A stretch of 52,915 bases of DNA from Methylococcaceae bacterium (lineage in GTDB: Bacteria > Pseudomonadota > Gammaproteobacteria > Methylococcales > Methylococcaceae): contig SCQD01000073.1 of assembly GCA_004299145.1 (NCBI GenBank), positions 1 to 52,915 on the forward strand, read 5' to 3'. The position numbers and the translations under genes were made by a program. How positions within the stretch are numbered: the first letter of the stretch is position 1; each line of letters begins with the position of its first letter. This document shows, one piece after another, positions 1 through 52,915 of this stretch. The notes below the pieces were generated by a model. The model made no database searches, had not been told where the DNA came from, and worked only from the letters and a program-made list of their open reading frames with translations.

Positions 1-766
1 GTTCGGCGCCGCCTTCGAGCGTATCGTTGCCACTCCCGGCGTAGCCTCTTTCTACGTTCGGGCCACCGCCGCCGCCGCTGCCGTCGCCGAACAGGACGTC
101 GTCACCGGCATAGTTGTAGCCGGTGGCGTCACCCTGCCCCAGTACGTCGGCGTCGCCGCCGCCATTGCCGCCGGGCAGGTAGTAGCCGGCGCCCCCGCCG
201 CCGCTACCGTCGCCCACCACCAAGCGGCCGGGGGTCAGTGCGTGAGCGTAGCCGGCCACCGCCAGCGCTTCGGCCCGCACCGGCCCGCTGTGGCGCTCCA
301 ATAACCAGTCGCCGCCTAGGCCGGTGAGGTCGTCGGAGGCCGCCACGTCGGCGCCGGTCAGTTGCGCCAGTTGGTCGATAAAGTCCTGGCCTTTTCCCCC
401 CGCCGCCACCTCGCAGCCATACAGCAGCAGGTCGCCGTCCGGGGTCAGCGCCTTGCCGATGGCCGCCAGCGTCTCGGCTTGGGAAGCGAGGGTGGCCGCA
501 TCGAGCACGCCGGCGCCCAGCAAGATTTCGCCCGGCGCGCCGTGGGAGAGAGCGTGGATGGCGGCATAGCCGTGGTGGTCCTTGGCCCAGGCGGCCATCC
601 GCGCCAGGCCGTCCCGGCCCGGTTCCAAAAGCACCGCCTCGACGCCGGGCCTAAGATTGGCCAGCAGGGTGTCGGTATCGGCGAGGCCGGGAGCGATGAA
701 GGCGACTTCCCGGACTTGGCCCGCCTCCGGCGTGTTTGGGGTCGTGGAATGAATGCGCGTGTTCAT
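1..766 (-). CDS. DUF4347-domain RTX-like surface protein, N-terminal part
   Basis: The frame is open from an ATG at 764-766 to the window edge, giving 255 residues. Residues about 20-178 match the DUF4347 pattern seen at the N-terminus of giant bacterial adhesins and RTX proteins: a Ser-His-Gly motif (H75), then LLLYGCEVAAG (C118), TGADVAASDDLTG and GGDWLLE. From about residue 181 the chain becomes Gly/Asp-rich (GDGSGGGG, GSGNDTLEGG), like the start of calcium-binding RTX repeats. There is no signal peptide, as expected for type I secretion substrates. The protein is cut by the window edge, so its full length and C-terminal secretion signal are unseen. The family role (a large secreted or surface protein) is established in general. 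Any enzymatic role for the His/Cys pair is inference. Confidence 0.8.
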   Translation of the reverse strand, partial: MNTRIHSTTPNTPEAGQVREVAFIAPGLADTDTLLANLRPGVEAVLLEPGRDGLARMAAWAKDHHGYAAIHALSHGAPGEILLGAGVLDAATLASQAETLAAIGKALTPDGDLLLYGCEVAAGGKGQDFIDQLAQLTGADVAASDDLTGLGGDWLLERHSGPVRAEALAVAGYAHALTPGRLVVGDGSGGGGAGYYLPGGNGGGDADVLGQGDATGYNYAGDDVLFGDGSGGGGGPNVERGYAGSGNDTLEGGAE

Positions 767-802
767 GGTTGTGTCCTCATGCTTTGCTATTCAGTAATAA
801 TT

Positions 803-852
803 CCCCCGGCGAGGCCGGGGGCTTTCTAATGTCAGCCGCTCAAGGCGGCTGA
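803..852. repeat. Two adjacent perfect hairpins (REP-like or terminator)
   Basis: CCCCCGGC-GAG-GCCGGGGG (803-821) is followed by CTTTCT. Ten bases further on is TCAGCCGC-TCAAG-GCGGCTGA (832-852). The first could act as a terminator on the plus strand. The pair sits just before a RAYT fragment, which suggests REP elements. They lie upstream of the DUF4347 gene start. Confidence 0.5.
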
Positions 853-877
853 ACGGGAACGCTAACGCGGCCTCGCG

Positions 878-1000
878 CTGAAGAAGCAAAAGCGCCTCGG
901 GCATTTATTTCAAGGGCGCTACAAGGCGATCATGGTAGATCGGGATGCCTATCTTTTGGGGGTGGTGCGCTATATCCATTTGCATCAAGGATATGGCTAA
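878..1000 (+). pseudogene. REP-associated tyrosine transposase (RAYT/Y1_Tnp) fragment
   Basis: A 40-residue in-frame stretch ending at TAA 998-1000 contains HLFQGRYKAIMVDRDAYLL followed by VVRYIHLH. This is the characteristic central segment of TnpA_REP transposases (usual form H-FQGRYKA-LVD-D-YLLEL-RYIHLNP). An in-frame TAA at 863-865 precedes it. The catalytic HUH half and the tyrosine helix are missing, so this is a dead remnant. It lies beside two hairpins that could be REP substrates, and many other palindromes occur in the window. Recognition is from the motif alone. Confidence 0.7.
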
Positions 1001-1044
1001 TAAGACACCGCCGGACGAAAGGGGCGGAAACGGATAGGCCAAGC

Positions 1045-1971
1045 CTACGGAATATGGAATCCTGTGCTCTGCGCACCCGATTTGGCGGCGAGCAAATCCA
1101 GTTGATGGATGATCATCCCCAGTTGCGCCGTTTCGATTTGTTGCAGCCGGACGGCATGCCATTGCCGTAGCGCAGCGGCATCGAACCGCGCGGCCTCGGC
1201 TTCGGCGCGCATAAAGTCCAGCAGTGCCCGCAGGCATACGTCGTCGGCGTCCTGGTAGGCGCCGTTTACCGGCGTGATGTGCCAGTCCGAACTGCCGTAG
1301 GCCGGTACGGTAAATCCCATGGCAAGCAGCTCGGCGTGCAAGCGCCGCCCGCAGCGGCGGCCGCCCGTCGCCAGCCCGTCGACGCGGCGCTGTTCCATGG
1401 ATTCATCGTAGCAAGCCAGTAGCCACTGTTCGAAAACTGCATCCCTGTAGAGCGGGAATAGCGCGGTGTCGCCGTCGTAGTTGAGGGTGGCGTAGAACAA
1501 ACCGCCCGGCGCCAGCCAGTCGGCAAAGCGGCGCAGGCTGGGTTGCAGCGGCACGATGTCCATGAAGGCGTGCGCGGTGATCAAGTCGAAGCTGCCGGGG
1601 AGCGCGGAAAAATCCGTCAGCACGGCATTGACCAGTTCCACTTCGACGCATTTATCGCCACGCCGGCCCGTCAGGCCTTGCGGGGTCGGTGCCACGGCAT
1701 ATCCCTGCTGCTGTAGCGCCTGCTCCAAGGCGGATGCGGCATCATTCAGCAGGCCGGCTTGCTGGTCCAGACCGGTCAGCGCTAGCTGGGGCACATCCAG
1801 GCATTCCAGCAAGCGCTTGAGCATCGCCCCGTTGCCCGTGCCGACGTCGAGGCAGCGCAAGCTCTGCCGTCCGGCCAGTGTTGCCGTCAATTGCCGGTAT
1901 ACCGGACGGTTCAGGCTGCGTTCGTCCAGCGGGTATTTGGCGCAAAGATAATCGGCAAAAGATACGCCCAT
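1045..1971 (-). CDS. Class I SAM-dependent methyltransferase
   Basis: This 308-residue protein has a Rossmann-fold methyltransferase core. Motif I is LDVGTGNG (about residues 41-48), an acidic turn follows (LTGLDQ), and a post-motif FDLITAHAFMDIVPL leads into LAPGGLFYATLNYDG. The substrate cannot be read from sequence. It is the last gene of a minus-strand operon: its ATG directly follows the stop codon of the PTPS-like gene, so translation is probably coupled. The company of RibD-like, dehydrogenase and PTPS-like proteins suggests that it methylates a small pteridine- or flavin-like product. That assignment is inference. Confidence 0.8.
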   Translation of the reverse strand: MGVSFADYLCAKYPLDERSLNRPVYRQLTATLAGRQSLRCLDVGTGNGAMLKRLLECLDVPQLALTGLDQQAGLLNDAASALEQALQQQGYAVAPTPQGLTGRRGDKCVEVELVNAVLTDFSALPGSFDLITAHAFMDIVPLQPSLRRFADWLAPGGLFYATLNYDGDTALFPLYRDAVFEQWLLACYDESMEQRRVDGLATGGRRCGRRLHAELLAMGFTVPAYGSSDWHITPVNGAYQDADDVCLRALLDFMRAEAEAARFDAAALRQWHAVRLQQIETAQLGMIIHQLDLLAAKSGAQSTGFHIP

Positions 1972-2346
1972 TCAGGCCGCCGGTCCGTATGCCGCCCAAT
2001 CCGTGCCGTTTTCCCACAGTTTGATCGACAGCGTTTTATCCTGCAGGGCCAGCCGTTGCACCAGCATTTCCCAGAGCAGACGGGCGAAACGCTCGATGCT
2101 GGGGTTCAAGTCGTGAAAAGCGGCGTGTTCGTTGAGCGTGGTGTCGCGGAAAATCGCGGTGACTTCGCTCAACACCCGGTCGACGTCGACGATGTCGATC
2201 AAATAACCGTGCCGGTCCAGGGCGCTGCCCGCGATCACCAGTTCGACGCGGTAATGATGGCTGTGGCGCTGGTTTTCCGCGCCCCAGTCGCCGCCGATGA
2301 GAAAGTGTTGGGCGATGAAGTCGCGGGTGATGGAGAGTTGGTACAT
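1972..2346 (-). CDS. 6-pyruvoyl-tetrahydropterin synthase / QueD-fold protein
   Basis: The 124-residue product has the PTPS/QueD (T-fold) signature. A first metal-binding His lies in DFIAQHFL (H14) and a second cluster in RHSHHYRVEL (H28, H30, H31). The family normally carries a catalytic Cys four residues before the HxH pair, but here that position is Glu (E24 in GAEN). Similar Cys-to-Glu changes are known in Plasmodium and PTPS-III proteins, which make 6-hydroxymethyl-dihydropterin rather than the QueD product. The ATG at 2346 is preferred because MYQLSITRDF aligns with family N-termini; an upstream ATG at 2385 would overlap the preceding gene. The gene is sandwiched in a tightly packed operon. 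The exact reaction is unknown. Confidence 0.75.
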   Translation of the reverse strand: MYQLSITRDFIAQHFLIGGDWGAENQRHSHHYRVELVIAGSALDRHGYLIDIVDVDRVLSEVTAIFRDTTLNEHAAFHDLNPSIERFARLLWEMLVQRLALQDKTLSIKLWENGTDWAAYGPAA

Positions 2347-2350
2347 AAAC

Positions 2351-3382
2351 TTACGAATAGTTAAATATCGTCTGCAATACGCCATCCGTCCTGGCGCTGT
2401 TCAATGCGAAAGCCTTACGGCAATCGGCGAATGTAAATTCGTGGCTGACCAGGTTGTCCGGGCGGATGCGCCTGAGCCAGTCCCACGCCAGCGCCAAACG
2501 GCGCGGCTTGCTCCAGCGGCCGCTCAATGCGGGGTGCAGGGTGCTGACTTGGCTGGAAATCAGCTGTATGCGCCGCCGGTGAAAATGCCCGCCCAAATCC
2601 AGCGGCTGCGACGCATCGCCATACCAGGAACCGATGATAATCCTGCCGGCAAAACCGCTCAATGCAATGGCCTGGTTGATGGCCGCCATATTGCCCGACA
2701 ACTCGAAGCAGACATCCGCTCCCTCGGCGCCGCCAGCACCGGGAAACAGGCTGCGCTGCAGCGAGCGCCACGCCTCGGGCTGCAAAGGGTCGATGGACTC
2801 GTGCGCTCCCCATTGCAGCGCACGGTCACGGCGGGTGGCCAGCGTATCCAGCGTCACCAGGCGTTGCAACGGAAAGCTCGCCAATACGGCCGTGGTCAGC
2901 AGCCCGACCACGCCCTGTCCGAACACCAGCGCCGTTTCGCCGACCAGCGGGCCGCCGTCCATGACAAAGTTGAGCGCGGACTCCATGTTCGGCAAAAACA
3001 GCGCGGCGCGCGAGGAAACGTCATCCGGGATCGGCAGGCAATGATCGGCCGGCGTGACGACGTGGCGCTGGTGCGGGTGAAACACAAACACCCGCTTGCC
3101 CAACCAATCCGCCGCCACCGCCCCGCCGATCTCGATGACCTTGCCGACCAGGGCGTAACCATAGGCAAACGGATAGGCGAAAGTGCCCGGCAGGCTGGCC
3201 AGCGTGGCGTCCAGCGGCAGGTCGGCGGGCATGCGGCCCTGGAAAATCAGCGATTCCGTACCGGGGCTGATGGCCGAATATTCGGTTTCCAACAAAACCT
3301 CACCGTCCGCCGGCGGGGCCAGCGCCATATCCCGCACCTCGACCTGCCGTGGCGCGATGTGCTGCAAAACCTGGGTGCGCAT
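2351..3382 (-). CDS. Medium-chain zinc-type dehydrogenase (BchC/threonine-dehydrogenase-like)
   Basis: This 343-residue MDR-superfamily protein has a GroES-like N-terminal half (SAISPGTESLIFQGRMP) and a Rossmann half with the nucleotide-binding loop VFGQGVVGLLT. There is no four-cysteine structural zinc lobe, as in the BchC-like branch. Its start at 3382 overlaps the stop of the RibD-like gene in a TGATG arrangement, so the two are translationally coupled. The frame runs on upstream to 3538, but that stretch only reads across the neighbouring gene. In this operon it probably oxidises or reduces a side chain of a pterin- or flavin-type intermediate, which is inference. Confidence 0.8.
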   Translation of the reverse strand: MRTQVLQHIAPRQVEVRDMALAPPADGEVLLETEYSAISPGTESLIFQGRMPADLPLDATLASLPGTFAYPFAYGYALVGKVIEIGGAVAADWLGKRVFVFHPHQRHVVTPADHCLPIPDDVSSRAALFLPNMESALNFVMDGGPLVGETALVFGQGVVGLLTTAVLASFPLQRLVTLDTLATRRDRALQWGAHESIDPLQPEAWRSLQRSLFPGAGGAEGADVCFELSGNMAAINQAIALSGFAGRIIIGSWYGDASQPLDLGGHFHRRRIQLISSQVSTLHPALSGRWSKPRRLALAWDWLRRIRPDNLVSHEFTFADCRKAFALNSARTDGVLQTIFNYS

Positions 3383-4143
3383 CAGCCTGCGCCCAATGAA
3401 CCGTGCACGATCATGTCGGTTCCCAGCGCGTGATAGCGGCAGTCGGCGATGGCCAGCGGTTCGCGTTCGGGCGTCAGGCACAATTCGCCAACCGCTTTGA
3501 AGCCGCCGATCAGTTTCGGCACCACGGTGATCACGCAATAATCGACGCGCTGTTCCCGCAAAAACTGATTGATTACCGTGCCGCCGCCTTCCACCATCAC
3601 GGAGCGCAAGCCCTGCCGCTTCAGCAAGCGCAAGGCGGCATCCAGCTCCAGCCGGCCGTGGGCGTTTTGCGGCACGCGCAACACCTGGGCGCCGCGTTGA
3701 AGCAATGCCTGGATTTTGGCTTCGTCCGCCGTCGTGCTGGTCACGATGATGGGCGGCTGCGCCGCCGCTTTCAGCAAAGCCGCATCGAGTGGAAAACGCA
3801 GGCTGCTGTCCAAAATCACCGGCAGGGGACTCTCACCATGGCAAAGGCGCACGGTCAGTTGCGGATCGTCGGCGATGATGGTGTTGATGCCGACCAGCAA
3901 GGCCGCGTGGCGGGCGCGCAAAAAATGCGTCAGCCTGAGCGAATCTCCCGAACTCAGCGCGCAAGCATGATAGCGCCGGATGGCGATGCTGCCGTCCAGG
4001 CTTTGGGCATAACTCAGCGTAACAAAGGGCAGGGCGCCGGCGGCGCGTTCATGCGCCGCCATTCGATGCAGCAAGGGCTGGATGAAGTCGAATTCTGCCA
4101 GGCCCTTCTGCTTCAGCTTGGGCGAGAGCAGGTGTTGCATCAA
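3382..4143 (-). CDS. RibD C-terminal (dihydrofolate-reductase-fold) reductase
   Basis: This 253-residue protein matches the NADPH-dependent reductase half of RibD (RibD_C, also in archaeal RED proteins). It contains LSYAQSLDGSIA, HALLVGINTIIADDPQLTVR and the nucleotide-binding VMVEGGGTVINQFL. The zinc deaminase domain of full RibD is absent, so this is not the normal bifunctional riboflavin enzyme. It is the first gene of the four-gene minus-strand operon. The upstream region holds large palindromes rather than a GTP cyclohydrolase gene. The likely substrate is a ribosylamino-pyrimidine or pteridine, by family precedent. Confidence 0.8.
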   Translation of the reverse strand: MMQHLLSPKLKQKGLAEFDFIQPLLHRMAAHERAAGALPFVTLSYAQSLDGSIAIRRYHACALSSGDSLRLTHFLRARHAALLVGINTIIADDPQLTVRLCHGESPLPVILDSSLRFPLDAALLKAAAQPPIIVTSTTADEAKIQALLQRGAQVLRVPQNAHGRLELDAALRLLKRQGLRSVMVEGGGTVINQFLREQRVDYCVITVVPKLIGGFKAVGELCLTPEREPLAIADCRYHALGTDMIVHGSLGAG

Positions 4144-4227
4144 AGGTGCGCGTCGTCGGGTTGAAAGGGGTAAGCCGGTCCTACTCTAGCATCGCCACCC
4201 CTGTTGCCGTCAAGCAAGGCTCACTCT

Positions 4228-4286
4228 AACGATCATGGCGCGCGCGCCGCCCCTGACCATGAAACGCCACGCGCGCCATGATCGTT
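4228..4286. repeat. Inverted repeat with 16-bp perfect arms
   Basis: AACGATCATGGCGCGC at 4228-4243 is repeated in reverse complement at 4271-4286, with a 27-bp loop. It lies between the RibD-like gene start (4143) and the CDF-CorA gene end (4596). It could be a terminator for the transporter gene or a mobile palindrome. There is no poly-T tract. Confidence 0.7.
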
Positions 4287-4326
4287 CCCCTCACCCCGGC
4301 CCTACCCAGGAACCTGCGGTTTTAGA

Positions 4327-4578
4327 TTCCCTCTCCCCCAGGGAGAGACTCCAGCGCGCTCCCCGCGCCGAATGGCGCCCAGGAACAGAAGGGGGTTCGT
4401 TTCCGGTTCCTTCTCCCTCCGGGAGAAGGTTAGGATGAGGGGAGATAAAAGGCTATGGCTTTTTAATTCCCTCACCCCAACCCTCTCCCGAGAGGAGAGG
4501 GAGCCGGAAGTCACCGGTTCCAGGGTGCCATTCGGCGTAGGCAACGCGCTGGAGTCTCTCCCGGAGGGAGAGGGGGAA
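4327..4578. repeat. 252-bp imperfect palindrome of CCCTCTCCC-type repeats
   Basis: Two nested inverted repeats share one centre. The outer arms are 4327-4386 and 4516-4578; the left arm contains GAGACTCCAGCGCGCT and CGCCGAATGGC, both mirrored on the right. The inner arms are 4405-4442 and 4467-4505. A 24-bp AT-richer loop lies at 4443-4466. No gene is present. The structure resembles a BIME or MITE-like element made of the CCCTCACCCCAACCCTCTCCC repeat class; a relative of this repeat is found inside ccmI (43831-43888). Confidence 0.75.
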
Positions 4579-4595
4579 TAAGGTCGCCGCGACTT

Positions 4596-6890
4596 TCATG
4601 GCAACGCCCGAAGCGGGGCAGGATCGCCGCATCGCGCATACCGGCCCATGCTTTTTTCGAATTTTCCACCCCTTTTTACCTTGCGGTTTTCAAGGTATTT
4701 CAGCGCTACAAAAGATCCCCAGCCGACCAGCGCCATGCCGGCGATGAATGCGCCATAGGCCACGGGCCACGGAATGCCCTGGGTCATCATCGAAAATTCG
4801 GACATGCCGCCGATGCCCGCCAGAATATTGATGGGCATGAAGATCAAGCCGAACATGGTCAGTTGAGAAACGCGCCGGTTCTGGTTGATGTTGATGAAGC
4901 CGATCGTGGCGTCCATCAGAAAGTTGATTTTGTCGAACAAAAACGCCGTATGGCTGTTGAGCGAATCGATGTTGTGCAAGATTTGCTTGATGTCGTCAAA
5001 CTGCCCCGACGATAAAACCTTGCAGCGCAGCAAAAACAAAAGCGCGCGCTGGGTATCGAGAATATTGCTGCGAATGCGTCCGTTCAAATCCTCCTCTTCG
5101 GCGATATCCGCCAGGCTGGCGGCGGCTTCCTCGTCACTCATGGTTTCGCTCAGGACCTGGTGTCCCACTTTGCCGAGCGTGGCATAGATGTCTTCCAGCG
5201 AATCCGCCGCATATTCGATGACCGCGCCGTACAAATCGAGCAGCAGATCGTAGCAGTCGGACACGTAGCCCGGCTGGTTTTTGGCGCGGCGCCGCTGCAG
5301 CCGGAATACCGGCAGCTCTTCGTTGCGCGCGGAAAACAGAATGCCGTCGTGCAGAATAAAAACCACCGGAACGCTGCGCGAGTTGCCTTCACGGTCGAGC
5401 AGAAAATTCGAGTGCAGGTGGATTTCATCGTTTTCTTCGATGTGAAAACGAGAGCTGACTTCCAGATCGGTCGTATCGTCGGGGTCCGGCAGTTTCAGTC
5501 CAAAATGCCCCCCCACATAGCTCCGTTCCGCCGTTGTGGCATTGAGCAGGTCGATCCAGATCGGCTTGACGTTTTCCAGATCCTTGCGGCAGGTAATGGT
5601 TACCTGCCGCAGCTTGCCATGGATCAGCTCGAAAGCATTCATCCGGCTTTCGGCAAAGCTGGGCTCCCGGTTGCCCGCCAATTGTTTGCGCAGGGCGTCG
5701 GATACTTCCCAGAGAATGTCGTTTTCGCGTTCTTCCGGAACCTGTTTCCAGAGCAGCAACGCATCCTCGACCGGCATGGCTTCAAGGATGTTGCCGATTT
5801 CCGCGGATGACAGCTTGGCCAAGGCGTTCTGCAATTCGATCAGATGCTGTCTATGCACCATCGTTTCGATCAGGTTGTGACGCGGCATGTGCTGGGTATG
5901 CAGCATGCCCTCCACCAGTTTTTGCTTCTTGAGCAATTCGGCTACTTTTTCAAACGATGCTTCGTCCTTGGTGGGCGCGGGGGCAACGGGATCGACGTGC
6001 GTCATCAGATACAGCACGGGATGCCCGGCCATCACATTGAGCTTCGCTTGCCGGGCAATGGCGTGTCCTTCTTCAATCGTCAGGCCGCCGTCGATTTCCA
6101 AATGGACGTCGGCCAGTATCATGTCTCCGGTCTTGCGGGTTTTCAGGGCGTGCAATCCCAATACGCCAGGGGTCGCCAGAATTTCGGCGGCGATGCCGGC
6201 GATCTGATCCTCGGTTATGGCGCCATCCATCAGATCGTGCAGCGCGTGCCGGGTGAATTTTCCGCCCATCCGGGCAACCATCAAGCCGACAATCAGCGCC
6301 GCAATGGGGTCAAAAAACACAAAACCCAGTAAATTTCCCGCAATGCCCAGCGCCACCACCAGCGAAGAAGCCGCATCGGAGCGGGCATGCCAGGCATTGG
6401 CCACCAACAGGCTGGAGCCCACCCGTTCAGCGACGGCCAGCATATAGCGGAACAGCGCTTCCTTGGCGATTAAAGCGCTCAAGGCCACCCACAGGGCGAA
6501 CAGATGGACGGTGGGAATGGTTTCCGGCGCTTGCAGCTTATGGGCAGCCGACCAGATCATGCCTACCCCGACGGCCAGCAACAATCCGCCCAGCGCGAAG
6601 GACGCCGCGTTTTCATAGCGCTGATGGCCATAGTGGTGGTCTTCATCCGGCGCTTTTTTGCTGTGATGCACGGCCAGCAGCACGACAAAATCCGCCACCA
6701 GATCGGACAGGGAATGGATGCCGTCGGCAATCAACCCTTGGGAGCCGGATAGCAAACCCGCGATGATTTGGGCGATGGTCAGGGAAACATTGACGATTAC
6801 GCTGACCCAGGTACTGCGTCTGACGGAGGGCTCCCGTTCCGGGGGGGGCTGTTCGCCGTCGGGTTCCGGCAAATCTGGGGGGATGGGCAT
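4596..6890 (-). CDS. CDF cation transporter fused to MgtE_N-like and CorA-like domains
   Basis: This is one uninterrupted 764-residue frame. Residues about 25-300 form a cation diffusion facilitator: the transmembrane metal-site motifs are HSLSD (59-63) and HARSD (168-172), followed by the cytosolic domain (TRKTGDMILADVHLEIDGG, then MTHVDP). The His/Asp pairs are typical of zinc-type CDFs. Residues about 335-405 (HRQHLIELQNALAKLSSAEI onward, then EAMPVEDALLLWKQVP) resemble the helical N-domain of MgtE. Residues about 425-745 look like CorA, with an acidic helical stalk, two C-terminal membrane helices and GIGGMSEF (692-699) in place of the classical GMN signature. CDF proteins are normally about 300 residues and export metal, while CorA forms a pentameric uptake channel, so the combination is unusual. 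Substrate and direction are unknown. Confidence 0.85.
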   Translation of the reverse strand: MPIPPDLPEPDGEQPPPEREPSVRRSTWVSVIVNVSLTIAQIIAGLLSGSQGLIADGIHSLSDLVADFVVLLAVHHSKKAPDEDHHYGHQRYENAASFALGGLLLAVGVGMIWSAAHKLQAPETIPTVHLFALWVALSALIAKEALFRYMLAVAERVGSSLLVANAWHARSDAASSLVVALGIAGNLLGFVFFDPIAALIVGLMVARMGGKFTRHALHDLMDGAITEDQIAGIAAEILATPGVLGLHALKTRKTGDMILADVHLEIDGGLTIEEGHAIARQAKLNVMAGHPVLYLMTHVDPVAPAPTKDEASFEKVAELLKKQKLVEGMLHTQHMPRHNLIETMVHRQHLIELQNALAKLSSAEIGNILEAMPVEDALLLWKQVPEERENDILWEVSDALRKQLAGNREPSFAESRMNAFELIHGKLRQVTITCRKDLENVKPIWIDLLNATTAERSYVGGHFGLKLPDPDDTTDLEVSSRFHIEENDEIHLHSNFLLDREGNSRSVPVVFILHDGILFSARNEELPVFRLQRRRAKNQPGYVSDCYDLLLDLYGAVIEYAADSLEDIYATLGKVGHQVLSETMSDEEAAASLADIAEEEDLNGRIRSNILDTQRALLFLLRCKVLSSGQFDDIKQILHNIDSLNSHTAFLFDKINFLMDATIGFININQNRRVSQLTMFGLIFMPINILAGIGGMSEFSMMTQGIPWPVAYGAFIAGMALVGWGSFVALKYLENRKVKRGGKFEKSMGRYARCGDPAPLRALP

Positions 6891-6958
6891 ATCGGTTTTT
6901 CTCGCTCAGTAGACCCGCAGGATAAACCGTACGCCCCACGGGAATCCATAGCAAGGTT

Positions 6959-7150
6959 TTAGCCGTGCGCTCCGTCATGACGCACGGAGCGGAATCTGGA
7001 GCGGCAGGTGGATGCGGCGGTGCCTTCGATATAACCAGACGTCCACACCCAGTTGCGGGCGTCGCCGGGAGCATACGGCACCCCGGCTTGCATGCCCGCC
7101 ATGCCGGCCAGGTAGCCTTGCAGCCAGACGGCTGTATCCAGCTTACTCAT
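6959..7150 (-). CDS. Small Rmf/CrpP-like protein
   Basis: The 63-residue product begins MSKLDTAVWLQGYLAG and contains GMQAGVPYAPGDARNWVW followed by GYIEG. The spacing GY-x2-G ... PY ... R-x2-W-x3-GY-x2-G resembles the ribosome modulation factor/CrpP family, which are small basic proteins that hibernate ribosomes or modify small molecules. The ATG at 7150 is chosen because it begins the conserved part; the frame extends to 7189 without support. It lies downstream of a divergent promoter region and 68 bp upstream of the CDF-CorA gene on the same strand. The family assignment is by motif spacing only. Confidence 0.5.
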   Translation of the reverse strand: MSKLDTAVWLQGYLAGMAGMQAGVPYAPGDARNWVWTSGYIEGTAASTCRSRFRSVRHDGAHG

Positions 7151-7378
7151 GTCGTGCCCCCGTGTTTCGGGTTGTCGGGCCGGAGGCAAGTTCGGGATGT
7201 ATCAGGTTTTCAAGGGTGATGTGCAAGTTCAAAGCCGGCTCCCATGCTGATTGCGCTGGTATTCGACTCAAGGCTAAATCACCGATATTACGCGGGTGTT
7301 ACACGCTGCCGGTTACAATGAGCTTGCACCTTTGCGGCATTTCGTTATCATCCGGAATGGATACTATCAGGAAAAACC

Positions 7379-7621
7379 ATGACCGATACGTTGCAAACTC
7401 TCAAGGAAATCATGTCGGAGAAGACCGAAGTCAATGTGGATGACATTACGCTGGAGAGCACGCTGGAAAATTTGGAGCTGGATTCGCTGGATCTGTTCGA
7501 AATTGTTTTCAGCGTCGAAGACGCTTTCCATATCAAAGTGCCGGACAACCGGCTGGACATCAAAACCGTGCGGAATCTGGTCGATTTGATCGACGAGCTG
7601 GTTACAGCACAGCATGGTTGA
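7379..7621 (+). CDS. Acyl carrier protein
   Basis: This 80-residue acidic protein carries the phosphopantetheine attachment motif LELDSLDLFEIVF, with Ser36 as the expected 4'-phosphopantetheine site. It is specialised rather than the housekeeping AcpP (DSL is followed by DLFEIVFSVEDAF). The stop codon overlaps the start of the ketosynthase gene by 8 bp. This pairing implies that it delivers acyl chains to that enzyme, and perhaps onward to the MBOAT acyltransferase further downstream. Confidence 0.9.
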   Translation: MTDTLQTLKEIMSEKTEVNVDDITLESTLENLELDSLDLFEIVFSVEDAFHIKVPDNRLDIKTVRNLVDLIDELVTAQHG

Positions 7622-8849
7622 GCGGCGCGTTGCGGTGACCGGCATGGGGCTGGTGTCGCCGCTGGGCAGTACGCTGGACGCACTGTATGCCAATCTGCTG
7701 GCCGGTGTTTCCGGCATCCGGCGCATGCGGGCCGATTTCAGCGGGCGCCTGGAATGCAAAATCGCCGCCCAGGTGGATTTTGACCCGCTACAGTATTTTT
7801 CCAAAAGCAAAGCCGGCAGCCTCGACCGCGTCAGCCAGTTTGCGCTGGCGGCGGCCAGACAGGCCATCGACGATGCCGGTTTGAACCTGGATGCTGTCGA
7901 TAAGTCGCGCATCGGCATTTATCTGGGTACCGCCATGGGCGGCCAAACCACCAACGAAGAGGCTTGCGAGCGCGTTTATGGCCCACAGGGCGGCCGGCTC
8001 AGACCGCTGAGCGTGGTGATGGCGATGATGAACGCCGCCGCTGCGCAAATCGGCCTGGAGTTCGATTTGCGCGCCGCCAATCTTACCTTCAGCACCGCCT
8101 GCGCTTCTTCCGCCGTCGCCATCGGCGAGGCGTTCCACCTGATCCGGCGCGGTGGCACCGACGTCATGCTGGCGGGTGGTTCAGAAGCCCTGCTGACCCT
8201 GGCGACCATCAAGGCCTGGGAAGCGTTGCGTGCTTTGGCGACGGAGGATGCGGGCGATCCGGCTGCATCGTGCAAGCCGTTTGCCGCCGACCGTAGCGGC
8301 TTGGTGTTGGGCGAAGGTGCAGCCTTGCTGGTGCTGGAGGATATGGAGCACGCGGTGGCACGCGGCGCGCGCATTTATGCCGAACTCGCCGGATACGGCA
8401 GCAACAACGACTGTCGGCACATCACCCAGCCTTCCGCCGAAGGGCAGGCGGCCGCCATGCGCGCGGCGCTGAGCAGTGCCGGCCTGGCGCCGGGCGATAT
8501 CGGCTACATCAATGCGCACGGCACCGCCACGCCGCTGAACGACGCTGCTGAAACGGCGGCGATCCGCCAGGTGTTCGGGGCGGCGGCGGATTATGTGCCG
8601 GTCAGTTCCAGCAAATCCATGCACGGCCATTTGATGGGCGCGACGGCTGCCATCGAGCTGATCATCAGTATCCTGGCGCTGACGCGCGGCGTATTGCCCC
8701 CCACCATCAACCTGCATCATCCCGATCCCGCGTGCGATTTGGACTATGTTCCCAATATTGCCCGCAGCGGCGTTGCGCTACGCTACGTGATGTCCAATTC
8801 GTTCGCCTTCGGCGGCACCAGCGGCGTGCTGATTGCCGGGAAGGTGTAG
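7614..8849 (+). CDS. Beta-ketoacyl-ACP synthase, FabF type
   Basis: This full-length 411-residue thiolase-fold condensing enzyme has all catalytic residues visible: Cys163 in STACASS, His302 in NAHGTAT, and Lys334/His339 in SSKSMHGHLMGAT. It would condense malonyl-ACP with an acyl-ACP. The GTG-rich N-terminus MVERRVAVTGMGLVSPLGS is typical of FabF. It overlaps the dedicated ACP gene. No ketoreductase or dehydratase is adjacent, so the pair probably borrows the general fatty-acid machinery or makes a specialised acyl donor. FabF proper cannot be excluded. Confidence 0.9.
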   Translation: MVERRVAVTGMGLVSPLGSTLDALYANLLAGVSGIRRMRADFSGRLECKIAAQVDFDPLQYFSKSKAGSLDRVSQFALAAARQAIDDAGLNLDAVDKSRIGIYLGTAMGGQTTNEEACERVYGPQGGRLRPLSVVMAMMNAAAAQIGLEFDLRAANLTFSTACASSAVAIGEAFHLIRRGGTDVMLAGGSEALLTLATIKAWEALRALATEDAGDPAASCKPFAADRSGLVLGEGAALLVLEDMEHAVARGARIYAELAGYGSNNDCRHITQPSAEGQAAAMRAALSSAGLAPGDIGYINAHGTATPLNDAAETAAIRQVFGAAADYVPVSSSKSMHGHLMGATAAIELIISILALTRGVLPPTINLHHPDPACDLDYVPNIARSGVALRYVMSNSFAFGGTSGVLIAGKV

Positions 8850-8896
8850 CCGACGGTTAAGGGTTTGATCGCAAGCAATCCCCCCGGAGCCGCGCC

Positions 8897-9022
8897 ATGC
8901 ACGACCAAAACTTCAAAAACCTGATCCTGGATTACCCGCGCCAGGCGCTGGAGTTTTTTGCCGATTATTACGCCGATCTCGACAACGAAGAAATCCAGTT
9001 CGAAGCAGGGGCCAGGGATTAA
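8897..9022 (+). pseudogene. Truncated MHDQNFKNLILDYP-type (Rpn/PD-DExK-like) gene
   Basis: A 41-residue frame starts MHDQNFKNLILDYPRQALEFFADY and then stops. This N-terminus resembles a family of longer conserved proteins, often about 100-280 residues, related to Rpn-type or transposase-associated nucleases. Here only the first exon-sized piece remains and the frame diverges after about residue 25. It lies between the ketosynthase and MBOAT genes and may have come in as a mobile fragment. Recognition is from memory of the N-terminal motif; a genuine short gene is possible. Confidence 0.45.
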
Positions 9023-9069
9023 GAGTTAACCCCCAGCCCGTCGGAGCCAATTCAGGCCGTTATATAGCG

Positions 9070-10524
9070 ATGTTGTTCAACTCATACGAATTTATTTTCT
9101 GCTATCTGCCCGTCACGGCGGCGCTGTTTTTTCTCCTGGCGCAAAAAGGCGCCGTTCCTGCCTGCGCCTGGCTGACGTTCGCTTCACTGGCGTTTTACGG
9201 CTGGTGGAATCCGGCCAACCTGCCCATCCTGCTGGGCTCCATCGCTTTCAACTACCTGATCGGTCTGGCGATTTTTCGCTGGCCCACCCATGCGCGTCTG
9301 GCCTTGTGCATCGGCGTCGGCGTGGACTTATCCCTGTTGGCCTACTACAAATACGCCGTATTTTTGGCAAACAACCTGAACGCCTGGTTGAATCTGGGGT
9401 TGCCGGTCAGCGCGGTGGAACTGCCTTTGGGGATTTCCTTCTTCACGTTCACGCAAATTGCTTATCTGGTGGATGCCCGGCAACGCAAAGCGCGCGCAGC
9501 CAATTGGCTGCACTACGGCTTGTTCGTGACCTACTTTCCCCACTTGATCGCCGGGCCCATCCTGCACCACGGCGAAATGATGCCGCAGTTCGCCAAGCCG
9601 GGCACCTACCGCTTGAGTTACCGCCATCTCGCGCTGGGTCTGACGGTCTTTGTGCTGGGCTTGTTCAAAAAAGTGATCCTGGCCGACGGCATTGCGCCGC
9701 TGGTATCGCCGGTGTTTGCCGCCGCGCAGGGTGCGGACCAGCTCAGTTTCGCCGATGCCTGGGGCGCGGCGCTGGGCTATGCGTTTCAGCTCTATTTCGA
9801 CTTTTCCGGCTATTCCGACATGGCCATCGGCTTGTCTTATCTGTTCGGCATCGTACTGCCGCTGAATTTTTATTCACCCTACCGCGCCACCGGCATCATC
9901 CAGTTCTGGCGGCGCTGGCACATGACGCTGTCGCGCTTTCTCAAAGAGTATCTGTACATCCCGCTGGGCGGCAATCGGCACGGCGTGCCGCGCCGCTACC
10001 TCAACCTGTTTCTCACCATGCTGCTGGGCGGGCTGTGGCACGGCGCCAGCTGGACTTTCGTGCTGTGGGGCGCCATACACGGCGCGCTGCTGGCGCTTAA
10101 CCACGCCTGGCGCGCCGTGCGCGGCAAGCGCAGCTCCGGCTGGGCGGCGCGTGGCCTGTCCACGGCGCTGACCTTTGTCCTGGTCGTGCTGGCCTGGGTG
10201 CCGTTTCGCGCGCCGGATTTCACGACCACGCTCAAGCTTTGGTGGCTGATGTTCGCCGGCGACGGCGTGCACGGCTTCGCGGTGTTTTCCAGCCACGCCG
10301 GCGTTCCGCGCCTGATCGGCCTGGCTTTGATCGTGTTTTTACTGCCCAATACCCAGCAGTTCGTGCGTTTTCGCACCTTCAGGGCGGATCGCGACGGCCA
10401 GGGCGGCGGCGGCTGGCTGCGCTGGCGTCCCACGCCGGCCTGGGCGGCGTTCACGGCTTTGCTGGGCGTCATCGCCGTATTCGGTCTGACCGAAGTCAGC
10501 GAATTTCTTTATTTCAATTTTTAG
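9070..10524 (+). CDS. MBOAT-family O-acyltransferase (AlgI/DltB-like)
   Basis: This 484-residue polytopic membrane protein has the MBOAT core: PLGISFFTFTQIAYLVD, YFDFSGYSDMAIGLSYLFGI, FWRRWHMTLSRFLKEYLYIPLGGNR (split across 300-325), and the catalytic His in LGGLWHGASWTFVLWG. AlgI relatives move acetyl groups across the inner membrane to acylate polysaccharide. It starts MLFNSYEFIFCYLP, the usual AlgI-type N-terminus. The next gene starts 2 bp after its stop, so the two form an operon. The upstream ACP-ketosynthase pair suggests an acyl donor other than acetyl, which is inference. Confidence 0.9.
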   Translation: MLFNSYEFIFCYLPVTAALFFLLAQKGAVPACAWLTFASLAFYGWWNPANLPILLGSIAFNYLIGLAIFRWPTHARLALCIGVGVDLSLLAYYKYAVFLANNLNAWLNLGLPVSAVELPLGISFFTFTQIAYLVDARQRKARAANWLHYGLFVTYFPHLIAGPILHHGEMMPQFAKPGTYRLSYRHLALGLTVFVLGLFKKVILADGIAPLVSPVFAAAQGADQLSFADAWGAALGYAFQLYFDFSGYSDMAIGLSYLFGIVLPLNFYSPYRATGIIQFWRRWHMTLSRFLKEYLYIPLGGNRHGVPRRYLNLFLTMLLGGLWHGASWTFVLWGAIHGALLALNHAWRAVRGKRSSGWAARGLSTALTFVLVVLAWVPFRAPDFTTTLKLWWLMFAGDGVHGFAVFSSHAGVPRLIGLALIVFLLPNTQQFVRFRTFRADRDGQGGGGWLRWRPTPAWAAFTALLGVIAVFGLTEVSEFLYFNF

Positions 10525-10526
10525 CC

Positions 10527-11642
10527 ATGACCCCGATTTTTCGCGCTTATCTGGGCGTAGCGCTGGGCCTGATGCTGGTGTTTGCCGGCATGCTGGCGGC
10601 GTTCAACCGCTTCATGGACCCGTTCGACTACTACTGGAGCCCCACCGTCCCGGGCATCAACGCGGTCAAGGTCAAAGCGCGCCGCTACGAGCGCTACGTC
10701 AAGCCGGACATCCTGCAACGCTTGCGGCCGGCCACGGTGATCCTGGGCAATTCCATCGCCGAAATCGGCTTTGACCCCGAAGGTCCGGCTTTGCGGGAGC
10801 GCCAGGCTTACAACGATGGCTTGCTCGGTGCGCAGTGGCCGCTGATCCAGTGCCACGCCTTGTACGCCCTGGGTTTGCCCGCGACCCGGCACATTATCCT
10901 GGGGCTGAAGCTGGAAGCCATGCCCGCCGTGGATTGTGATCGGCCCGAAAACGCCGTGCAGCACGCCAGCCTCCGGCAACGGCTGTTTTCCACGGAAGCG
11001 CTGAGCGCGAGCGTCACCACGCTGATCAATCAGGACCGGCCCAGCATGCGCAAGCATACGGGCCTGATTTTGGGCTGGCGCGGCAAGGCGGGGCCGGAGC
11101 GCCGTTTCAGCCAGGCGCTGCGGCAGGCCGGTTGCGGAAGTGCCGCCACGCCGCCTGCGGCAGTCGGCGATTTGTCCGGGCTGGAGTCCATTTTGCGCAG
11201 CGCCCGGCAGCGGGGGGTGCGCGTCGACCTGTTTTTTTACCCGCATCACGCCTATTTCATGGAAACGCAATTGGCCTGCCCTGGCCGGCAGCTGTGGGCG
11301 CTGATGGAGAACGCGGCGCAACGGGTGGCCGGCATGAATCACGACGGGCTGTTCGCGCTGTGGTCGTTCTACGAATACAACGCTTACACGACGGAGCGGG
11401 TGACCCAGGCGCCGATGCAATACTGGCAGGACTTGACCCATTTCAACTGGGAATACGGCGAGGCGGTACTGGAGCAGATGTTCGCGCCGGCCGCCACGCC
11501 GGCTATCGGCGTGCGCTTGGCGCCCGAAACCATGGAGGAGACCAGGCAGCGCTTTGCCGCCGGCCGCGAGCAAAGCCATCGGGAGCATCCCGAAATGTAC
11601 GAGGATTTGCGGCGCATGTTGGCGCAACGCTCCGCGCGCTGA
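10527..11642 (+). CDS. MBOAT-partner protein, membrane-anchored
   Basis: The 371-residue product has one N-terminal membrane helix (YLGVALGLMLVFAGMLAAFN) and a periplasmic domain. VILGNSIAEIGFDPEG resembles the GxSxxxxGxDP start of SGNH/AlgJ-like proteins found next to MBOATs, although the usual GDS is GNS here. VRVDLFFYPHHAYFMET and YWQDLTHFNWEYGEAVLEQM give a possible catalytic Asp/His pair further on. The ATG at 10527 follows the MBOAT stop by 2 bp; the frame extends upstream only inside the MBOAT gene. It probably accepts the acyl group or transfers it to a periplasmic polymer. No specific family name can be given with certainty. Confidence 0.7.
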   Translation: MTPIFRAYLGVALGLMLVFAGMLAAFNRFMDPFDYYWSPTVPGINAVKVKARRYERYVKPDILQRLRPATVILGNSIAEIGFDPEGPALRERQAYNDGLLGAQWPLIQCHALYALGLPATRHIILGLKLEAMPAVDCDRPENAVQHASLRQRLFSTEALSASVTTLINQDRPSMRKHTGLILGWRGKAGPERRFSQALRQAGCGSAATPPAAVGDLSGLESILRSARQRGVRVDLFFYPHHAYFMETQLACPGRQLWALMENAAQRVAGMNHDGLFALWSFYEYNAYTTERVTQAPMQYWQDLTHFNWEYGEAVLEQMFAPAATPAIGVRLAPETMEETRQRFAAGREQSHREHPEMYEDLRRMLAQRSAR

Positions 11643-11651
11643 TGGCTTCGA

Positions 11652-11691
11652 TAACCCCTGTTCTGGGCCTATCGGTCCAAAATAGGGGCTA
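11652..11691. promoter_or_regulatory. Hairpin containing a TetR-operator-like site (site 1)
   Basis: CCCCTGTT ... AATAGGGG forms an imperfect stem around GGGCCTATCGGTCCAAAAT (11665-11683). The inner core matches the site upstream of the AhpD-like gene (GGACCTTTCGGTCCAAAAT, 12287-12305) and resembles the palindrome upstream of the TetR gene. It lies just downstream of the AhpD-like gene end, so it is either a third operator or a decayed copy. Confidence 0.4.
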
Positions 11692-11742
11692 AAACGACGG
11701 ATCTCAGATGAAGAATGATTTCAGTGCATGCATGGCGGCTCC

Positions 11743-12261
11743 TTACTGGGGTGGAAACAAATCGGAGGCGATGCCCAGGGCGTCGGCAAAGCGGTTGAAA
11801 GCGGCGAACAACTCCATGACGCCCAAGGCTTCGACGATTTCCGCCATGGGAATGTTTTGCGCCGCCAGACCGGCCAAGTCCGCCGCCACGCGCGCCGCTT
11901 CACGGTTGGCGCGGCGGGCAAAGGCGATGAGCGCTTGCTCGCGGTCGCTGAAACCGGCGTCGGCCAGGGTATGTTCCATGGCGGTGATTTTTTCCGGCGC
12001 AAAACCCAGCATTTGCAGCATGGCGCTATGGGCATCGATGCAGTAGCCGCAGGCATTGTCTTTGGAAATCAGCAAAGCGATGGTTTCTTTCACCTCGCGG
12101 CGCAAAACGCCGCTCAGCAAAGTGGCCTGCACCTTGGCCCAGTTGGCCGCCAGTAACGGCGGATAGGCCGCATAGGCACGAAACAGGTTGGGCACAAAAC
12201 CGAAAGCCTGCTCGATTTCCGCCAGCGCGACGGCGGGGTTTGTGGTGTTTTGCGTAGTCAT
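11743..12261 (-). CDS. AhpD-like carboxymuconolactone decarboxylase family protein
   Basis: The 172-residue product carries the peroxidase-related CxxCxxxH motif (CGYCIDAH) in an all-helical AhpD fold, with NLFRAYAAYPPLLAANWAKV upstream. AhpD relatives reduce peroxides or act as disulfide reductases. The ATG at 12261 has an AGAGG Shine-Dalgarno 9 bp upstream; the frame extends to 12318, but that stretch contains the operator-like palindrome. A divergently placed TetR-type operator 25 bp upstream implies repression by the TetR protein encoded just upstream. It is one of three CMD-family genes in the window. Confidence 0.85.
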   Translation of the reverse strand: MTTQNTTNPAVALAEIEQAFGFVPNLFRAYAAYPPLLAANWAKVQATLLSGVLRREVKETIALLISKDNACGYCIDAHSAMLQMLGFAPEKITAMEHTLADAGFSDREQALIAFARRANREAARVAADLAGLAAQNIPMAEIVEALGVMELFAAFNRFADALGIASDLFPPQ

Positions 12262-12285
12262 CAGTGAGCCTCTATGGGTTATATA

Positions 12286-12303
12286 GGGACCTTTCGGTCC
12301 AAA
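12286..12303. promoter_or_regulatory. TetR-type operator upstream of the AhpD-like gene (site 2)
   Basis: GGACC-TTTC-GGTCC (12287-12300) followed by AAAA. It lies 25-42 bp upstream of the AhpD-like start codon and shares TCGGTYCMAAA with the palindrome in front of the tetR gene. It is likely an operator for the neighbouring repressor. Confidence 0.55.
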
Positions 12304-12384
12304 ATTAAATAAAGACAAAACGGTTGATGGAATTTGCCGGTGTGGTTTGCTCCTTGGGTCGTCGTTGAAAAACAGGATAGAAAC

Positions 12385-12972
12385 TCAGTCGAGTGCGCAC
12401 AGGATGACTCTTACGATGTCCTTGACCGTATTTGCTCCCGCCCCGGCTTTCACCATGGTTTTGAGTCCGCTCATGCTGCTTACCAGGTAATGCGCCAATA
12501 CCGCGGCATCCTTGTCGGCGGCGATGTCGCCTTCTTGCTGGGCGCGTTGCACCGCCGCCTGGAAAATATTTTTGAACCGGTCCACGCACTGCGCGACCCA
12601 CTCGGCAACCAACGGGTCGCGTTGGGCAAATTCGTTGGCGGTATTCATCACCAGACAGCCGCGTGGTTTTACCGGGCCGTTGGGCTCGTCGGCAACGGCA
12701 TAAAACATCTCCGCGATAAATTGCCGTCCCGATGCCGCCCGATCCAGCCGTTCCCGCATCGCCGTCGCCATGCTTTCCCGGTAACGGCCGATACAGCGTT
12801 CAAACAACTGCTGTTTGCTGCCGAAGGTTTGATAGAAGCTGCTTTTGGATAAGTCCATTGCCTTGAGCAGGTCTTGCAGGGAAGTGGCTTCATAGCCTTT
12901 GCACCAAAAAACGTGCATGGCGTCATGCAGCGCCTGGTCGGGATCAAATTCAAGGGGGCGTCCAATGTTCAT
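12385..12972 (-). CDS. TetR/AcrR-family repressor
   Basis: The 195-residue product has an N-terminal helix-turn-helix (residues about 14-60: HVFWCKGYEATSLQDLLKAM, then LSKSSFYQTFGSKQQLFERC) and a C-terminal ligand-binding domain. The start at 12972 (MNIGRPLEFD) is preferred over 13008 because the longer frame would read through a perfect palindromic operator at 12986-12999. That location predicts autoregulation. The AhpD-like gene downstream on the same strand carries a related site and is the probable target. The inducer is unknown; an electrophile or redox signal would fit an AhpD target. Confidence 0.88.
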   Translation of the reverse strand: MNIGRPLEFDPDQALHDAMHVFWCKGYEATSLQDLLKAMDLSKSSFYQTFGSKQQLFERCIGRYRESMATAMRERLDRAASGRQFIAEMFYAVADEPNGPVKPRGCLVMNTANEFAQRDPLVAEWVAQCVDRFKNIFQAAVQRAQQEGDIAADKDAAVLAHYLVSSMSGLKTMVKAGAGANTVKDIVRVILCALD

Positions 12973-12984
12973 GGCGAACAATTT

Positions 12985-13000
12985 AGAACCGATCGGTTCC
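12985..13000. promoter_or_regulatory. Palindromic operator of the TetR gene (site 3)
   Basis: GAACCGATCGGTTC (12986-12999) is a perfect 14-bp palindrome, typical of TetR-family binding sites. It ends 13 bp upstream of the tetR start codon, and TCCAAA follows on its right flank as at the other two sites. Confidence 0.7.
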
Positions 13001-13041
13001 AAAGTCAAATACCCTGTTTTTGTAAGCGCGCCGCCGCCGTT

Positions 13042-13308
13042 TTACACGGCGGATTCGTTGTTGCCGCAGCTGCTTAGCGTACGTTTGATGCGTTCGCGCG
13101 CGCATTCGCTGAGCTTTACGGGTTCCTCGGTGAATGCCCTGGTTTCCATGAGCACCGTCGCTTGCCGCAAAAAACGCAGTTGCCCGGCAAAACGGCGGCA
13201 GGCGCCACACAACATCAGGTGCAGGCGCAGCGATAGTTTTTCTTTGAAAGTCAGAGGCCTATCCTGGCTCCGGGAGAATAGTCGGCTGATCTGTCGGCAA
13301 TTGAGCAT
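13042..13308 (-). CDS. Zinc-finger anti-sigma factor
   Basis: This short 88-residue protein has the ZAS/zf-HC2 signature H-x3-C-x2-C (LRLHLMLCGACRRF) after an early Cys (MLNCRQISRLF). Such proteins hold ECF sigma factors inactive and release them on redox or metal stress. Its ATG overlaps the stop of the upstream ECF sigma gene in TGATG, so the two are made together. There is no membrane helix, so it acts in the cytoplasm. Confidence 0.85.
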   Translation of the reverse strand: MLNCRQISRLFSRSQDRPLTFKEKLSLRLHLMLCGACRRFAGQLRFLRQATVLMETRAFTEEPVKLSECARERIKRTLSSCGNNESAV

Positions 13309-13925
13309 CAAAGCTTCTCCTGTGTTGGCCGTTGACCGAACCAGTTGAGTTCCAGGCATTGCCGCAGACTCATGCGCGCGCGGTACAGCATTACTCCGGC
13401 ATTGGTCATGGAAATGCCCATTTCGTTACAAATTTCTTCATTGCTGTTGCCGTGCAACTCGCGTAGCACGAACAACTGGCGCTGCTTGGGCGCCAGCCGC
13501 TCGATACAGCCGTGCAACGCCTCCCAGAAGTAGGCGTTTTCCGTGGCTTTGGCCGGGTCGTTCCAGGCGCTGGGCCGGCTGACCCAGCGTCCCTCATCGG
13601 TAAAAACGTCGTTCATGCCGTAGCCCTCTTCCTCAACCTCCGCGCCCGCATCGTCCTGCAAAGGCGCTTCCCGGTATTGGCGGCGCAACTGATCGAGAAT
13701 TTTGTGCTTGAGGATGCCGGTCAGCCAGGTGCGTTCCGCCGCGCGGCCGTCGAAACTTTGCCGCCCCTTGAACGCCGCCAGCAGGGTTTCCTGCACCAGG
13801 TCCTCGGCCAGCGTTTCATCGCGCACGCTCAGCAAAGCATAGCGGTATAAGTAATCGCCATAACTGTCGAGCCAGGTTTCCGGGGCTGTGGCTTGGCGCT
13901 CGTCTGGCGGAAGGGAGGATGGCAT
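13308..13925 (-). CDS. ECF-type sigma-70 factor
   Basis: The 205-residue product has region 2 (YLYRYALLSVRDETLAEDLV, then TWLTGILKHKILDQLRR) and region 4 (LAPKQRQLFVLRELHGNSNE, then EICNEMGISMTNAGVMLYRARM) typical of extracytoplasmic-function sigma factors, possibly the TIGR02943-type group. A linker of about 50 residues separates the regions. ATG 13925 is chosen because MPSSLPPDERQ precedes the conserved part; the frame can start at 13988. It is co-translated with the zinc-finger anti-sigma factor downstream. The regulon is not identifiable here. Confidence 0.88.
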   Translation of the reverse strand: MPSSLPPDERQATAPETWLDSYGDYLYRYALLSVRDETLAEDLVQETLLAAFKGRQSFDGRAAERTWLTGILKHKILDQLRRQYREAPLQDDAGAEVEEEGYGMNDVFTDEGRWVSRPSAWNDPAKATENAYFWEALHGCIERLAPKQRQLFVLRELHGNSNEEICNEMGISMTNAGVMLYRARMSLRQCLELNWFGQRPTQEKL

Positions 13926-14102
13926 GGCGGTCTCGCGGCGCTGAAAAACGCTTATTGTGACGTAAATGCCGGAGGAACAATATTCCACGCACCGTCAACG
14001 AATCCGCTGTAAGGAATGGTGGGCCGGGGCGACCAAACAGGCAAACTACCGGCGCTTTTCGTCATCGTTTCCACGCGCTACGCTGATTTCGCTGGTTTGG
14101 CA

Positions 14103-14194
14103 GGACGGGGTATTCACCCCGTCCGTAACGCTTGGGCTTGCAATGAGCTTTGCCGGCACAAGCAAACGTTGGGACGGGGTTCAAACCCCGTCCC
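14103..14194. repeat. Pair of inverted REP-like hairpins
   Basis: GGACGGGGTATTCACCCCGTCC lies at 14103-14124 (two bases over a simple stem-loop) and a second hairpin with GGGACGGGGTT / AACCCCGTCCC arms at 14171-14194. The flanks are also mirrored: TAACGCTTGGGCTTG after the first and CAAGCAAACGTT before the second. The whole is a BIME-like inverted pair between the ECF operon and the arsenosugar-type operon, with a possible terminator or spacer role. Confidence 0.65.
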
Positions 14195-14221
14195 GCACGG
14201 AACCTGATTTGGTTGCAAACC

Positions 14222-14884
14222 ATGCTTGACACGAATAACGGAAATACGCGCCTTCTGGTGTTTGCCAAAGCCCCAGAACCCGGCCTGGCCAAAACCCGCT
14301 TGATGCCTCTGTTGGGTGCTGAAGGCGCTGCCCGTTTGCAGGCCCGCTTGACGCGGCGGGCGCTGGTCACCGCACTGGCCGCCAATGTGGGGCAGGTGGA
14401 ACTGTGGTGCGCGCCCGACGCCGGGCATGCTTTTTTTGCCGCGTTGAGCGCGGAACTGGGCGTGGCTCTTCACGGCCAGTGCGGCGGCGATCTGGGCGAA
14501 AAAATATTGCACGCCGCCAGGATGACGCTGGCGCAGGAACGCTATGCGTTGATCATGGGCACGGATTGCCCGCGGCTGACGCCGGGCCATCTCCGCCAAG
14601 TGCAGCATGATTTGCAAGGAGGCAGGGATGCCGTGCTCATCCCCGCCGAGGACGGTGGTTATGTACTGCTGGGATTGGCGCGCGTGTCCCCGGCGTTATT
14701 TGCCGGCGTGGACTGGGGAAGCGGGCGCGTGTTGCAGCAAACCCGCGAGCGTTTGGCAGACCTGGACTTCAAAACCAGCGCATTGGACCCGCTGCCCGAT
14801 GTGGACCGTCCCGAAGACTGCCTGGCACTGGGCCGGGAGTATCCCTTGATCTGGCACAACCTGACTTCCGAGGAGTCGCTATGA
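14222..14884 (+). CDS. TIGR04282-type (DUF2064) arsenosugar-associated glycosyltransferase
   Basis: This 220-residue nucleotidyltransferase-fold protein has LLVFAKAPEPGLAKTRLMP, IMGTDCPRLTPGHL and VLIPAEDGGYVLLGLA, the hallmarks of DUF2064/TIGR04282. That family co-occurs with arsenosugar biosynthesis genes; its precise reaction is unproven. ATG 14222 follows a REP pair. The next gene overlaps by 4 bp (ATGA), starting a five-gene operon. A decayed copy of this gene's 3' end lies beside arsM at about 28397-28530. Confidence 0.85.
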   Translation: MLDTNNGNTRLLVFAKAPEPGLAKTRLMPLLGAEGAARLQARLTRRALVTALAANVGQVELWCAPDAGHAFFAALSAELGVALHGQCGGDLGEKILHAARMTLAQERYALIMGTDCPRLTPGHLRQVQHDLQGGRDAVLIPAEDGGYVLLGLARVSPALFAGVDWGSGRVLQQTRERLADLDFKTSALDPLPDVDRPEDCLALGREYPLIWHNLTSEESL

Positions 14885-15405
14885 GCTTTATTTCAACACC
14901 CGAAAACTATCCCTATGTTGGGTTTATCCGCCCGCTGCTGTTTCTGCTGCGGCGCAAAACCGGGGCGCTGTCCGAACCAGTGCGCTTGTGGGCGCGTGTG
15001 CCGGTGGCTTTTCTGGGGTTTCTCTGGTCATGGCGCGCTTTGGAAAGCAGGGCCTCGCCGCTGCCCCCGCCGTTGCGCGCCTTGATCCGTACCCGCATTT
15101 CCCAGCTCGACGTCTGCGCGTTCTGCATCGACCTCAACGGCAGCCGGGCGCTGGAGCTGGGCGTGGCGCAAGACAAGCTGCTGGCGCTGGCCGATTTCGC
15201 AGCCTCGCCGCTGTATGACGAAGCGGAAAAAGCCGCGCTGGCCTTCGCCGAGACCGTCACGACAACAGGCCGTAAAGTGGATGCCGAATTAATGGAACGC
15301 CTGAAACGCCACTACAGCGACGATGCCATCGTCGAACTGGCGGCGTTGATCGCGCACCAGAACATGTCGGCCAAGTTCAACACTGCATTGGGCGTCCAGG
15401 CATGA
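14881..15405 (+). CDS. Carboxymuconolactone decarboxylase family protein
   Basis: This 174-residue CMD-fold protein carries a redox-type CxxC (CAFC, C79/C82). The usual His four residues after the second Cys is Asn (N86), so full AhpD-type proton relay is doubtful. The first 50 residues (YVGFIRPLLFLLRRKTG) are extra compared with AhpD. It overlaps the DUF2064 gene in front (ATGA) and the flavoprotein gene behind. CMD proteins of this kind travel with arsenosugar genes, but the function is not established. Confidence 0.8.
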   Translation: MSFISTPENYPYVGFIRPLLFLLRRKTGALSEPVRLWARVPVAFLGFLWSWRALESRASPLPPPLRALIRTRISQLDVCAFCIDLNGSRALELGVAQDKLLALADFAASPLYDEAEKAALAFAETVTTTGRKVDAELMERLKRHYSDDAIVELAALIAHQNMSAKFNTALGVQA

Positions 15406-16847
15406 TGCGCCACAATAAACCCGAATATGACCTATGCGTCATCGGCGGCGGTGCCGCCGGACTGGTAACGGCAGCGGGCGCCGCCGCGTTGGGCGCCAAG
15501 GTGGCGCTGGTGGAAAAACACCGGCTCGGCGGCGATTGCCTGTGGCACGGCTGCGTGCCCAGCAAGGCGTTGCTGCACTCAGCGGGTGTTGCGCACACCC
15601 TGCGCACGGCGGAACGGGCCGGTCTGGATAACTTTGAACCCATGGTTGATCTGGCCGGGGTGATGGAACGGGTGCGCTCGGTGATCCGTACCATCGAACC
15701 CAACGACAGCCCAGAACGCTTCCGCAGCCTGGGCGTGGAGGTGTTGTTCGGCGCAGGTTGCTTCACTACGCCGGATCGCTTCGCAGTGGAAGGACGCACC
15801 ATTACCGCCAATCGCTACGTTTTGGCCACCGGCAGCCGTGCCGCGCAGCCACTCATACCGGGTTTGGAGCAGGTTTCTTACCTGACCAACGCCACCCTGT
15901 TCGACCTGCGCGAACCGGTGCCGCACCTCATCGTGGTCGGCGGCGGTCCCATCGGCGTGGAAATGGCCCAGGCCTTTCGCCGCTTGGGCAGCGCCGTCGA
16001 CCTGATCGAAACCGGCCCCGGCATCCTGCCGCGCGAGGATCAGGACATGGCGGCCCTGGTACAGCAACGGCTGGCGGCGGAAGGCATGCGCTTTCATTTC
16101 CGGCAACGGATACATTCCATTGAGAACGGTGCCGGCGCGTTGCAATTGCGCTTGAAGTGCTGCGGCGAGGCGGAAACCCTCCTGGAAGGCAGTCATCTCC
16201 TCATCGCCGCCGGGCGTAATCCCAATCTCGACGGATTGGGTCTGGACGCTGCCGGGGTGGTGTTGGAAAACGGGCGGCTCAAGCTGGACGCACGCCTGCG
16301 CACCACCAATAAACGTATTTATGCTTGTGGCGACGTGGCCGGGCCGTATCTTTTCACGCACATGGCCGAATACCAGGCCGGCATCGTGCTCAGAAACGCC
16401 CTGTTCCACTGGCCAGCGCGCTGCAGCCCCACCGCCGTGCCCTGGTGCACGTTCACCGACCCTGAACTGGCCCGCGTCGGCCTGTCGGAAAGTGAGGCGG
16501 TGCGACATGGCATACCCCACCTGGTCTACGGCTTCGATTTTGCCCACATTGACCGGGCGGTGGCCGATGACGCCACCCACGGGCGCGCCAAACTGGTGGT
16601 TTCACCCAGAGGTAAGCTGCTGGGTGCCGCGTTGTGCGGTTCACAGGCAGGCGAATTGATCCACGAATACGTATTGGCTTTAACCAAGGGCATGACGGTG
16701 TCCGACCTGGCCGGCGTCATTCATATTTACCCCACGCTGGCGCAGATCAACCGCCGCGTGGCCGAACTGCACCTGAGAACAAAACTAACGCCGGGCGTGA
16801 AGCGCTGGATTCAGCGACTGTTCGGCCTGCGGGGAGATCAACAATGA
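15402..16847 (+). CDS. Mercuric-reductase-like FAD/NAD(P)-dependent disulfide oxidoreductase
   Basis: The 481-residue class I pyridine-nucleotide disulfide oxidoreductase has FAD motif CVIGGGAAGLVTAAG, redox pair C46/C51 in GGDCLWHGCVPSKAL, NAD motif IVVGGGPIGVEMAQA, second FAD motif RIYACGDVAGPYLF and a dimer-interface His in HIYPTLAQ. It lacks the N-terminal metal-binding domain and the C-terminal Cys pair of true MerA, so the substrate is probably a small disulfide or thiol adduct. It overlaps the CMD gene by 4 bp and the TVP38 gene by 4 bp. Confidence 0.88.
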   Translation: MMRHNKPEYDLCVIGGGAAGLVTAAGAAALGAKVALVEKHRLGGDCLWHGCVPSKALLHSAGVAHTLRTAERAGLDNFEPMVDLAGVMERVRSVIRTIEPNDSPERFRSLGVEVLFGAGCFTTPDRFAVEGRTITANRYVLATGSRAAQPLIPGLEQVSYLTNATLFDLREPVPHLIVVGGGPIGVEMAQAFRRLGSAVDLIETGPGILPREDQDMAALVQQRLAAEGMRFHFRQRIHSIENGAGALQLRLKCCGEAETLLEGSHLLIAAGRNPNLDGLGLDAAGVVLENGRLKLDARLRTTNKRIYACGDVAGPYLFTHMAEYQAGIVLRNALFHWPARCSPTAVPWCTFTDPELARVGLSESEAVRHGIPHLVYGFDFAHIDRAVADDATHGRAKLVVSPRGKLLGAALCGSQAGELIHEYVLALTKGMTVSDLAGVIHIYPTLAQINRRVAELHLRTKLTPGVKRWIQRLFGLRGDQQ

Positions 16848-17557
16848 ATGCTGCACAGTGGTTCAATAAAAAGGGGTTACTGATCACATTATTCGCTGTA
16901 CCGGCAGCATTCTGGCTGCTGGGTGGCGACGAATGGCTGAGCCTTGCAGCGTTTCAGGCCCATCGCGCACAACTCCTGAGCTTTACCCAAAGCCATTTCT
17001 GGCCGTTCTTTATCGGCTGGGGGCTGTTTTATGCTGCCACCGTGGCTTTCAGCCTGCCGGGCGGCGCGTTATTGTCGCTGATGACGGGGTTTTTGTTTGG
17101 CCGTTGGCTGGGCACCGCGCTCATCCTGGCAGCGGCTACCCTGGGTGCCGTGGCGGTGTTCAGCGCGGCTCGCCATCTGTTCGCCGACGCGGCGCGGCAG
17201 CGGTTGGCGCAAAACCCGGCGGCGGCGCGGCTGCTGGCCGGTTTCGGTCGGGATGCCGTCAGCTACCTGCTGTTTCTGCGCCTGGTGCCGGCCTTTCCTT
17301 TCTGGCTGGTGAACCTGGCGCCGGCGTTTACCCCGGTGCGGCTGTCGACCTATTTGTGGACCACCGTGGCCGGCATCCTGCCCGGCGCTTTCGTGTTCGC
17401 CAACCTGGGGCGTTCCCTGGGCGAAATCCACTCGTTGCAAGGACTGGTTTCGGCGGAAGTGCTGGTTTCCCTGGGACTTTTGGGGCTGTTGGCGCTGCTG
17501 CCGGTGGCGCTACGGCGCATCAGTCAAAATCCAAACATGACACAGGATAAAACATGA
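16844..17557 (+). CDS. TVP38/TMEM64-family membrane protein
   Basis: The 237-residue inner-membrane protein has the VTT (DedA-like) core: FSLPGGALLSLMTGFLFG, then FLRLVPAFPFWLVNLAPA and YLWTTVAGILPGAFVFANLG. There are about six hydrophobic segments. It is translationally coupled (ATGA) both to the upstream flavoprotein and to the PiT gene; the longer frame to 16634 merely overlaps the flavoprotein gene. VTT proteins are implicated in lipid scrambling or flux. Pairing with a Mer-like reductase is common, but the role is unknown. Confidence 0.88.
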   Translation: MNAAQWFNKKGLLITLFAVPAAFWLLGGDEWLSLAAFQAHRAQLLSFTQSHFWPFFIGWGLFYAATVAFSLPGGALLSLMTGFLFGRWLGTALILAAATLGAVAVFSAARHLFADAARQRLAQNPAAARLLAGFGRDAVSYLLFLRLVPAFPFWLVNLAPAFTPVRLSTYLWTTVAGILPGAFVFANLGRSLGEIHSLQGLVSAEVLVSLGLLGLLALLPVALRRISQNPNMTQDKT

Positions 17558-18642
17558 ACGCACAACTCTATGCCATCGCCCTGCCCGCACTGCTGCTGGC
17601 CTGGGCCAACGGCGCCAACGACGTATCCAAGGGCATCGCCACGCTGATCGGCAGCGGCTTGAGCAAACCCGCGCCCGCCATTCTCTGGGGCACGTTTTGG
17701 ACGCTGCTTGGGGGTGTGGCGGCGGCTTTTTGGGGCTCGGCGTTGGCGAGCACTTTTGCCCATGGCTATTTGGCCGCCGATTTCCGCCCGGATACCGCCT
17801 TCGTCGCCGGCGCCCTGTGTGGCGCGTTCGGCTGGGTAGGCATCGCCACGCGCCTGGGTTTGCCGGTATCCACCACCCACGGTTTGCTGGGCGGCATCGT
17901 CGGCGCAGTCTGGTCGAAAGCCGGATGGGAAGGATTGAACGGCAGTGCCGTGGCAAGCAAAGCCTTGCTACCGCTGTTGTTCAGCCCGCTACTGGCTATC
18001 GTGCTGTGCGGCGTGCTATTGCTGGCGGTGCGCTGGTTGGCCGAACACATCCCGGCTTGGCGGCCGGGATGCTGTGAGCCGACGGAGTGGCAAGCCGATC
18101 CGTTCCGTTGTGCTACGAAAGGGATGGATTCCGGCAAACCTTTACGGCTGAGCCTGTTGCGTTGGCTGCACTGGTTGAGCAGTGGCGCGGTGAGCTTCGC
18201 CCGTGGCCTGAACGACGTGCCTAAAATCGCTGCTCTCCTCATCCCGGCGCTGCCCGCGCTGGGTCTGTCCGCAGTAGAAACCACTTTTTGGGCGGTGGGG
18301 GCGGTGACGACGAGCATGGTGGCGGGCAGCCTGTGGGGCGGTCTGCGGGTGGCGCGGGTGTTGGCGTTTCGGGTAGCGGAACTGGACGCGGGCAGAGGCT
18401 TGGCGGCCAATGTAGGCACCTCGCTGTTGGTGCTGGCCGCTTCCCCGCTGGGCTTGCCGGTTTCCACCACGCACGTCAGCACCGGCTCGTTAATGGGCGT
18501 GCGCTTCGCGGATGGCTCCGAACCCCGCCAGGCCGACGCTCTGCGCGCCATCCTCATCGCCTGGCTGGTCACTCTGCCGCTGGCGGCTTTGATTGGCGCT
18601 GGCATAAGTTGGGTGCTGGGTGGTTTGTTCCAAGCAATCTAA
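17554..18642 (+). CDS. PiT-family inorganic phosphate (and possibly arsenate) transporter
   Basis: This 362-residue polytopic protein carries both inverted PiT signature repeats: GANDVSKGIATLIGSG near the N-terminus and GLNDVPKIAALLI in the second half, each with an STTH motif (VSTTHGLLGG and VSTTHVSTGS). PiT carriers co-transport phosphate with protons or sodium and also admit arsenate. It is the last gene of an operon whose members are arsenosugar-associated, which makes arsenate handling a reasonable, unproven role. Confidence 0.9.
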   Translation: MNAQLYAIALPALLLAWANGANDVSKGIATLIGSGLSKPAPAILWGTFWTLLGGVAAAFWGSALASTFAHGYLAADFRPDTAFVAGALCGAFGWVGIATRLGLPVSTTHGLLGGIVGAVWSKAGWEGLNGSAVASKALLPLLFSPLLAIVLCGVLLLAVRWLAEHIPAWRPGCCEPTEWQADPFRCATKGMDSGKPLRLSLLRWLHWLSSGAVSFARGLNDVPKIAALLIPALPALGLSAVETTFWAVGAVTTSMVAGSLWGGLRVARVLAFRVAELDAGRGLAANVGTSLLVLAASPLGLPVSTTHVSTGSLMGVRFADGSEPRQADALRAILIAWLVTLPLAALIGAGISWVLGGLFQAI

Positions 18643-18660
18643 CGGATTGAGGTCCGTGCT

Positions 18661-19341
18661 TTATCGGTACTCCTCCGCCAGCCGATCCACCGACACACCG
18701 CGCCAGTACAGCCAGCGCAAGCGCCACATCAGCCAAATGGTGCGCCACACGCCGCGCGTTTCCCAGCGGCGGCCCGAAGTCACCACCCGTGCACGCAGAC
18801 ACAGCGGCGGGCCGAGCCGGCACAGGCGTTGGGATAGTTCAATATCCTCCATCAACGGCTGATCGGGAAAACCGCCCAATGCCTGGAACGTCTCGCGCCG
18901 CACGAACAGCGCCTGGTCACCGGTGGCGATGCCGGTCCAGCGGGAACGGCGGTTCATGCAAAAAGCCACCACCCGCAGCAGCCACGACCGACCGGCGATG
19001 CGCACGTCGAAACGGCCCCACAACCTGTCGCCGGCCCCCAACCCGTCCAGCACCAAACCGTCGGCCTGTTCCGGCAGCCGCGTATCGGCGTGCAGAAACA
19101 GCAATACCTCGCCCAGTGCCATCGCCGCGGCTGCGTTCATCTGCCGGGCTCGCCCGCTGGAAACGCTCAATACCCGATCAGCCCAGGGAATCGCCAGCAA
19201 GAGGGTTCCGTCCGAGCTGCCGCCGTCGGCGACGATCACTTGCACGCCCCGGCCGCGCATGGCTTGCAGGCTTTGCAGCGTATCGCCGATGGCGGCGGCT
19301 TCGTTCAGCGTGGGGAGGATGATGGACAGACGGGGTGGCAT
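18661..19341 (-). CDS. TIGR04283-type arsenosugar-associated glycosyltransferase
   Basis: The 226-residue GT2-fold enzyme has SIILPTLNEAAAIGDTLQSL, VIVADGGSSDGT, a DxD-like LHADTRLP and the acceptor motif PLMEDIELSQRL. Together with its partner type TIGR04282 it marks arsenosugar loci. It is convergent with the PiT gene, whose stop is 18 bp away. The C-terminus has a short hydrophobic tail (TIWLMWRLRWLYWRGV) that may anchor it to the membrane. The sugar donor is not known. Confidence 0.88.
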   Translation of the reverse strand: MPPRLSIILPTLNEAAAIGDTLQSLQAMRGRGVQVIVADGGSSDGTLLLAIPWADRVLSVSSGRARQMNAAAAMALGEVLLFLHADTRLPEQADGLVLDGLGAGDRLWGRFDVRIAGRSWLLRVVAFCMNRRSRWTGIATGDQALFVRRETFQALGGFPDQPLMEDIELSQRLCRLGPPLCLRARVVTSGRRWETRGVWRTIWLMWRLRWLYWRGVSVDRLAEEYR

Positions 19342-19696
19342 GGAATCGGAATGAAGTTTGGGAACGACAAAGCCAGCTAGCTGAACATGGAACTATCCCA
19401 ACACAACCAGGTGATCGGCGGTGGCACCCGTTATAGCGCAGGGAGCAATGCGCCGGTCGAAGGTTACCAGCCTCCCACCGGTTTTATTGCTCTGTGAGCG
19501 GAAACATCCTGCCGCCGACGGTCAGCCAAGGCCTCTTTTACCAATTTGGAAATCATCGCAAATCGCCTGATGCATCAAGGCGATCAAGGGAAAGGCTGGA
19601 GCGGGGCGGGGTTTAACCTCCGCTCCAAACGTTTGGATGTCTTGCAAGATGCGCCATGACCGGTTTCCCTTTCTCAAACGCCCGCCAAGCTGCCGC
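19342..19696. other. Intergenic stretch with one doubtful short frame
   Basis: No convincing gene. A 36-residue frame, MELSQHNQVIGGGTRYSAGS onward (19387-19497), is open and preceded by no clear ribosome site. I do not recognise it. The rest shows no repeat of the families seen elsewhere. Confidence 0.3.
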
Positions 19697-20170
19697 TCAT
19701 AACCCCAAATCGCTCAAACCGGCGTGATCGTCGGGGCGGCGGCCCAGTGGCCAGTGGAACAGCCGTTGTTCTTGCTTGATCGGCAGATCGTTGATGCTGG
19801 CAAAGCGCCGTTGCATGAAGCCTTGCCGGTTAAATTCCCAATTTTCGTTGCCGTAGCTGCGGAACCATAGCCCGGAATCGTCATGCCATTCATAAGCAAA
19901 GCGCACGGCGATGCGGTTGTCGGTAAACGCCCATAATTCCTTGATTAAGCGGTAATCCAGTTCCTTGGCCCATTTGCGCTGCAAAAACTGCCGCACTTGT
20001 TCGCGGCCTTGCGGGAATTCGGCGCGGTTGCGCCAGAGTGTGTCTTCGGTATAGACCAGCGCGACGCGGTCCGGGTCGCGGGAATTCCAGGCATCTTCGG
20101 CCATGCGCACTTTTTGCGCCGCAGTTTCGGCGGTAAAGGGCGGGACGGGTGATTTGATGGCTTCGTTCAT
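19697..20170 (-). CDS. NTF2-like (SnoaL/DUF1348) protein
   Basis: This 157-residue cone-fold protein contains [40 protein letters not shown] and [20 protein letters not shown], the DUF1348 pattern. The start at 20170 has a GGAG site 9 bp upstream. The biochemical role of DUF1348 is not established. It sits in a group of small stand-alone minus-strand genes (this one, a flavoprotein and a CMD protein) that look like a stress-response island. Confidence 0.85.
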
Positions 20171-20334
20171 GGTTTTTCTCCGTTATTGATTGGTGGGTAA
20201 GTTAAGGCTGCCACATGGTAAATAGTCCGGGCTGCGCTGTTCGCCGCTGAGCAAATCCACCGAGCGAGTTTGGTAGGGCAACGCCAGCAAGTTTAATTTT
20301 ACTTTGTCAGATTTCACCAACAACGTCGTTCCGC

Positions 20335-20391
20335 GTAGATACGCTGTGCGTACCGTTCGATGCCCTCGAAGGTACGCACAGCGTACCCTAC
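20335..20391. repeat. Dispersed 57-bp palindrome, copy A
   Basis: GTAGATACGCTGTGCGTACC ... GGTACGCACAGCGTACCCTAC form long arms around a short centre (GTTCGATGCCCTCGAA). It is the first of five related copies. Its right end (CTA, 20388-20390) supplies the TAG stop of the flavoprotein gene. Confidence 0.85.
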
Positions 20392-20993
20392 ATCGATAGG
20401 CGGCTTTCCGCCTGCCGGGCGACCGTTTGTTGGCGGGCTTGAACCAGCAGCGCTTCGACTTCGTCCCGGCTGTAGCGTGGCGTGATGTACTTGGGGCAAT
20501 TCCAGTCGAAGGCTTCGACGCGGATGACGATGCCGCGTTCGACCGGGGCCCGAGAATCGGACGATTCCAGTTGCGCCAGCAATGCCGGCTCGGTGCGTTC
20601 GTCCACTGCTCGCGCCCGGCCCCAGATTTTCAAGCGCCGCCGCCGAGGATAGTCCATCAGCAGCAGACTCACCCGGTCGTCGCCGCGTAAATTGCCGACC
20701 GAAATGTATTGGCGGTTGCCGCTGAAATCGGCGTAACCGATGCTGCGTTCATCCAACACTTTCAAAAAACCCACCGGCCCGCCGCGATGCTGCACGTAGG
20801 GCCAGCCGGTTTGGCTCACCGTGGCTTGATAAAAGCTGTCGCGCTCGGCAATAAAAGCTTGCTCGGCGTCGCCCAGCGCCACCTCCTCGGCCACGCCGAG
20901 TTCCGCTGACCGATACGCGGCGCGACTGCCCATTTCGGTTTGTACGGCCTGCACGTCGGGGGTGAAACTGATTTTGGCAAAAGCGCGGATCAT
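20388..20993 (-). CDS. Pyridoxamine-5'-phosphate-oxidase-family flavoprotein
   Basis: The 201-residue split-barrel protein has QTGWPYVQHRGGPVGFLKVL, YADFSGNRQYISVGNLRGDD, RVSLLLMDYPRRRRLKIWGR and a C-terminal NCPKYITPRYSRDEV, typical of PNPOx-like FMN proteins annotated near stress genes. ATG 20993 has an AGGAGC site 8 bp upstream. The stop codon lies inside palindromic repeat copy A, so the last residues may have been altered by insertion. Substrate unknown. Confidence 0.85.
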   Translation of the reverse strand: MIRAFAKISFTPDVQAVQTEMGSRAAYRSAELGVAEEVALGDAEQAFIAERDSFYQATVSQTGWPYVQHRGGPVGFLKVLDERSIGYADFSGNRQYISVGNLRGDDRVSLLLMDYPRRRRLKIWGRARAVDERTEPALLAQLESSDSRAPVERGIVIRVEAFDWNCPKYITPRYSRDEVEALLVQARQQTVARQAESRLSM

Positions 20994-21085
20994 GGCCTTG
21001 CTCCTGATTGGGATTGAAACATTGGCATTAACTATCAGCGCAAGCATCCGGGCGCAAGTCCATCCTGGTACTTGGCCCGGTTCAC

Positions 21086-21631
21086 TCAGGCCGCCTGGCT
21101 TAGCGCCACTTTCGGGAAGTCGATGCTGACCCGGCTGGCTTTACCCAGGATATTGGTCAGCATGTTCATGCCGGCGTGGGTAATCACCTCGACGATGTCC
21201 GCCTCGCTGAAACCGGCGTCACTCATGGCCTGCAACTCGGCGTTGCTCACCGCGCCCTTGTGCTCGACCAGGGCGCGGGCGAATTTAACCGCCACCGCCG
21301 CCTTGGCGTCCTGACTGGAGCCGGCCCGGTTGGCTTCGATTTCCGCCCCGTTCAAACCGGCTTGGCGGCCGATGGCGGTATGCGCGGACAGGCAGTATTC
21401 GCATTCGTTCTGCTGGGCCAGCGCCAGCGCGATGCGTTCGCGGGTAGCGGCGTCCAGCGAACCGTGGTTGGCGATGTGATGCAAGCCGAGGAAGGCTTTC
21501 AAAGCATCCGGCGAGTGGGCGAACACCCGCAAGAAATTAGGCACCATGCCCAACTGGCTTTGGATCGCATCCAACAGGCTGCGTTGTTCGGTGTCGGCGC
21601 TTTCGTCGCTAACAGTGCTAATACGGCTCAT
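21086..21631 (-). CDS. AhpD-like CMD-family peroxidase-related protein
   Basis: The 181-residue all-helical protein has CxxCxxxH intact (CEYCLSAHT) and the usual NFLRVFAHSPDALKAFLGLH. A GGAG site lies 9 bp before ATG 21631. It is divergent from a LysR regulator across 133 bp that carries a symmetric operator-like site. That arrangement predicts control of this gene by that regulator, probably as an oxidative or electrophile-stress response. Confidence 0.88.
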   Translation of the reverse strand: MSRISTVSDESADTEQRSLLDAIQSQLGMVPNFLRVFAHSPDALKAFLGLHHIANHGSLDAATRERIALALAQQNECEYCLSAHTAIGRQAGLNGAEIEANRAGSSQDAKAAVAVKFARALVEHKGAVSNAELQAMSDAGFSEADIVEVITHAGMNMLTNILGKASRVSIDFPKVALSQAA

Positions 21632-21747
21632 GAGGGTTCTCCAAAAAATGAAAGGGGTATGCGCCTGGGTTGAAATTCAGCAGGCGGGTACAGTGTGTCT
21701 TATTGCATAAAAATAAAGAATAACTAGAATTATCAATTCACTATTCC

Positions 21748-21763
21748 GATAATTGGAATTATC
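21748..21763. promoter_or_regulatory. Palindromic LysR-type operator next to the lysR start
   Basis: GATAATT-GG-AATTATC is a perfect 7-bp-arm palindrome ending one base before the lysR ATG (21765). A related half (AGAATTATCAATT) lies 12 bp upstream. The AT-rich gap contrasts with the GC-rich genes. It likely serves autoregulation of lysR and control of the divergent AhpD-like gene. Confidence 0.5.
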
Positions 21764-21764
21764 C

Positions 21765-22667
21765 ATGGCTCGTTTGCATTTAATGAGCGTGTATGTCGCG
21801 GTGGTCGAAGCCGAAGGCTTTGCCGGCGGTGCCCGCAAGCTGCGCATGTCGCCACCGGCCGTGACGCGCGCGGTGGCGGCGCTGGAACAGCGCCTGGGCG
21901 TTAAATTGCTGAACCGCACCACCCGCTACGTGCGGATGACCGAGGCAGGCCAGAAATACTACGAGGACGCCAAACGCATCATCGCCTTGGCCGATGAAGC
22001 CGACGACGCGGCGCTGGGCCTCAACGCCGAACCGCGCGGCCTATTAACCGTCACCGCCCCGGTTTTGTTCGGACGCATCTACGTGATGCCCGGCATCGTC
22101 GAGTATTTGCGCCGTTACCCGGTGGTGGAAGTCAACGCCCTGTTCGTCGACCGGGTGGTCAACCTGCTGGAGGAAGGCGTGGACGTGGCGATCCGCATCG
22201 GCGAATTGCCCGATTCGTCGTACCGGGCGCTGCGGGTCGGCTCGGCAAGGCGGGTGCTGTGTGCAGCGCCGGATTATTTGACAACGCACGGCATGCCGCA
22301 AACGCCGGACGATTTGCTCCAGCATCGAATCATCCTGGCGCGCGGCTTGAATCCGCATAATGAAATGCGCTTTCTGCAGGGTGGCCTGCCGCGGACGGTC
22401 AAGTTACAACCGATATTGAGCGTCAGCGACAACGACTCGGCGGCTGGCGCAGCCATGGCCGGCTTAGGGCTTACCCGCCTGCTGTCCTATCAAATTGCCG
22501 AGCCGCTACAGACCGGCAAACTGAAAATCGTGCTCGGCGAGTTCGAGAGTCCGCCGGTTCCAATCCATATCATGCACCGCGCAGGCCGCCATTCGTCGGC
22601 GAAAGTCCGTTCGTTCGTCGATTTGATGGCGGAGCGTTTACGGACGGAGTTATCACCTATGCCTTGA
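21765..22667 (+). CDS. LysR-family transcriptional regulator
   Basis: This 300-residue regulator has an N-terminal winged HTH (MSVYVAVVEAEGFAGGARKL, AVTRAVAALEQRLGVKLLNR) and a periplasmic-binding-like effector domain (GLLTVTAPVLFGRIYVMPGI). It closely fits the AaeR/LeuO-type group that regulates divergent genes. ATG 21765 starts the conserved MARLHLM. The effector is unknown; the divergent AhpD-like gene is the obvious target. Confidence 0.9.
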   Translation: MARLHLMSVYVAVVEAEGFAGGARKLRMSPPAVTRAVAALEQRLGVKLLNRTTRYVRMTEAGQKYYEDAKRIIALADEADDAALGLNAEPRGLLTVTAPVLFGRIYVMPGIVEYLRRYPVVEVNALFVDRVVNLLEEGVDVAIRIGELPDSSYRALRVGSARRVLCAAPDYLTTHGMPQTPDDLLQHRIILARGLNPHNEMRFLQGGLPRTVKLQPILSVSDNDSAAGAAMAGLGLTRLLSYQIAEPLQTGKLKIVLGEFESPPVPIHIMHRAGRHSSAKVRSFVDLMAERLRTELSPMP

Positions 22668-22686
22668 GCCGCTCCGGCCAAGCGGG

Positions 22687-23751
22687 TTAGCAATTTAGCA
22701 CCCTGGCGGCCAGTTCGGTGCCGACGACCCTGGCCCTGATTTTGGCGAAAGCTGTATCCCGTCCGGTCGAGGCGTCGTCCTCGAACGGCGAAAAGCCGCA
22801 ATCGTCGGTGCTGCCAAGCTGGTCCCAAGGAATGTATTGCGCCGCGCGCAAGACGCGATCCCGCACCATTTCCGGCGTTTCCACCGCCGGATTCAACACG
22901 TCGATGACGCCGACATAGATGCGCTGGCCGGGCTGCAAATGGGCCTTGACGATGCTCAAAACGCGGTCCGGGTCCTTTTCACTCGCCAATTGCATGTAGA
23001 AATTGCCGGCCTTGAGCTGGAACAGACTGGGCAGAAGCTCGGCATAATCCACCTCGGCGCTGTGGGTGGAATCGTGGTCGCCGCCGGGGCAGGTGTGTAC
23101 GCCGAGGTGCAACCTTTCTTGCGGGCTGAAGTGCTCCAGCACCCGGTTGTTCAGGTCAATAAAATGTTGCAGCAATTGCTTGGAAGGGTCGAGCTTGACC
23201 GACAAGCGTCCTTCGGTGAAATCGATTTGCACGTGGTGGGCGCCCTGGTCCAGGCAACTGCGAATGTCCGCCACGGCCTCCGCCACCAGGTCGTCCAAAA
23301 ATGTCTCCCGCGCATAGCCGGCAATGCCCTGCGCAGGATAGACGAGGCTCAGCGCCGAGGCCGATATGACCGCTTGCTTCACGGGCCGCTTGGCATAACG
23401 CCTGGCGGCCTGGACATAGCTGCCGGCCCGCACGCCGTAGCGAAACGGCCCTGCGGTCAGCCGGGGCAATTGGCGCGTATGCCCATCCGCAAAATTGATG
23501 ACGATGCCGTCCTGAGCGATGTTGCCCAGGCCGTGCAGCGGGTAGGTGGCAAAACTCGGCTTGGCCTGTTCGCCGTCGGAAATCACCGGCGAGCCCGTCG
23601 CCTCGAAGCGCTGGATGGTATCGCGCAAGGCTGCGTCGCAACATTCATCAAGGCGATTTTGGGAAAGGCGTCCGGCACGGAACTCCCTGAGCGCATCCAG
23701 CAGTTGCGGAGGGCGTGGAATGCTGCCGATGGATTCGGTGGGTATGGACAT
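22687..23751 (-). CDS. Cobalamin-independent methionine synthase (MetE C-domain)-like protein
   Basis: This 354-residue TIM-barrel protein matches the MetE C-terminal/UROD-like fold: MSIPTESIGSIPRPPQLLDA, SDGEQAKPSFATYP, HTCPGGDHDSTH with putative zinc ligands H219 and C221, and STDDCGFSPFED with C318. Full MetE is about 750 residues with two barrels, so this is the single-barrel class whose methyl donor is not established. ATG 23751 has GGAGG 9 bp upstream. It is divergent from a MerR regulator. Confidence 0.85.
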   Translation of the reverse strand: MSIPTESIGSIPRPPQLLDALREFRAGRLSQNRLDECCDAALRDTIQRFEATGSPVISDGEQAKPSFATYPLHGLGNIAQDGIVINFADGHTRQLPRLTAGPFRYGVRAGSYVQAARRYAKRPVKQAVISASALSLVYPAQGIAGYARETFLDDLVAEAVADIRSCLDQGAHHVQIDFTEGRLSVKLDPSKQLLQHFIDLNNRVLEHFSPQERLHLGVHTCPGGDHDSTHSAEVDYAELLPSLFQLKAGNFYMQLASEKDPDRVLSIVKAHLQPGQRIYVGVIDVLNPAVETPEMVRDRVLRAAQYIPWDQLGSTDDCGFSPFEDDASTGRDTAFAKIRARVVGTELAARVLNC

Positions 23752-23878
23752 GTTGTTTTCCTCCGTTAAAGATATATTCTGCAATGCACGGACAGCGATA
23801 CACTCTGTGTTTTCACGAAACACCAGCGGCTGCCGGAAAACATTATATTACCTTGACGTAAGATTATGCCAAGCATTT

Positions 23879-24373
23879 ATGCGCCTACCTCCCAAGCACC
23901 AGCGTGACGTTCTGAAGATCGGCGAACTGGCCGAAGCGCTGGAAACCACGCCGAGAACCATCCGCCTGTATGAAGAACTTGGCCTGATTGTGCCCGAACG
24001 CACCGAAGGCGGCACCCGGCTCTATGCGCAGAAAGACGTGAAACGCATGGCGGTCGCATTGCGCCTGGGGCGCGTGGGCATTGAGCTGGAATCGGTACAA
24101 CGGCTGGCGGGTACGCGGGAAAACTGCCAAACCGGCAAAGAAGCTTCGGCGGCCATGCAGCCGCTGCTGGAAGACTTGCGCAAGCGGGTTCGCAGCTTGC
24201 TGGACGACCTGGAAGCCTTGGAACGCGACCTGGAACGGGCCGACGTGCTGATCCGCCAGTGCGGAGATTGCCCGAATCGCCCCAATCGCAAGGATTGCCC
24301 GCATTGCCCGGTCGACAAGAATGCCGACTTGACGGACATCGCCCGCCTGGTTTGGGACCCAAGCTGTCCCTGA
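23879..24373 (+). CDS. MerR-family regulator with a C-terminal cysteine cluster
   Basis: The 164-residue protein has the MerR winged-helix (LKIGELAEALETTPRTIRLY, EELGLIVPERTEGGTRLYAQ), a dimerisation helix, and a Cys-rich tail CGDCPNRPNRKDCPHCPV. The tail suggests metal or thiol sensing. ATG 23879 is used although the frame runs back to 23546, because the upstream part lies inside the divergent gene and its promoter. The intergenic sequence has TTACCTTGACGTAAG, a possible MerR-type element. The likely target is the divergent MetE-like gene. Confidence 0.85.
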   Translation: MRLPPKHQRDVLKIGELAEALETTPRTIRLYEELGLIVPERTEGGTRLYAQKDVKRMAVALRLGRVGIELESVQRLAGTRENCQTGKEASAAMQPLLEDLRKRVRSLLDDLEALERDLERADVLIRQCGDCPNRPNRKDCPHCPVDKNADLTDIARLVWDPSCP

Positions 24374-24500
24374 AGCGCCTGTAAAGAAATGCCCGCCGGT
24401 ACGACCAAGCGGATGAACGGCCGCGACGGCGGCTTTTTCGAAACGGAGCGTCCCAAGCACGGCGATGACGGATGGCTTACCGAATAAAGTGGAGTTGAAT

Positions 24501-26090
24501 ATGTACCCCTTACTTGAATCACTCGCCTCTTCCAACGAGAGTTTGCGCCACGCGCGCATCAGCTTTGCCGAGCGTGCCCGCGTGTGGTTGATGGTTTTTG
24601 CGGCAGATGAATCGACGGCATGGCAGTGGGGCGGTGCGGCCGTGCCTGCCGCTGCTCACCGTCCGGCCACTCTTGCCGAGTCGCTCGTGCGGCTGCGGTT
24701 GCTGCCCGGCGTTGCCGAGCAAGCGCTGTGGGTCGTGCGTGAGTTGGCTCCCGGCAAAAAAATAGCCGATCCCCTCTTATTGAAAGGAGTCGAATATATT
24801 TACGAAATGGTCGCAGTCAGGCGTGGAACCGGCGAGTTGCAGTGCACGATTTCGAACGTTACCGCGCACGAGCGGCTATTGCGGCATTTTCAGCAAATCG
24901 CCCAGGATTTTTTGGCCGAAGCGGCAATCAAGGCAATGCGGATATTGGCGGAAGCAACGCTGGCCGAGCTTGAAAGGCAGCACGAAACGACAGCGCTGAC
25001 CGGCGCGCCGGCGGTATTGATCGACCAGTGGGTGGCGACATACCCGGACTTTTCGGCTCTCACGCTACGCTATATGCAGAAAAGGACCGAGCAACAATCG
25101 ATACTACGCGACAGCCGCACGGTGTGCGCGCCGCTGCCCCATGCACGTCACGTGTCGCCGGACGAGTTGGACGCCGTTGGACATTTCATGCGGTACGCCA
25201 TTCCACAGTATGGTTTTGTTGCTGAGACGGGTGTCGTCAAGCTACTTAATCATGCGGCGCAAGGCGAGTATGCCGACGCGTCGGCAGCGGCGGCGGCGCT
25301 GGGCATTCATGAGTCGCAGTTATCGGTGTGGCGTGCTTTTCTGGAGTCACGGGAAGCGGATGATGTTGTTGCCCATGTCTGGGCCGGCGGTACTCGCTAC
25401 CGCGCGTTGCAACGGACCGTAGCGGAAGGCCGGTTGTTCACGCTGGCGCCGTCGGCGCGCCGTTTTGCGGCGGACCCGTTCGAGCAAATTCATGCGTTGA
25501 AAGGCTTGGGTTCCTATCCCGAAAATTTTCCCGTCATGCGGGAGGCCGGCTTTTCCGCTGAGGATATACGGGAAATGTTGCAGGCATTTGTGACGGGAGC
25601 GCTATGCCAGTTGCATGGGCTTGCCGCCATTGCCGAACGCTGCGATGTGTCGGCGCCGGTGACGGCTTCGCTGGCCGAATTGCGGCGTATCCTGATAACC
25701 CGCAATGCGCCTTCACGGATTGAAGTGGCTATTCCGGCTGAAAATCAAGCCGAAACGATACCCATGGGTGTCGTTACCGCCATTGATCTATTGCTGGATA
25801 ACGCCAGGCGGCACGGCGCGGCAAAACGCATCGGCGTGCATATGCGCGTAGACGGTAATCGCATGTGCGTGGCGGTCGAAGACAACGGCAGTGGTATTCC
25901 TGTCGAACGGCTCACGCGATTGCAACGGGTGATCGATTTCGGTCGCTTCGACCCCGAAGTAACCAGCGGCGGTCACGGCTATGGCGTGCTCACCGTGGCG
26001 CGCACCGCGCTCATGCTGCGCAATGGCTCGCTCGCCGTCGCCAGCCGGCCGGGCTGTACGCGTTTCGTGATCGCTTGGGACAGAGCGTAG
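24501..26090 (+). CDS. Orphan GHKL ATPase / histidine-kinase-like protein
   Basis: The 529-residue protein starts MYPLLESLASSNESLRHARI with a GGAG site 8 bp upstream. Only its C-terminal third is recognisable: a HATPase_c domain with N-box AIDLLLDNARRHG, G1 VEDNGSGIP and G2 GGHGYGVLTVARTAL. Before it, LCQLHGLAAIAERCDV could be a divergent dimerisation/phospho-His helix, but there is no canonical H-box. The N-terminal 350 residues contain no membrane segment I can see and no known sensor domain. No response regulator is adjacent. It could be an orphan kinase, an anti-sigma-type kinase or an ATP-binding regulator. Confidence 0.7.
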   Translation: MYPLLESLASSNESLRHARISFAERARVWLMVFAADESTAWQWGGAAVPAAAHRPATLAESLVRLRLLPGVAEQALWVVRELAPGKKIADPLLLKGVEYIYEMVAVRRGTGELQCTISNVTAHERLLRHFQQIAQDFLAEAAIKAMRILAEATLAELERQHETTALTGAPAVLIDQWVATYPDFSALTLRYMQKRTEQQSILRDSRTVCAPLPHARHVSPDELDAVGHFMRYAIPQYGFVAETGVVKLLNHAAQGEYADASAAAAALGIHESQLSVWRAFLESREADDVVAHVWAGGTRYRALQRTVAEGRLFTLAPSARRFAADPFEQIHALKGLGSYPENFPVMREAGFSAEDIREMLQAFVTGALCQLHGLAAIAERCDVSAPVTASLAELRRILITRNAPSRIEVAIPAENQAETIPMGVVTAIDLLLDNARRHGAAKRIGVHMRVDGNRMCVAVEDNGSGIPVERLTRLQRVIDFGRFDPEVTSGGHGYGVLTVARTALMLRNGSLAVASRPGCTRFVIAWDRA

Positions 26091-26140
26091 ATCGCCATTG
26101 CCGATCAGTATTATCACCATTCCATGGGAATTTAACCGCC

Positions 26141-27097
26141 ATGCACGCCTGTCTGCCCCTGCTGCAACCTTCGGATTTCCCTTCCATCATCCGGGAGCAA
26201 TTGGAAACCGTGCAGGTGAACCTGGGTTACCGCTGCAACCAATCCTGCCTGCACTGCCACGTTGGCGCCGGACCCACGCGCCGTGAGTCCATGGAACGGG
26301 ATACCGTCGAACAGGTGCTGGATTTTTTGCGGCGCTCAACGGCGGCCACGCTGGACCTGACCGGTGGCGCGCCGGAAATGAATGCGCATTTTCGCTATCT
26401 GGTGCAAACCGCGCGGGAGAGGGGTGTTACCGTCATCGACCGCTGCAACCTGACCATCCTGGAAGAACCGGGATACCAGGACTTGGCGGATTTTCTGGCG
26501 GCGCAGCACGTGGAAGTCGTTGCCTCGCTACCCTGCTACCTGGAAGACAACGTGGACAGCCAGCGCGGTAACGGCGTATTCCAGGCCAGCCTGCGGGCTT
26601 TGCACAAACTCAACGACCTGGGCTATGGGCTGGAAGGATCGGGCCTGCTGCTCACGCTGGTCTATAACCCGCCAGGCCCGGTGTTGCCGCCCTCCCAAGT
26701 GGAATTGGAGGCGGCCTACCGGCGCGAACTGGCGGCGCGCTACGGCATCGTCTTCAACCGGCTGTATGCGCTGACCAACATGCCCATCCAGCGCTTCGGC
26801 AGCACGCTGATTTCGCGGGGTGAATTCCACGCCTACCTGGATAGGTTGCGCGCAGCCCATCGCGGTGAAAACCTGGCGCGGGTCATGTGCCGCAGCCTGA
26901 TCAGCGTGGATTGGCAAGGCCGAGTCCATGACTGTGATTTTAATCAGATGCTGGGATTACCCCTGGGAGGGGGAAAAGCCGCGCCATGCATCGGCGAACT
27001 GGAGCCGGAGCGCCTGACAGGCGCGCCCATTGCCGTCGCCGACCATTGCCATGGCTGCACCGCCGGCAACGGCAGCAGTTGCGGCGGGGCGTTATAG
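26141..27097 (+). CDS. arsS: Arsenosugar biosynthesis radical SAM protein ArsS
   Basis: This 318-residue radical SAM enzyme binds a 4Fe-4S cluster through C32-x3-C36-x2-C39 (RCNQSCLHCH) and has LDLTGGAPEMNAHFRYLVQT, PCYLEDNVDSQRG, YNPPGP and a C-terminal Cys-rich part (HDCDFNQMLGLPLG, CHGCTAGNGSSCGG). This is the TIGR04167/ArsS pattern; ArsS is proposed to attach the 5'-deoxyadenosyl group to dimethylarsenite. ATG 26141 begins MHACLPLLQP. It is directly upstream of arsM; a palindromic repeat lies between them. Confidence 0.9.
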   Translation: MHACLPLLQPSDFPSIIREQLETVQVNLGYRCNQSCLHCHVGAGPTRRESMERDTVEQVLDFLRRSTAATLDLTGGAPEMNAHFRYLVQTARERGVTVIDRCNLTILEEPGYQDLADFLAAQHVEVVASLPCYLEDNVDSQRGNGVFQASLRALHKLNDLGYGLEGSGLLLTLVYNPPGPVLPPSQVELEAAYRRELAARYGIVFNRLYALTNMPIQRFGSTLISRGEFHAYLDRLRAAHRGENLARVMCRSLISVDWQGRVHDCDFNQMLGLPLGGGKAAPCIGELEPERLTGAPIAVADHCHGCTAGNGSSCGGAL

Positions 27098-27115
27098 GCG
27101 GCGCTGTGCGGTACT

Positions 27116-27175
27116 GCATAGGGTACGCCGTGCGTACCTTCGACGGCGCTGAACGGTACGCATTGCGTACCCTGC
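27116..27175. repeat. Dispersed palindrome, copy B
   Basis: GCATAGGGTACGCCGTGCGT ... ACGCATTGCGTACCCTGC form arms around CTTCGACGGCGCTGAA. It is about 85% like copies A and C-E and more degenerate, in the gap between arsS and arsM. Confidence 0.75.
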
Positions 27176-27245
27176 ATTGATAGCAAGGCAGGAAAGTGAT
27201 TTCCGGCCAAATCCTCATTCATCCCCACTTCAGGAGCTTAACACC

Positions 27246-28364
27246 ATGTTGGTCGAACAATCCGTGCGTGAACGTTATTCGGAGGGCGCCCGGCAGCGCC
27301 AGGAAGCGCTGTGTTGTCCGGTGGATTATGACCGGCGACTGCTTGCGCTGCTGCCGCAGGAAATCATCGACAAGGATTATGGCTGCGGCGATCCGTCGCG
27401 CTACGTTCAGCCGGGCGACACCGTGCTCGATCTGGGCTCGGGCGGCGGCAAAGTGTGCTACCTGGCCGCGCAACTGGTGGGGCCGGAGGGCCGCGTCATC
27501 GGCGTGGACATGAACGACGACATGCTGGCGCTGGCGCGCCGTTACCAGGCGGAAATGGCGGAAAAACTGGGCGGCGACCGCGTGCGCTTCGTCAAAGGCT
27601 ATATCCAGGACCTGGCGCTGGACGTGGAAGCCATGGAAAGCCATCTGGCAACGCAGGCGGTGACGGACGCGGCCTCCCTGGCGCGGCTGCAAGCCTGGCA
27701 GGCCCGGCAGCGGCACGAGCGTCCCTTGATTCCCGATCAGTCGGTGGACCTGGTGATATCCAACTGCGTGCTGAACCTGGTGGACGACGGCGACAAACAG
27801 CAATTGGTGCGGGAAATTTTCCGCGTGCTCAAGCCGGGTGGCCGGGCGGCGATTTCCGACATCGTCGCCGACGAAGCCGTGCCGGAGCACCTGAAACAAG
27901 ACCCGGAGCTGTGGAGCGGCTGCCTGTCCGGCGCTTTTCAGGAACAGGCGTTCAGCCGCGCTTTCGCCACAGCCGGCTTTGCCGGCGTTTGCCTGGACAA
28001 GTGGAGCGAACAGCCCTGGCGGGTGATCGAAGGCATCGAGTTCCGCGCCGCCACCCTGCTGGCCGTCAAAGGCCACGGGCGGGAGTGCCTGGACCGTGGC
28101 CACGCCGTCATCTACCGGGGGCCTTACGCGGAAATCCGCGACGACGAAGGTCACGTATTTTTGCGCGGCGAACGCATCGCCGTGTGTGAACGCACCTTCC
28201 GTTTTCTCAGCACCGGACCGTTCAAGCAGGATTTCATCGGCATTGAGCCCAGGGTATTGGCCGATCCCACTCCCTGGTGCGCCCCGCCCGGCACCCGCCG
28301 CCCGGCGAGTGCCGGCAAAGGAGGGCGGCAAATCGCCGATTGCGGGGATGGTGCGTGCTGTTAA
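27246..28364 (+). CDS. arsM: ArsM-like arsenite methyltransferase of an arsenosugar locus
   Basis: The 372-residue protein starts MLVEQSVRERYSEGARQRQE and has class I methyltransferase motif I LDLGSGGGKVCYLA and post-motif SVDLVISNCVLNLVDD. Conserved cysteines in ALCCPVDY (C23/C24), DYGCGDPS (C47) and SNCVLNL fit arsenic-binding ArsM proteins. The C-terminus has a further Cys-rich end (DCGDGACC). It follows arsS, separated by a palindromic repeat. In arsenosugar loci such an enzyme makes the dimethylated arsenic species that ArsS then modifies. Confidence 0.85.
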   Translation: MLVEQSVRERYSEGARQRQEALCCPVDYDRRLLALLPQEIIDKDYGCGDPSRYVQPGDTVLDLGSGGGKVCYLAAQLVGPEGRVIGVDMNDDMLALARRYQAEMAEKLGGDRVRFVKGYIQDLALDVEAMESHLATQAVTDAASLARLQAWQARQRHERPLIPDQSVDLVISNCVLNLVDDGDKQQLVREIFRVLKPGGRAAISDIVADEAVPEHLKQDPELWSGCLSGAFQEQAFSRAFATAGFAGVCLDKWSEQPWRVIEGIEFRAATLLAVKGHGRECLDRGHAVIYRGPYAEIRDDEGHVFLRGERIAVCERTFRFLSTGPFKQDFIGIEPRVLADPTPWCAPPGTRRPASAGKGGRQIADCGDGACC

Positions 28365-28384
28365 ATCGGTGCGCGGCGCACCAA
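28355..28384. repeat. 30-bp direct repeat, left copy
   Basis: GTGCTGTTAAATCGGTGCGC and the following ten bases overlap the arsM stop codon. The right copy is at 30356-30385 with one mismatch. It includes a palindrome, GGTGCGC-G-GCGCACC. The two copies flank the cupredoxin-PQQ gene. Confidence 0.8.
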
Positions 28385-28396
28385 CACGCACAATGT

Positions 28397-28530
28397 CCTG
28401 GCTGGTCTACACTTCAATACCAGCGAATTGGACGCGCTGCCCGACCTGGACCCGTCTTGAAGACTGCTTGGCGCTGCATCAAGCACATCCACGTTTGACA
28501 TAGCCTGATTTCCGAGGACAGCTCCCCATG
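28397..28530 (+). pseudogene. Decayed 3' end of a second TIGR04282/DUF2064 gene
   Basis: GACGCGCTGCCCGACCTGGA and GAAGACTGCTTGGCGCTG line up with the 3' end of the intact gene at 14760-14884, including the TTCCGAGGA ... ATGAGCT junction into the following CMD gene. The reading frame is broken by small shifts. It implies that a DUF2064-CMD pair once followed arsM. The remnant was then replaced by, or fused to, the gene for the PQQ protein. Confidence 0.75.
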
Positions 28531-28584
28531 AGCTATGCCGATACATCCCATCGTTATTCCCCTGTTTGGTTTGGAGGATTTGTC

Positions 28585-30288
28585 ATGTGCCGAAAAAACA
28601 ATTTTTTCCTGAAATACCTGGGCATACTGGTTCTACTGGTTTCCTGCCCATTCGCTTTGTTTGATTCCACAGCCACGGCGGCCACCATCAATGTCGACGT
28701 GCAGAATTTTGCGTTCAGTCCTGCGACGCTGGATATTCAGAAAGGCGACGTCGTCCATTGGATATGGAGGAACGGCTCGCATTCCGTTACCTCGGGCAGC
28801 AATTGCACGGCTGACGGCAAGTTCGACTCCGCCGTCAAAAGCGCCGGATTCGAGTTTTCCCAGCGGTTCGACGAGGCTGGTGATTACCCGTATTTTTGCA
28901 CTCCGCATTGTTCTTTCGGTATGACGGGCCTCATCCATGTTGCCGAAGCCGACAATTTTGACCCCGGCAATCCCATTACCCAACCCATCAAACCGGGTAA
29001 TGTCATGGTTAAGCTGACTCCCTTGGCCACGGGGTTAACGGCGCCTAATTGGGGCACCTCGGCGCCGGGAGATACGGGCCGGCTGTTCGTCACCGATCAG
29101 GTGGGGACGCTGTGGGCCATCGATCTGGCCAGCGGCAATAAAAGCGTCTTTGCGGATTTGAGCAGCTTGCTGTTTGCACCGCTGGGCATCGGCGGCGGGA
29201 GTTATGACGAGCGCGGTCTGTTGGGCGTCGCTTTCCACCCCAGCTATCGCCGCAATGGCCTGTTGTATACCTACACCTCGGAAGCCGTCGACGGAGCGGC
29301 GGATTTCTCCACGCAGCCCGCCGGTACCGCGGCGAATCATCAAAGCGTAATCAGGGAATGGCGGGTGCCTAATCCCAGGGATACCGCATCCGTGGCCGAT
29401 CCCGGCAGTTCACGGGTGGTTTTGCGTATCGACGAACCACAATTCAACCATAACGGCGGCGGCCTCAATTTCGGCAAGGACGGGATGCTTTATATTTCCA
29501 CCGGCGATGGCGGCAACGCCGACGATCAGGGTGACGGCCACGGCAGCCGGGGCAATGGTCAGGACCGCGGTAATGTATTGGGCAAGATACTACGCATCAA
29601 CCCGAATGTCGGGACCGCCGCTAATGGTCAGTACGGCATCCCCGGGAGCAATCCGTTTTTCAATGCTAAAAGGCCGAGCGGTGGACCAGCCGGCTGTGCG
29701 GACGGCAAGTGCGATGAAATCTATGCCTATGGTTTGCGCAATCCTTTCCGCTTCTCCTTCGACTTGCCCAGAGGCGATCTTTACGTGGGCGATGTGGGCC
29801 AAAATGCCGTTGAGGAAGTCGACGTCATCAAGCGGGGCGGGAATTATGGCTGGAGGGTCAAGGAAGGCACATTCTGTTTTGACCCCAAAGGCAGCGGGGA
29901 TGGCGTGGTCACGGCCGCCACGTCCTGCGGCAAATCCATCGATCCGGTTGCCCAATACGATCATGACGAAGGCCATGCCATCATCGGCGGTTTCGTCTAC
30001 CGAGGAGCGGCCATCCCTGATTTGCAGGGCCGCTACGTGTTCGGCGATTACGCGCGCACCTTCAACAACGATGGCCGGCTGTTCTACTTGACGCGCAAGA
30101 ATATCGTCGGCAAAACCGGCGTGGCTTCCGGGAGCTCGGTGGTGGAAATGCAGTTATCCGGCCAAACCGGGCTGGGGCTGTACTTGTTGGGGTTAGGGCA
30201 GGATGCCCAGGGAGAACTCTACGTGCTGGGCAACCAGTCCGGCACGCCCCAGGGGGAGAGCGGCGTGGTGATGAAAATCGAGCCTTAA
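28585..30288 (+). CDS. Secreted cupredoxin-PQQ-dependent sugar dehydrogenase fusion
   Basis: The 567-residue protein has a signal peptide (YLGILVLLVSCPFALFDSTA) and a plastocyanin-like domain with all type-1 copper ligands: H66 (GSHSV), C105 and H108 (YFCTPHC), M113 (SFGM). This is followed by a beta-propeller of the soluble PQQ glucose dehydrogenase type (RGLLGVAFHPSYRRNGLLYT, QFNHNGGGLNFGKDG, YAYGLRNPFRFSFD, GGNYGWRVKEG). ATG 28585 is preferred over 28528 because it has GGAGG 7 bp upstream; the 28528 stretch is the remnant junction. The copper domain would accept electrons from PQQ within one polypeptide. The substrate is uncertain. Confidence 0.85.
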   Translation: MCRKNNFFLKYLGILVLLVSCPFALFDSTATAATINVDVQNFAFSPATLDIQKGDVVHWIWRNGSHSVTSGSNCTADGKFDSAVKSAGFEFSQRFDEAGDYPYFCTPHCSFGMTGLIHVAEADNFDPGNPITQPIKPGNVMVKLTPLATGLTAPNWGTSAPGDTGRLFVTDQVGTLWAIDLASGNKSVFADLSSLLFAPLGIGGGSYDERGLLGVAFHPSYRRNGLLYTYTSEAVDGAADFSTQPAGTAANHQSVIREWRVPNPRDTASVADPGSSRVVLRIDEPQFNHNGGGLNFGKDGMLYISTGDGGNADDQGDGHGSRGNGQDRGNVLGKILRINPNVGTAANGQYGIPGSNPFFNAKRPSGGPAGCADGKCDEIYAYGLRNPFRFSFDLPRGDLYVGDVGQNAVEEVDVIKRGGNYGWRVKEGTFCFDPKGSGDGVVTAATSCGKSIDPVAQYDHDEGHAIIGGFVYRGAAIPDLQGRYVFGDYARTFNNDGRLFYLTRKNIVGKTGVASGSSVVEMQLSGQTGLGLYLLGLGQDAQGELYVLGNQSGTPQGESGVVMKIEP

Positions 30289-30579
30289 GACCTGCGGGTG
30301 GAAATACCCATGCGGCACATCCGATTAGCGAGGAAAGTATTCCATGAGCTTTATTGTGCTGTTAAATCAGTGCGCGGCGCACCAAATGGGTGCGTCAGCG
30401 CCGCTGCCGAAGGAAAGCTGAATGTGCTGTATCGCTTGCTTTGCCTGGGTTTGGCGTGTTAGGGCGCGTATCTTGCGTAAGAATGCCTGCCACGGCAGTT
30501 TTCAGTTGCGGTGGTTTCTAAAACCGCCGGTTTTGGATTTAACAGCGCCGCTTCGCGGCGTGTGAGGAGGTATGACGCT
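30289..30579. other. Intergenic region with the second direct-repeat copy
   Basis: It contains AGCGAGGAAAG ... ATGAGCTTTATT (about 30327-30354), similar to the DUF2064-CMD junction at 14865-14892, followed by the 30-bp direct repeat. A possible stem ACCGCCGGTTTTGG lies at about 30520. No gene is convincing, although a short frame from 30343 reads for about 40 codons. Confidence 0.5.
30356..30385. repeat. 30-bp direct repeat, right copy
   Basis: GTGCTGTTAAATCAGTGCGC and the next ten bases differ from the left copy (28355-28384) by one base. The distance between copies is 2.0 kb. Confidence 0.8.
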
Positions 30580-31071
30580 ATGAAGTATTCCATTATCTCA
30601 ATGGCCTTGTGTGCCGGCTTGTTATTCCCTGTGCGCCAGTCCGTGGCGGCGGGTGAAACATTGAGTCCGGTGGCGGAAGCAACAGCGGACGTGGCGCGCT
30701 GGAACAGCGCCGTCGCCCAGGGCAACCTTAACGGCATTCTGTCGCTGTTTACCCAGGATGCCATGGTCATAGAACCCGCCGGCCAGGTGGCGCACAACAG
30801 CGGAGAAATCCGCGATTTTTGGAAGAGCATGCTGGAAGCGCCGCAAGGCATGTCGCAGTTCCGTCTGGTCAAGGCGCGCCGCGAAAGCGAGGATACCGTG
30901 GTGACGCGCATGGAAGTCATTGCCGACAAGCCTTTGGGCAAGCCCACGGGCAGTCACCTCAGCTATCACTATCAGGGGCTGGTCAACCACGTGCTCAAGC
31001 AGCAGGCCGATGGGAGCTGGAAAGTGCAGGTGCAACGCTGGAACGACGGAACCCGGTTGGTCGAGGAATAA
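30580..31071 (+). CDS. Secreted NTF2-like (DUF4440/SnoaL-type) protein
   Basis: The 163-residue protein has a signal peptide (MKYSIISMALCAGLLFPVRQ, then SVAAG) and a cone-fold domain: DVARWNSAVAQGNLNGILSL, FTQDAMVIEPAGQVAHNSGE, IRDFWKSMLEAP, and the C-terminal DGSWKVQVQRWN. ATG 30580 has GAGGAGG 8 bp upstream. Family members range from enzymes to ligand-binding proteins; nothing here fixes the role. It follows the PQQ enzyme on the same strand and may share its periplasmic setting. Confidence 0.85.
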   Translation: MKYSIISMALCAGLLFPVRQSVAAGETLSPVAEATADVARWNSAVAQGNLNGILSLFTQDAMVIEPAGQVAHNSGEIRDFWKSMLEAPQGMSQFRLVKARRESEDTVVTRMEVIADKPLGKPTGSHLSYHYQGLVNHVLKQQADGSWKVQVQRWNDGTRLVEE

Positions 31072-31128
31072 CGGTGAGCGCTGTGACGGATTCCGGCGTT
31101 GCTTAAGCCATGCCGGAATCGCTAAGGA

Positions 31129-32007
31129 TCAGCCGCGTTTCTCCAGCATTTTTTGCAGTATGGGCATGAAGATCAGTTCCATGGCCATTTCCATTTTGCC
31201 GCCCGGCACGACGATGCTGTTGCGGCGCGACATGAAGGAATCCTTGATCATCGCCAGCAGATAAGGGAAGTCCGGGTTGAACTTTTCCGGCTCCCGGAAA
31301 CGGATGATGACAAAGCTTTCATCCGGCGTGGGTACGTCGCGGGAGATGAACGGGTTGGACGTATCTACCGTCGGTACGCGCTGAAAGTTGATGTCGGTTT
31401 TGGAAAACTGCGGGGTGATGATGTTCACGTAGTCGTGCATGCGCCGCAGTATCGTGTCGGTGACGTCTTCCGGCTTGTAGCCGCGCTGCTCGGTATCGCG
31501 GTGTATTTTTTGTATCCACTCCAGGTTCACGATGGGCACCACGCCCACTTTCAAATCGACGAACTTGGGGATGTCGATGTCCTCGGCCTGCACCGCGCCG
31601 TGCAGACCTTCATAAAACAACATTGCCGTATCCTGCGGTATGTCTTCCCAGGGGGTAAACGTGCCTGGTTCATACCCTCCCAATTTATCGCCTTCCGCTT
31701 TGCTGTGCACGTAATAGCGGCGCTTGCCGGTGCCCGTTTCTCCGTAGGTTTTGAACAACTGCTCCAGGTCTTTCAGCCGGTTGGCTTCCAGGGAGAAATG
31801 GCTGAAATTGCTGTATTCGCGCTGCGCCTTGGCGATTTTTTCGCGCATTTCGGCGCGGTCGTAGCGGTGAAAGCTGTCGCCTTCGACGATGGCTACTTTG
31901 TCCGTCAGCTTTAGCCGGAAAAAAATGTGCTCAAAAGCTTTTTTGACCGAAGTCGTGCCGGCGCCGGACGAGCCGGTGATGGCGATGATGGGGTGTTTTT
32001 TTGACAT
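31129..32007 (-). CDS. prk: Phosphoribulokinase
   Basis: The 292-residue proteobacterial-type phosphoribulokinase has a P-loop ITGSSGAGTTSV (about residues 10-21), EGDSFHRYDRAEMR and AMLFYEGLHGAVQAED. It phosphorylates ribulose-5-phosphate to ribulose-1,5-bisphosphate in the Calvin cycle. The length matches the octameric bacterial class. It lies 205 bp downstream of transketolase on the same strand, with two palindromic repeats between them. RubisCO is not in the window. Confidence 0.95.
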   Translation of the reverse strand: MSKKHPIIAITGSSGAGTTSVKKAFEHIFFRLKLTDKVAIVEGDSFHRYDRAEMREKIAKAQREYSNFSHFSLEANRLKDLEQLFKTYGETGTGKRRYYVHSKAEGDKLGGYEPGTFTPWEDIPQDTAMLFYEGLHGAVQAEDIDIPKFVDLKVGVVPIVNLEWIQKIHRDTEQRGYKPEDVTDTILRRMHDYVNIITPQFSKTDINFQRVPTVDTSNPFISRDVPTPDESFVIIRFREPEKFNPDFPYLLAMIKDSFMSRRNSIVVPGGKMEMAMELIFMPILQKMLEKRG

Positions 32008-32039
32008 GGCTTAAATACTTTGATCAGAACATAAAGTAC

Positions 32040-32097
32040 GTAGGATACGCTGTGCGTACCGTTCGATGCCCTCGAAGGTACGCACAGCGTACCCTAC
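32040..32097. repeat. Dispersed palindrome, copy C
   Basis: GTAGGATACGCTGTGCGTAC ... GTACGCACAGCGTACCCTAC, centre CGTTCGATGCCCTCGAAG. It is nearly identical to copy A and lies 33 bp upstream of the prk start. Confidence 0.85.
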
Positions 32098-32158
32098 GCC
32101 AGACATTTGCATGTACCCACGGGTTCGCCAAAAACTCTGCCCCGGGGGTATGCAAAAC

Positions 32159-32204
32159 GCGACGCAGAGCGTCGCCGGATGCATTCCCACGCCGAGCGTG
32201 GGAA
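32159..32204. repeat. Two REP-like hairpins between tkt and prk
   Basis: GCGACGC-AGA-GCGTCGC (32159-32175) and TTCCCACGC-CGA-GCGTGGGAA (32184-32204) are perfect stems. The second is the same family as the hairpin at 37073-37095. They may punctuate the transcript after tkt. Confidence 0.75.
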
Positions 32205-32211
32205 CGATAAA

Positions 32212-34212
32212 TTAGCCGTTCAAAACCGTCTCGACCGCTTGGGCGACGTGGTCCGCCGTGATACCGAACGCTTCGTATAAAACAGCCGCCGGCGCCGATT
32301 CGCCAAAGTGGTCCAGGCCGACGATGCACCCATTCCGTCCCACGTATTTGTACCAGCCAGCGGAAATGCCGGCTTCCACCGCCACCCTGGCCTGGACCGC
32401 AGCCGGCAATACCGCTTCGCGGTAAGCGGCGTCCTGGGCGTCGAACACCTGCGTGGACGGCATGGAAACCACGCGCACGCTACGGCCCCGGGCGCTCAAT
32501 TGCTCAGCCGCCGCCAGGGCCAGGCTGACTTCGGAACCGGTCGCGATCACGATGGCCTCGGGAGTGCCGTCGCCATCGCGCAAAATGTAACCGCCCCGCG
32601 CGATGGCGGCGATTTGCGCCGGGCTGCGCGCAACGTGCGGCAGATTCTGGCGCGAGAAGACCAGGGTGGTGGGACCGTCGTTTCTCTCGATGGCGGCCTG
32701 CCAGGCCACCGCTGATTCCACCGCATCGCAAGGGCGCCACAGCGCCATGTTGGGAATCAGGCGCAACGTGGCGATTTGTTCCACCGGCTGGTGCGTGGGG
32801 CCGTCTTCACCCAGGCCGATGGAGTCGTGGGTGTAGACGTAGATGACCGGCGCTTTCATCAAGGCGGACATGCGCAGGGCATTGCGGGCGTATTCGGAAA
32901 ACATCAAGAATGTCGCGCCGTAAGGGCGGAAGCCGCCGTGCAGGACGATGCCGTTCATGATGGCGGACATGCCGAACTCGCGCACGCCGTAGTAAACGTA
33001 ATTGCCGGACTTGTCGTCCGCGTTGACGTCGCGGCAGCCGGGCCACAGGGTCAGGTTGGAACCGGCCAGATCGGCGGAACCTCCCAGCAATTCCGGCAGC
33101 AGCGGGCCAAAGCCGGCCAGGGTATTCTGCGAAGCTTTGCGGCTGGCGATGGTTTCCGCCTTGGCGTCGACTTTGGCGATAAAAGCGCGCGATTTTTCCG
33201 GCCAATCGTGCGGCAGTTCGCCCGCGATGCGGCGGTCGAATTCAGCGGCCAGTTCCGGATATTCGCGGCGGTAGTTTTCAAAGCGGTCATCCCAGTCGGT
33301 TTCCAGCTTGGCCCCGCATTCCGTGGCGTCCCAGCCTTCGTAAACATCATCCGGAATGACGAACGGCGGGTGATGCCAGCCCAGCGTTTTGCGCACCAAG
33401 GCGACTTCGTCGGCACCCAGGGCGGCGCCGTGGCATTCCTCTTTGCCTTGTTTGTTGGGCGAGCCGAAGCCGATGATGGTTTGGCAGCAGATCAGCGAGG
33501 GCTGTGAGGTGTTGGCGCGCGCCGCTTCGATCGCCGCTTTGATGGCTTCCGGGTCGTGGCCGTCCACCTTGCCGACCACGTGCCAGCCGTAAGCGGCGAA
33601 GCGCCGGGGCGTGTCGTCGGTGAACCAGCCGTGTACTTCGCCGTCGATGGAAATGCCGTTGTCGTCATAAAACGCGATCAGCTTGCCCAGCTGTAGGGTG
33701 CCTGCCAGCGAGCAGGCTTCGTGCGAAACGCCCTCCATCAGGCAGCCGTCGCCCAAAAACGCATAGGTGTAGTGGTCGACGATGTCGTGACCGGGCCGGT
33801 TGAACTGAGCCGCCAAAGTGCGCTCCGCCAAGGCCATGCCGACCGCGTTGGCGATACCCTGGCCCAACGGCCCTGTGGTGGTGGAGACGCCCGGCGTGTA
33901 GCCGTATTCGGGGTGCCCGGGCGTTTTCGAGTGCAGTTGGCGGAAGTTCTGCAGTTCTTCGATGGGTAGTTCGTAGCCCGTCAAGTGCAGCAGGGCGTAG
34001 ATCAGCATGGAGCCGTGGCCGTTGGACAGCACGAAGCGGTCGCGGTCCGGCCACTGTGGGTTGGCCGGGTTGTGGCGCAGGTAATCGTTCCACAGCACTT
34101 CGGCGATGTCCGCCATGCCCATGGGGGCGCCGGGGTGCCCTGAATTGGCTTTTTGCACGGCATCCATGCTCAAGGCGCGAATGGCGTTGGCGAGTTCTCG
34201 GCGGGAAGGCAT
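32212..34212 (-). CDS. tkt: Transketolase
   Basis: The 666-residue full-length transketolase has the thiamine-diphosphate motif [20 protein letters not shown] ... AFYDDN, an N-terminal [18 protein letters not shown], the pyrimidine-domain [20 protein letters not shown] and a C-terminal STQVFDAQ. It exchanges two-carbon units in the Calvin and pentose-phosphate cycles. With phosphoribulokinase just downstream, it is probably the Calvin-cycle copy. An [20 protein letters not shown] start fits the family. Confidence 0.96.
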
Positions 34213-34326
34213 GACGGGTGTCCTCTTGAATTAGGAGTGGGCTATGGGAAAAGGGGAATTATAGCGGTATTGCCCAGCTTAAGGTTTCGTTGCGCCTGTT
34301 ATGCCGGGCGCAACGAAACTTCGGGG

Positions 34327-35670
34327 TTATTGTGCAACCCCGGTGCCCAGCGCTCCGGGGATGCCGCTTTGTATCACGATGCCGGCCGGGTCCACGTCGC
34401 GGTCCACGATGACGGCCAGCGGCGCACTCAGCATTTCTTCCTCGCTTTGGAAACCGAAGCGCACGCGCTGTGCCGGGTCCGGGTTGTTTTTGTTGGCGGC
34501 TGAATTGTCGAAATGCCCGATCAATTCGATGGTGGTTCCTGCCGGCAGTTTTACCGGTTGCTTTTCGTAGTAGACGATCTGCCATTCAAAATCGTAGTGC
34601 GGTACGTTGAGCAGCGTTTCACGTCCACCGCCCGGGTAAATGGCGTCGATGCGCATATCTTTGCCGCGCAAGTGCATGTGGGGCTGCATATACGCCAAGT
34701 CGACCGCCGGGCCGAATTGCAGCTGCGCTTTCGCTTCGGCATTGGGGTCGCCGGGAGCGATGTCCAGGTTCAATGTTGCCGCTCCCACCGATAAAAAGCG
34801 CCGTTTGGGCGGGGCCGGGGCCAGTTCCAGTCCCAGCATGGTTTGGTCTTCTTCCTCGGCGCCCGATGGGGTGTAGTGCATTTCGAACACGATATCGGCC
34901 CCGGCCGGAATCAGCTTGGCCGAGTTGTCGATATCGAAGCGCTGCGCTTCCATGCCCGGCACGAATCCGACCAGGAATTGATTGTCCAGCACCGATGGAT
35001 CGCCGCCGTTGGCCATGATCAGGTCGTTAATGTAAGTGGGGCCCGGCATATAAGGTTCGGTGCCGAGCTGAGCCGCTTGTACCCATTTGGAGCCGCGCGG
35101 ACGCACGTTGGCGATGACGTGATGCACCACAGAGTGATTGCCGGGACGAATTTCACCGGCGCTGACCCAAGTGTCTTGCTGGAACGGCGAGGACACGGTG
35201 AAATACACATAATCGACGGTCCCTTTGGCAGGCACTTTGAATGGTTTGGCTAGACGGAATATGCGGTCGGGGCGAATATTCCACCCTTCACGAAATTGCA
35301 AGGGAGCCGGTTTATCCCTGGCATCGCCCTCGGGCGCGCCTTGGTCGACCCACGCCGCCACGGTGGCTATTTCAGCGTCGCTCAAGCGTTTTTCGTTCAT
35401 GAAGTGCCCATAACGGGGGTCGGCAAACCAGGGCGGCATTTTTTTAGCGACGACGGCGCTTTTGATCGCACCAGCCCACGGCAGCGTCGACTGGTAAGTC
35501 AGGAACGACATCGGCCCTATTTCGCCGGGGCGATGGCAGACCTGGCAATTTTTTTGCAATATGGGCAGCACGTCTTTATTGAAAGTAACGCCGGCGTTGC
35601 CGGATGCGGTGGAATTTGCGGCCAAGGCGCTGCTTCCTGCCAATAATCCGATGAGTAACCAGTATTTCAT
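34327..35670 (-). CDS. Secreted haem c / copper type II monooxygenase-like protein
   Basis: The 447-residue protein begins with a signal peptide (MKYWLLIGLLAGSSALAANS). A monohaem cytochrome c motif CQVCH (C42-C45-H46) with a possible distal Met region follows (MPPWFADPRYG). The C-terminal half has the two jelly-roll domains of PHM/DBM-like copper enzymes: H179 and H183/H184 (NHSVVHHVIANV), H265 (FEMHYTP), H331/H333 (MQPHMHLRGKD), plus H386. This joint architecture occurs in environmental bacteria, and its reaction is unknown. ATG 35670 is used because the frame extension to 35775 lacks a signal sequence. Divergent from alaC. Confidence 0.8.
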   Translation of the reverse strand: MKYWLLIGLLAGSSALAANSTASGNAGVTFNKDVLPILQKNCQVCHRPGEIGPMSFLTYQSTLPWAGAIKSAVVAKKMPPWFADPRYGHFMNEKRLSDAEIATVAAWVDQGAPEGDARDKPAPLQFREGWNIRPDRIFRLAKPFKVPAKGTVDYVYFTVSSPFQQDTWVSAGEIRPGNHSVVHHVIANVRPRGSKWVQAAQLGTEPYMPGPTYINDLIMANGGDPSVLDNQFLVGFVPGMEAQRFDIDNSAKLIPAGADIVFEMHYTPSGAEEEDQTMLGLELAPAPPKRRFLSVGAATLNLDIAPGDPNAEAKAQLQFGPAVDLAYMQPHMHLRGKDMRIDAIYPGGGRETLLNVPHYDFEWQIVYYEKQPVKLPAGTTIELIGHFDNSAANKNNPDPAQRVRFGFQSEEEMLSAPLAVIVDRDVDPAGIVIQSGIPGALGTGVAQ

Positions 35671-35874
35671 TATTTTTCTCCATGGCTTTATATGAAAAAA
35701 CGCTATGCGTGAAAACATTCCACGATTAAACCGCCGCACTCTACATCCAGTGGTTTGCTGTTGTCCAGTTAACAACCCGCCGCCTGTTGTGCTTTAATTG
35801 CACGTCTGTTTACAGGCTGAGCGCACCGGTCGACGCGCCCAGCCAATTACCATCCATTCTTTAAAGATCGCTGC

Positions 35875-37059
35875 ATGCAAGAATTCCAGAGAATCAAGCG
35901 GCTGCCGCCCTATGTCTTCAACATCGTCAACGATCTGAAAGCCAAGGAGCGCGCCAGGGGGGAAGACGTCATCGACTTCGGCATGGGCAATCCGGATCGC
36001 GCGACTCCCCAGCATATCGTCGACAAGCTCATCGAAACCGTGCAGCGCGACGACACGCACCGTTATTCCGTGTCCAAAGGCATACCCCGTCTGCGCAAGG
36101 CCATTTGCGACTGGTACCGGCGGCGCTATGACGTGGATTTGTGTCATGACTCCCAGGCCATAGTCACCATCGGCTCCAAGGAAGGCCTGGCCCACTTGGC
36201 GTTGGCCACCACCGGCCCCGGCGATACCGTGCTGGTGCCCAATCCGGCTTATCCCATTCACCCCTATGGCATCGTGCTGGCCGGCGCCGACGTGCGCCAC
36301 GTGCCGATGGCGGCGGGCGTGGACTTTTTCGCCGAACTGGAACAGGCCATCAAAAATTCCTGGCCCACGCCGAAAATGCTGATCCTCAATTTTCCCGGCA
36401 ACCCCACCACCCAGTGCGTGGAGCTGGATTTTTTCGAGAAAGTGATAGACATCGCCCGCGAATACAAAATCTGGGTGGTGCACGACTTGGCCTATGCCGA
36501 CATCGTGTTCGACGGCTACGTGGCGCCTTCCATCTTGCAGGTGCACGGCGCTTCCGACGTGGCGGTGGAGTTCTTCACGCTGTCCAAAAGCTACAACATG
36601 CCGGGCTGGCGCGTGGGCTTCATGTGCGGTAACCGCGAGTTGGTGGCGGCTTTGGCGCGCATCAAGTCCTATCTGGACTACGGCACCTTCACGCCGATCC
36701 AGGTGGCCGCCATCGCCGCGCTGGAAGGCCCACAGGATTGCGTGGGCGAAATTTGCGACGTGTACCGCAAACGCCGCGACGTGCTGTGCGACGGCTTGCA
36801 GGCGGCGGGTTGGGACGTGGCCAGGCCCAAGGCGACCATGTTCGTGTGGGCGCCCATCCCGGAACAATACCGGCATTTGGGGTCCCTGGAGTTTTCCAAA
36901 AAACTGCTGCTGGAAGCCAAAGTGGCGGTATCGCCCGGCATCGGTTTCGGCGAGTACGGCGACAGCCACGTGCGCTTTGGCCTGATCGAAAACGAACACC
37001 GCACCCGTCAGGCCATGCGCGGCATCCGCCAGATGTTCCGCAAGGACAGCGCCGTTTGA
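35875..37059 (+). CDS. alaC: Alanine aminotransferase AlaC
   Basis: The 394-residue fold-type I aminotransferase starts [20 protein letters not shown], the AlaC/YfdZ signature, and has the PLP lysine in [31 protein letters not shown] and the substrate Arg in [18 protein letters not shown]. It makes alanine from pyruvate and glutamate. It is followed by homoserine dehydrogenase 82 bp downstream, a common gene order in which AlaC and Hom are linked. Confidence 0.93.
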
Positions 37060-37072
37060 TTTTATCGTTATC

Positions 37073-37119
37073 GTTCCCACGCTCCGCGTGGGAACGCATC
37101 TTGGGACGCTTCGCGTCCC
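37073..37119. repeat. REP-like hairpin pair upstream of hom
   Basis: GTTCCCACGC-TCC-GCGTGGGAAC (37073-37095) and GGGACGC-TTC-GCGTCCC (37103-37119), similar to the repeat at 32159-32204. An upstream ATG (37088) lies inside this repeat and is not the real hom start. Confidence 0.8.
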
Positions 37120-37141
37120 GAACAGCAGGGGGAACAGACAT

Positions 37142-38452
37142 TTGAAACCGGTAAAAGTTGGATTACTGGGTCTTGGCACCGTCGGTGGTGGCACGATCAA
37201 CGTACTGAAGCGCAATGCCGGCGAAATTACCCGCCGTGCCGGACGCGACATCCAGATATGCAAGGCTTCGGCGCGCAACCTGGCGCAGCCGCGCATCTGC
37301 GATACCCACGGCATCACCTTGACCACCGATCCATTCGAAGTGGTCAACGATCCCAGTCTGGACATCATCGTCGAATTGATCGGCGGCTTCAGTCCGGCCA
37401 GGGAGCTGGTGCTCAAAGCGCTGGAAAACGGCAAGCACGTGGTGACCGCCAATAAAGCGCTGATCGCCCTGCACGGCAATGAAATTTTCGCCAAAGCCCA
37501 CCAGCACGGCCGCATGGTCGCATTTGAAGCGGCGGTGGCGGGCGGCATTCCCATCATCAAAACCCTGCGCGAAGGCCTGTCAGGCAACCGGGTGGAATGG
37601 CTGGCCGGCATCATCAACGGCACCAGCAACTTCATCCTCACCGAAATGCGCGACAAAGGCCGTTCCTTCGCCGACGTGCTTAAAGAGGCGCAGGCGCTGG
37701 GTTATGCCGAAGCCGACCCTACTTTTGACGTGGAAGGCGTCGACGCCGCGCACAAACTGACCATCCTGGCGTCCATCGCATTCGGCATCCCATTGCAATT
37801 TTCCAGGGTGTACACGGAAGGGATCAGCGACATCGCCCCGGAAGACGTTTCTTATGCCGAAGCGCTGGGATACCGCATCAAACTGCTGGGCATCGCCCGC
37901 CGGGTGGCAAAAGGCATAGAGCTGCGCGTGCATCCGACGCTGATTCCAGCCAAGCGCCTGATCGCCAACGTGGACGGCGTGATGAACGCCATTCTGGTGA
38001 AGGGCGACGCCGTCGGGCCGACGCTGTCATATGGCGCCGGCGCCGGCGCGGAACCGACCGCTTCTTCGGTGGTGGCGGATTTGGTGGACGTGACCCGCGC
38101 GCTGACTTCCGATCCGGAAAACCGCGTGCCGCATCTGGCGTTTCAGCCGGATGCCATTTCCGACATCCCTGTGTTGCCGATAGACGATACCGAAACCGCC
38201 TATTACTTGCGCCTCTCGGCCGAGGACAAGCCCGGCGTGTTGGCCGATGTTACCCGCATCCTGGCCAACCACAACATCAGCATCGAAGCCATCATCCAGA
38301 AAGAACCTCTGGAAGGCGCCAGTAACCTGCCGGTGATTCTGCTGACCCACAAAGTATTGGAGCGCGAGCTGAATGCCGCTATCGCCCAAATTGCCGCCTT
38401 GCCGACTGTTAGTGCGCCGGTCAAGCGCATTCGCATGGAAACGCTGAAGTAA
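37142..38452 (+). CDS. hom: Homoserine dehydrogenase
   Basis: The 436-residue enzyme has the NAD(P)-binding VGLLGLGTVGGGT, the catalytic VVTANKALIALHG and EAAVAGGIPIIKTLREGLSG, NGTSNFILTEM, and a C-terminal ACT domain for threonine feedback (YYLRLSAEDKPGVLADVTRI, then NHNISIEAIIQKE). The TTG at 37142 is chosen as start because it follows AGGGGG by 8 bp and gives the normal family length; the ATG 54 bp earlier falls in a palindromic repeat. It makes homoserine for threonine and methionine. Co-directional with alaC, and ends in a terminator. Confidence 0.95.
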   Translation: MKPVKVGLLGLGTVGGGTINVLKRNAGEITRRAGRDIQICKASARNLAQPRICDTHGITLTTDPFEVVNDPSLDIIVELIGGFSPARELVLKALENGKHVVTANKALIALHGNEIFAKAHQHGRMVAFEAAVAGGIPIIKTLREGLSGNRVEWLAGIINGTSNFILTEMRDKGRSFADVLKEAQALGYAEADPTFDVEGVDAAHKLTILASIAFGIPLQFSRVYTEGISDIAPEDVSYAEALGYRIKLLGIARRVAKGIELRVHPTLIPAKRLIANVDGVMNAILVKGDAVGPTLSYGAGAGAEPTASSVVADLVDVTRALTSDPENRVPHLAFQPDAISDIPVLPIDDTETAYYLRLSAEDKPGVLADVTRILANHNISIEAIIQKEPLEGASNLPVILLTHKVLERELNAAIAQIAALPTVSAPVKRIRMETLK

Positions 38453-38467
38453 TCCTGCCCAATAAAA

Positions 38468-38498
38468 ATGCCCGCGCAAGGCGGGCATATTTTTTCTT
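38468..38498 (+). terminator. Rho-independent terminator of hom
   Basis: ATGCCCGC-GCAAG-GCGGGCAT (38468-38488) is followed by ATTTTTTCTT, a classic stem-loop with a U-tract 16 bp after the hom stop codon. Confidence 0.9.
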
Positions 38499-39008
38499 AT
38501 TATCTATTATGTTCTTTGTGCCGCAATAGCAGCGGCCAAGAAAGTTTATTATTTCATCTTATTATTGTTGTTTGTCCGCAAGGACTATCGATGCTCCTCT
38601 TTGACGGCTCTTACGAGCAGCCCCGTTCCCGAGACCTGCCGCACAGTTTAATGAAAAAAGACAAACTGTCTACCTTTTATGCGCATCTCGCTGTTTTGCG
38701 GTTGGGGTTCTGAAAAATCCTTTGCAAAACAGTTAATTAAGGCATCAAAAAAGGCTGGGTGGGTAATAGTTGAGCGCTGTCGTAGGAAAAGGCTGGCAGC
38801 ACAATGCGCAAAATGCTGACGTCGTTGATGCATAGGAGCTATGCTTCGTTGACCCGTTGCGCCGGAATCACCCGGCATTCCGCTGAAAAACTTCGCCAGG
38901 ATAGCCGGCGCGCTTTGTCGCATAATAGCTCGCAACGGCGCCGTTATATCAGGCAGGGTGCCGGCACTGTCCATGACCACCAACCCATCCACCCGAAGGG
39001 CCATCCTT
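38499..39008. other. AT-richer gap without a clear gene
   Basis: The first 280 bp is clearly less GC-rich than the rest of the window. Short frames exist on both strands (81 codons plus strand, 152 codons minus strand), but neither has recognisable motifs and they overlap a terminator or the next gene. This may be a promoter region or the edge of acquired DNA. Confidence 0.35.
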
Positions 39009-39317
39009 ATGCAATCATCTTTCCCAAAAATTACCGTATTGGCCGCCACGATGATCTGGGGCATTTTTGCGTTGCCGGCGCTGGCCGACCACAAAGAAGA
39101 CGTCACCGCTTACGGCCACGAAGCCGCCGCCAAGGCCAACGACGAAGCCGCCCGGATTCATGAGGAAGCCGCCGCGCTGCACCGAGCCGCAGCAGCCCAT
39201 CATCGCCAGGCCGAACGCGCGCCGACCAGCCAGCACGCCATTCAAGCGGGGCAGGCCGCCATGCAGGCGCACGAGCTGAGCAAAAAAGCGCTGCGTGGCA
39301 GCAACCTGGCCAAGTAA
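39009..39317 (+). CDS. Small secreted Ala/His-rich protein
   Basis: This 102-residue frame starts with a signal peptide (MQSSFPKITVLAATMIWGIF, then ALPALA) followed by a mature chain of repeated Ala/Glu/His segments (GHEAAAKANDEAARIHEEAA, LHRAAAAHHRQAE), likely one long amphipathic helix. I do not recognise a family. The ATG lies behind GAAGGGC. A His-rich helix could bind metal, which is speculation. It is convergent with the TIGR04073 gene. Confidence 0.6.
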   Translation: MQSSFPKITVLAATMIWGIFALPALADHKEDVTAYGHEAAAKANDEAARIHEEAAALHRAAAAHHRQAERAPTSQHAIQAGQAAMQAHELSKKALRGSNLAK

Positions 39318-39376
39318 CGACTCCAGGCCGGCATGCCAATAGTCTGGAACGGGTTTAGCACCCGCTCCACGACTGT

Positions 39377-39733
39377 TCAGGGCTGGGTTTCCTGGCCCAG
39401 AAACGTGGTTTCCGTATCGGTTTTATCCCACACCCGGGGCGGCTGCATCATCGGGCCGGTGGGGATCAGCACGGTCGCCAGATCGGCAAAACCGGTAAAA
39501 AACCGCCCAAACCCGTATACCCAGCCTTTGGTCAGGCCGATGGGGGCATACAGCATGCCGTTTTCGTTGACTTCGTTGGTGATGTTTTTGGGCACTTCCA
39601 TCCAGCCGTAAGCCACATTGGTGGCCCCGCGCACCAATTTATCGTTGACCGCATCCAGATAGCTTTCCGGCTCCCCTGCGCCGGCCGTGGAAATCCATGC
39701 GGCCAGTACCATCATTCCATAGCGTTTTGCCAT
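39377..39733 (-). CDS. Exosortase-associated TIGR04073-family protein
   Basis: The 118-residue secreted protein has an N-terminal signal (MMVLAAWISTAGAGEPESYL) and the pattern NDKLVRGATNVAYGWMEVPK followed by NITNEV and GLTKGWVYGFGRFFTGFADL, which fits TIGR04073. Such proteins accompany exosortase/PEP-CTERM sorting systems, and their activity is not known. It is the last gene of the NYN-P450-AmpD run, 30 bp after AmpD. Confidence 0.75.
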   Translation of the reverse strand: MAKRYGMMVLAAWISTAGAGEPESYLDAVNDKLVRGATNVAYGWMEVPKNITNEVNENGMLYAPIGLTKGWVYGFGRFFTGFADLATVLIPTGPMMQPPRVWDKTDTETTFLGQETQP

Positions 39734-39762
39734 AACTTTTACCTCGATAAAAAAACGGACGA

Positions 39763-40344
39763 TCAGGCGCTGAGCGCCTCATTCAATAAACGGCGCAACC
39801 GCGGCCAGTCGAAGCTTAGCCCCGGATCGGTTTTACGTTCCGGGGCAATTTCGCTGTGACCAGCGATATTGGCCGGCGACAAAGCAGGATAGCACCGCAG
39901 TAAAGCGGCCACCAGTGGCGCCAGGGCGGCGTATTGCGCATCGCTGTAGGGCTGGTTTTCCGTGCCTTCCAGTTCAATGCCGATGGAGTAGTCGTTGCAA
40001 CGCTCGCGTCCTTTGAAGCGGGAAATCCCGGCGTGCCAGGCGCGCCGCGCAAAAGGCACGTATTGCACGATTTCACCGTCGCGGCGTATCAGCACGTGGG
40101 CAGATACTTTCAGGTGATGGATGCCTGCGAAATAGGGATGGGCATCGGCGGGCAGGCTGTTGTTGAACAGCCGGTCTATCCACGGTCCGCCGAATTCACC
40201 CGGCGGCAGGCTGATGCAGTGGATGACGATCAGTGAAATGTCGGCGGGGTCGGGGCGGTCGTCCGCGTTGGGCGAAGGCAGATGCCGCGCCGTGCTCAGC
40301 CAGCCGTCGGCGGTGATGGGCTCGATAGCGGGGGTTGTAGTCAT
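39763..40344 (-). CDS. ampD: 1,6-anhydro-N-acetylmuramyl-L-alanine amidase AmpD
   Basis: The 193-residue zinc amidase has LIVIHCISLPPGEFGGPWID, VSAHVLIRRDGEIVQYVPF, RAWHAGISRFKGRERCNDYS, IGIELEGTENQPYS and the ligand loop IAGHSEIAPERKTDPG. It cleaves the peptide from recycled anhydro-muropeptides in the cytosol. ATG 40344 is chosen from the family N-terminus; the frame upstream runs through the P450 gene and is not coding. The gene is 30 bp downstream of the P450 gene. Confidence 0.93.
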   Translation of the reverse strand: MTTTPAIEPITADGWLSTARHLPSPNADDRPDPADISLIVIHCISLPPGEFGGPWIDRLFNNSLPADAHPYFAGIHHLKVSAHVLIRRDGEIVQYVPFARRAWHAGISRFKGRERCNDYSIGIELEGTENQPYSDAQYAALAPLVAALLRCYPALSPANIAGHSEIAPERKTDPGLSFDWPRLRRLLNEALSA

Positions 40345-40373
40345 ACGTGGCTCAGGGGGGGAGGCGGCAAAGC

Positions 40374-41585
40374 TTAGGTTTGCCAGGTTACCCACAAGCT
40401 TTCCAAGCCGCGTACTGTGTTGGTGGGGCGCCGGCGCAGCGAAGTCAAATCTTCCGGTTGCAGCTCGGGTAGGCGTTGCAGCAGCGCCGCCAGCGCGGTT
40501 TCCAGTTCGATGCGCGCCAGCCGGGCGCCCAGGCAATAATGCACGCCGCCGCCGAACGATAACGGTTTGGGCGCGGCGTCTGGGCGCAGGATGTCGAAAG
40601 TCTCGGCATCGCTGAATACCGCCGGGTCGCGGTTGGCGGCGCCCAGATTGATGTACACGGTATCGCCGCGCGCCACCTCGACGCCTTCCCACACCACGTC
40701 CTGCAAAGCCACGCGCGCCGCCAAGTGCACCGAGCTGTCGTAGCGCAGGCACTCGTTCACCGCTTGCGGCAACAGCGTCCAGTCGGCGCGCAGCAGCGCC
40801 AATTGTTGCGGGTGCTGGAACAAGGCCAGCAGGGCATTGCCTATCATATTGGCGGTGGTTTCGTGGCCGGCCAGAAACAGCAGCAGAATATTGGCGATGA
40901 TTTCGTCCTCGCTCAGCCTGTCCTCGCCCTCTGCTGCTTTGAGCAGCAGCGACGCCAGATCCTGCCCCGGCTGCCGGCGCCGTTCGGCCAGCAGCGGGCG
41001 GAAATAAGCCTCGAACATCTCGGCGGCGTCGGCGGCGGCTTGCAAATCCGCTGCGCTCAGCGGGGCCAGCTCGAACACTTTGACCAGCGCCTGGCTTTGC
41101 GGTTGAAACGATAAAGCCTCGTGCAGCGGCACGTTCAGCAGCGCGGCGATCACCGCCACCGGCAAAGGATAAGCAAACGCCGCCACCAGATCGGCGCGGC
41201 CGGTGGGGTAAATGTCCTCGATAAGACGGTCGCAGGCGCGCCGCGCCAACTGGCGCAATTCGCCCGCCTGCTTGATGCCGAACGCCTTGCTCACCAAGGC
41301 ACGCAGCCGGGTATGGGCCGGCGGGTTCATGAGCAGCATGAAGCGGTTGACCGTGGCGAACAGTGGGTGCCGCGCTTGCTCCGGGCCATAGCGGCGCGCC
41401 ACGCTGGACAGATAATCCTTGCCGAAACGCGCATCGCGCAACAAGGCATCGGCTGGTGCATAGCGCGTGACCAGCCATAGGCCCGGCATCAGCGGGTACA
41501 GCGGCCCGCCGGTCTGGCGCAGCTGCCGGTAAGCAGGGTAAGGGTCGGCGATGAAGGCGGGGGAGGTTAAGTCGATGGGTAACAC
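40374..41585 (-). CDS. Cytochrome P450
   Basis: The bacterial class I P450 has the I-helix oxygen motif LFLAGHETTANM, the K-helix ExxR in NECLRYDSSV, and the haem-binding loop LSFGGGVHYCLGARLAR. It hydroxylates or oxidises a small molecule using ferredoxin partners that are not in the window. Start choice: GTG 41585 gives VLPIDLTSPAFIADPYPAYR, the usual P450 N-terminus (403 residues). An ATG at 41648 would add 21 residues and overlap the NYN gene. Its substrate is unknown; its place between NYN and AmpD is curious. Confidence 0.88.
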   Translation of the reverse strand: MLPIDLTSPAFIADPYPAYRQLRQTGGPLYPLMPGLWLVTRYAPADALLRDARFGKDYLSSVARRYGPEQARHPLFATVNRFMLLMNPPAHTRLRALVSKAFGIKQAGELRQLARRACDRLIEDIYPTGRADLVAAFAYPLPVAVIAALLNVPLHEALSFQPQSQALVKVFELAPLSAADLQAAADAAEMFEAYFRPLLAERRRQPGQDLASLLLKAAEGEDRLSEDEIIANILLLFLAGHETTANMIGNALLALFQHPQQLALLRADWTLLPQAVNECLRYDSSVHLAARVALQDVVWEGVEVARGDTVYINLGAANRDPAVFSDAETFDILRPDAAPKPLSFGGGVHYCLGARLARIELETALAALLQRLPELQPEDLTSLRRRPTNTVRGLESLWVTWQT

Positions 41586-41601
41586 TGGAGAGTAAGGGTG
41601 A

Positions 41602-42234
41602 TCAGGTTTCCATGGGCGGGAGTTCAACGTGCATAACGACATCGGCATGATGAATCAGCGCGTCTTTCACGTCATGCCCCAGGTGCACCAAAAATAACTG
41701 AGTGCCCTCGCGCCTGGCAAATTTCATTGCAGGCACAAAATCGCTGTCCCCGGTAACCAGCACAATGATTTGGACTTGTTTTTTGAGAGTCAGCGCCGCG
41801 ATATCAAGGCCGATACGCATATCGACGCCTTTCTGTTGAATATTGGGTTGCAGATCGGCGTGAGCTAAAGTCACCTGGGCGTCGATTTCTGGAAGTTTGC
41901 CATTTTTGACGTGCCATCCCCGGAAGTGCAATTCACCCAGGCGCAACGCAAAAAAAGGCATGGTCGCCAATTTTGCCAATAGGGATTTATTTCGTCGGGA
42001 CAGGTCAGTGTCGCCCAGGTTGATTTGGGCACCACCAAGCGGTTTTTTGATGGTTTGTTCCAGAGGTGGGGCGTCGTAGTAATAGATACGGTGCAGCGTC
42101 AGTCCGTCAAGCAGCGCATGGTCACGAACGGCTTGCACAAACGCACCCACGCGATCAGCAGTCATGGGCATGCGTTGAGAACCTAATTTACGCTTGAGAA
42201 ACCCAGCGTCGATCAAGATTGCGTAGCTGCGCAA
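41602..42234 (-). CDS. NYN-domain (LabA/DUF88-like) protein
   Basis: The 210-residue PIN-like NYN protein has the acidic residues AILIDAGFLKRK, QKGVDMRIGLDIAALTLKKQ and VLVTGDSDFVPAMKFARREG that form a metal-dependent RNase-type site. LabA/DUF88 members are linked to RNA cleavage or regulation. It is the first gene of a minus-strand run and is transcribed away from ccmG. A short palindrome lies 94 bp upstream. Confidence 0.88.
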   Translation of the reverse strand: MRSYAILIDAGFLKRKLGSQRMPMTADRVGAFVQAVRDHALLDGLTLHRIYYYDAPPLEQTIKKPLGGAQINLGDTDLSRRNKSLLAKLATMPFFALRLGELHFRGWHVKNGKLPEIDAQVTLAHADLQPNIQQKGVDMRIGLDIAALTLKKQVQIIVLVTGDSDFVPAMKFARREGTQLFLVHLGHDVKDALIHHADVVMHVELPPMET

Positions 42235-42327
42235 TAGGATGCTCCAGAAAAAAAATTGGCCGCTGGCGTACGCGGAGCCGAAACTCTCTTGGATTGTAGC
42301 GCACGGGCGGCCGTTCTTTTATTTCGA

Positions 42328-42346
42328 ATAGGCGAATATCGCCTAT
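42328..42346. promoter_or_regulatory. Perfect 19-bp inverted repeat, operator-like
   Basis: ATAGGCGA-ATA-TCGCCTAT in the 270-bp gap between the divergent NYN and ccmG genes. It is symmetric and unlike the larger REP families, so it might be a regulator site for either gene. Confidence 0.4.
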
Positions 42347-42504
42347 CTGGGGGAAGTATAACGCCGATAATGGAAATATTGTATACCTCATCCCCGCCTC
42401 CACCTGGGCGCTCACTTCGCCCGCCAAACTGCGCCGGTTTTTTGTCCCAAGCCCCATAAGCCCGTAAACTGTGCGACCGCTTTTCTTTCATAAGGATACG
42501 CAAC

Positions 42505-43038
42505 GTGGCGCGTTTGCTGCCTTTAGTCATTTTTATCGTGTTGGTGGTGTTCCTGGCCATCGGCCTGACCCTGGACCCGCGCGAAGTGCCGTCGCCGTTC
42601 ATCGGCAAGCCGGCCCCGGCGTTTACTTTGTCCCAGGTGCGCGATGAAAACCAGTCCTTGAGCGTGAACGACCTGCAAGGCCGCGTGAGCCTGATCAACG
42701 TCTGGGCTTCCTGGTGCGTATCCTGCCGGCAGGAGCACCCGGTATTGTTGAAACTCGCCAAGGACAAGGTGTTGCCCATCTACGGCCTCAACTATAAAGA
42801 CGAACGCGCGGCGGCTAAGGACTGGCTGGCCCGTTTCGGCGATCCATACACGGCGTCGGCGTTCGATCCCGACGGTAAAACCGGCCTGGACTGGGGCGTG
42901 TACGGCGTGCCGGAAACCTTCGTCATCGACAAGCACGGCGTCATCCGTCACAAGCATACCGGCCCCGTTACCGATCAGGTGCTGGCGGAAGACATTCTGC
43001 CGCTGGTGGCGCGTTTACAGCAGGAGGCGGGACCATGA
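42505..43038 (+). CDS. ccmG: Thiol:disulfide interchange protein CcmG/DsbE
   Basis: The 177-residue membrane-anchored thioredoxin-fold protein has an N-terminal helix (LLPLVIFIVLVVFLAIGL), FIGKPAPAFTLSQV, the redox centre WASWCVSCRQEHP and a cis-Pro region GVYGVPETFVIDKHG. It reduces apocytochrome c thiols before haem attachment in the periplasm. ccmA-F are not immediately upstream, so the locus is split. Its stop overlaps the ccmH start. Confidence 0.92.
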   Translation: MARLLPLVIFIVLVVFLAIGLTLDPREVPSPFIGKPAPAFTLSQVRDENQSLSVNDLQGRVSLINVWASWCVSCRQEHPVLLKLAKDKVLPIYGLNYKDERAAAKDWLARFGDPYTASAFDPDGKTGLDWGVYGVPETFVIDKHGVIRHKHTGPVTDQVLAEDILPLVARLQQEAGP

Positions 43039-43589
43039 CCGTGCAGCGGAGTGCTTCAAATGTAGGGTACGCTGTGCGTACCTTCCGGCAAATGGTACGC
43101 ACAGCCTACCCTACCCTTTTGATATTGCTGCTTGGTGTGCTGGCATGGCCGCTGTGGACCAGCGCCGCCGCCATGGAACTGCGCCAGTTCGACGATCCGG
43201 CCAAACAAGCGCGCTACGAAGCCCTGATCAAGGAGTTACGCTGTCTGGTGTGCCAAAACCAGGCGCTGTCCGACTCCGACGCCGATCTGGCGCAGGATTT
43301 GCGCGACGAGGTATACCGCATCATCCAGAGCGGCAAAACCGATCAGGAAGCGGTGGATTTTCTGGTCGACCGCTACGGTGATTTCGTGCTCTACCGCCCG
43401 CCGTTCAATGCGCTGACCTGGCTGCTGTGGGGCGGGCCATTGCTGCTGGGCCTGGTAGGCTGCGGCATCGTGTGGCGCCAATGGCAACGCCACCGCAGCG
43501 CCACAGCTACGCCCATCCTCAGCGATGCCGACATCCAGCGGCTCCAACAACTTCGCGCCCAAGCGGATCGAACCGACGACCATTCATGA
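43035..43589 (+). CDS. ccmH: Cytochrome c maturation protein CcmH (CycL type)
   Basis: The 184-residue protein has the redox motif ELRCLVCQNQALSDSDADLA, an N-terminal hydrophobic segment (LLILLLGVLAWPLWTSAAAM) and a second helix (LTWLLWGGPLLLGLVGCGIV), which matches CcmH. It handles apocytochrome thiols with CcmG. The first 27 residues are encoded partly by palindromic repeat copy D (43062-43114). A normal family member would start near the hydrophobic segment, so the repeat has extended the N-terminus. An ATG at 43092 inside the repeat may be the original start. Confidence 0.92.
   Translation: MTVQRSASNVGYAVRTFRQMVRTAYPTLLILLLGVLAWPLWTSAAAMELRQFDDPAKQARYEALIKELRCLVCQNQALSDSDADLAQDLRDEVYRIIQSGKTDQEAVDFLVDRYGDFVLYRPPFNALTWLLWGGPLLLGLVGCGIVWRQWQRHRSATATPILSDADIQRLQQLRAQADRTDDHS
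43062..43114. repeat. Dispersed palindrome, copy D, inside ccmH
   Basis: GTAGGGTACGCTGTGCGTAC ... GGTACGCACAGCCTACCCTAC. It occupies codons 10-27 of the ccmH frame and stays in frame with no stop, unlike most intergenic copies. Confidence 0.85.
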
Positions 43590-44833
43590 TTGAATTTTTT
43601 CTCTGGGCCGGCGCGCTGCTGGCCGTCGCTTACCTTTTGTTTATACCCGCCCTGCTGGGCAAATCCGGATCAGCTGTCCCGGCCCAGGCCGTGCCCTTGC
43701 TGCTGTACCGGCAGCGGTGCCGCGAGTTGCAACAGGAACTGGAGCAGGGCAGCCTGGAGCCTGAAGCGTTCGAGCAGCTTAGCCGGGAGCTGGATTTGCA
43801 ATTGCTGGCCGATTCAGCAGACGCTTCCGGCCCTCACCCCAACCGGCTTCGCCCCCCTCGCTTCGCTCTCCCCGCAGGAGAGGGGCTTGCTGCAACGGCA
43901 CCGCGCTCCCAGGGCCGCTGGCCGGTGCTGCTCGCTTTGCTGGTTTTGCCGTTCCTGGCTTACGGCCTGTACGCCCATCTGGGCCGGCCGGATTTGCTGG
44001 ACGCTCCCGCCAACCTGGCGACCGCGCCCGACAGCAAAACCTTGAATGAAAACATCCAGCGCCTGGCGCAGCGCCTGGAGAATACGCCGGACGACCTGCA
44101 GGGCTGGATGCTGTTGGCCCGCTCCTACCAAGTGACCCAGCAGGCGGACAAGGCTCAGGCGGCTTACCGGAAAGCCATGGCTTTGGCGCCGGACAACCTG
44201 GACGTCAAAGCCCTGTACGCACAAGCGGTGGCGGAAAGCCAGGGCAACCGCCTGCAAGGCCGGCCCGCTCAACTTGTCGCAGACATTCTTGCCGCCGATC
44301 CCAACCATCCCACCGGCTTGTGGCTGGCGGGACTGGCGGCGGCGGAACGGGGGGACGCGCAGGCCGCGCTGGGCTATTGGCAAAAACTCAAAGAGCAATA
44401 TCCGGCCGACAGCGAAGAAGCCAAGCAACTCAGCGGCTATATGGCGGTGCTGGGGGAGCCGGTTGCGGCGCCGGCATCGGCGCCCAAGCTCAGCCTGACG
44501 GTCAACGTCAGCCTGGCGCCGTCATTGGCCGGCAAAGCGCAGGCGGAGGATACGCTGCTCGTGTTCGCCAAGGCGGTGGACGGCCCGCCCATGCCGTTGG
44601 CGATAGTGCGCAAGCAGGTGAAGGATCTGCCGTTGACGGTGACGCTGGACGACAGCATGAGCATGGCGCCGGGCATGAGTCTGTCGGCTTTCCCGCAAAT
44701 CCAGTTGGGCGCCAGGATTTCCAAATCCGGCCAGGCCATGCCGGCTGCCGGCGATTTGCAAGGGCTCAGCGCGCCGATAGCGCCGGTGGCGGGGCAGACC
44801 TATACGGTGGAGATCACTCAGCCGGTACCGTAA
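43586..44833 (+). CDS. ccmI: Cytochrome c biogenesis protein CcmI
   Basis: The 415-residue protein has an N-terminal helix (MIEFFLWAGALLAVAYLLFI), a second helix (PVLLALLVLPFLAYGLYAHL), a TPR domain (LQGWMLLARSYQVTQQADKA) and a C-terminal beta-domain with LSLTVNVSLAPSLAGKAQAE. The TPR part holds apocytochrome for haem ligation. Residues about 82-101 (GPHPNRLRPPRFALPAGEGL) are encoded by a CCCTCACCCCAACC-type repeat inserted in the linker. It overlaps ccmH in ATGA. Confidence 0.9.
   Translation: MIEFFLWAGALLAVAYLLFIPALLGKSGSAVPAQAVPLLLYRQRCRELQQELEQGSLEPEAFEQLSRELDLQLLADSADASGPHPNRLRPPRFALPAGEGLAATAPRSQGRWPVLLALLVLPFLAYGLYAHLGRPDLLDAPANLATAPDSKTLNENIQRLAQRLENTPDDLQGWMLLARSYQVTQQADKAQAAYRKAMALAPDNLDVKALYAQAVAESQGNRLQGRPAQLVADILAADPNHPTGLWLAGLAAAERGDAQAALGYWQKLKEQYPADSEEAKQLSGYMAVLGEPVAAPASAPKLSLTVNVSLAPSLAGKAQAEDTLLVFAKAVDGPPMPLAIVRKQVKDLPLTVTLDDSMSMAPGMSLSAFPQIQLGARISKSGQAMPAAGDLQGLSAPIAPVAGQTYTVEITQPVP
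43831..43888. repeat. CCCTCACCCCAACC-type repeat inside ccmI
   Basis: CCCTCACCCCAACCGGCTTC then CTCTCCCCGCAGGAGAGGGG. It is the same repeat class as in the palindrome at 4327-4578, here in frame within ccmI between its two membrane helices. Confidence 0.7.
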
Positions 44834-44895
44834 AGGCTAAAGGGGCTAGGGGCTAGATTTCTGGTCCCAGCCCCCTCCCGAGTCCCTGTCCCTGC

Positions 44896-45840
44896 TCAAC
44901 CGCAAACCCGATTCCGCCCTGCGGTCTTGGCCCGATAAAGCTGCACATCGGCGGCGGCGATCAGCGATACCGGCGTCACCGTGACGTCGCTGACCGCCAA
45001 CCCGATGGACACGGTGATGCCGGGCAGCGGCGCATGGTCGGGAAAACTGATCTTTTTATCGGCGGCTTTGCGGCGGATACGTTCCGCCACGGTAATCCCT
45101 TCTTCCTTGCCGGTATTCGGCAGCAGCACCAAAAACTCCTCGCCGCCATAGCGCACGCTGAAGTCATAAGGGCGCAGCGTGGTTTTCAAGACGTTGCCCA
45201 GCGCAATCAGCGCCTGATCCCCGCCGGGATGCCCCTGGCCGTCGTTGTAGGCTTTGAAGTGGTCCACGTCGATCAGCAACAGGCACAGCGGACGGTCTTC
45301 TTTTTGCGATTGTTCCAGCAGGCGGCCGAAAGCATTGTCCAGCCAGCGCCGGTTGTACAGCCCGGTCAGGCTGTCGACGTTGGCGTGACAGGACAATTCG
45401 AAAATGCGCGCCTGGTCTTCGATGATGCGCTGGGTGTTGGCCTTGATCCACCGGGTCATCAGCCTCAGCAGATTGCAGGCGATGGGGTTGGCGTCTTCCA
45501 CCAGCTGCTGGATGATGTCGCGGTGGATCGGCAATACCCGTGAAGGTGTTTTGGCGATGACGTAGGCGGATGGCTTGGTCCAGTCGATGACCGACATTTC
45601 TCCCACCGAGGTGCCCGCGCTCAGCTCGCGGATCTCCGGTGAATGCGGCGAGTTGAAATGCAGGCCGAAACTGCCGGACAGCAACAGGTAGACGTGATGG
45701 TTGTCGCGCTCCGGCGACAACAGGATTTCCCCCGCCGCCAGCCTCACCGGTTTGGATTGCTGCAAAACCATTTGCAAAATGGCTTCGGGAGCGTTGCGGA
45801 ACAGCTCGGTATTCGCGAGGTCGGTGCTGCTGAGGTTCAT
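44896..45840 (-). CDS. Diguanylate cyclase with N-terminal cNMP-binding-type domain
   Basis: The 314-residue protein has an N-terminal cyclic-nucleotide-binding-type barrel (GEILLSPERDNHHVYLLLSG, SVGEMSVIDWTKPSAYVIAK) and a C-terminal GGDEF domain with active-site YGGEEF. An RPYD (RxxD) feedback site lies five residues before it, so the enzyme should be product-inhibited. The Arg that contacts the cNMP phosphate in PRSA-type loops is not present (KPSA), so ligand binding is doubtful. The gene starts 2 bp after the stop of the cNMP protein upstream, so they are co-transcribed. It makes c-di-GMP. Confidence 0.9.
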   Translation of the reverse strand: MNLSSTDLANTELFRNAPEAILQMVLQQSKPVRLAAGEILLSPERDNHHVYLLLSGSFGLHFNSPHSPEIRELSAGTSVGEMSVIDWTKPSAYVIAKTPSRVLPIHRDIIQQLVEDANPIACNLLRLMTRWIKANTQRIIEDQARIFELSCHANVDSLTGLYNRRWLDNAFGRLLEQSQKEDRPLCLLLIDVDHFKAYNDGQGHPGGDQALIALGNVLKTTLRPYDFSVRYGGEEFLVLLPNTGKEEGITVAERIRRKAADKKISFPDHAPLPGITVSIGLAVSDVTVTPVSLIAAADVQLYRAKTAGRNRVCG

Positions 45841-45842
45841 GG

Positions 45843-46316
45843 TTACTCCATGATTTTGCCGTGCGCCATTCTATGGCGCCGACTGATGTATTTGCCGAGT
45901 TTCATCAGTACTTTGATGGCCAGTTGCGGGTTTTCCTTGATGAGCTGATTCAGCTGGTCGCTGGTCAACACCAGCAAGTCGGTTTCTTCGAGCGCCACCA
46001 CTGAGGCCGAACGCGGTTCGCCGTCGAACAGCGACATTTCACCCAGCACTTCACCGGCGTGCATCACCGCGAGTTGTACGCGGCGCTTGCTGACCAGATC
46101 TTCTTTGTAAACTTCGACGCGTCCCTTGACGATGATGCCCAGAAAAGAAGCGCGTTTGCCTTCGCTGATGATGATGGCGCCTTTGGGGGCCGTCAACAGG
46201 TCCATGTATTTAACCAGGGCCTGAACGTCGGCCCATTCAAAATCGCGCGCCCATTTGCTGTCGTCCAGCAGTACGCATTTTTCGTGGAGAGTGGCTTTTT
46301 TCTTATTATCCGTCAT
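45843..46316 (-). CDS. Stand-alone cyclic-nucleotide-binding protein
   Basis: The 157-residue single-domain protein has a CRP-type beta-barrel: GAIIISEGKRASFLGIIVKG, VLGEMSLFDGEPRSASVVAL, with the phosphate-binding Arg in EPRSASVV intact. There is no helix-turn-helix, so it is not a classical CRP. It lies directly upstream of the cNMP-GGDEF gene and downstream of a class III cyclase gene, which suggests it reads the cyclase product and acts on its neighbour. An alternative ATG six bases upstream (46322) exists. Confidence 0.85.
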   Translation of the reverse strand: MTDNKKKATLHEKCVLLDDSKWARDFEWADVQALVKYMDLLTAPKGAIIISEGKRASFLGIIVKGRVEVYKEDLVSKRRVQLAVMHAGEVLGEMSLFDGEPRSASVVALEETDLLVLTSDQLNQLIKENPQLAIKVLMKLGKYISRRHRMAHGKIME

Positions 46317-46348
46317 GATCATGCCAGCCTGAAATGATTGTTTGCTCG

Positions 46349-46489
46349 TTCCCAACCTCCAGGTTGGGAATGCGGTTCAGAAGCTCTGGCTTCTTGTCCC
46401 GTCGGGAGTTGCTGCGATGCCGGCCTCTTGTCAAGGAACTGGAAGCCGGAGCTTCCAAGGCCGGGTTCCCAAGCTGGAGCTTGGGAACC
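46349..46489. repeat. Composite palindrome of TTCCCAA-type REP units
   Basis: TTCCCAACCT-CC-AGGTTGGGAA (46349-46370) and GGTTCCCAAGCTGGAGCTTG (from 46464) are mirror units, with smaller stems (AGAAGCTCTGGCTTCT and GGAAGCCGGAGCTTCC) between. A related unit is at 48842-48891. It separates the cyclase gene from the cNMP-binding gene. Confidence 0.75.
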
Positions 46490-46547
46490 AGCCGAATCCA
46501 GCGATAGCCGTGCGGCACAGGGGGCTGGTTTCAGCGTCGCCGATGGG

Positions 46548-46625
46548 TTTCAAGAAGCCTTAGTCATTCCGCGAGGACGCGGCGGCTTTCAAGAAGCCTT
46601 AGTCATTCCGCGAGGACGCGGCAGC
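46548..46625. repeat. Tandem pair of a 39-bp repeat
   Basis: TTTCAAGAAGCCTTAGTCAT continuing to CGCGAGGACGCGG occurs twice in tandem, at 46548-46586 and 46587-46625, with one base different. Inverted relatives are at 51741-51783 and about 51988-52050. Confidence 0.85.
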
Positions 46626-46656
46626 TTTGGTGGGCGGTGCCCACCCTACGATCCGC

Positions 46657-48792
46657 CTACTTGCGCAACAACACGACTAGGCTGCCGGTCTCCCCCCCAG
46701 CCAGCCGCCGGGCATGATAAACCGCAAGCGGATCGTCGGGATGCTTTTCCGCCAATCGCGCAAATGCCGCAGTGGCTGCCGGCGCTTCCGCTTCCATCAG
46801 GGCATAGGCTTCCAGGTAGGCCTGGGTGGATTCCGCTTGCGCTTGTGCTTCCGACAGCGGTTCAAACGCGGTCACCGCCTGGGTTTTGCCTTTCACGATC
46901 AGCCGGCCCATCGGCCTGCCCTTGAAGTCTGGGCATTGCGCCACGGTGGCGCCGCTGACACAGGTGGCGGTGCCGAATTGCGCGTTGATCCTTTCCAACC
47001 GTGCCGCCAGGTTCACGGCATCGCCCAGCGCTCTATAGTCCAGCATCGCCTGGCCGCCGAAATTGCCGACCAGCACGGTGCCGGTGTTGACGCCGATGCG
47101 GGTGCGGCCAAACGGGATGCCCAACTCTCTTTGCCGCCGGCTGAATGCATCGGCAAAACGCCCCATGGCCAGGGCACAGGCGACGGCCCGCGCCGCGTGG
47201 TCCGGCTGCGGCAACGGCGCCGAAAACATCACCGCCACCGCGTCGCCGGTAATCCGATCCAGCGTGCCGTCGTAGCGGAAAGCGATGCCTATCATGCCGT
47301 TCAGGTATTCGTTCAACAAGCCCGACAGCACGTCGGGCTGGTGCTGTTCCATCAGCGGCGTGAAGTCCGCCAGGTCCGTCATGACGAAAGAACACTCGCG
47401 GTAAACGCCGCCCAGTTCCAGGTGTTCCGGGTGGGCTTGCAGGTATTTGACCCGGTTCGGCGACACGTAGCGCGAAAAAGCGTCGCGTATCCAGCGCTGC
47501 TCGCGCTCGGTACGCAAATAGCGCGGCACCAGCATCGCCACGAATAACAACACCAGCACGCGCACCGGATAGAGGGGGTCGAGCATCAGGCGCCAGGCCT
47601 CAAACAGCCACAGCGCAAACGCGAACAGCCCCGTTATCGTCGCTGCCGCCAGCACCACCGACCATACCGGACGAAAGCGCGCCAGCAGCAGCGACAGCAG
47701 TCCCCACGCGCCGATCAACAGCGCCGTCACAAAATCGTTTTCCCAGCCCGGGCGCTGCAGGTAGGTGCCGCTCAACAATTGCTCCAACAGCTGGACGTGA
47801 CCTTCGACGCCGGGGATGACTTCGCCCAGCGGGCTGAACGTGGTATCGCCCAAACCCTTGGCGGTGGCGCCGATGAAGACGACGTGGTCCTTGATCAGCC
47901 GCCGCTCCACCGTGCCGGCCAGCAGGTCTTGCGCGGAAATATAGCGCTCGGTCGCCAGCGGTCTGAAGTGCAGCCACACCCGTCCATCCGGCGCGGTCGG
48001 CAAAAAACCGCGCCGCCCGAGGTCTATGCCCTGGATGCCCGATGCCAGGCCGTGCCGCGCCGCATCGGGCGGCGAGACTTTCAGCGTGAGCTGGCTCAAG
48101 CCCAGCGATACCCGTAGCGCTTCCAGGCCCAGGCTGGGATAGAGTTCGTCGCCGATGTCGTGCAGCAACGGCAGGGCGCGCAACACGCCATCGTGGTCGG
48201 GCGCCAGCGATACCACGCCGCCGCCCTGCGCGGCGTTATCCAGCAGCGGCAAATTGGCGATGCCGCCCGCATAGCGCGGCAGCCAGGCGCGCGCATCGCC
48301 GCCGAAGCTGAGAAAACGCGCTTTGGCATGAGGCAGGGCCATGGCTGTGGCGACGGGCTCGGCGGGAAAACCGGTGACCACCGGACCGCGCTTGAAGCTG
48401 TCCGCCAGCAGTTGGTCATGCGCGGGCAGCTTTCGCAGCATCTCGCCCAGGGCCGGATGCTCCGGCCAGTGCAAGGCCAGTTGCTCGGGAGAACTGCGGT
48501 CCGCTTCCGCCAACACAATGTCGAACACCACGACTTGGGCGCCCCACTCGAACAGCCGGTCCACGATGCGCGCCAGCAGGGTGCGCGGCCACGGCCACTG
48601 GCCCAGACTGTTCAGGCTGGCGTCGTCGATGGCGATGACCCGGACCGGCACGGCGTCCTGATAGCCGGCGGGGTGCAGCGCTTGCAGTTGATCGAAAGCG
48701 ATTTCGCGGATGCGTGCCCTGAAAGGCGGGTCCTGCAACTGCACGAACAGGGCCAGCACGATGATGGTCAAGGGCAACAGGTTGCGCATCAT
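46657..48792 (-). CDS. CHASE2-domain class III adenylate/guanylate cyclase
   Basis: The 711-residue membrane protein has an N-terminal helix, an extracytoplasmic CHASE2 domain (residues about 25-330: VRVIAIDDASLNSLGQWPWP, VVVFDIVLAEADRS, VVFIGATAKGLGDTTFSPLG), several transmembrane helices (about 355-430), and a catalytic domain (about 465-640) with metal site FVMTDLADFTPL, RITGDAVAVMF and DYRALGDAVNLAARLER. A cNMP is the product; ATP versus GTP cannot be read. It follows the FecR gene and precedes a cNMP-binding protein and a cNMP-GGDEF protein. Confidence 0.93.
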   Translation of the reverse strand: MMRNLLPLTIIVLALFVQLQDPPFRARIREIAFDQLQALHPAGYQDAVPVRVIAIDDASLNSLGQWPWPRTLLARIVDRLFEWGAQVVVFDIVLAEADRSSPEQLALHWPEHPALGEMLRKLPAHDQLLADSFKRGPVVTGFPAEPVATAMALPHAKARFLSFGGDARAWLPRYAGGIANLPLLDNAAQGGGVVSLAPDHDGVLRALPLLHDIGDELYPSLGLEALRVSLGLSQLTLKVSPPDAARHGLASGIQGIDLGRRGFLPTAPDGRVWLHFRPLATERYISAQDLLAGTVERRLIKDHVVFIGATAKGLGDTTFSPLGEVIPGVEGHVQLLEQLLSGTYLQRPGWENDFVTALLIGAWGLLSLLLARFRPVWSVVLAAATITGLFAFALWLFEAWRLMLDPLYPVRVLVLLFVAMLVPRYLRTEREQRWIRDAFSRYVSPNRVKYLQAHPEHLELGGVYRECSFVMTDLADFTPLMEQHQPDVLSGLLNEYLNGMIGIAFRYDGTLDRITGDAVAVMFSAPLPQPDHAARAVACALAMGRFADAFSRRQRELGIPFGRTRIGVNTGTVLVGNFGGQAMLDYRALGDAVNLAARLERINAQFGTATCVSGATVAQCPDFKGRPMGRLIVKGKTQAVTAFEPLSEAQAQAESTQAYLEAYALMEAEAPAATAAFARLAEKHPDDPLAVYHARRLAGGETGSLVVLLRK

Positions 48793-48841
48793 GGTGGAAG
48801 GACGCTTGGCACGGTTACGTTTTGGCGCGTCGGCTTGGGCT

Positions 48842-48891
48842 GGTTCCCAAGCTCCGCTTGGGAACCCATGCCGCGAAGCTCCGGCTTCGCG
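48842..48891. repeat. TTCCCAAG-type REP hairpins upstream of the cyclase
   Basis: GGTTCCCAAGC ... GCTTGGGAACC (48842-48866) and CGCGAAGCTCCGGCTTCGCG (48872-48891). The sequence is close to the units at 46349-46489. Confidence 0.75.
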
Positions 48892-48977
48892 TTAATTTCA
48901 GAGCGCTACGATATAACGCCGTGTTCCGGTGAGAAGCCGGAGTTTCAAGACGGAGTTTCAATCACACTCTCCCCGGC

Positions 48978-50246
48978 TTAGGGCCCAAGCCGTCCTCCCG
49001 GTGGTGGCGACGGACCCGGCGGAAAACCGGGCGGCGGACCGGGGAACTGGCCCGGTGGTGGTCCTTGCGGTGGGCCGGCAGGCGGACCCGGCGGCGGGCC
49101 TTGCGGCGACACAGGCGGTGGCGGTGGCAAACCGGGCGGCGGAGGTGGAGGCGGTGGATGCTTGGCGGCACCGCCCGAAAAATTCTGCAGCAACGGCGGC
49201 GGCGGACCACCCGCGCCGGCACCCGGCGCGCCAGGGCCACCGATGCCGCCGCCCGGCAGCATCGGGCCGGCTCCACCGCCCGGTAGGGGAAAGCCGCCCC
49301 CGCTACCCGGCAACGGGGGCGGGGCGCCACCCGGCAGCGCTCCACCAGCGCCCCAAGCAGGCGGGGGTAGTCCGGCTCCCGGCGGAGGCGGGGGCGGTGG
49401 GACACCCGGTGGCGGTGGTGGCGGTGCTCCAGGCGGGGGCGGAGGTGGCGGAGTACCCGGCGGAGGCGGTGGCGCTCCGGGCGGGGGCGCACCCGGCGGC
49501 GGAGGCGGCGGGGTGCCCGGTGCCGGTTGCTGACCAGAGCCGACGGGTTTGGCGGAAGTTCTGCCGGAGACCTGTCCCAGCGGGTCCAGCTTGATGTCAC
49601 TGAGCATCGGCATCACGGCCGGCCCGGCCACCAGGGCGTTCTGGCCGGCGGCGATGCTGAGCAGCCCTGCGGTATTGGACAGTTCCACGCGACCGGCCAG
49701 TACGCTGACGTTCAAGGCATGATCGAGCAGGGCCGAATACTCGGTGCCGCGCACCGCGAGATTGGCCAGGCGGGTCTTCAGCAGATAGTTGGCTTTGTCC
49801 ATGCGCCCGGTCAGCGTGTGCATCAGCCCGTCGATCAGGCTGAACTGCGCCCGATCCGCCGCGTTGCCGTTGTATTGGTACTCGTCCAGCGCAAAGCGCG
49901 TGTCCCGGTACAGGGTGAGCAGGCTTTCGTCGCTGAAGCGAATCTGCGTTTGACCGTCGCCGGTGACGATGGTATCGCCGCTGTACAACGGCATTTGCCG
50001 CGTGGCCGCCAGGGTCTGGCCGGCGCGTAGCACCTCGACTTGACCGGACAGCGCCAGAATCGCGCCGGCGCTGTCCAGCGCCCACGCCGCCGGGGTAAAA
50101 GCCAGCAGCCAGACGATGATCCACAACCTCGGCGCGGATAGCCCGGTCTCGTCTTCCCAATGCCCCGTTGTAGGGTACGCTGTGCGTACCTTGAGGCGCT
50201 GAAGGTACGCACAGCGTACCCTACTCCACAGGCTAGCGTTTTTCAT
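48978..50246 (-). CDS. FecR-domain protein with a long Pro/Gly-rich tail
   Basis: The 422-residue protein starts at an ATG (50246) that overlaps the end of the outer-membrane gene. The first 25 residues contain palindromic copy E; a signal-type segment follows (IIVWLLAFTPAAWALDSAG). The FecR domain (about 57-230) has SGQVEVLRAGQTLAATRQMP, SGDTIVTGDGQTQIRFSDES and LANLAVRGTEYSAL. From about residue 240 to the end the chain is almost only Pro and Gly (PPPPPPGAPP, GPPAGPPQGPP). A Pro-rich tail could span the periplasm or contact a partner, which is inference. A TTG start closer to the signal is possible. Confidence 0.8.
   Translation of the reverse strand: MKNASLWSRVRCAYLQRLKVRTAYPTTGHWEDETGLSAPRLWIIVWLLAFTPAAWALDSAGAILALSGQVEVLRAGQTLAATRQMPLYSGDTIVTGDGQTQIRFSDESLLTLYRDTRFALDEYQYNGNAADRAQFSLIDGLMHTLTGRMDKANYLLKTRLANLAVRGTEYSALLDHALNVSVLAGRVELSNTAGLLSIAAGQNALVAGPAVMPMLSDIKLDPLGQVSGRTSAKPVGSGQQPAPGTPPPPPPGAPPPGAPPPPPGTPPPPPPPGAPPPPPPGVPPPPPPPGAGLPPPAWGAGGALPGGAPPPLPGSGGGFPLPGGGAGPMLPGGGIGGPGAPGAGAGGPPPPLLQNFSGGAAKHPPPPPPPPGLPPPPPVSPQGPPPGPPAGPPQGPPPGQFPGPPPGFPPGPSPPPGGRLGP
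50170..50224. repeat. Dispersed palindrome, copy E, inside the FecR gene
   Basis: GTAGGGTACGCTGTGCGTAC ... GGTACGCACAGCGTACCCTAC, in frame in codons 8-26 of the FecR gene. It sits between the start codon and the signal peptide. Confidence 0.85.
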
Positions 50247-51585
50247 TGGCAAACTCCCATCGTAATTGCAGCATGAAAGCGTGGCGCTCGTAATCCCACA
50301 GCGCCGTATTGGAAACGTTGCGAATGTAGTTGTATTGCGGCATGACATGCCAGTTATCAGCCAGGCGATAATCGGCCAGCGCCACCAGGCTGTATTGCTG
50401 TTCCTGGCGGTGAATAAAGTACAGGCTGTCCCGGCCCAGGTAATGGCGCGCTTCGAACAGCCCGGCCACGGAAAACGCCAGATCGGCGTTGACCGGCAGG
50501 CCGGCGGCCAGGTTAAGCCCCCATACGTCATAGCTGTAGCCGTTGTAAGCCATGTTTTTCATGTCTTCCGCCCCGCCATATACGCCATATTGGAACGACC
50601 AGGCACGTTCCGGGGTAGCGGGGTGCTCGCGGCTGACGCCGCCGATTTTGCGCGCGGCGTTGTTGGCCGAGTACACCGGATAATCCAGGTCGATATACTG
50701 AAAATAGCCGTTGAGCCGCGTTTGATCGCTGAACGGGTGCACCCAGTTCAAGCGCCCGCCCAGCGAGCGCCGGTAAAACGCATCGCCGAAACGGAAACCC
50801 TGCGTCAGCAGCGAGGCGCCGTAATAATCCTGGCCGGCGCGCCGGATCACGCCCACATCCAGGTTGCCGTAACCCACGTTCACGTCGTTGCGCTGGTAAT
50901 TGAAACCCTGGCGCACGTTGGCGTTGCCGGCCAGCCAGGTGTCGTCGCCTATCTGCTTGCGCAGCGTCAGACCCGCCGCCAGTTGCGCCACGCCGTCGTC
51001 GTCCTGCCGCGCCTTGCCCACCGCGACGCTGCTGGAACTATTGGTCAAAGCCAGAATGCCGAGGCCGGGGCCGCTGGTGACGTTGCTGTCCCAGCCCAGG
51101 CCGGCGAGTAAATGGCCTTGCCAGACCAAGGGTTCCAGCGCCGGTTTGGCGGCGAAAACGGCGCGAATTTTATCCAGCCATGCCTGCCGGGCCGCGCCCA
51201 AAGGTTGGTTTGCCAAAGGTTGCAGCAGCTTATCCACCGCTGGCGCATCGCTGCGTTCGGCGTAAATCAGCGCGCTTTGCAAGCGCGCATCGAGATGATC
51301 GGGCGCCACGATCAATACGCGCTCGAAGGCAAACAACGCTGGTTCGCTACGGCCGGTTTGCAATAGCGCCGTGCCCAGCAGGTAATCGAAATCCGCCTGA
51401 CCGGCGTAGCCCTGCCAGTCGCGTTCCAGCAGCGTCAGCGCCTGTTCGGCCTGACCGGCCTGCAGCAAACGTTGCGCCTCGTCCAGCCGTGGGGTCTGCG
51501 TTTCGGCAAAAACCGGGGGGCACAACAATTGCCCGGCGAAAACCAGGATTGCCAAAACGGTTTTCGACCAACTGCGCCTGATCAT
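50233..51585 (-). CDS. SLAM/DUF560-like TPR-beta-barrel outer-membrane protein
   Basis: The 450-residue secreted protein has a signal peptide (AILVFAGQLLCPPVFA), an N-terminal TPR segment (DEAQRLLQAGQAEQALTLLE and QTGRSEPALFAFERVLIVAP), then alternating amphipathic strands from about residue 165 on (LLAGLGWDSNVTSGPG, TLRKQIGDDTWLAGNANVRQ, HAFMLQLRWEF) ending in an aromatic-rich strand. This fits surface lipoprotein assembly modifier (DUF560) proteins. It is first in the run of five minus-strand genes, overlapping the FecR gene by 14 bp. Confidence 0.8.
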   Translation of the reverse strand: MIRRSWSKTVLAILVFAGQLLCPPVFAETQTPRLDEAQRLLQAGQAEQALTLLERDWQGYAGQADFDYLLGTALLQTGRSEPALFAFERVLIVAPDHLDARLQSALIYAERSDAPAVDKLLQPLANQPLGAARQAWLDKIRAVFAAKPALEPLVWQGHLLAGLGWDSNVTSGPGLGILALTNSSSSVAVGKARQDDDGVAQLAAGLTLRKQIGDDTWLAGNANVRQGFNYQRNDVNVGYGNLDVGVIRRAGQDYYGASLLTQGFRFGDAFYRRSLGGRLNWVHPFSDQTRLNGYFQYIDLDYPVYSANNAARKIGGVSREHPATPERAWSFQYGVYGGAEDMKNMAYNGYSYDVWGLNLAAGLPVNADLAFSVAGLFEARHYLGRDSLYFIHRQEQQYSLVALADYRLADNWHVMPQYNYIRNVSNTALWDYERHAFMLQLRWEFANEKR

Positions 51586-52098
51586 CGGCTGGGTATTGAT
51601 AAAGGTCTCTCCCGATGACTTTCAGTGTGCTGTAAAACAAATCATGTTGATCGGCTGGGTGAGTCGGCGAAACCGTTCAGCCCCCCCCCCTTTTTCAAAG
51701 GGGGGAATCTGCGAAGGGGCCAAACGCTTAAGAGTCAGCGAAAGCCGCCGCGTCCTCGCGGAAATACTAAGGCTTCTTGAAGCCCAGTATAACCACGCTT
51801 TATTGCTGGGCTATGAGGCTTGCCATGGGGCCATGATATAGACCCGCGAGCCAATAAAGCGACAGTTATTGCACAGATTTATCGGCATCAATTATGGTAG
51901 GCGATTACTCTCTCGCAGCGCTCGTTCCCCATCCCCGGTAATGCCGTGCCCCATCTCTCCGAGTCATGGTACGTAGGGCGGAACGCGAAAGCCGCCGCGT
52001 CCTTGCGGACAGCCGCCGACGCTAGTCGGAATTATTAAGGCTGCTTGAATCACTAAGGCTTCCTGATAGCGGTTCCGCCGGGTTTGCTGCGAAAAAAT
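51586..52098. other. Gene-free region with scattered repeats
   Basis: A poly-C stretch with a GGGGGG partner lies at about 51680-51710 (C-rich, then TTTTTCAAA, then G-rich). Two inverted copies of the 39-bp repeat sit at 51741-51783 and about 51988-52050. No gene motif was found on either strand. Confidence 0.6.
51741..51783. repeat. Inverted copy of the 39-bp repeat
   Basis: AAAGCCGCCGCGTCCTCGCG then TACTAAGGCTTCTTGAA, the reverse complement of the tandem units at 46548-46625. Confidence 0.8.
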
Positions 52099-52350
52099 AA
52101 ACCCCAACGGGGTTTTGTAACCCAGCCCAGGGTTGGCGCCGCAGGCGCTACCCTGGGTAGGTGTTCCCCCATGGCATCCACCAACCCCAACGGGGTTGTG
52201 TCCTGATCTTGATCGTTACGCATGGCGTCGCATCGCGGCCGAACGACACAACCCCGTTGGGGTTGAGGGTTTCATGGGTTGCGGCGTACCCAGGGTAGGC
52301 GCGAAACGCGCCAACCCTGGGCTGGGTTACACAACCGCGTTGCGGTTGAC
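52099..52350. repeat. About 250-bp imperfect palindrome of CCCCAACGGGG-type repeats
   Basis: AACCCCAACGGGGTT units recur near 52099-52115, 52183-52197 and, inverted, 52247-52262, with AACCCAGCCCAGGGTTGGCG near 52118 mirrored by CGCGCCAACCCTGGGCTGGG near 52305. The arms meet around 52225. It codes for nothing recognisable. Confidence 0.8.
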
Positions 52351-52505
52351 AGTTGTGCATCCATAAACAGGGAACGAAAACAGGCTCAAAGTTACCGAAT
52401 TTCGACAGCCTAGGCCAGGGGCCGGAAATCTAGTCGCTGGCTCCGAACAGATACAATTCGGGAAATTATTTTGAGCCTGAGCTTAGCTGTCTACAACAAC
52501 CCGCA

Positions 52506-52775
52506 TTAACCCTGCCTGGTCCAGTTCAGCGCTTCGTCAATGGCTTGATCAACGGCTTCGGCGGAAAGCCCCGCGTTTTGCTGTTGCGCTTGCGCGGCGG
52601 CAAGTTCCAGAATGCGCGCCTTCACCGCCTCTTCAACAAAACGGGACAGGTCGACTTTGCGTCCGCCGCCCTGACTGACCAGAAACTGGCGTAAGGCTTG
52701 GTCTATGTCGTAAGACACCACCAGATTCCAACGGATGGCTGCTGCTTTGTTTGATGGTAACGCTGGGTTGTTCAT
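52506..52775 (-). CDS. Ribbon-helix-helix-type protein, possible orphan antitoxin
   Basis: The 89-residue protein has NLVVSYDIDQALRQFLVSQG followed by KVDLSRFVEEAVKARILEL, the strand-helix-helix layout of RHH DNA-binding antitoxins. A C-terminal helical tail (QAQQQNAGLSAEAVDQAIDE) could bind a toxin. No toxin gene is adjacent on the downstream side (repeats only), and a transposase end lies just upstream. ATG 52775 is preferred over 52799 from motif position. Confidence 0.6.
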   Translation of the reverse strand: MNNPALPSNKAAAIRWNLVVSYDIDQALRQFLVSQGGGRKVDLSRFVEEAVKARILELAAAQAQQQNAGLSAEAVDQAIDEALNWTRQG

Positions 52776-52805
52776 TATCTTTTCTATGCATAAACACATA
52801 AGTAC

Positions 52806-52915
52806 TCATGCAAAATTAATCCGGTATTGTCCGCCAAGGTTCCGGAAAATATCCTGGAGGGCGTCCTGCAGTGCTCCGAAGCTGGAATAGGCCTCCCAAG
52901 GCAGCCACTCATATT
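52806..52915 (-). CDS. C-terminal end of a probable transposase
   Basis: A frame open from the window edge encodes YEWLPWEAYSSFGALQDALQ, then DIFRNLGGQYRINFA and a stop. The pattern (aromatic-rich start, one helix, YRINFA end) resembles C-termini of IS630-type DDE transposases. Only 35 residues are visible. The identity is a weak call; the neighbouring RHH gene would be next to an insertion boundary. Confidence 0.35.
   Translation of the reverse strand, partial: YEWLPWEAYSSFGALQDALQDIFRNLGGQYRINFA

Follow-up and report, generated by a model that had tools for sequence, protein, structure and literature searches.

Our analysis concerns five genes at positions 44,896-51,585 of a 52,915-nucleotide stretch of DNA from a Methylococcaceae bacterium (contig SCQD01000073.1), which we call the window. 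All five lie on the minus strand and, in order of transcription, encode a TPR and putative beta-barrel protein resembling the SlipAM/SLAM family, a FecR-domain protein, a CHASE2 class III nucleotide cyclase, a lone cNMP-binding protein and a cNMP-domain diguanylate cyclase (cNMP-GGDEF). The original prediction had named these families on one strand over this span, with a 14-bp overlap within the first pair of genes and a 2-bp gap within the last; ORF coordinates and Pfam matches bear it out. The two remaining gaps are long: fecR is separated from the cyclase gene by 185 bp, and the cyclase gene from that of the lone cNMP protein by 301 bp, in which repeats occupy 46,464-46,625 (a palindrome at 46,464-46,489 and two tandem 39-bp units at 46,548-46,625); the cyclase and cNMP-GGDEF genes are about 0.8 kb apart. 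Beyond the barrel gene, the longest ORF before the contig ends encodes a 97-aa ribbon-helix-helix protein.

Envelope proteins and candidate receivers

The first gene (50,233-51,585; 450 aa) was expected to encode an outer-membrane SLAM/DUF560-like protein. Its TPR region is matched by TPR_19 at 26.9 bits (cut-off 25), in keeping with that label, while the match to SlipAM (PF04575, former DUF560) reaches 21.0 bits and stays under the Pfam cut-off of 22; among eleven related barrel proteins, four have a SlipAM match with E <=0.05 (best 2.9e-9). The single-sequence structure model has a mean pLDDT of 38. Taken together, the weak barrel match and the TPR region suggest that the protein may reside in the outer membrane. 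The FecR-domain protein (48,978-50,246; 422 aa) matches PF04773 at 48.6 bits (cut-off 24) and has a signal-peptide-like stretch and a Pro-rich second half, and several of its relatives also end in Pro-rich tails. An anti-sigma FecR of the FecIRA type was considered and rejected: only the FecR domain is matched, the N-terminus is signal-peptide-like, and the other four genes do not encode sigma factors.

The fecR ORF contains a copy of a genome-wide palindromic repeat (50,170-50,224; two exact half-sites), whose half-site pattern has 173 matches in the whole assembly, compared with 0 for a control pattern. The copy follows the ATG and precedes the signal-peptide-like stretch, so that the latter starts only at residue 41. 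Among six homologous FecR proteins, five have this stretch near their start, and in the related locus L236 the ORF is extended at its N-terminus by a long segment of different sequence. Because the insert lies upstream of the signal peptide, FecR may be poorly exported. Such an insert, together with the repeat-filled gap behind the cyclase gene, would be in keeping with a decaying locus in which the path from the outer membrane to the cyclase has been cut, but fecR stays in frame across the repeat, none of the five reading frames is interrupted and no catalytic motif that we checked has been lost, and we regard decay as distinctly improbable.

At the other end of the locus, the lone cNMP protein (45,843-46,355; 76.6 bits to cNMP_binding) is at most 170 aa long when read from a TTG, with in-frame ATGs at 46,322 and 46,316 as its likely starts. 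Its phosphate-binding cassette is intact (GE106 and PR115SA, with Glu106 and Arg115), and the PRSA arginine ascribed to it is thus present. The cNMP-GGDEF protein (44,896-45,840; 314 aa; 42.7 bits to cNMP_binding and 145.9 bits to GGDEF) likewise agrees with its earlier description, with a GGEEF active site, an RxxD site (RPYD, 223-226) and a cNMP barrel that has Glu81 and, in place of the key arginine, Pro90. In its AlphaFold2 model (mean pLDDT 83.9) the GGDEF part matches solved GGDEF structures.

From the missing arginine it had been argued that the lone protein is the real receptor. This argument is weak, because the phosphate arginine is found in 0 of 50 distinct cNMP-GGDEF proteins that we sampled, and because XC_0249 of Xanthomonas campestris, itself a cNMP-GGDEF protein, binds cGMP (Kd 0.29 uM) and is activated by it, with no arginine among the residues named in the available text of the report (F73, E90, H98, N145 and E146; PMC3770947). 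It is nevertheless conceivable that only the lone protein binds the nucleotide and that it then controls the diguanylate cyclase through protein-protein contact, the barrel of the enzyme being dead or serving for dimerisation, as the intact Arg115 and Glu106, the 2-bp spacing of the two genes and the lack of the arginine across the sampled barrels would allow. The XC_0249 precedent speaks against this arrangement, as do the retention of the cassette glutamate in 48/50 cNMP-GGDEF proteins (Asp in 2/50) and a related locus, L287, in which a cNMP-GGDEF gene adjoins the cyclase gene and has no lone protein of the window type beside it; we consider it unlikely. Where XC_0249 has N145-E146 the window protein has Asn135-Thr136, in an inferred alignment, and cGMP specificity of the window enzyme is therefore not supported.

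Purine site of the CHASE2 cyclase

The cyclase (46,657-48,792; 711 aa) matches CHASE2 at 187.6 bits and Guanylate_cyc at 57.2 bits (Pfam), and keeps the metal-binding residues D473 and D517 and the transition-state residues N594 and R598, which fits a CHASE2 class III cyclase. At the purine-recognition positions, canonical class III adenylate cyclases have Lys plus Asp, Thr or Ser, and canonical guanylate cyclases have Glu at that Lys position. The window enzyme has Arg513 and Arg587, aligned with the Lys and Thr of CyaB (PDB 3r5g); the pair does not fit a canonical adenylate cyclase, nor does Arg513, where Glu would be expected, fit a canonical guanylate cyclase. The same Arg/Arg pair occurs in 33 of the 85 catalytic domains in the analysed loci, alongside 29 with Lys/Thr and 9 with Lys/Ser, and the window cyclase falls within an Arg/Arg clade. 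These purine-site residues do not tell whether the product is cAMP or cGMP, and the original assignment of the product to one of the two is not supported. A Pycsar system (PycC plus PycTM or PycTIR) was also rejected, no TIR domain being matched by Pfam; the catalytic domain is hit by PADLOC models for PycC (best 3e-14) and the cNMP barrels by those for PycTIR (best 1.3e-13), as any such domain may be.

Recurrence of the core and of its neighbours

Sampling of the Arg/Arg clade shows that parts of this arrangement recur. A fecR gene lies within 7 kb of the cyclase gene at 22 of 31 loci, more than expected by chance, and both a barrel gene and a fecR gene do so at eight, which we refer to as barrel-type loci. 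A cNMP-domain protein is encoded within 7 kb at six of these eight, as against 2 of the other 23 (Fisher p 0.0009), and as against 0.53 expected for the eight from a background of 4.31 cNMP matches per Mb, measured across six genomes (P 2e-6). The six are the window locus, L236, L237, L277, L287 and L297, and their putative receivers differ: beyond the window, Pfam identifies a cNMP-Ser/Thr kinase (L236), a cNMP-patatin (L237), a SulP-STAS-cNMP protein (L277), an MMPL-cNMP protein (L297) and a cNMP-GGDEF protein (L287). L287 also has a cNMP ORF of 154-158 aa, truncated by the contig end, that is similar to the C-terminal part of the L297 MMPL-cNMP protein. Off-strand receivers occur at two of the six loci: in L236 the receiver gene runs opposite to the cyclase gene, and in L297 it is likewise off-strand and separated by one intervening gene. 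The core is present with no cNMP protein in the flanks examined at L240 and L288, the L288 flank beyond fecR ending at the contig end. The barrel and fecR genes overlap by 13 bp in L277, L287, L288 and L297 and are 11 bp apart in L236.

The window cyclase has that of L277 as its sister (SH-aLRT 98), and the gene order of L277 (barrel, FecR, cyclase, SulP-STAS-cNMP protein, small cNMP-like protein) resembles that of the window. The L277 barrel protein is 29% identical to ours over 421 alignment columns and the L277 FecR protein 38% over 232; the small cNMP-like protein is below the Pfam cut-off and shows only a distant likeness to the lone protein (25% over 59 aa). At L287 a cNMP-GGDEF gene stands beside a CHASE2 cyclase gene, and the L287 and window proteins belong to different, supported cNMP-GGDEF subclades, which implies at least two separate recruitments.

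The full set is not conserved. Across 717 kb of flanking sequence, only 2 of the 50 distinct cNMP-GGDEF proteins have a CHASE2 cyclase gene within 10 kb; excluding the window, one of 49 is within 1 kb (P 0.027). No CHASE2 cyclase lies in the flanks examined of the seven closest relatives of the window enzyme (47-60% identity; one contains an internal stop), or in the 10-16 kb examined around the lone protein's nearest homologues (L086, L088, L093 and L101). Of the predicted five-family relay, the recurrent barrel, FecR and cyclase and the enrichment of cNMP proteins stand, and the co-occurrence of all five families in this order does not. These linkage data, the 301-bp gap filled with repeats and the 16 cNMP matches and six CHASE2 proteins of this genome are what one would expect if two independent units had become neighbours by accident, the core signalling to some other receptor and the two cNMP proteins, diguanylate cyclase included, answering another cyclase. 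The enrichment at barrel-type loci, the shared order of the sister locus L277 and the separate cNMP-GGDEF gene at L287 argue against accident, which we hold to be possible but doubtful.

Proposed relay and its precedents

We propose, with a probability of about 0.5, that the locus comprises a sensor-transmitter core of barrel, FecR and CHASE2 cyclase into which cNMP-domain receivers are plugged. The outer-membrane barrel and the periplasmic FecR-domain protein would pass a surface or envelope cue inwards to the periplasmic CHASE2 domain, presumably through contact between FecR and CHASE2, and the membrane cyclase would turn this cue into a cyclic mononucleotide. This nucleotide may be read by the cNMP-domain proteins of the last genes, through one or both of their barrels. 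As one receiver here is a diguanylate cyclase, the relay would end in c-di-GMP if binding activates that enzyme; the lone cNMP protein would either receive the signal as well or act together with the diguanylate cyclase.

The closest prior art is provided by XC_0250/XC_0249 and a Campylobacterota cluster. In the cGMP-to-c-di-GMP pathway of X. campestris, as in the window, a class III cyclase gene is linked to a cNMP-GGDEF gene, and the nucleotide binds the cNMP barrel and raises c-di-GMP synthesis (PMC3770947). XC_0250, however, combines CYC with TPR and has Leu/Ala as its transition-state residues, unlike the CHASE2 membrane cyclase described here; XC_0249 reads guanine via N145/E146, in contrast to the Asn-Thr of the inferred alignment; and the available text of that report describes no barrel or FecR gene, both of which the window has. 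The Campylobacterota cluster joins a CHASE2 adenylate cyclase with a FecR outer-membrane protein, a TPR protein and a phosphodiesterase, for which its authors propose one pathway (PMC9239204). It shares with the window a CHASE2 cyclase accompanied by FecR-domain and TPR proteins, but has a cAMP phosphodiesterase, with no cNMP-domain effector or diguanylate cyclase, and no mention of the residues at the purine site, in the portion of the account available; Pfam finds no phosphodiesterase domain among the five window proteins.

Three further systems share parts of this arrangement. In Sinorhizobium meliloti the outer-membrane barrel NsrA acts upstream of the CHASE2 cyclases CyaD1, CyaD2 and CyaK and then of Clr, whose targets include a FecR-domain protein and a TPR protein (PMC13001267, PMC5498481); the receptor there is a CRP-type regulator, unlike in the window, and smc02177, a FecR-domain gene of the cAMP regulon, is reported as not required for signal perception (PMC5498481). 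The Burkholderia BiofilmReg operon encodes a LysM-FecR protein beside a CHASE2 sensor, but this is a histidine kinase with a two-component output, not a cyclase (PMC5192318). Bd1971 of Bdellovibrio (cNMP-EAL) is a c-di-GMP enzyme under the direct control of a cNMP barrel, but it is a phosphodiesterase that degrades c-di-GMP, with no linked CHASE2 cyclase mentioned in the text available (PMC6717892, PMC8846402).

In weighing the model of a core with receivers, we counted for it the recurrence of the core, the tight spacing of the barrel and fecR genes across loci, the cNMP enrichment, the L277 order, the two recruitments and the XC_0250/XC_0249 and NsrA precedents. Counted against it were the 2/50 linkage, the relatives located elsewhere, the repeat-containing 301-bp gap, the fecR insert, L240 and L288, the off-strand receivers of L236 and L297, smc02177 and Asn135-Thr136.

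To our knowledge, the path from the outer membrane to a cyclic nucleotide signal is understood in only a few models, and the cues sensed by CHASE2 and FecR only in small part. Cores such as this one, constant in their sensing part and variable in their receivers, lend themselves to dissection one gene at a time. If the diguanylate cyclase answers the CHASE2 cyclase, the locus would provide a further direct coupling of a cyclic mononucleotide to c-di-GMP after XC_0250/XC_0249, with the membrane sensor in the same gene group. The Arg/Arg purine site makes a sharp prediction of altered substrate choice for a clade of at least 30 enzymes. As a long shot, these enzymes might make a nucleotide other than cAMP or cGMP, such as a cyclic pyrimidine, for routine envelope signalling, with the cNMP-gated receiver coupled to it (kinase, lipase, permease, transporter or diguanylate cyclase) differing from species to species; if so, such a messenger would serve a housekeeping role outside defence, and its outputs would be interchangeable.

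The five-gene locus and its surroundings

From its sequence, the locus at 44896-51585 on the minus strand of the window is predicted to combine two known systems, a CHASE2-FecR cyclase module and a pathway leading from a cyclase to a cNMP-GGDEF enzyme, which in the window share a single locus. The window sequence bears out the five open reading frames of the original prediction and their common strand, as well as the overlap of 14 bp and the gap of 2 bp. Pfam assigns TPR_19 to the product of the barrel gene, together with a SlipAM match slightly below the cut-off, and labels the other four products FecR; CHASE2 with Guanylate_cyc; cNMP_binding; and cNMP_binding with GGDEF. The matches listed in a PDB search with an alignment of the barrel-protein family (A4) are TPR matches, and the single-sequence AlphaFold2 model of the barrel protein has a mean pLDDT of 38. 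The window is an entire contig (C97) of a 4.64 Mb genome in 353 contigs, which encodes six proteins with CHASE2 and has 16 cNMP matches. Downstream of the locus lie convergent genes for a redoxin-like protein, CcmH and a CycH-type protein (cytochrome c maturation), and from the barrel gene to the end of the contig the longest reading frame encodes a 97-aa ribbon-helix-helix protein. Promoter and terminator scans gave signal close to the level of shuffled sequence, and an Rfam search at gathering thresholds found no match.

Repeats are present within the locus. A palindromic repeat with the half-site GTAGGGTACGCTGTGCGTACC sits in frame inside fecR (50170-50224) and is read through; further copies of this type occur in the window at 20371, 27118-27175, 32040-32097 and 43062-43114, and the half-site pattern has 173 matches on both strands of the assembly, against 0 for a control pattern. 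The 301-bp gap between the cyclase gene and the lone cNMP gene is filled by repeats (46464-46625), which comprise a palindrome around GGTTCCCAAGCT as well as 39-bp units in tandem, and the 39-bp units recur upstream of the barrel gene (51744-51782). The fecR repeat and the repeat-filled gap may weaken expression or export.

A cyclase clade and its core partners

As a rule, class III cyclases that read adenine carry Lys with Asp, Thr or Ser at the purine-recognition positions, and those that read guanine carry Glu with a small residue. The window cyclase has intact metal-binding Asp and transition-state residues, and its purine-recognition positions, fixed by alignment to CyaB (PDB 3r5g), are Arg513 and Arg587, a pair that matches neither pattern. 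Among 85 catalytic domains in the loci analysed, 33 are Arg/Arg (window included), 29 Lys/Thr, 9 Lys/Ser and 8 Asp/Arg, with the rest mixed. In a tree of 81 sequences built by a quick search without bootstraps, a single clade (SH-aLRT 99) unites the 30 Arg/Arg sequences that exceed 540 aa and match CHASE2. Another group of CHASE2 cyclases (comparison loci L116, L117, L118, L119 and L121-L124) has an Asp/Arg site, which is the usual Lys/Asp pair with its charges swapped, and at L104, L110 and L125 Arg is found with Asn or Ala. For pyrimidine cyclases, the published account links base choice to Y50, D94 and R97 in BcPycC and to F60, K104 and F109 in AnPycC (PMC11224242).

Orthologues of the window cyclase were gathered from order, class and phylum samples, and their neighbourhoods were then taken; genes were called from our own reading-frame picks and from OMP, FecR, cNMP, CHASE2 and CYC profiles grown from the window proteins rather than from annotation, so that "barrel-type" in the counts denotes a match to our own profile and not to Pfam. 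Within 7 kb of the cyclase, a FecR protein is encoded in 22 of the 31 loci of the Arg/Arg clade and a window-like barrel in 8 (window, L236, L237, L240, L277, L287, L288 and L297), counts in which genes beyond the available flanks are scored as lacking; one or both flanks of the cyclase are shorter than 4 kb in L281, L285, L287, L288, L290, L295 and L301-L303, and about 4.1 kb in the window and L236. Four barrel-type loci show a 13-bp overlap between the barrel gene and fecR, and in one the two genes are separated by 11 bp. The barrel and FecR of L237 are short reading-frame fragments, and at L240 (genome G114, 6420-10387) parts of the barrel, FecR, CHASE2 and cyclase follow in order but are split over several frames, through either decay or sequencing error. 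For Campylobacterota, a published account already links a CHASE2 cyclase with FecR and with a TPR protein (PMC9239204).

OmpA-type and HD-GYP-labelled proteins are present at many of the remaining clade loci. Ten of the 23 barrel-less loci (L283, L286, L289-L294, L296 and L298) have an HD-GYP-labelled frame within 7 kb of the cyclase, and nine of these ten also have FecR and an OmpA-type protein; the REC-GAF-HD-GYP make-up was checked with Pfam for L293. Two-partner secretion genes (TPS or ShlB) adjoin CHASE2 cyclases in L098, L108, L238 and L239, accompanied by FecR in L108 and L238. At L112, L114 and L115, CHASE2 and GGDEF are fused into one protein, and in L112 and L114, where fecR lies directly upstream, the fusion would be a direct FecR-to-c-di-GMP version.

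Receivers encoded beside the cyclase

Of the eight barrel-type loci, six encode a cNMP-domain protein no more than 7 kb from the cyclase, where 0.53 would be expected (P = 2e-6; all p-values here assume independent loci, although the loci are related), given a background density of 4.31 per Mb (99 matches in six of seven genomes, G672 being left out). The other 23 clade loci include two with a cNMP protein, against about 1.5 expected. These receivers differ in architecture. The window has the lone cNMP protein and the cNMP-GGDEF enzyme, and L287 a cNMP-GGDEF protein; L237 has, at a distance of 21 bp from the cyclase, a cNMP-patatin that includes an NTE-type domain, L297 an MMPL-cNMP protein on the opposite strand with one gene between, and L236 a cNMP-Ser/Thr kinase beside fecR on the strand opposite to the cyclase. 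In this bacterial kinase fusion (L236, 126-1625), Leu replaces the phosphate-binding Arg of the cNMP barrel. L277, whose cyclase is sister to that of the window (SH-aLRT 98), encodes on one strand, in the same order as the window, a barrel, FecR, the cyclase, a SulP-STAS-cNMP protein and a small cNMP-like protein below the Pfam cut-off. The last is 25% identical to the window lone cNMP protein over 59 aa and is no close relative; it is related (37% over 147 aa) to the cNMP protein of L281, one of the two in the other 23 loci, which has no Pfam match at 0.001. Outside the clade, CHASE2 cyclases are accompanied by CRP-type proteins (L104, L125), a cNMP-rhodanese (L243) and a 154-aa lone protein (L108).

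The original prediction of five families in a fixed order did not hold in the co-occurrence search: among the mapped loci only L287 repeats all five, in a different order, and a conserved five-gene set is rejected. Base-reading residues of the partner barrels gave no clean pattern tracking the Arg/Arg cyclase across the partners compared; they are Ala164-His165 in the window, Val-Ser, Val-Ser, Thr-Ser and Thr-Thr in homologues of the lone protein, and varied in other partners.

cNMP-GGDEF enzymes and candidate receptors

We sampled 52 cNMP-GGDEF loci with 50 distinct proteins, a set that does not include L338 and L341, whose copies are split or partial; the proteins of L126 and L334 are identical, as are those of L131 and L342; 7 of 36 rows were left out of the class-level sample, and one relative search kept 80 of at least 593 relatives. 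The phosphate-binding Arg is found in none of the 50 (Pro 32, Ala 10, Thr 5, Ser 2, Cys 1), GG-E/D-E in all 50 and RxxD in 48. A CHASE2 cyclase lies within 10 kb in two of the 50 (717 kb of flanks), at 817 bp in the window and 258 bp in L287. These two enzymes fall in different supported tree groups, so placement beside a cyclase arose at least twice. Two of 50 within 1 kb corresponds to P = 0.0004 (80 CHASE2 matches in 288 Mb); since the window was chosen for its cyclase-adjacent cNMP-GGDEF gene, it was dropped from a second test, which gives one of 49 and P = 0.027. The seven nearest relatives of the window enzyme (47-60%) have no CHASE2 cyclase in their available flanks. The coupling of cyclase and cNMP-GGDEF enzyme is thus suggestive, though the two are not a conserved pair. 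An Arg/Arg cyclase and an orthologous cNMP-GGDEF gene lie about 28 kb apart in G114, and on separate short contigs in genome G639 (L302 and L340). At L363, a stretch of about 10 kb (9384-19499) holds a cNMP-GGDEF gene and, 5.8 kb away, a class III cyclase domain in a frame without a CHASE2 label, with two small cNMP frames in between.

The original prediction proposed that the lone cNMP protein may be the real receptor. Its phosphate-binding cassette is intact, and among solved structures the cyclic-nucleotide-binding protein 3gyd is its best match by sequence; the accompanying argument, that the Arg-less barrel of the GGDEF protein is not a receptor, is countered by XC_0249 of Xanthomonas campestris. 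The published account describes this cNMP-GGDEF protein (PDB 4KG1), whose gene is linked to XC_0250, a class III cyclase gene, as binding cGMP with a Kd of 0.293 uM and cAMP with 17.9 uM, and its diguanylate cyclase activity as raised by cGMP; F73, E90, H98, N145 and E146 are the ligand residues named in its main text (PMC3770947). As cGMP binds and activates XC_0249, itself a cNMP-GGDEF protein, the lone cNMP protein and the cNMP-GGDEF barrel are both possible receivers. The matches listed in a structure search with the window cNMP-GGDEF model are GGDEF only and bear on that part of the protein; 4KG1 is absent from the PDB matches listed, which include 5h5o, a 129-aa chain named 'Diguanylate cyclase' (E = 0.044).

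Among the open-licence papers listed for CHASE2, FecR and class III cyclases, we found neither the Arg/Arg clade nor exchangeable cNMP receivers described, and it is this unusual cyclase clade and its exchangeable receivers that appear to be the new parts of the system.
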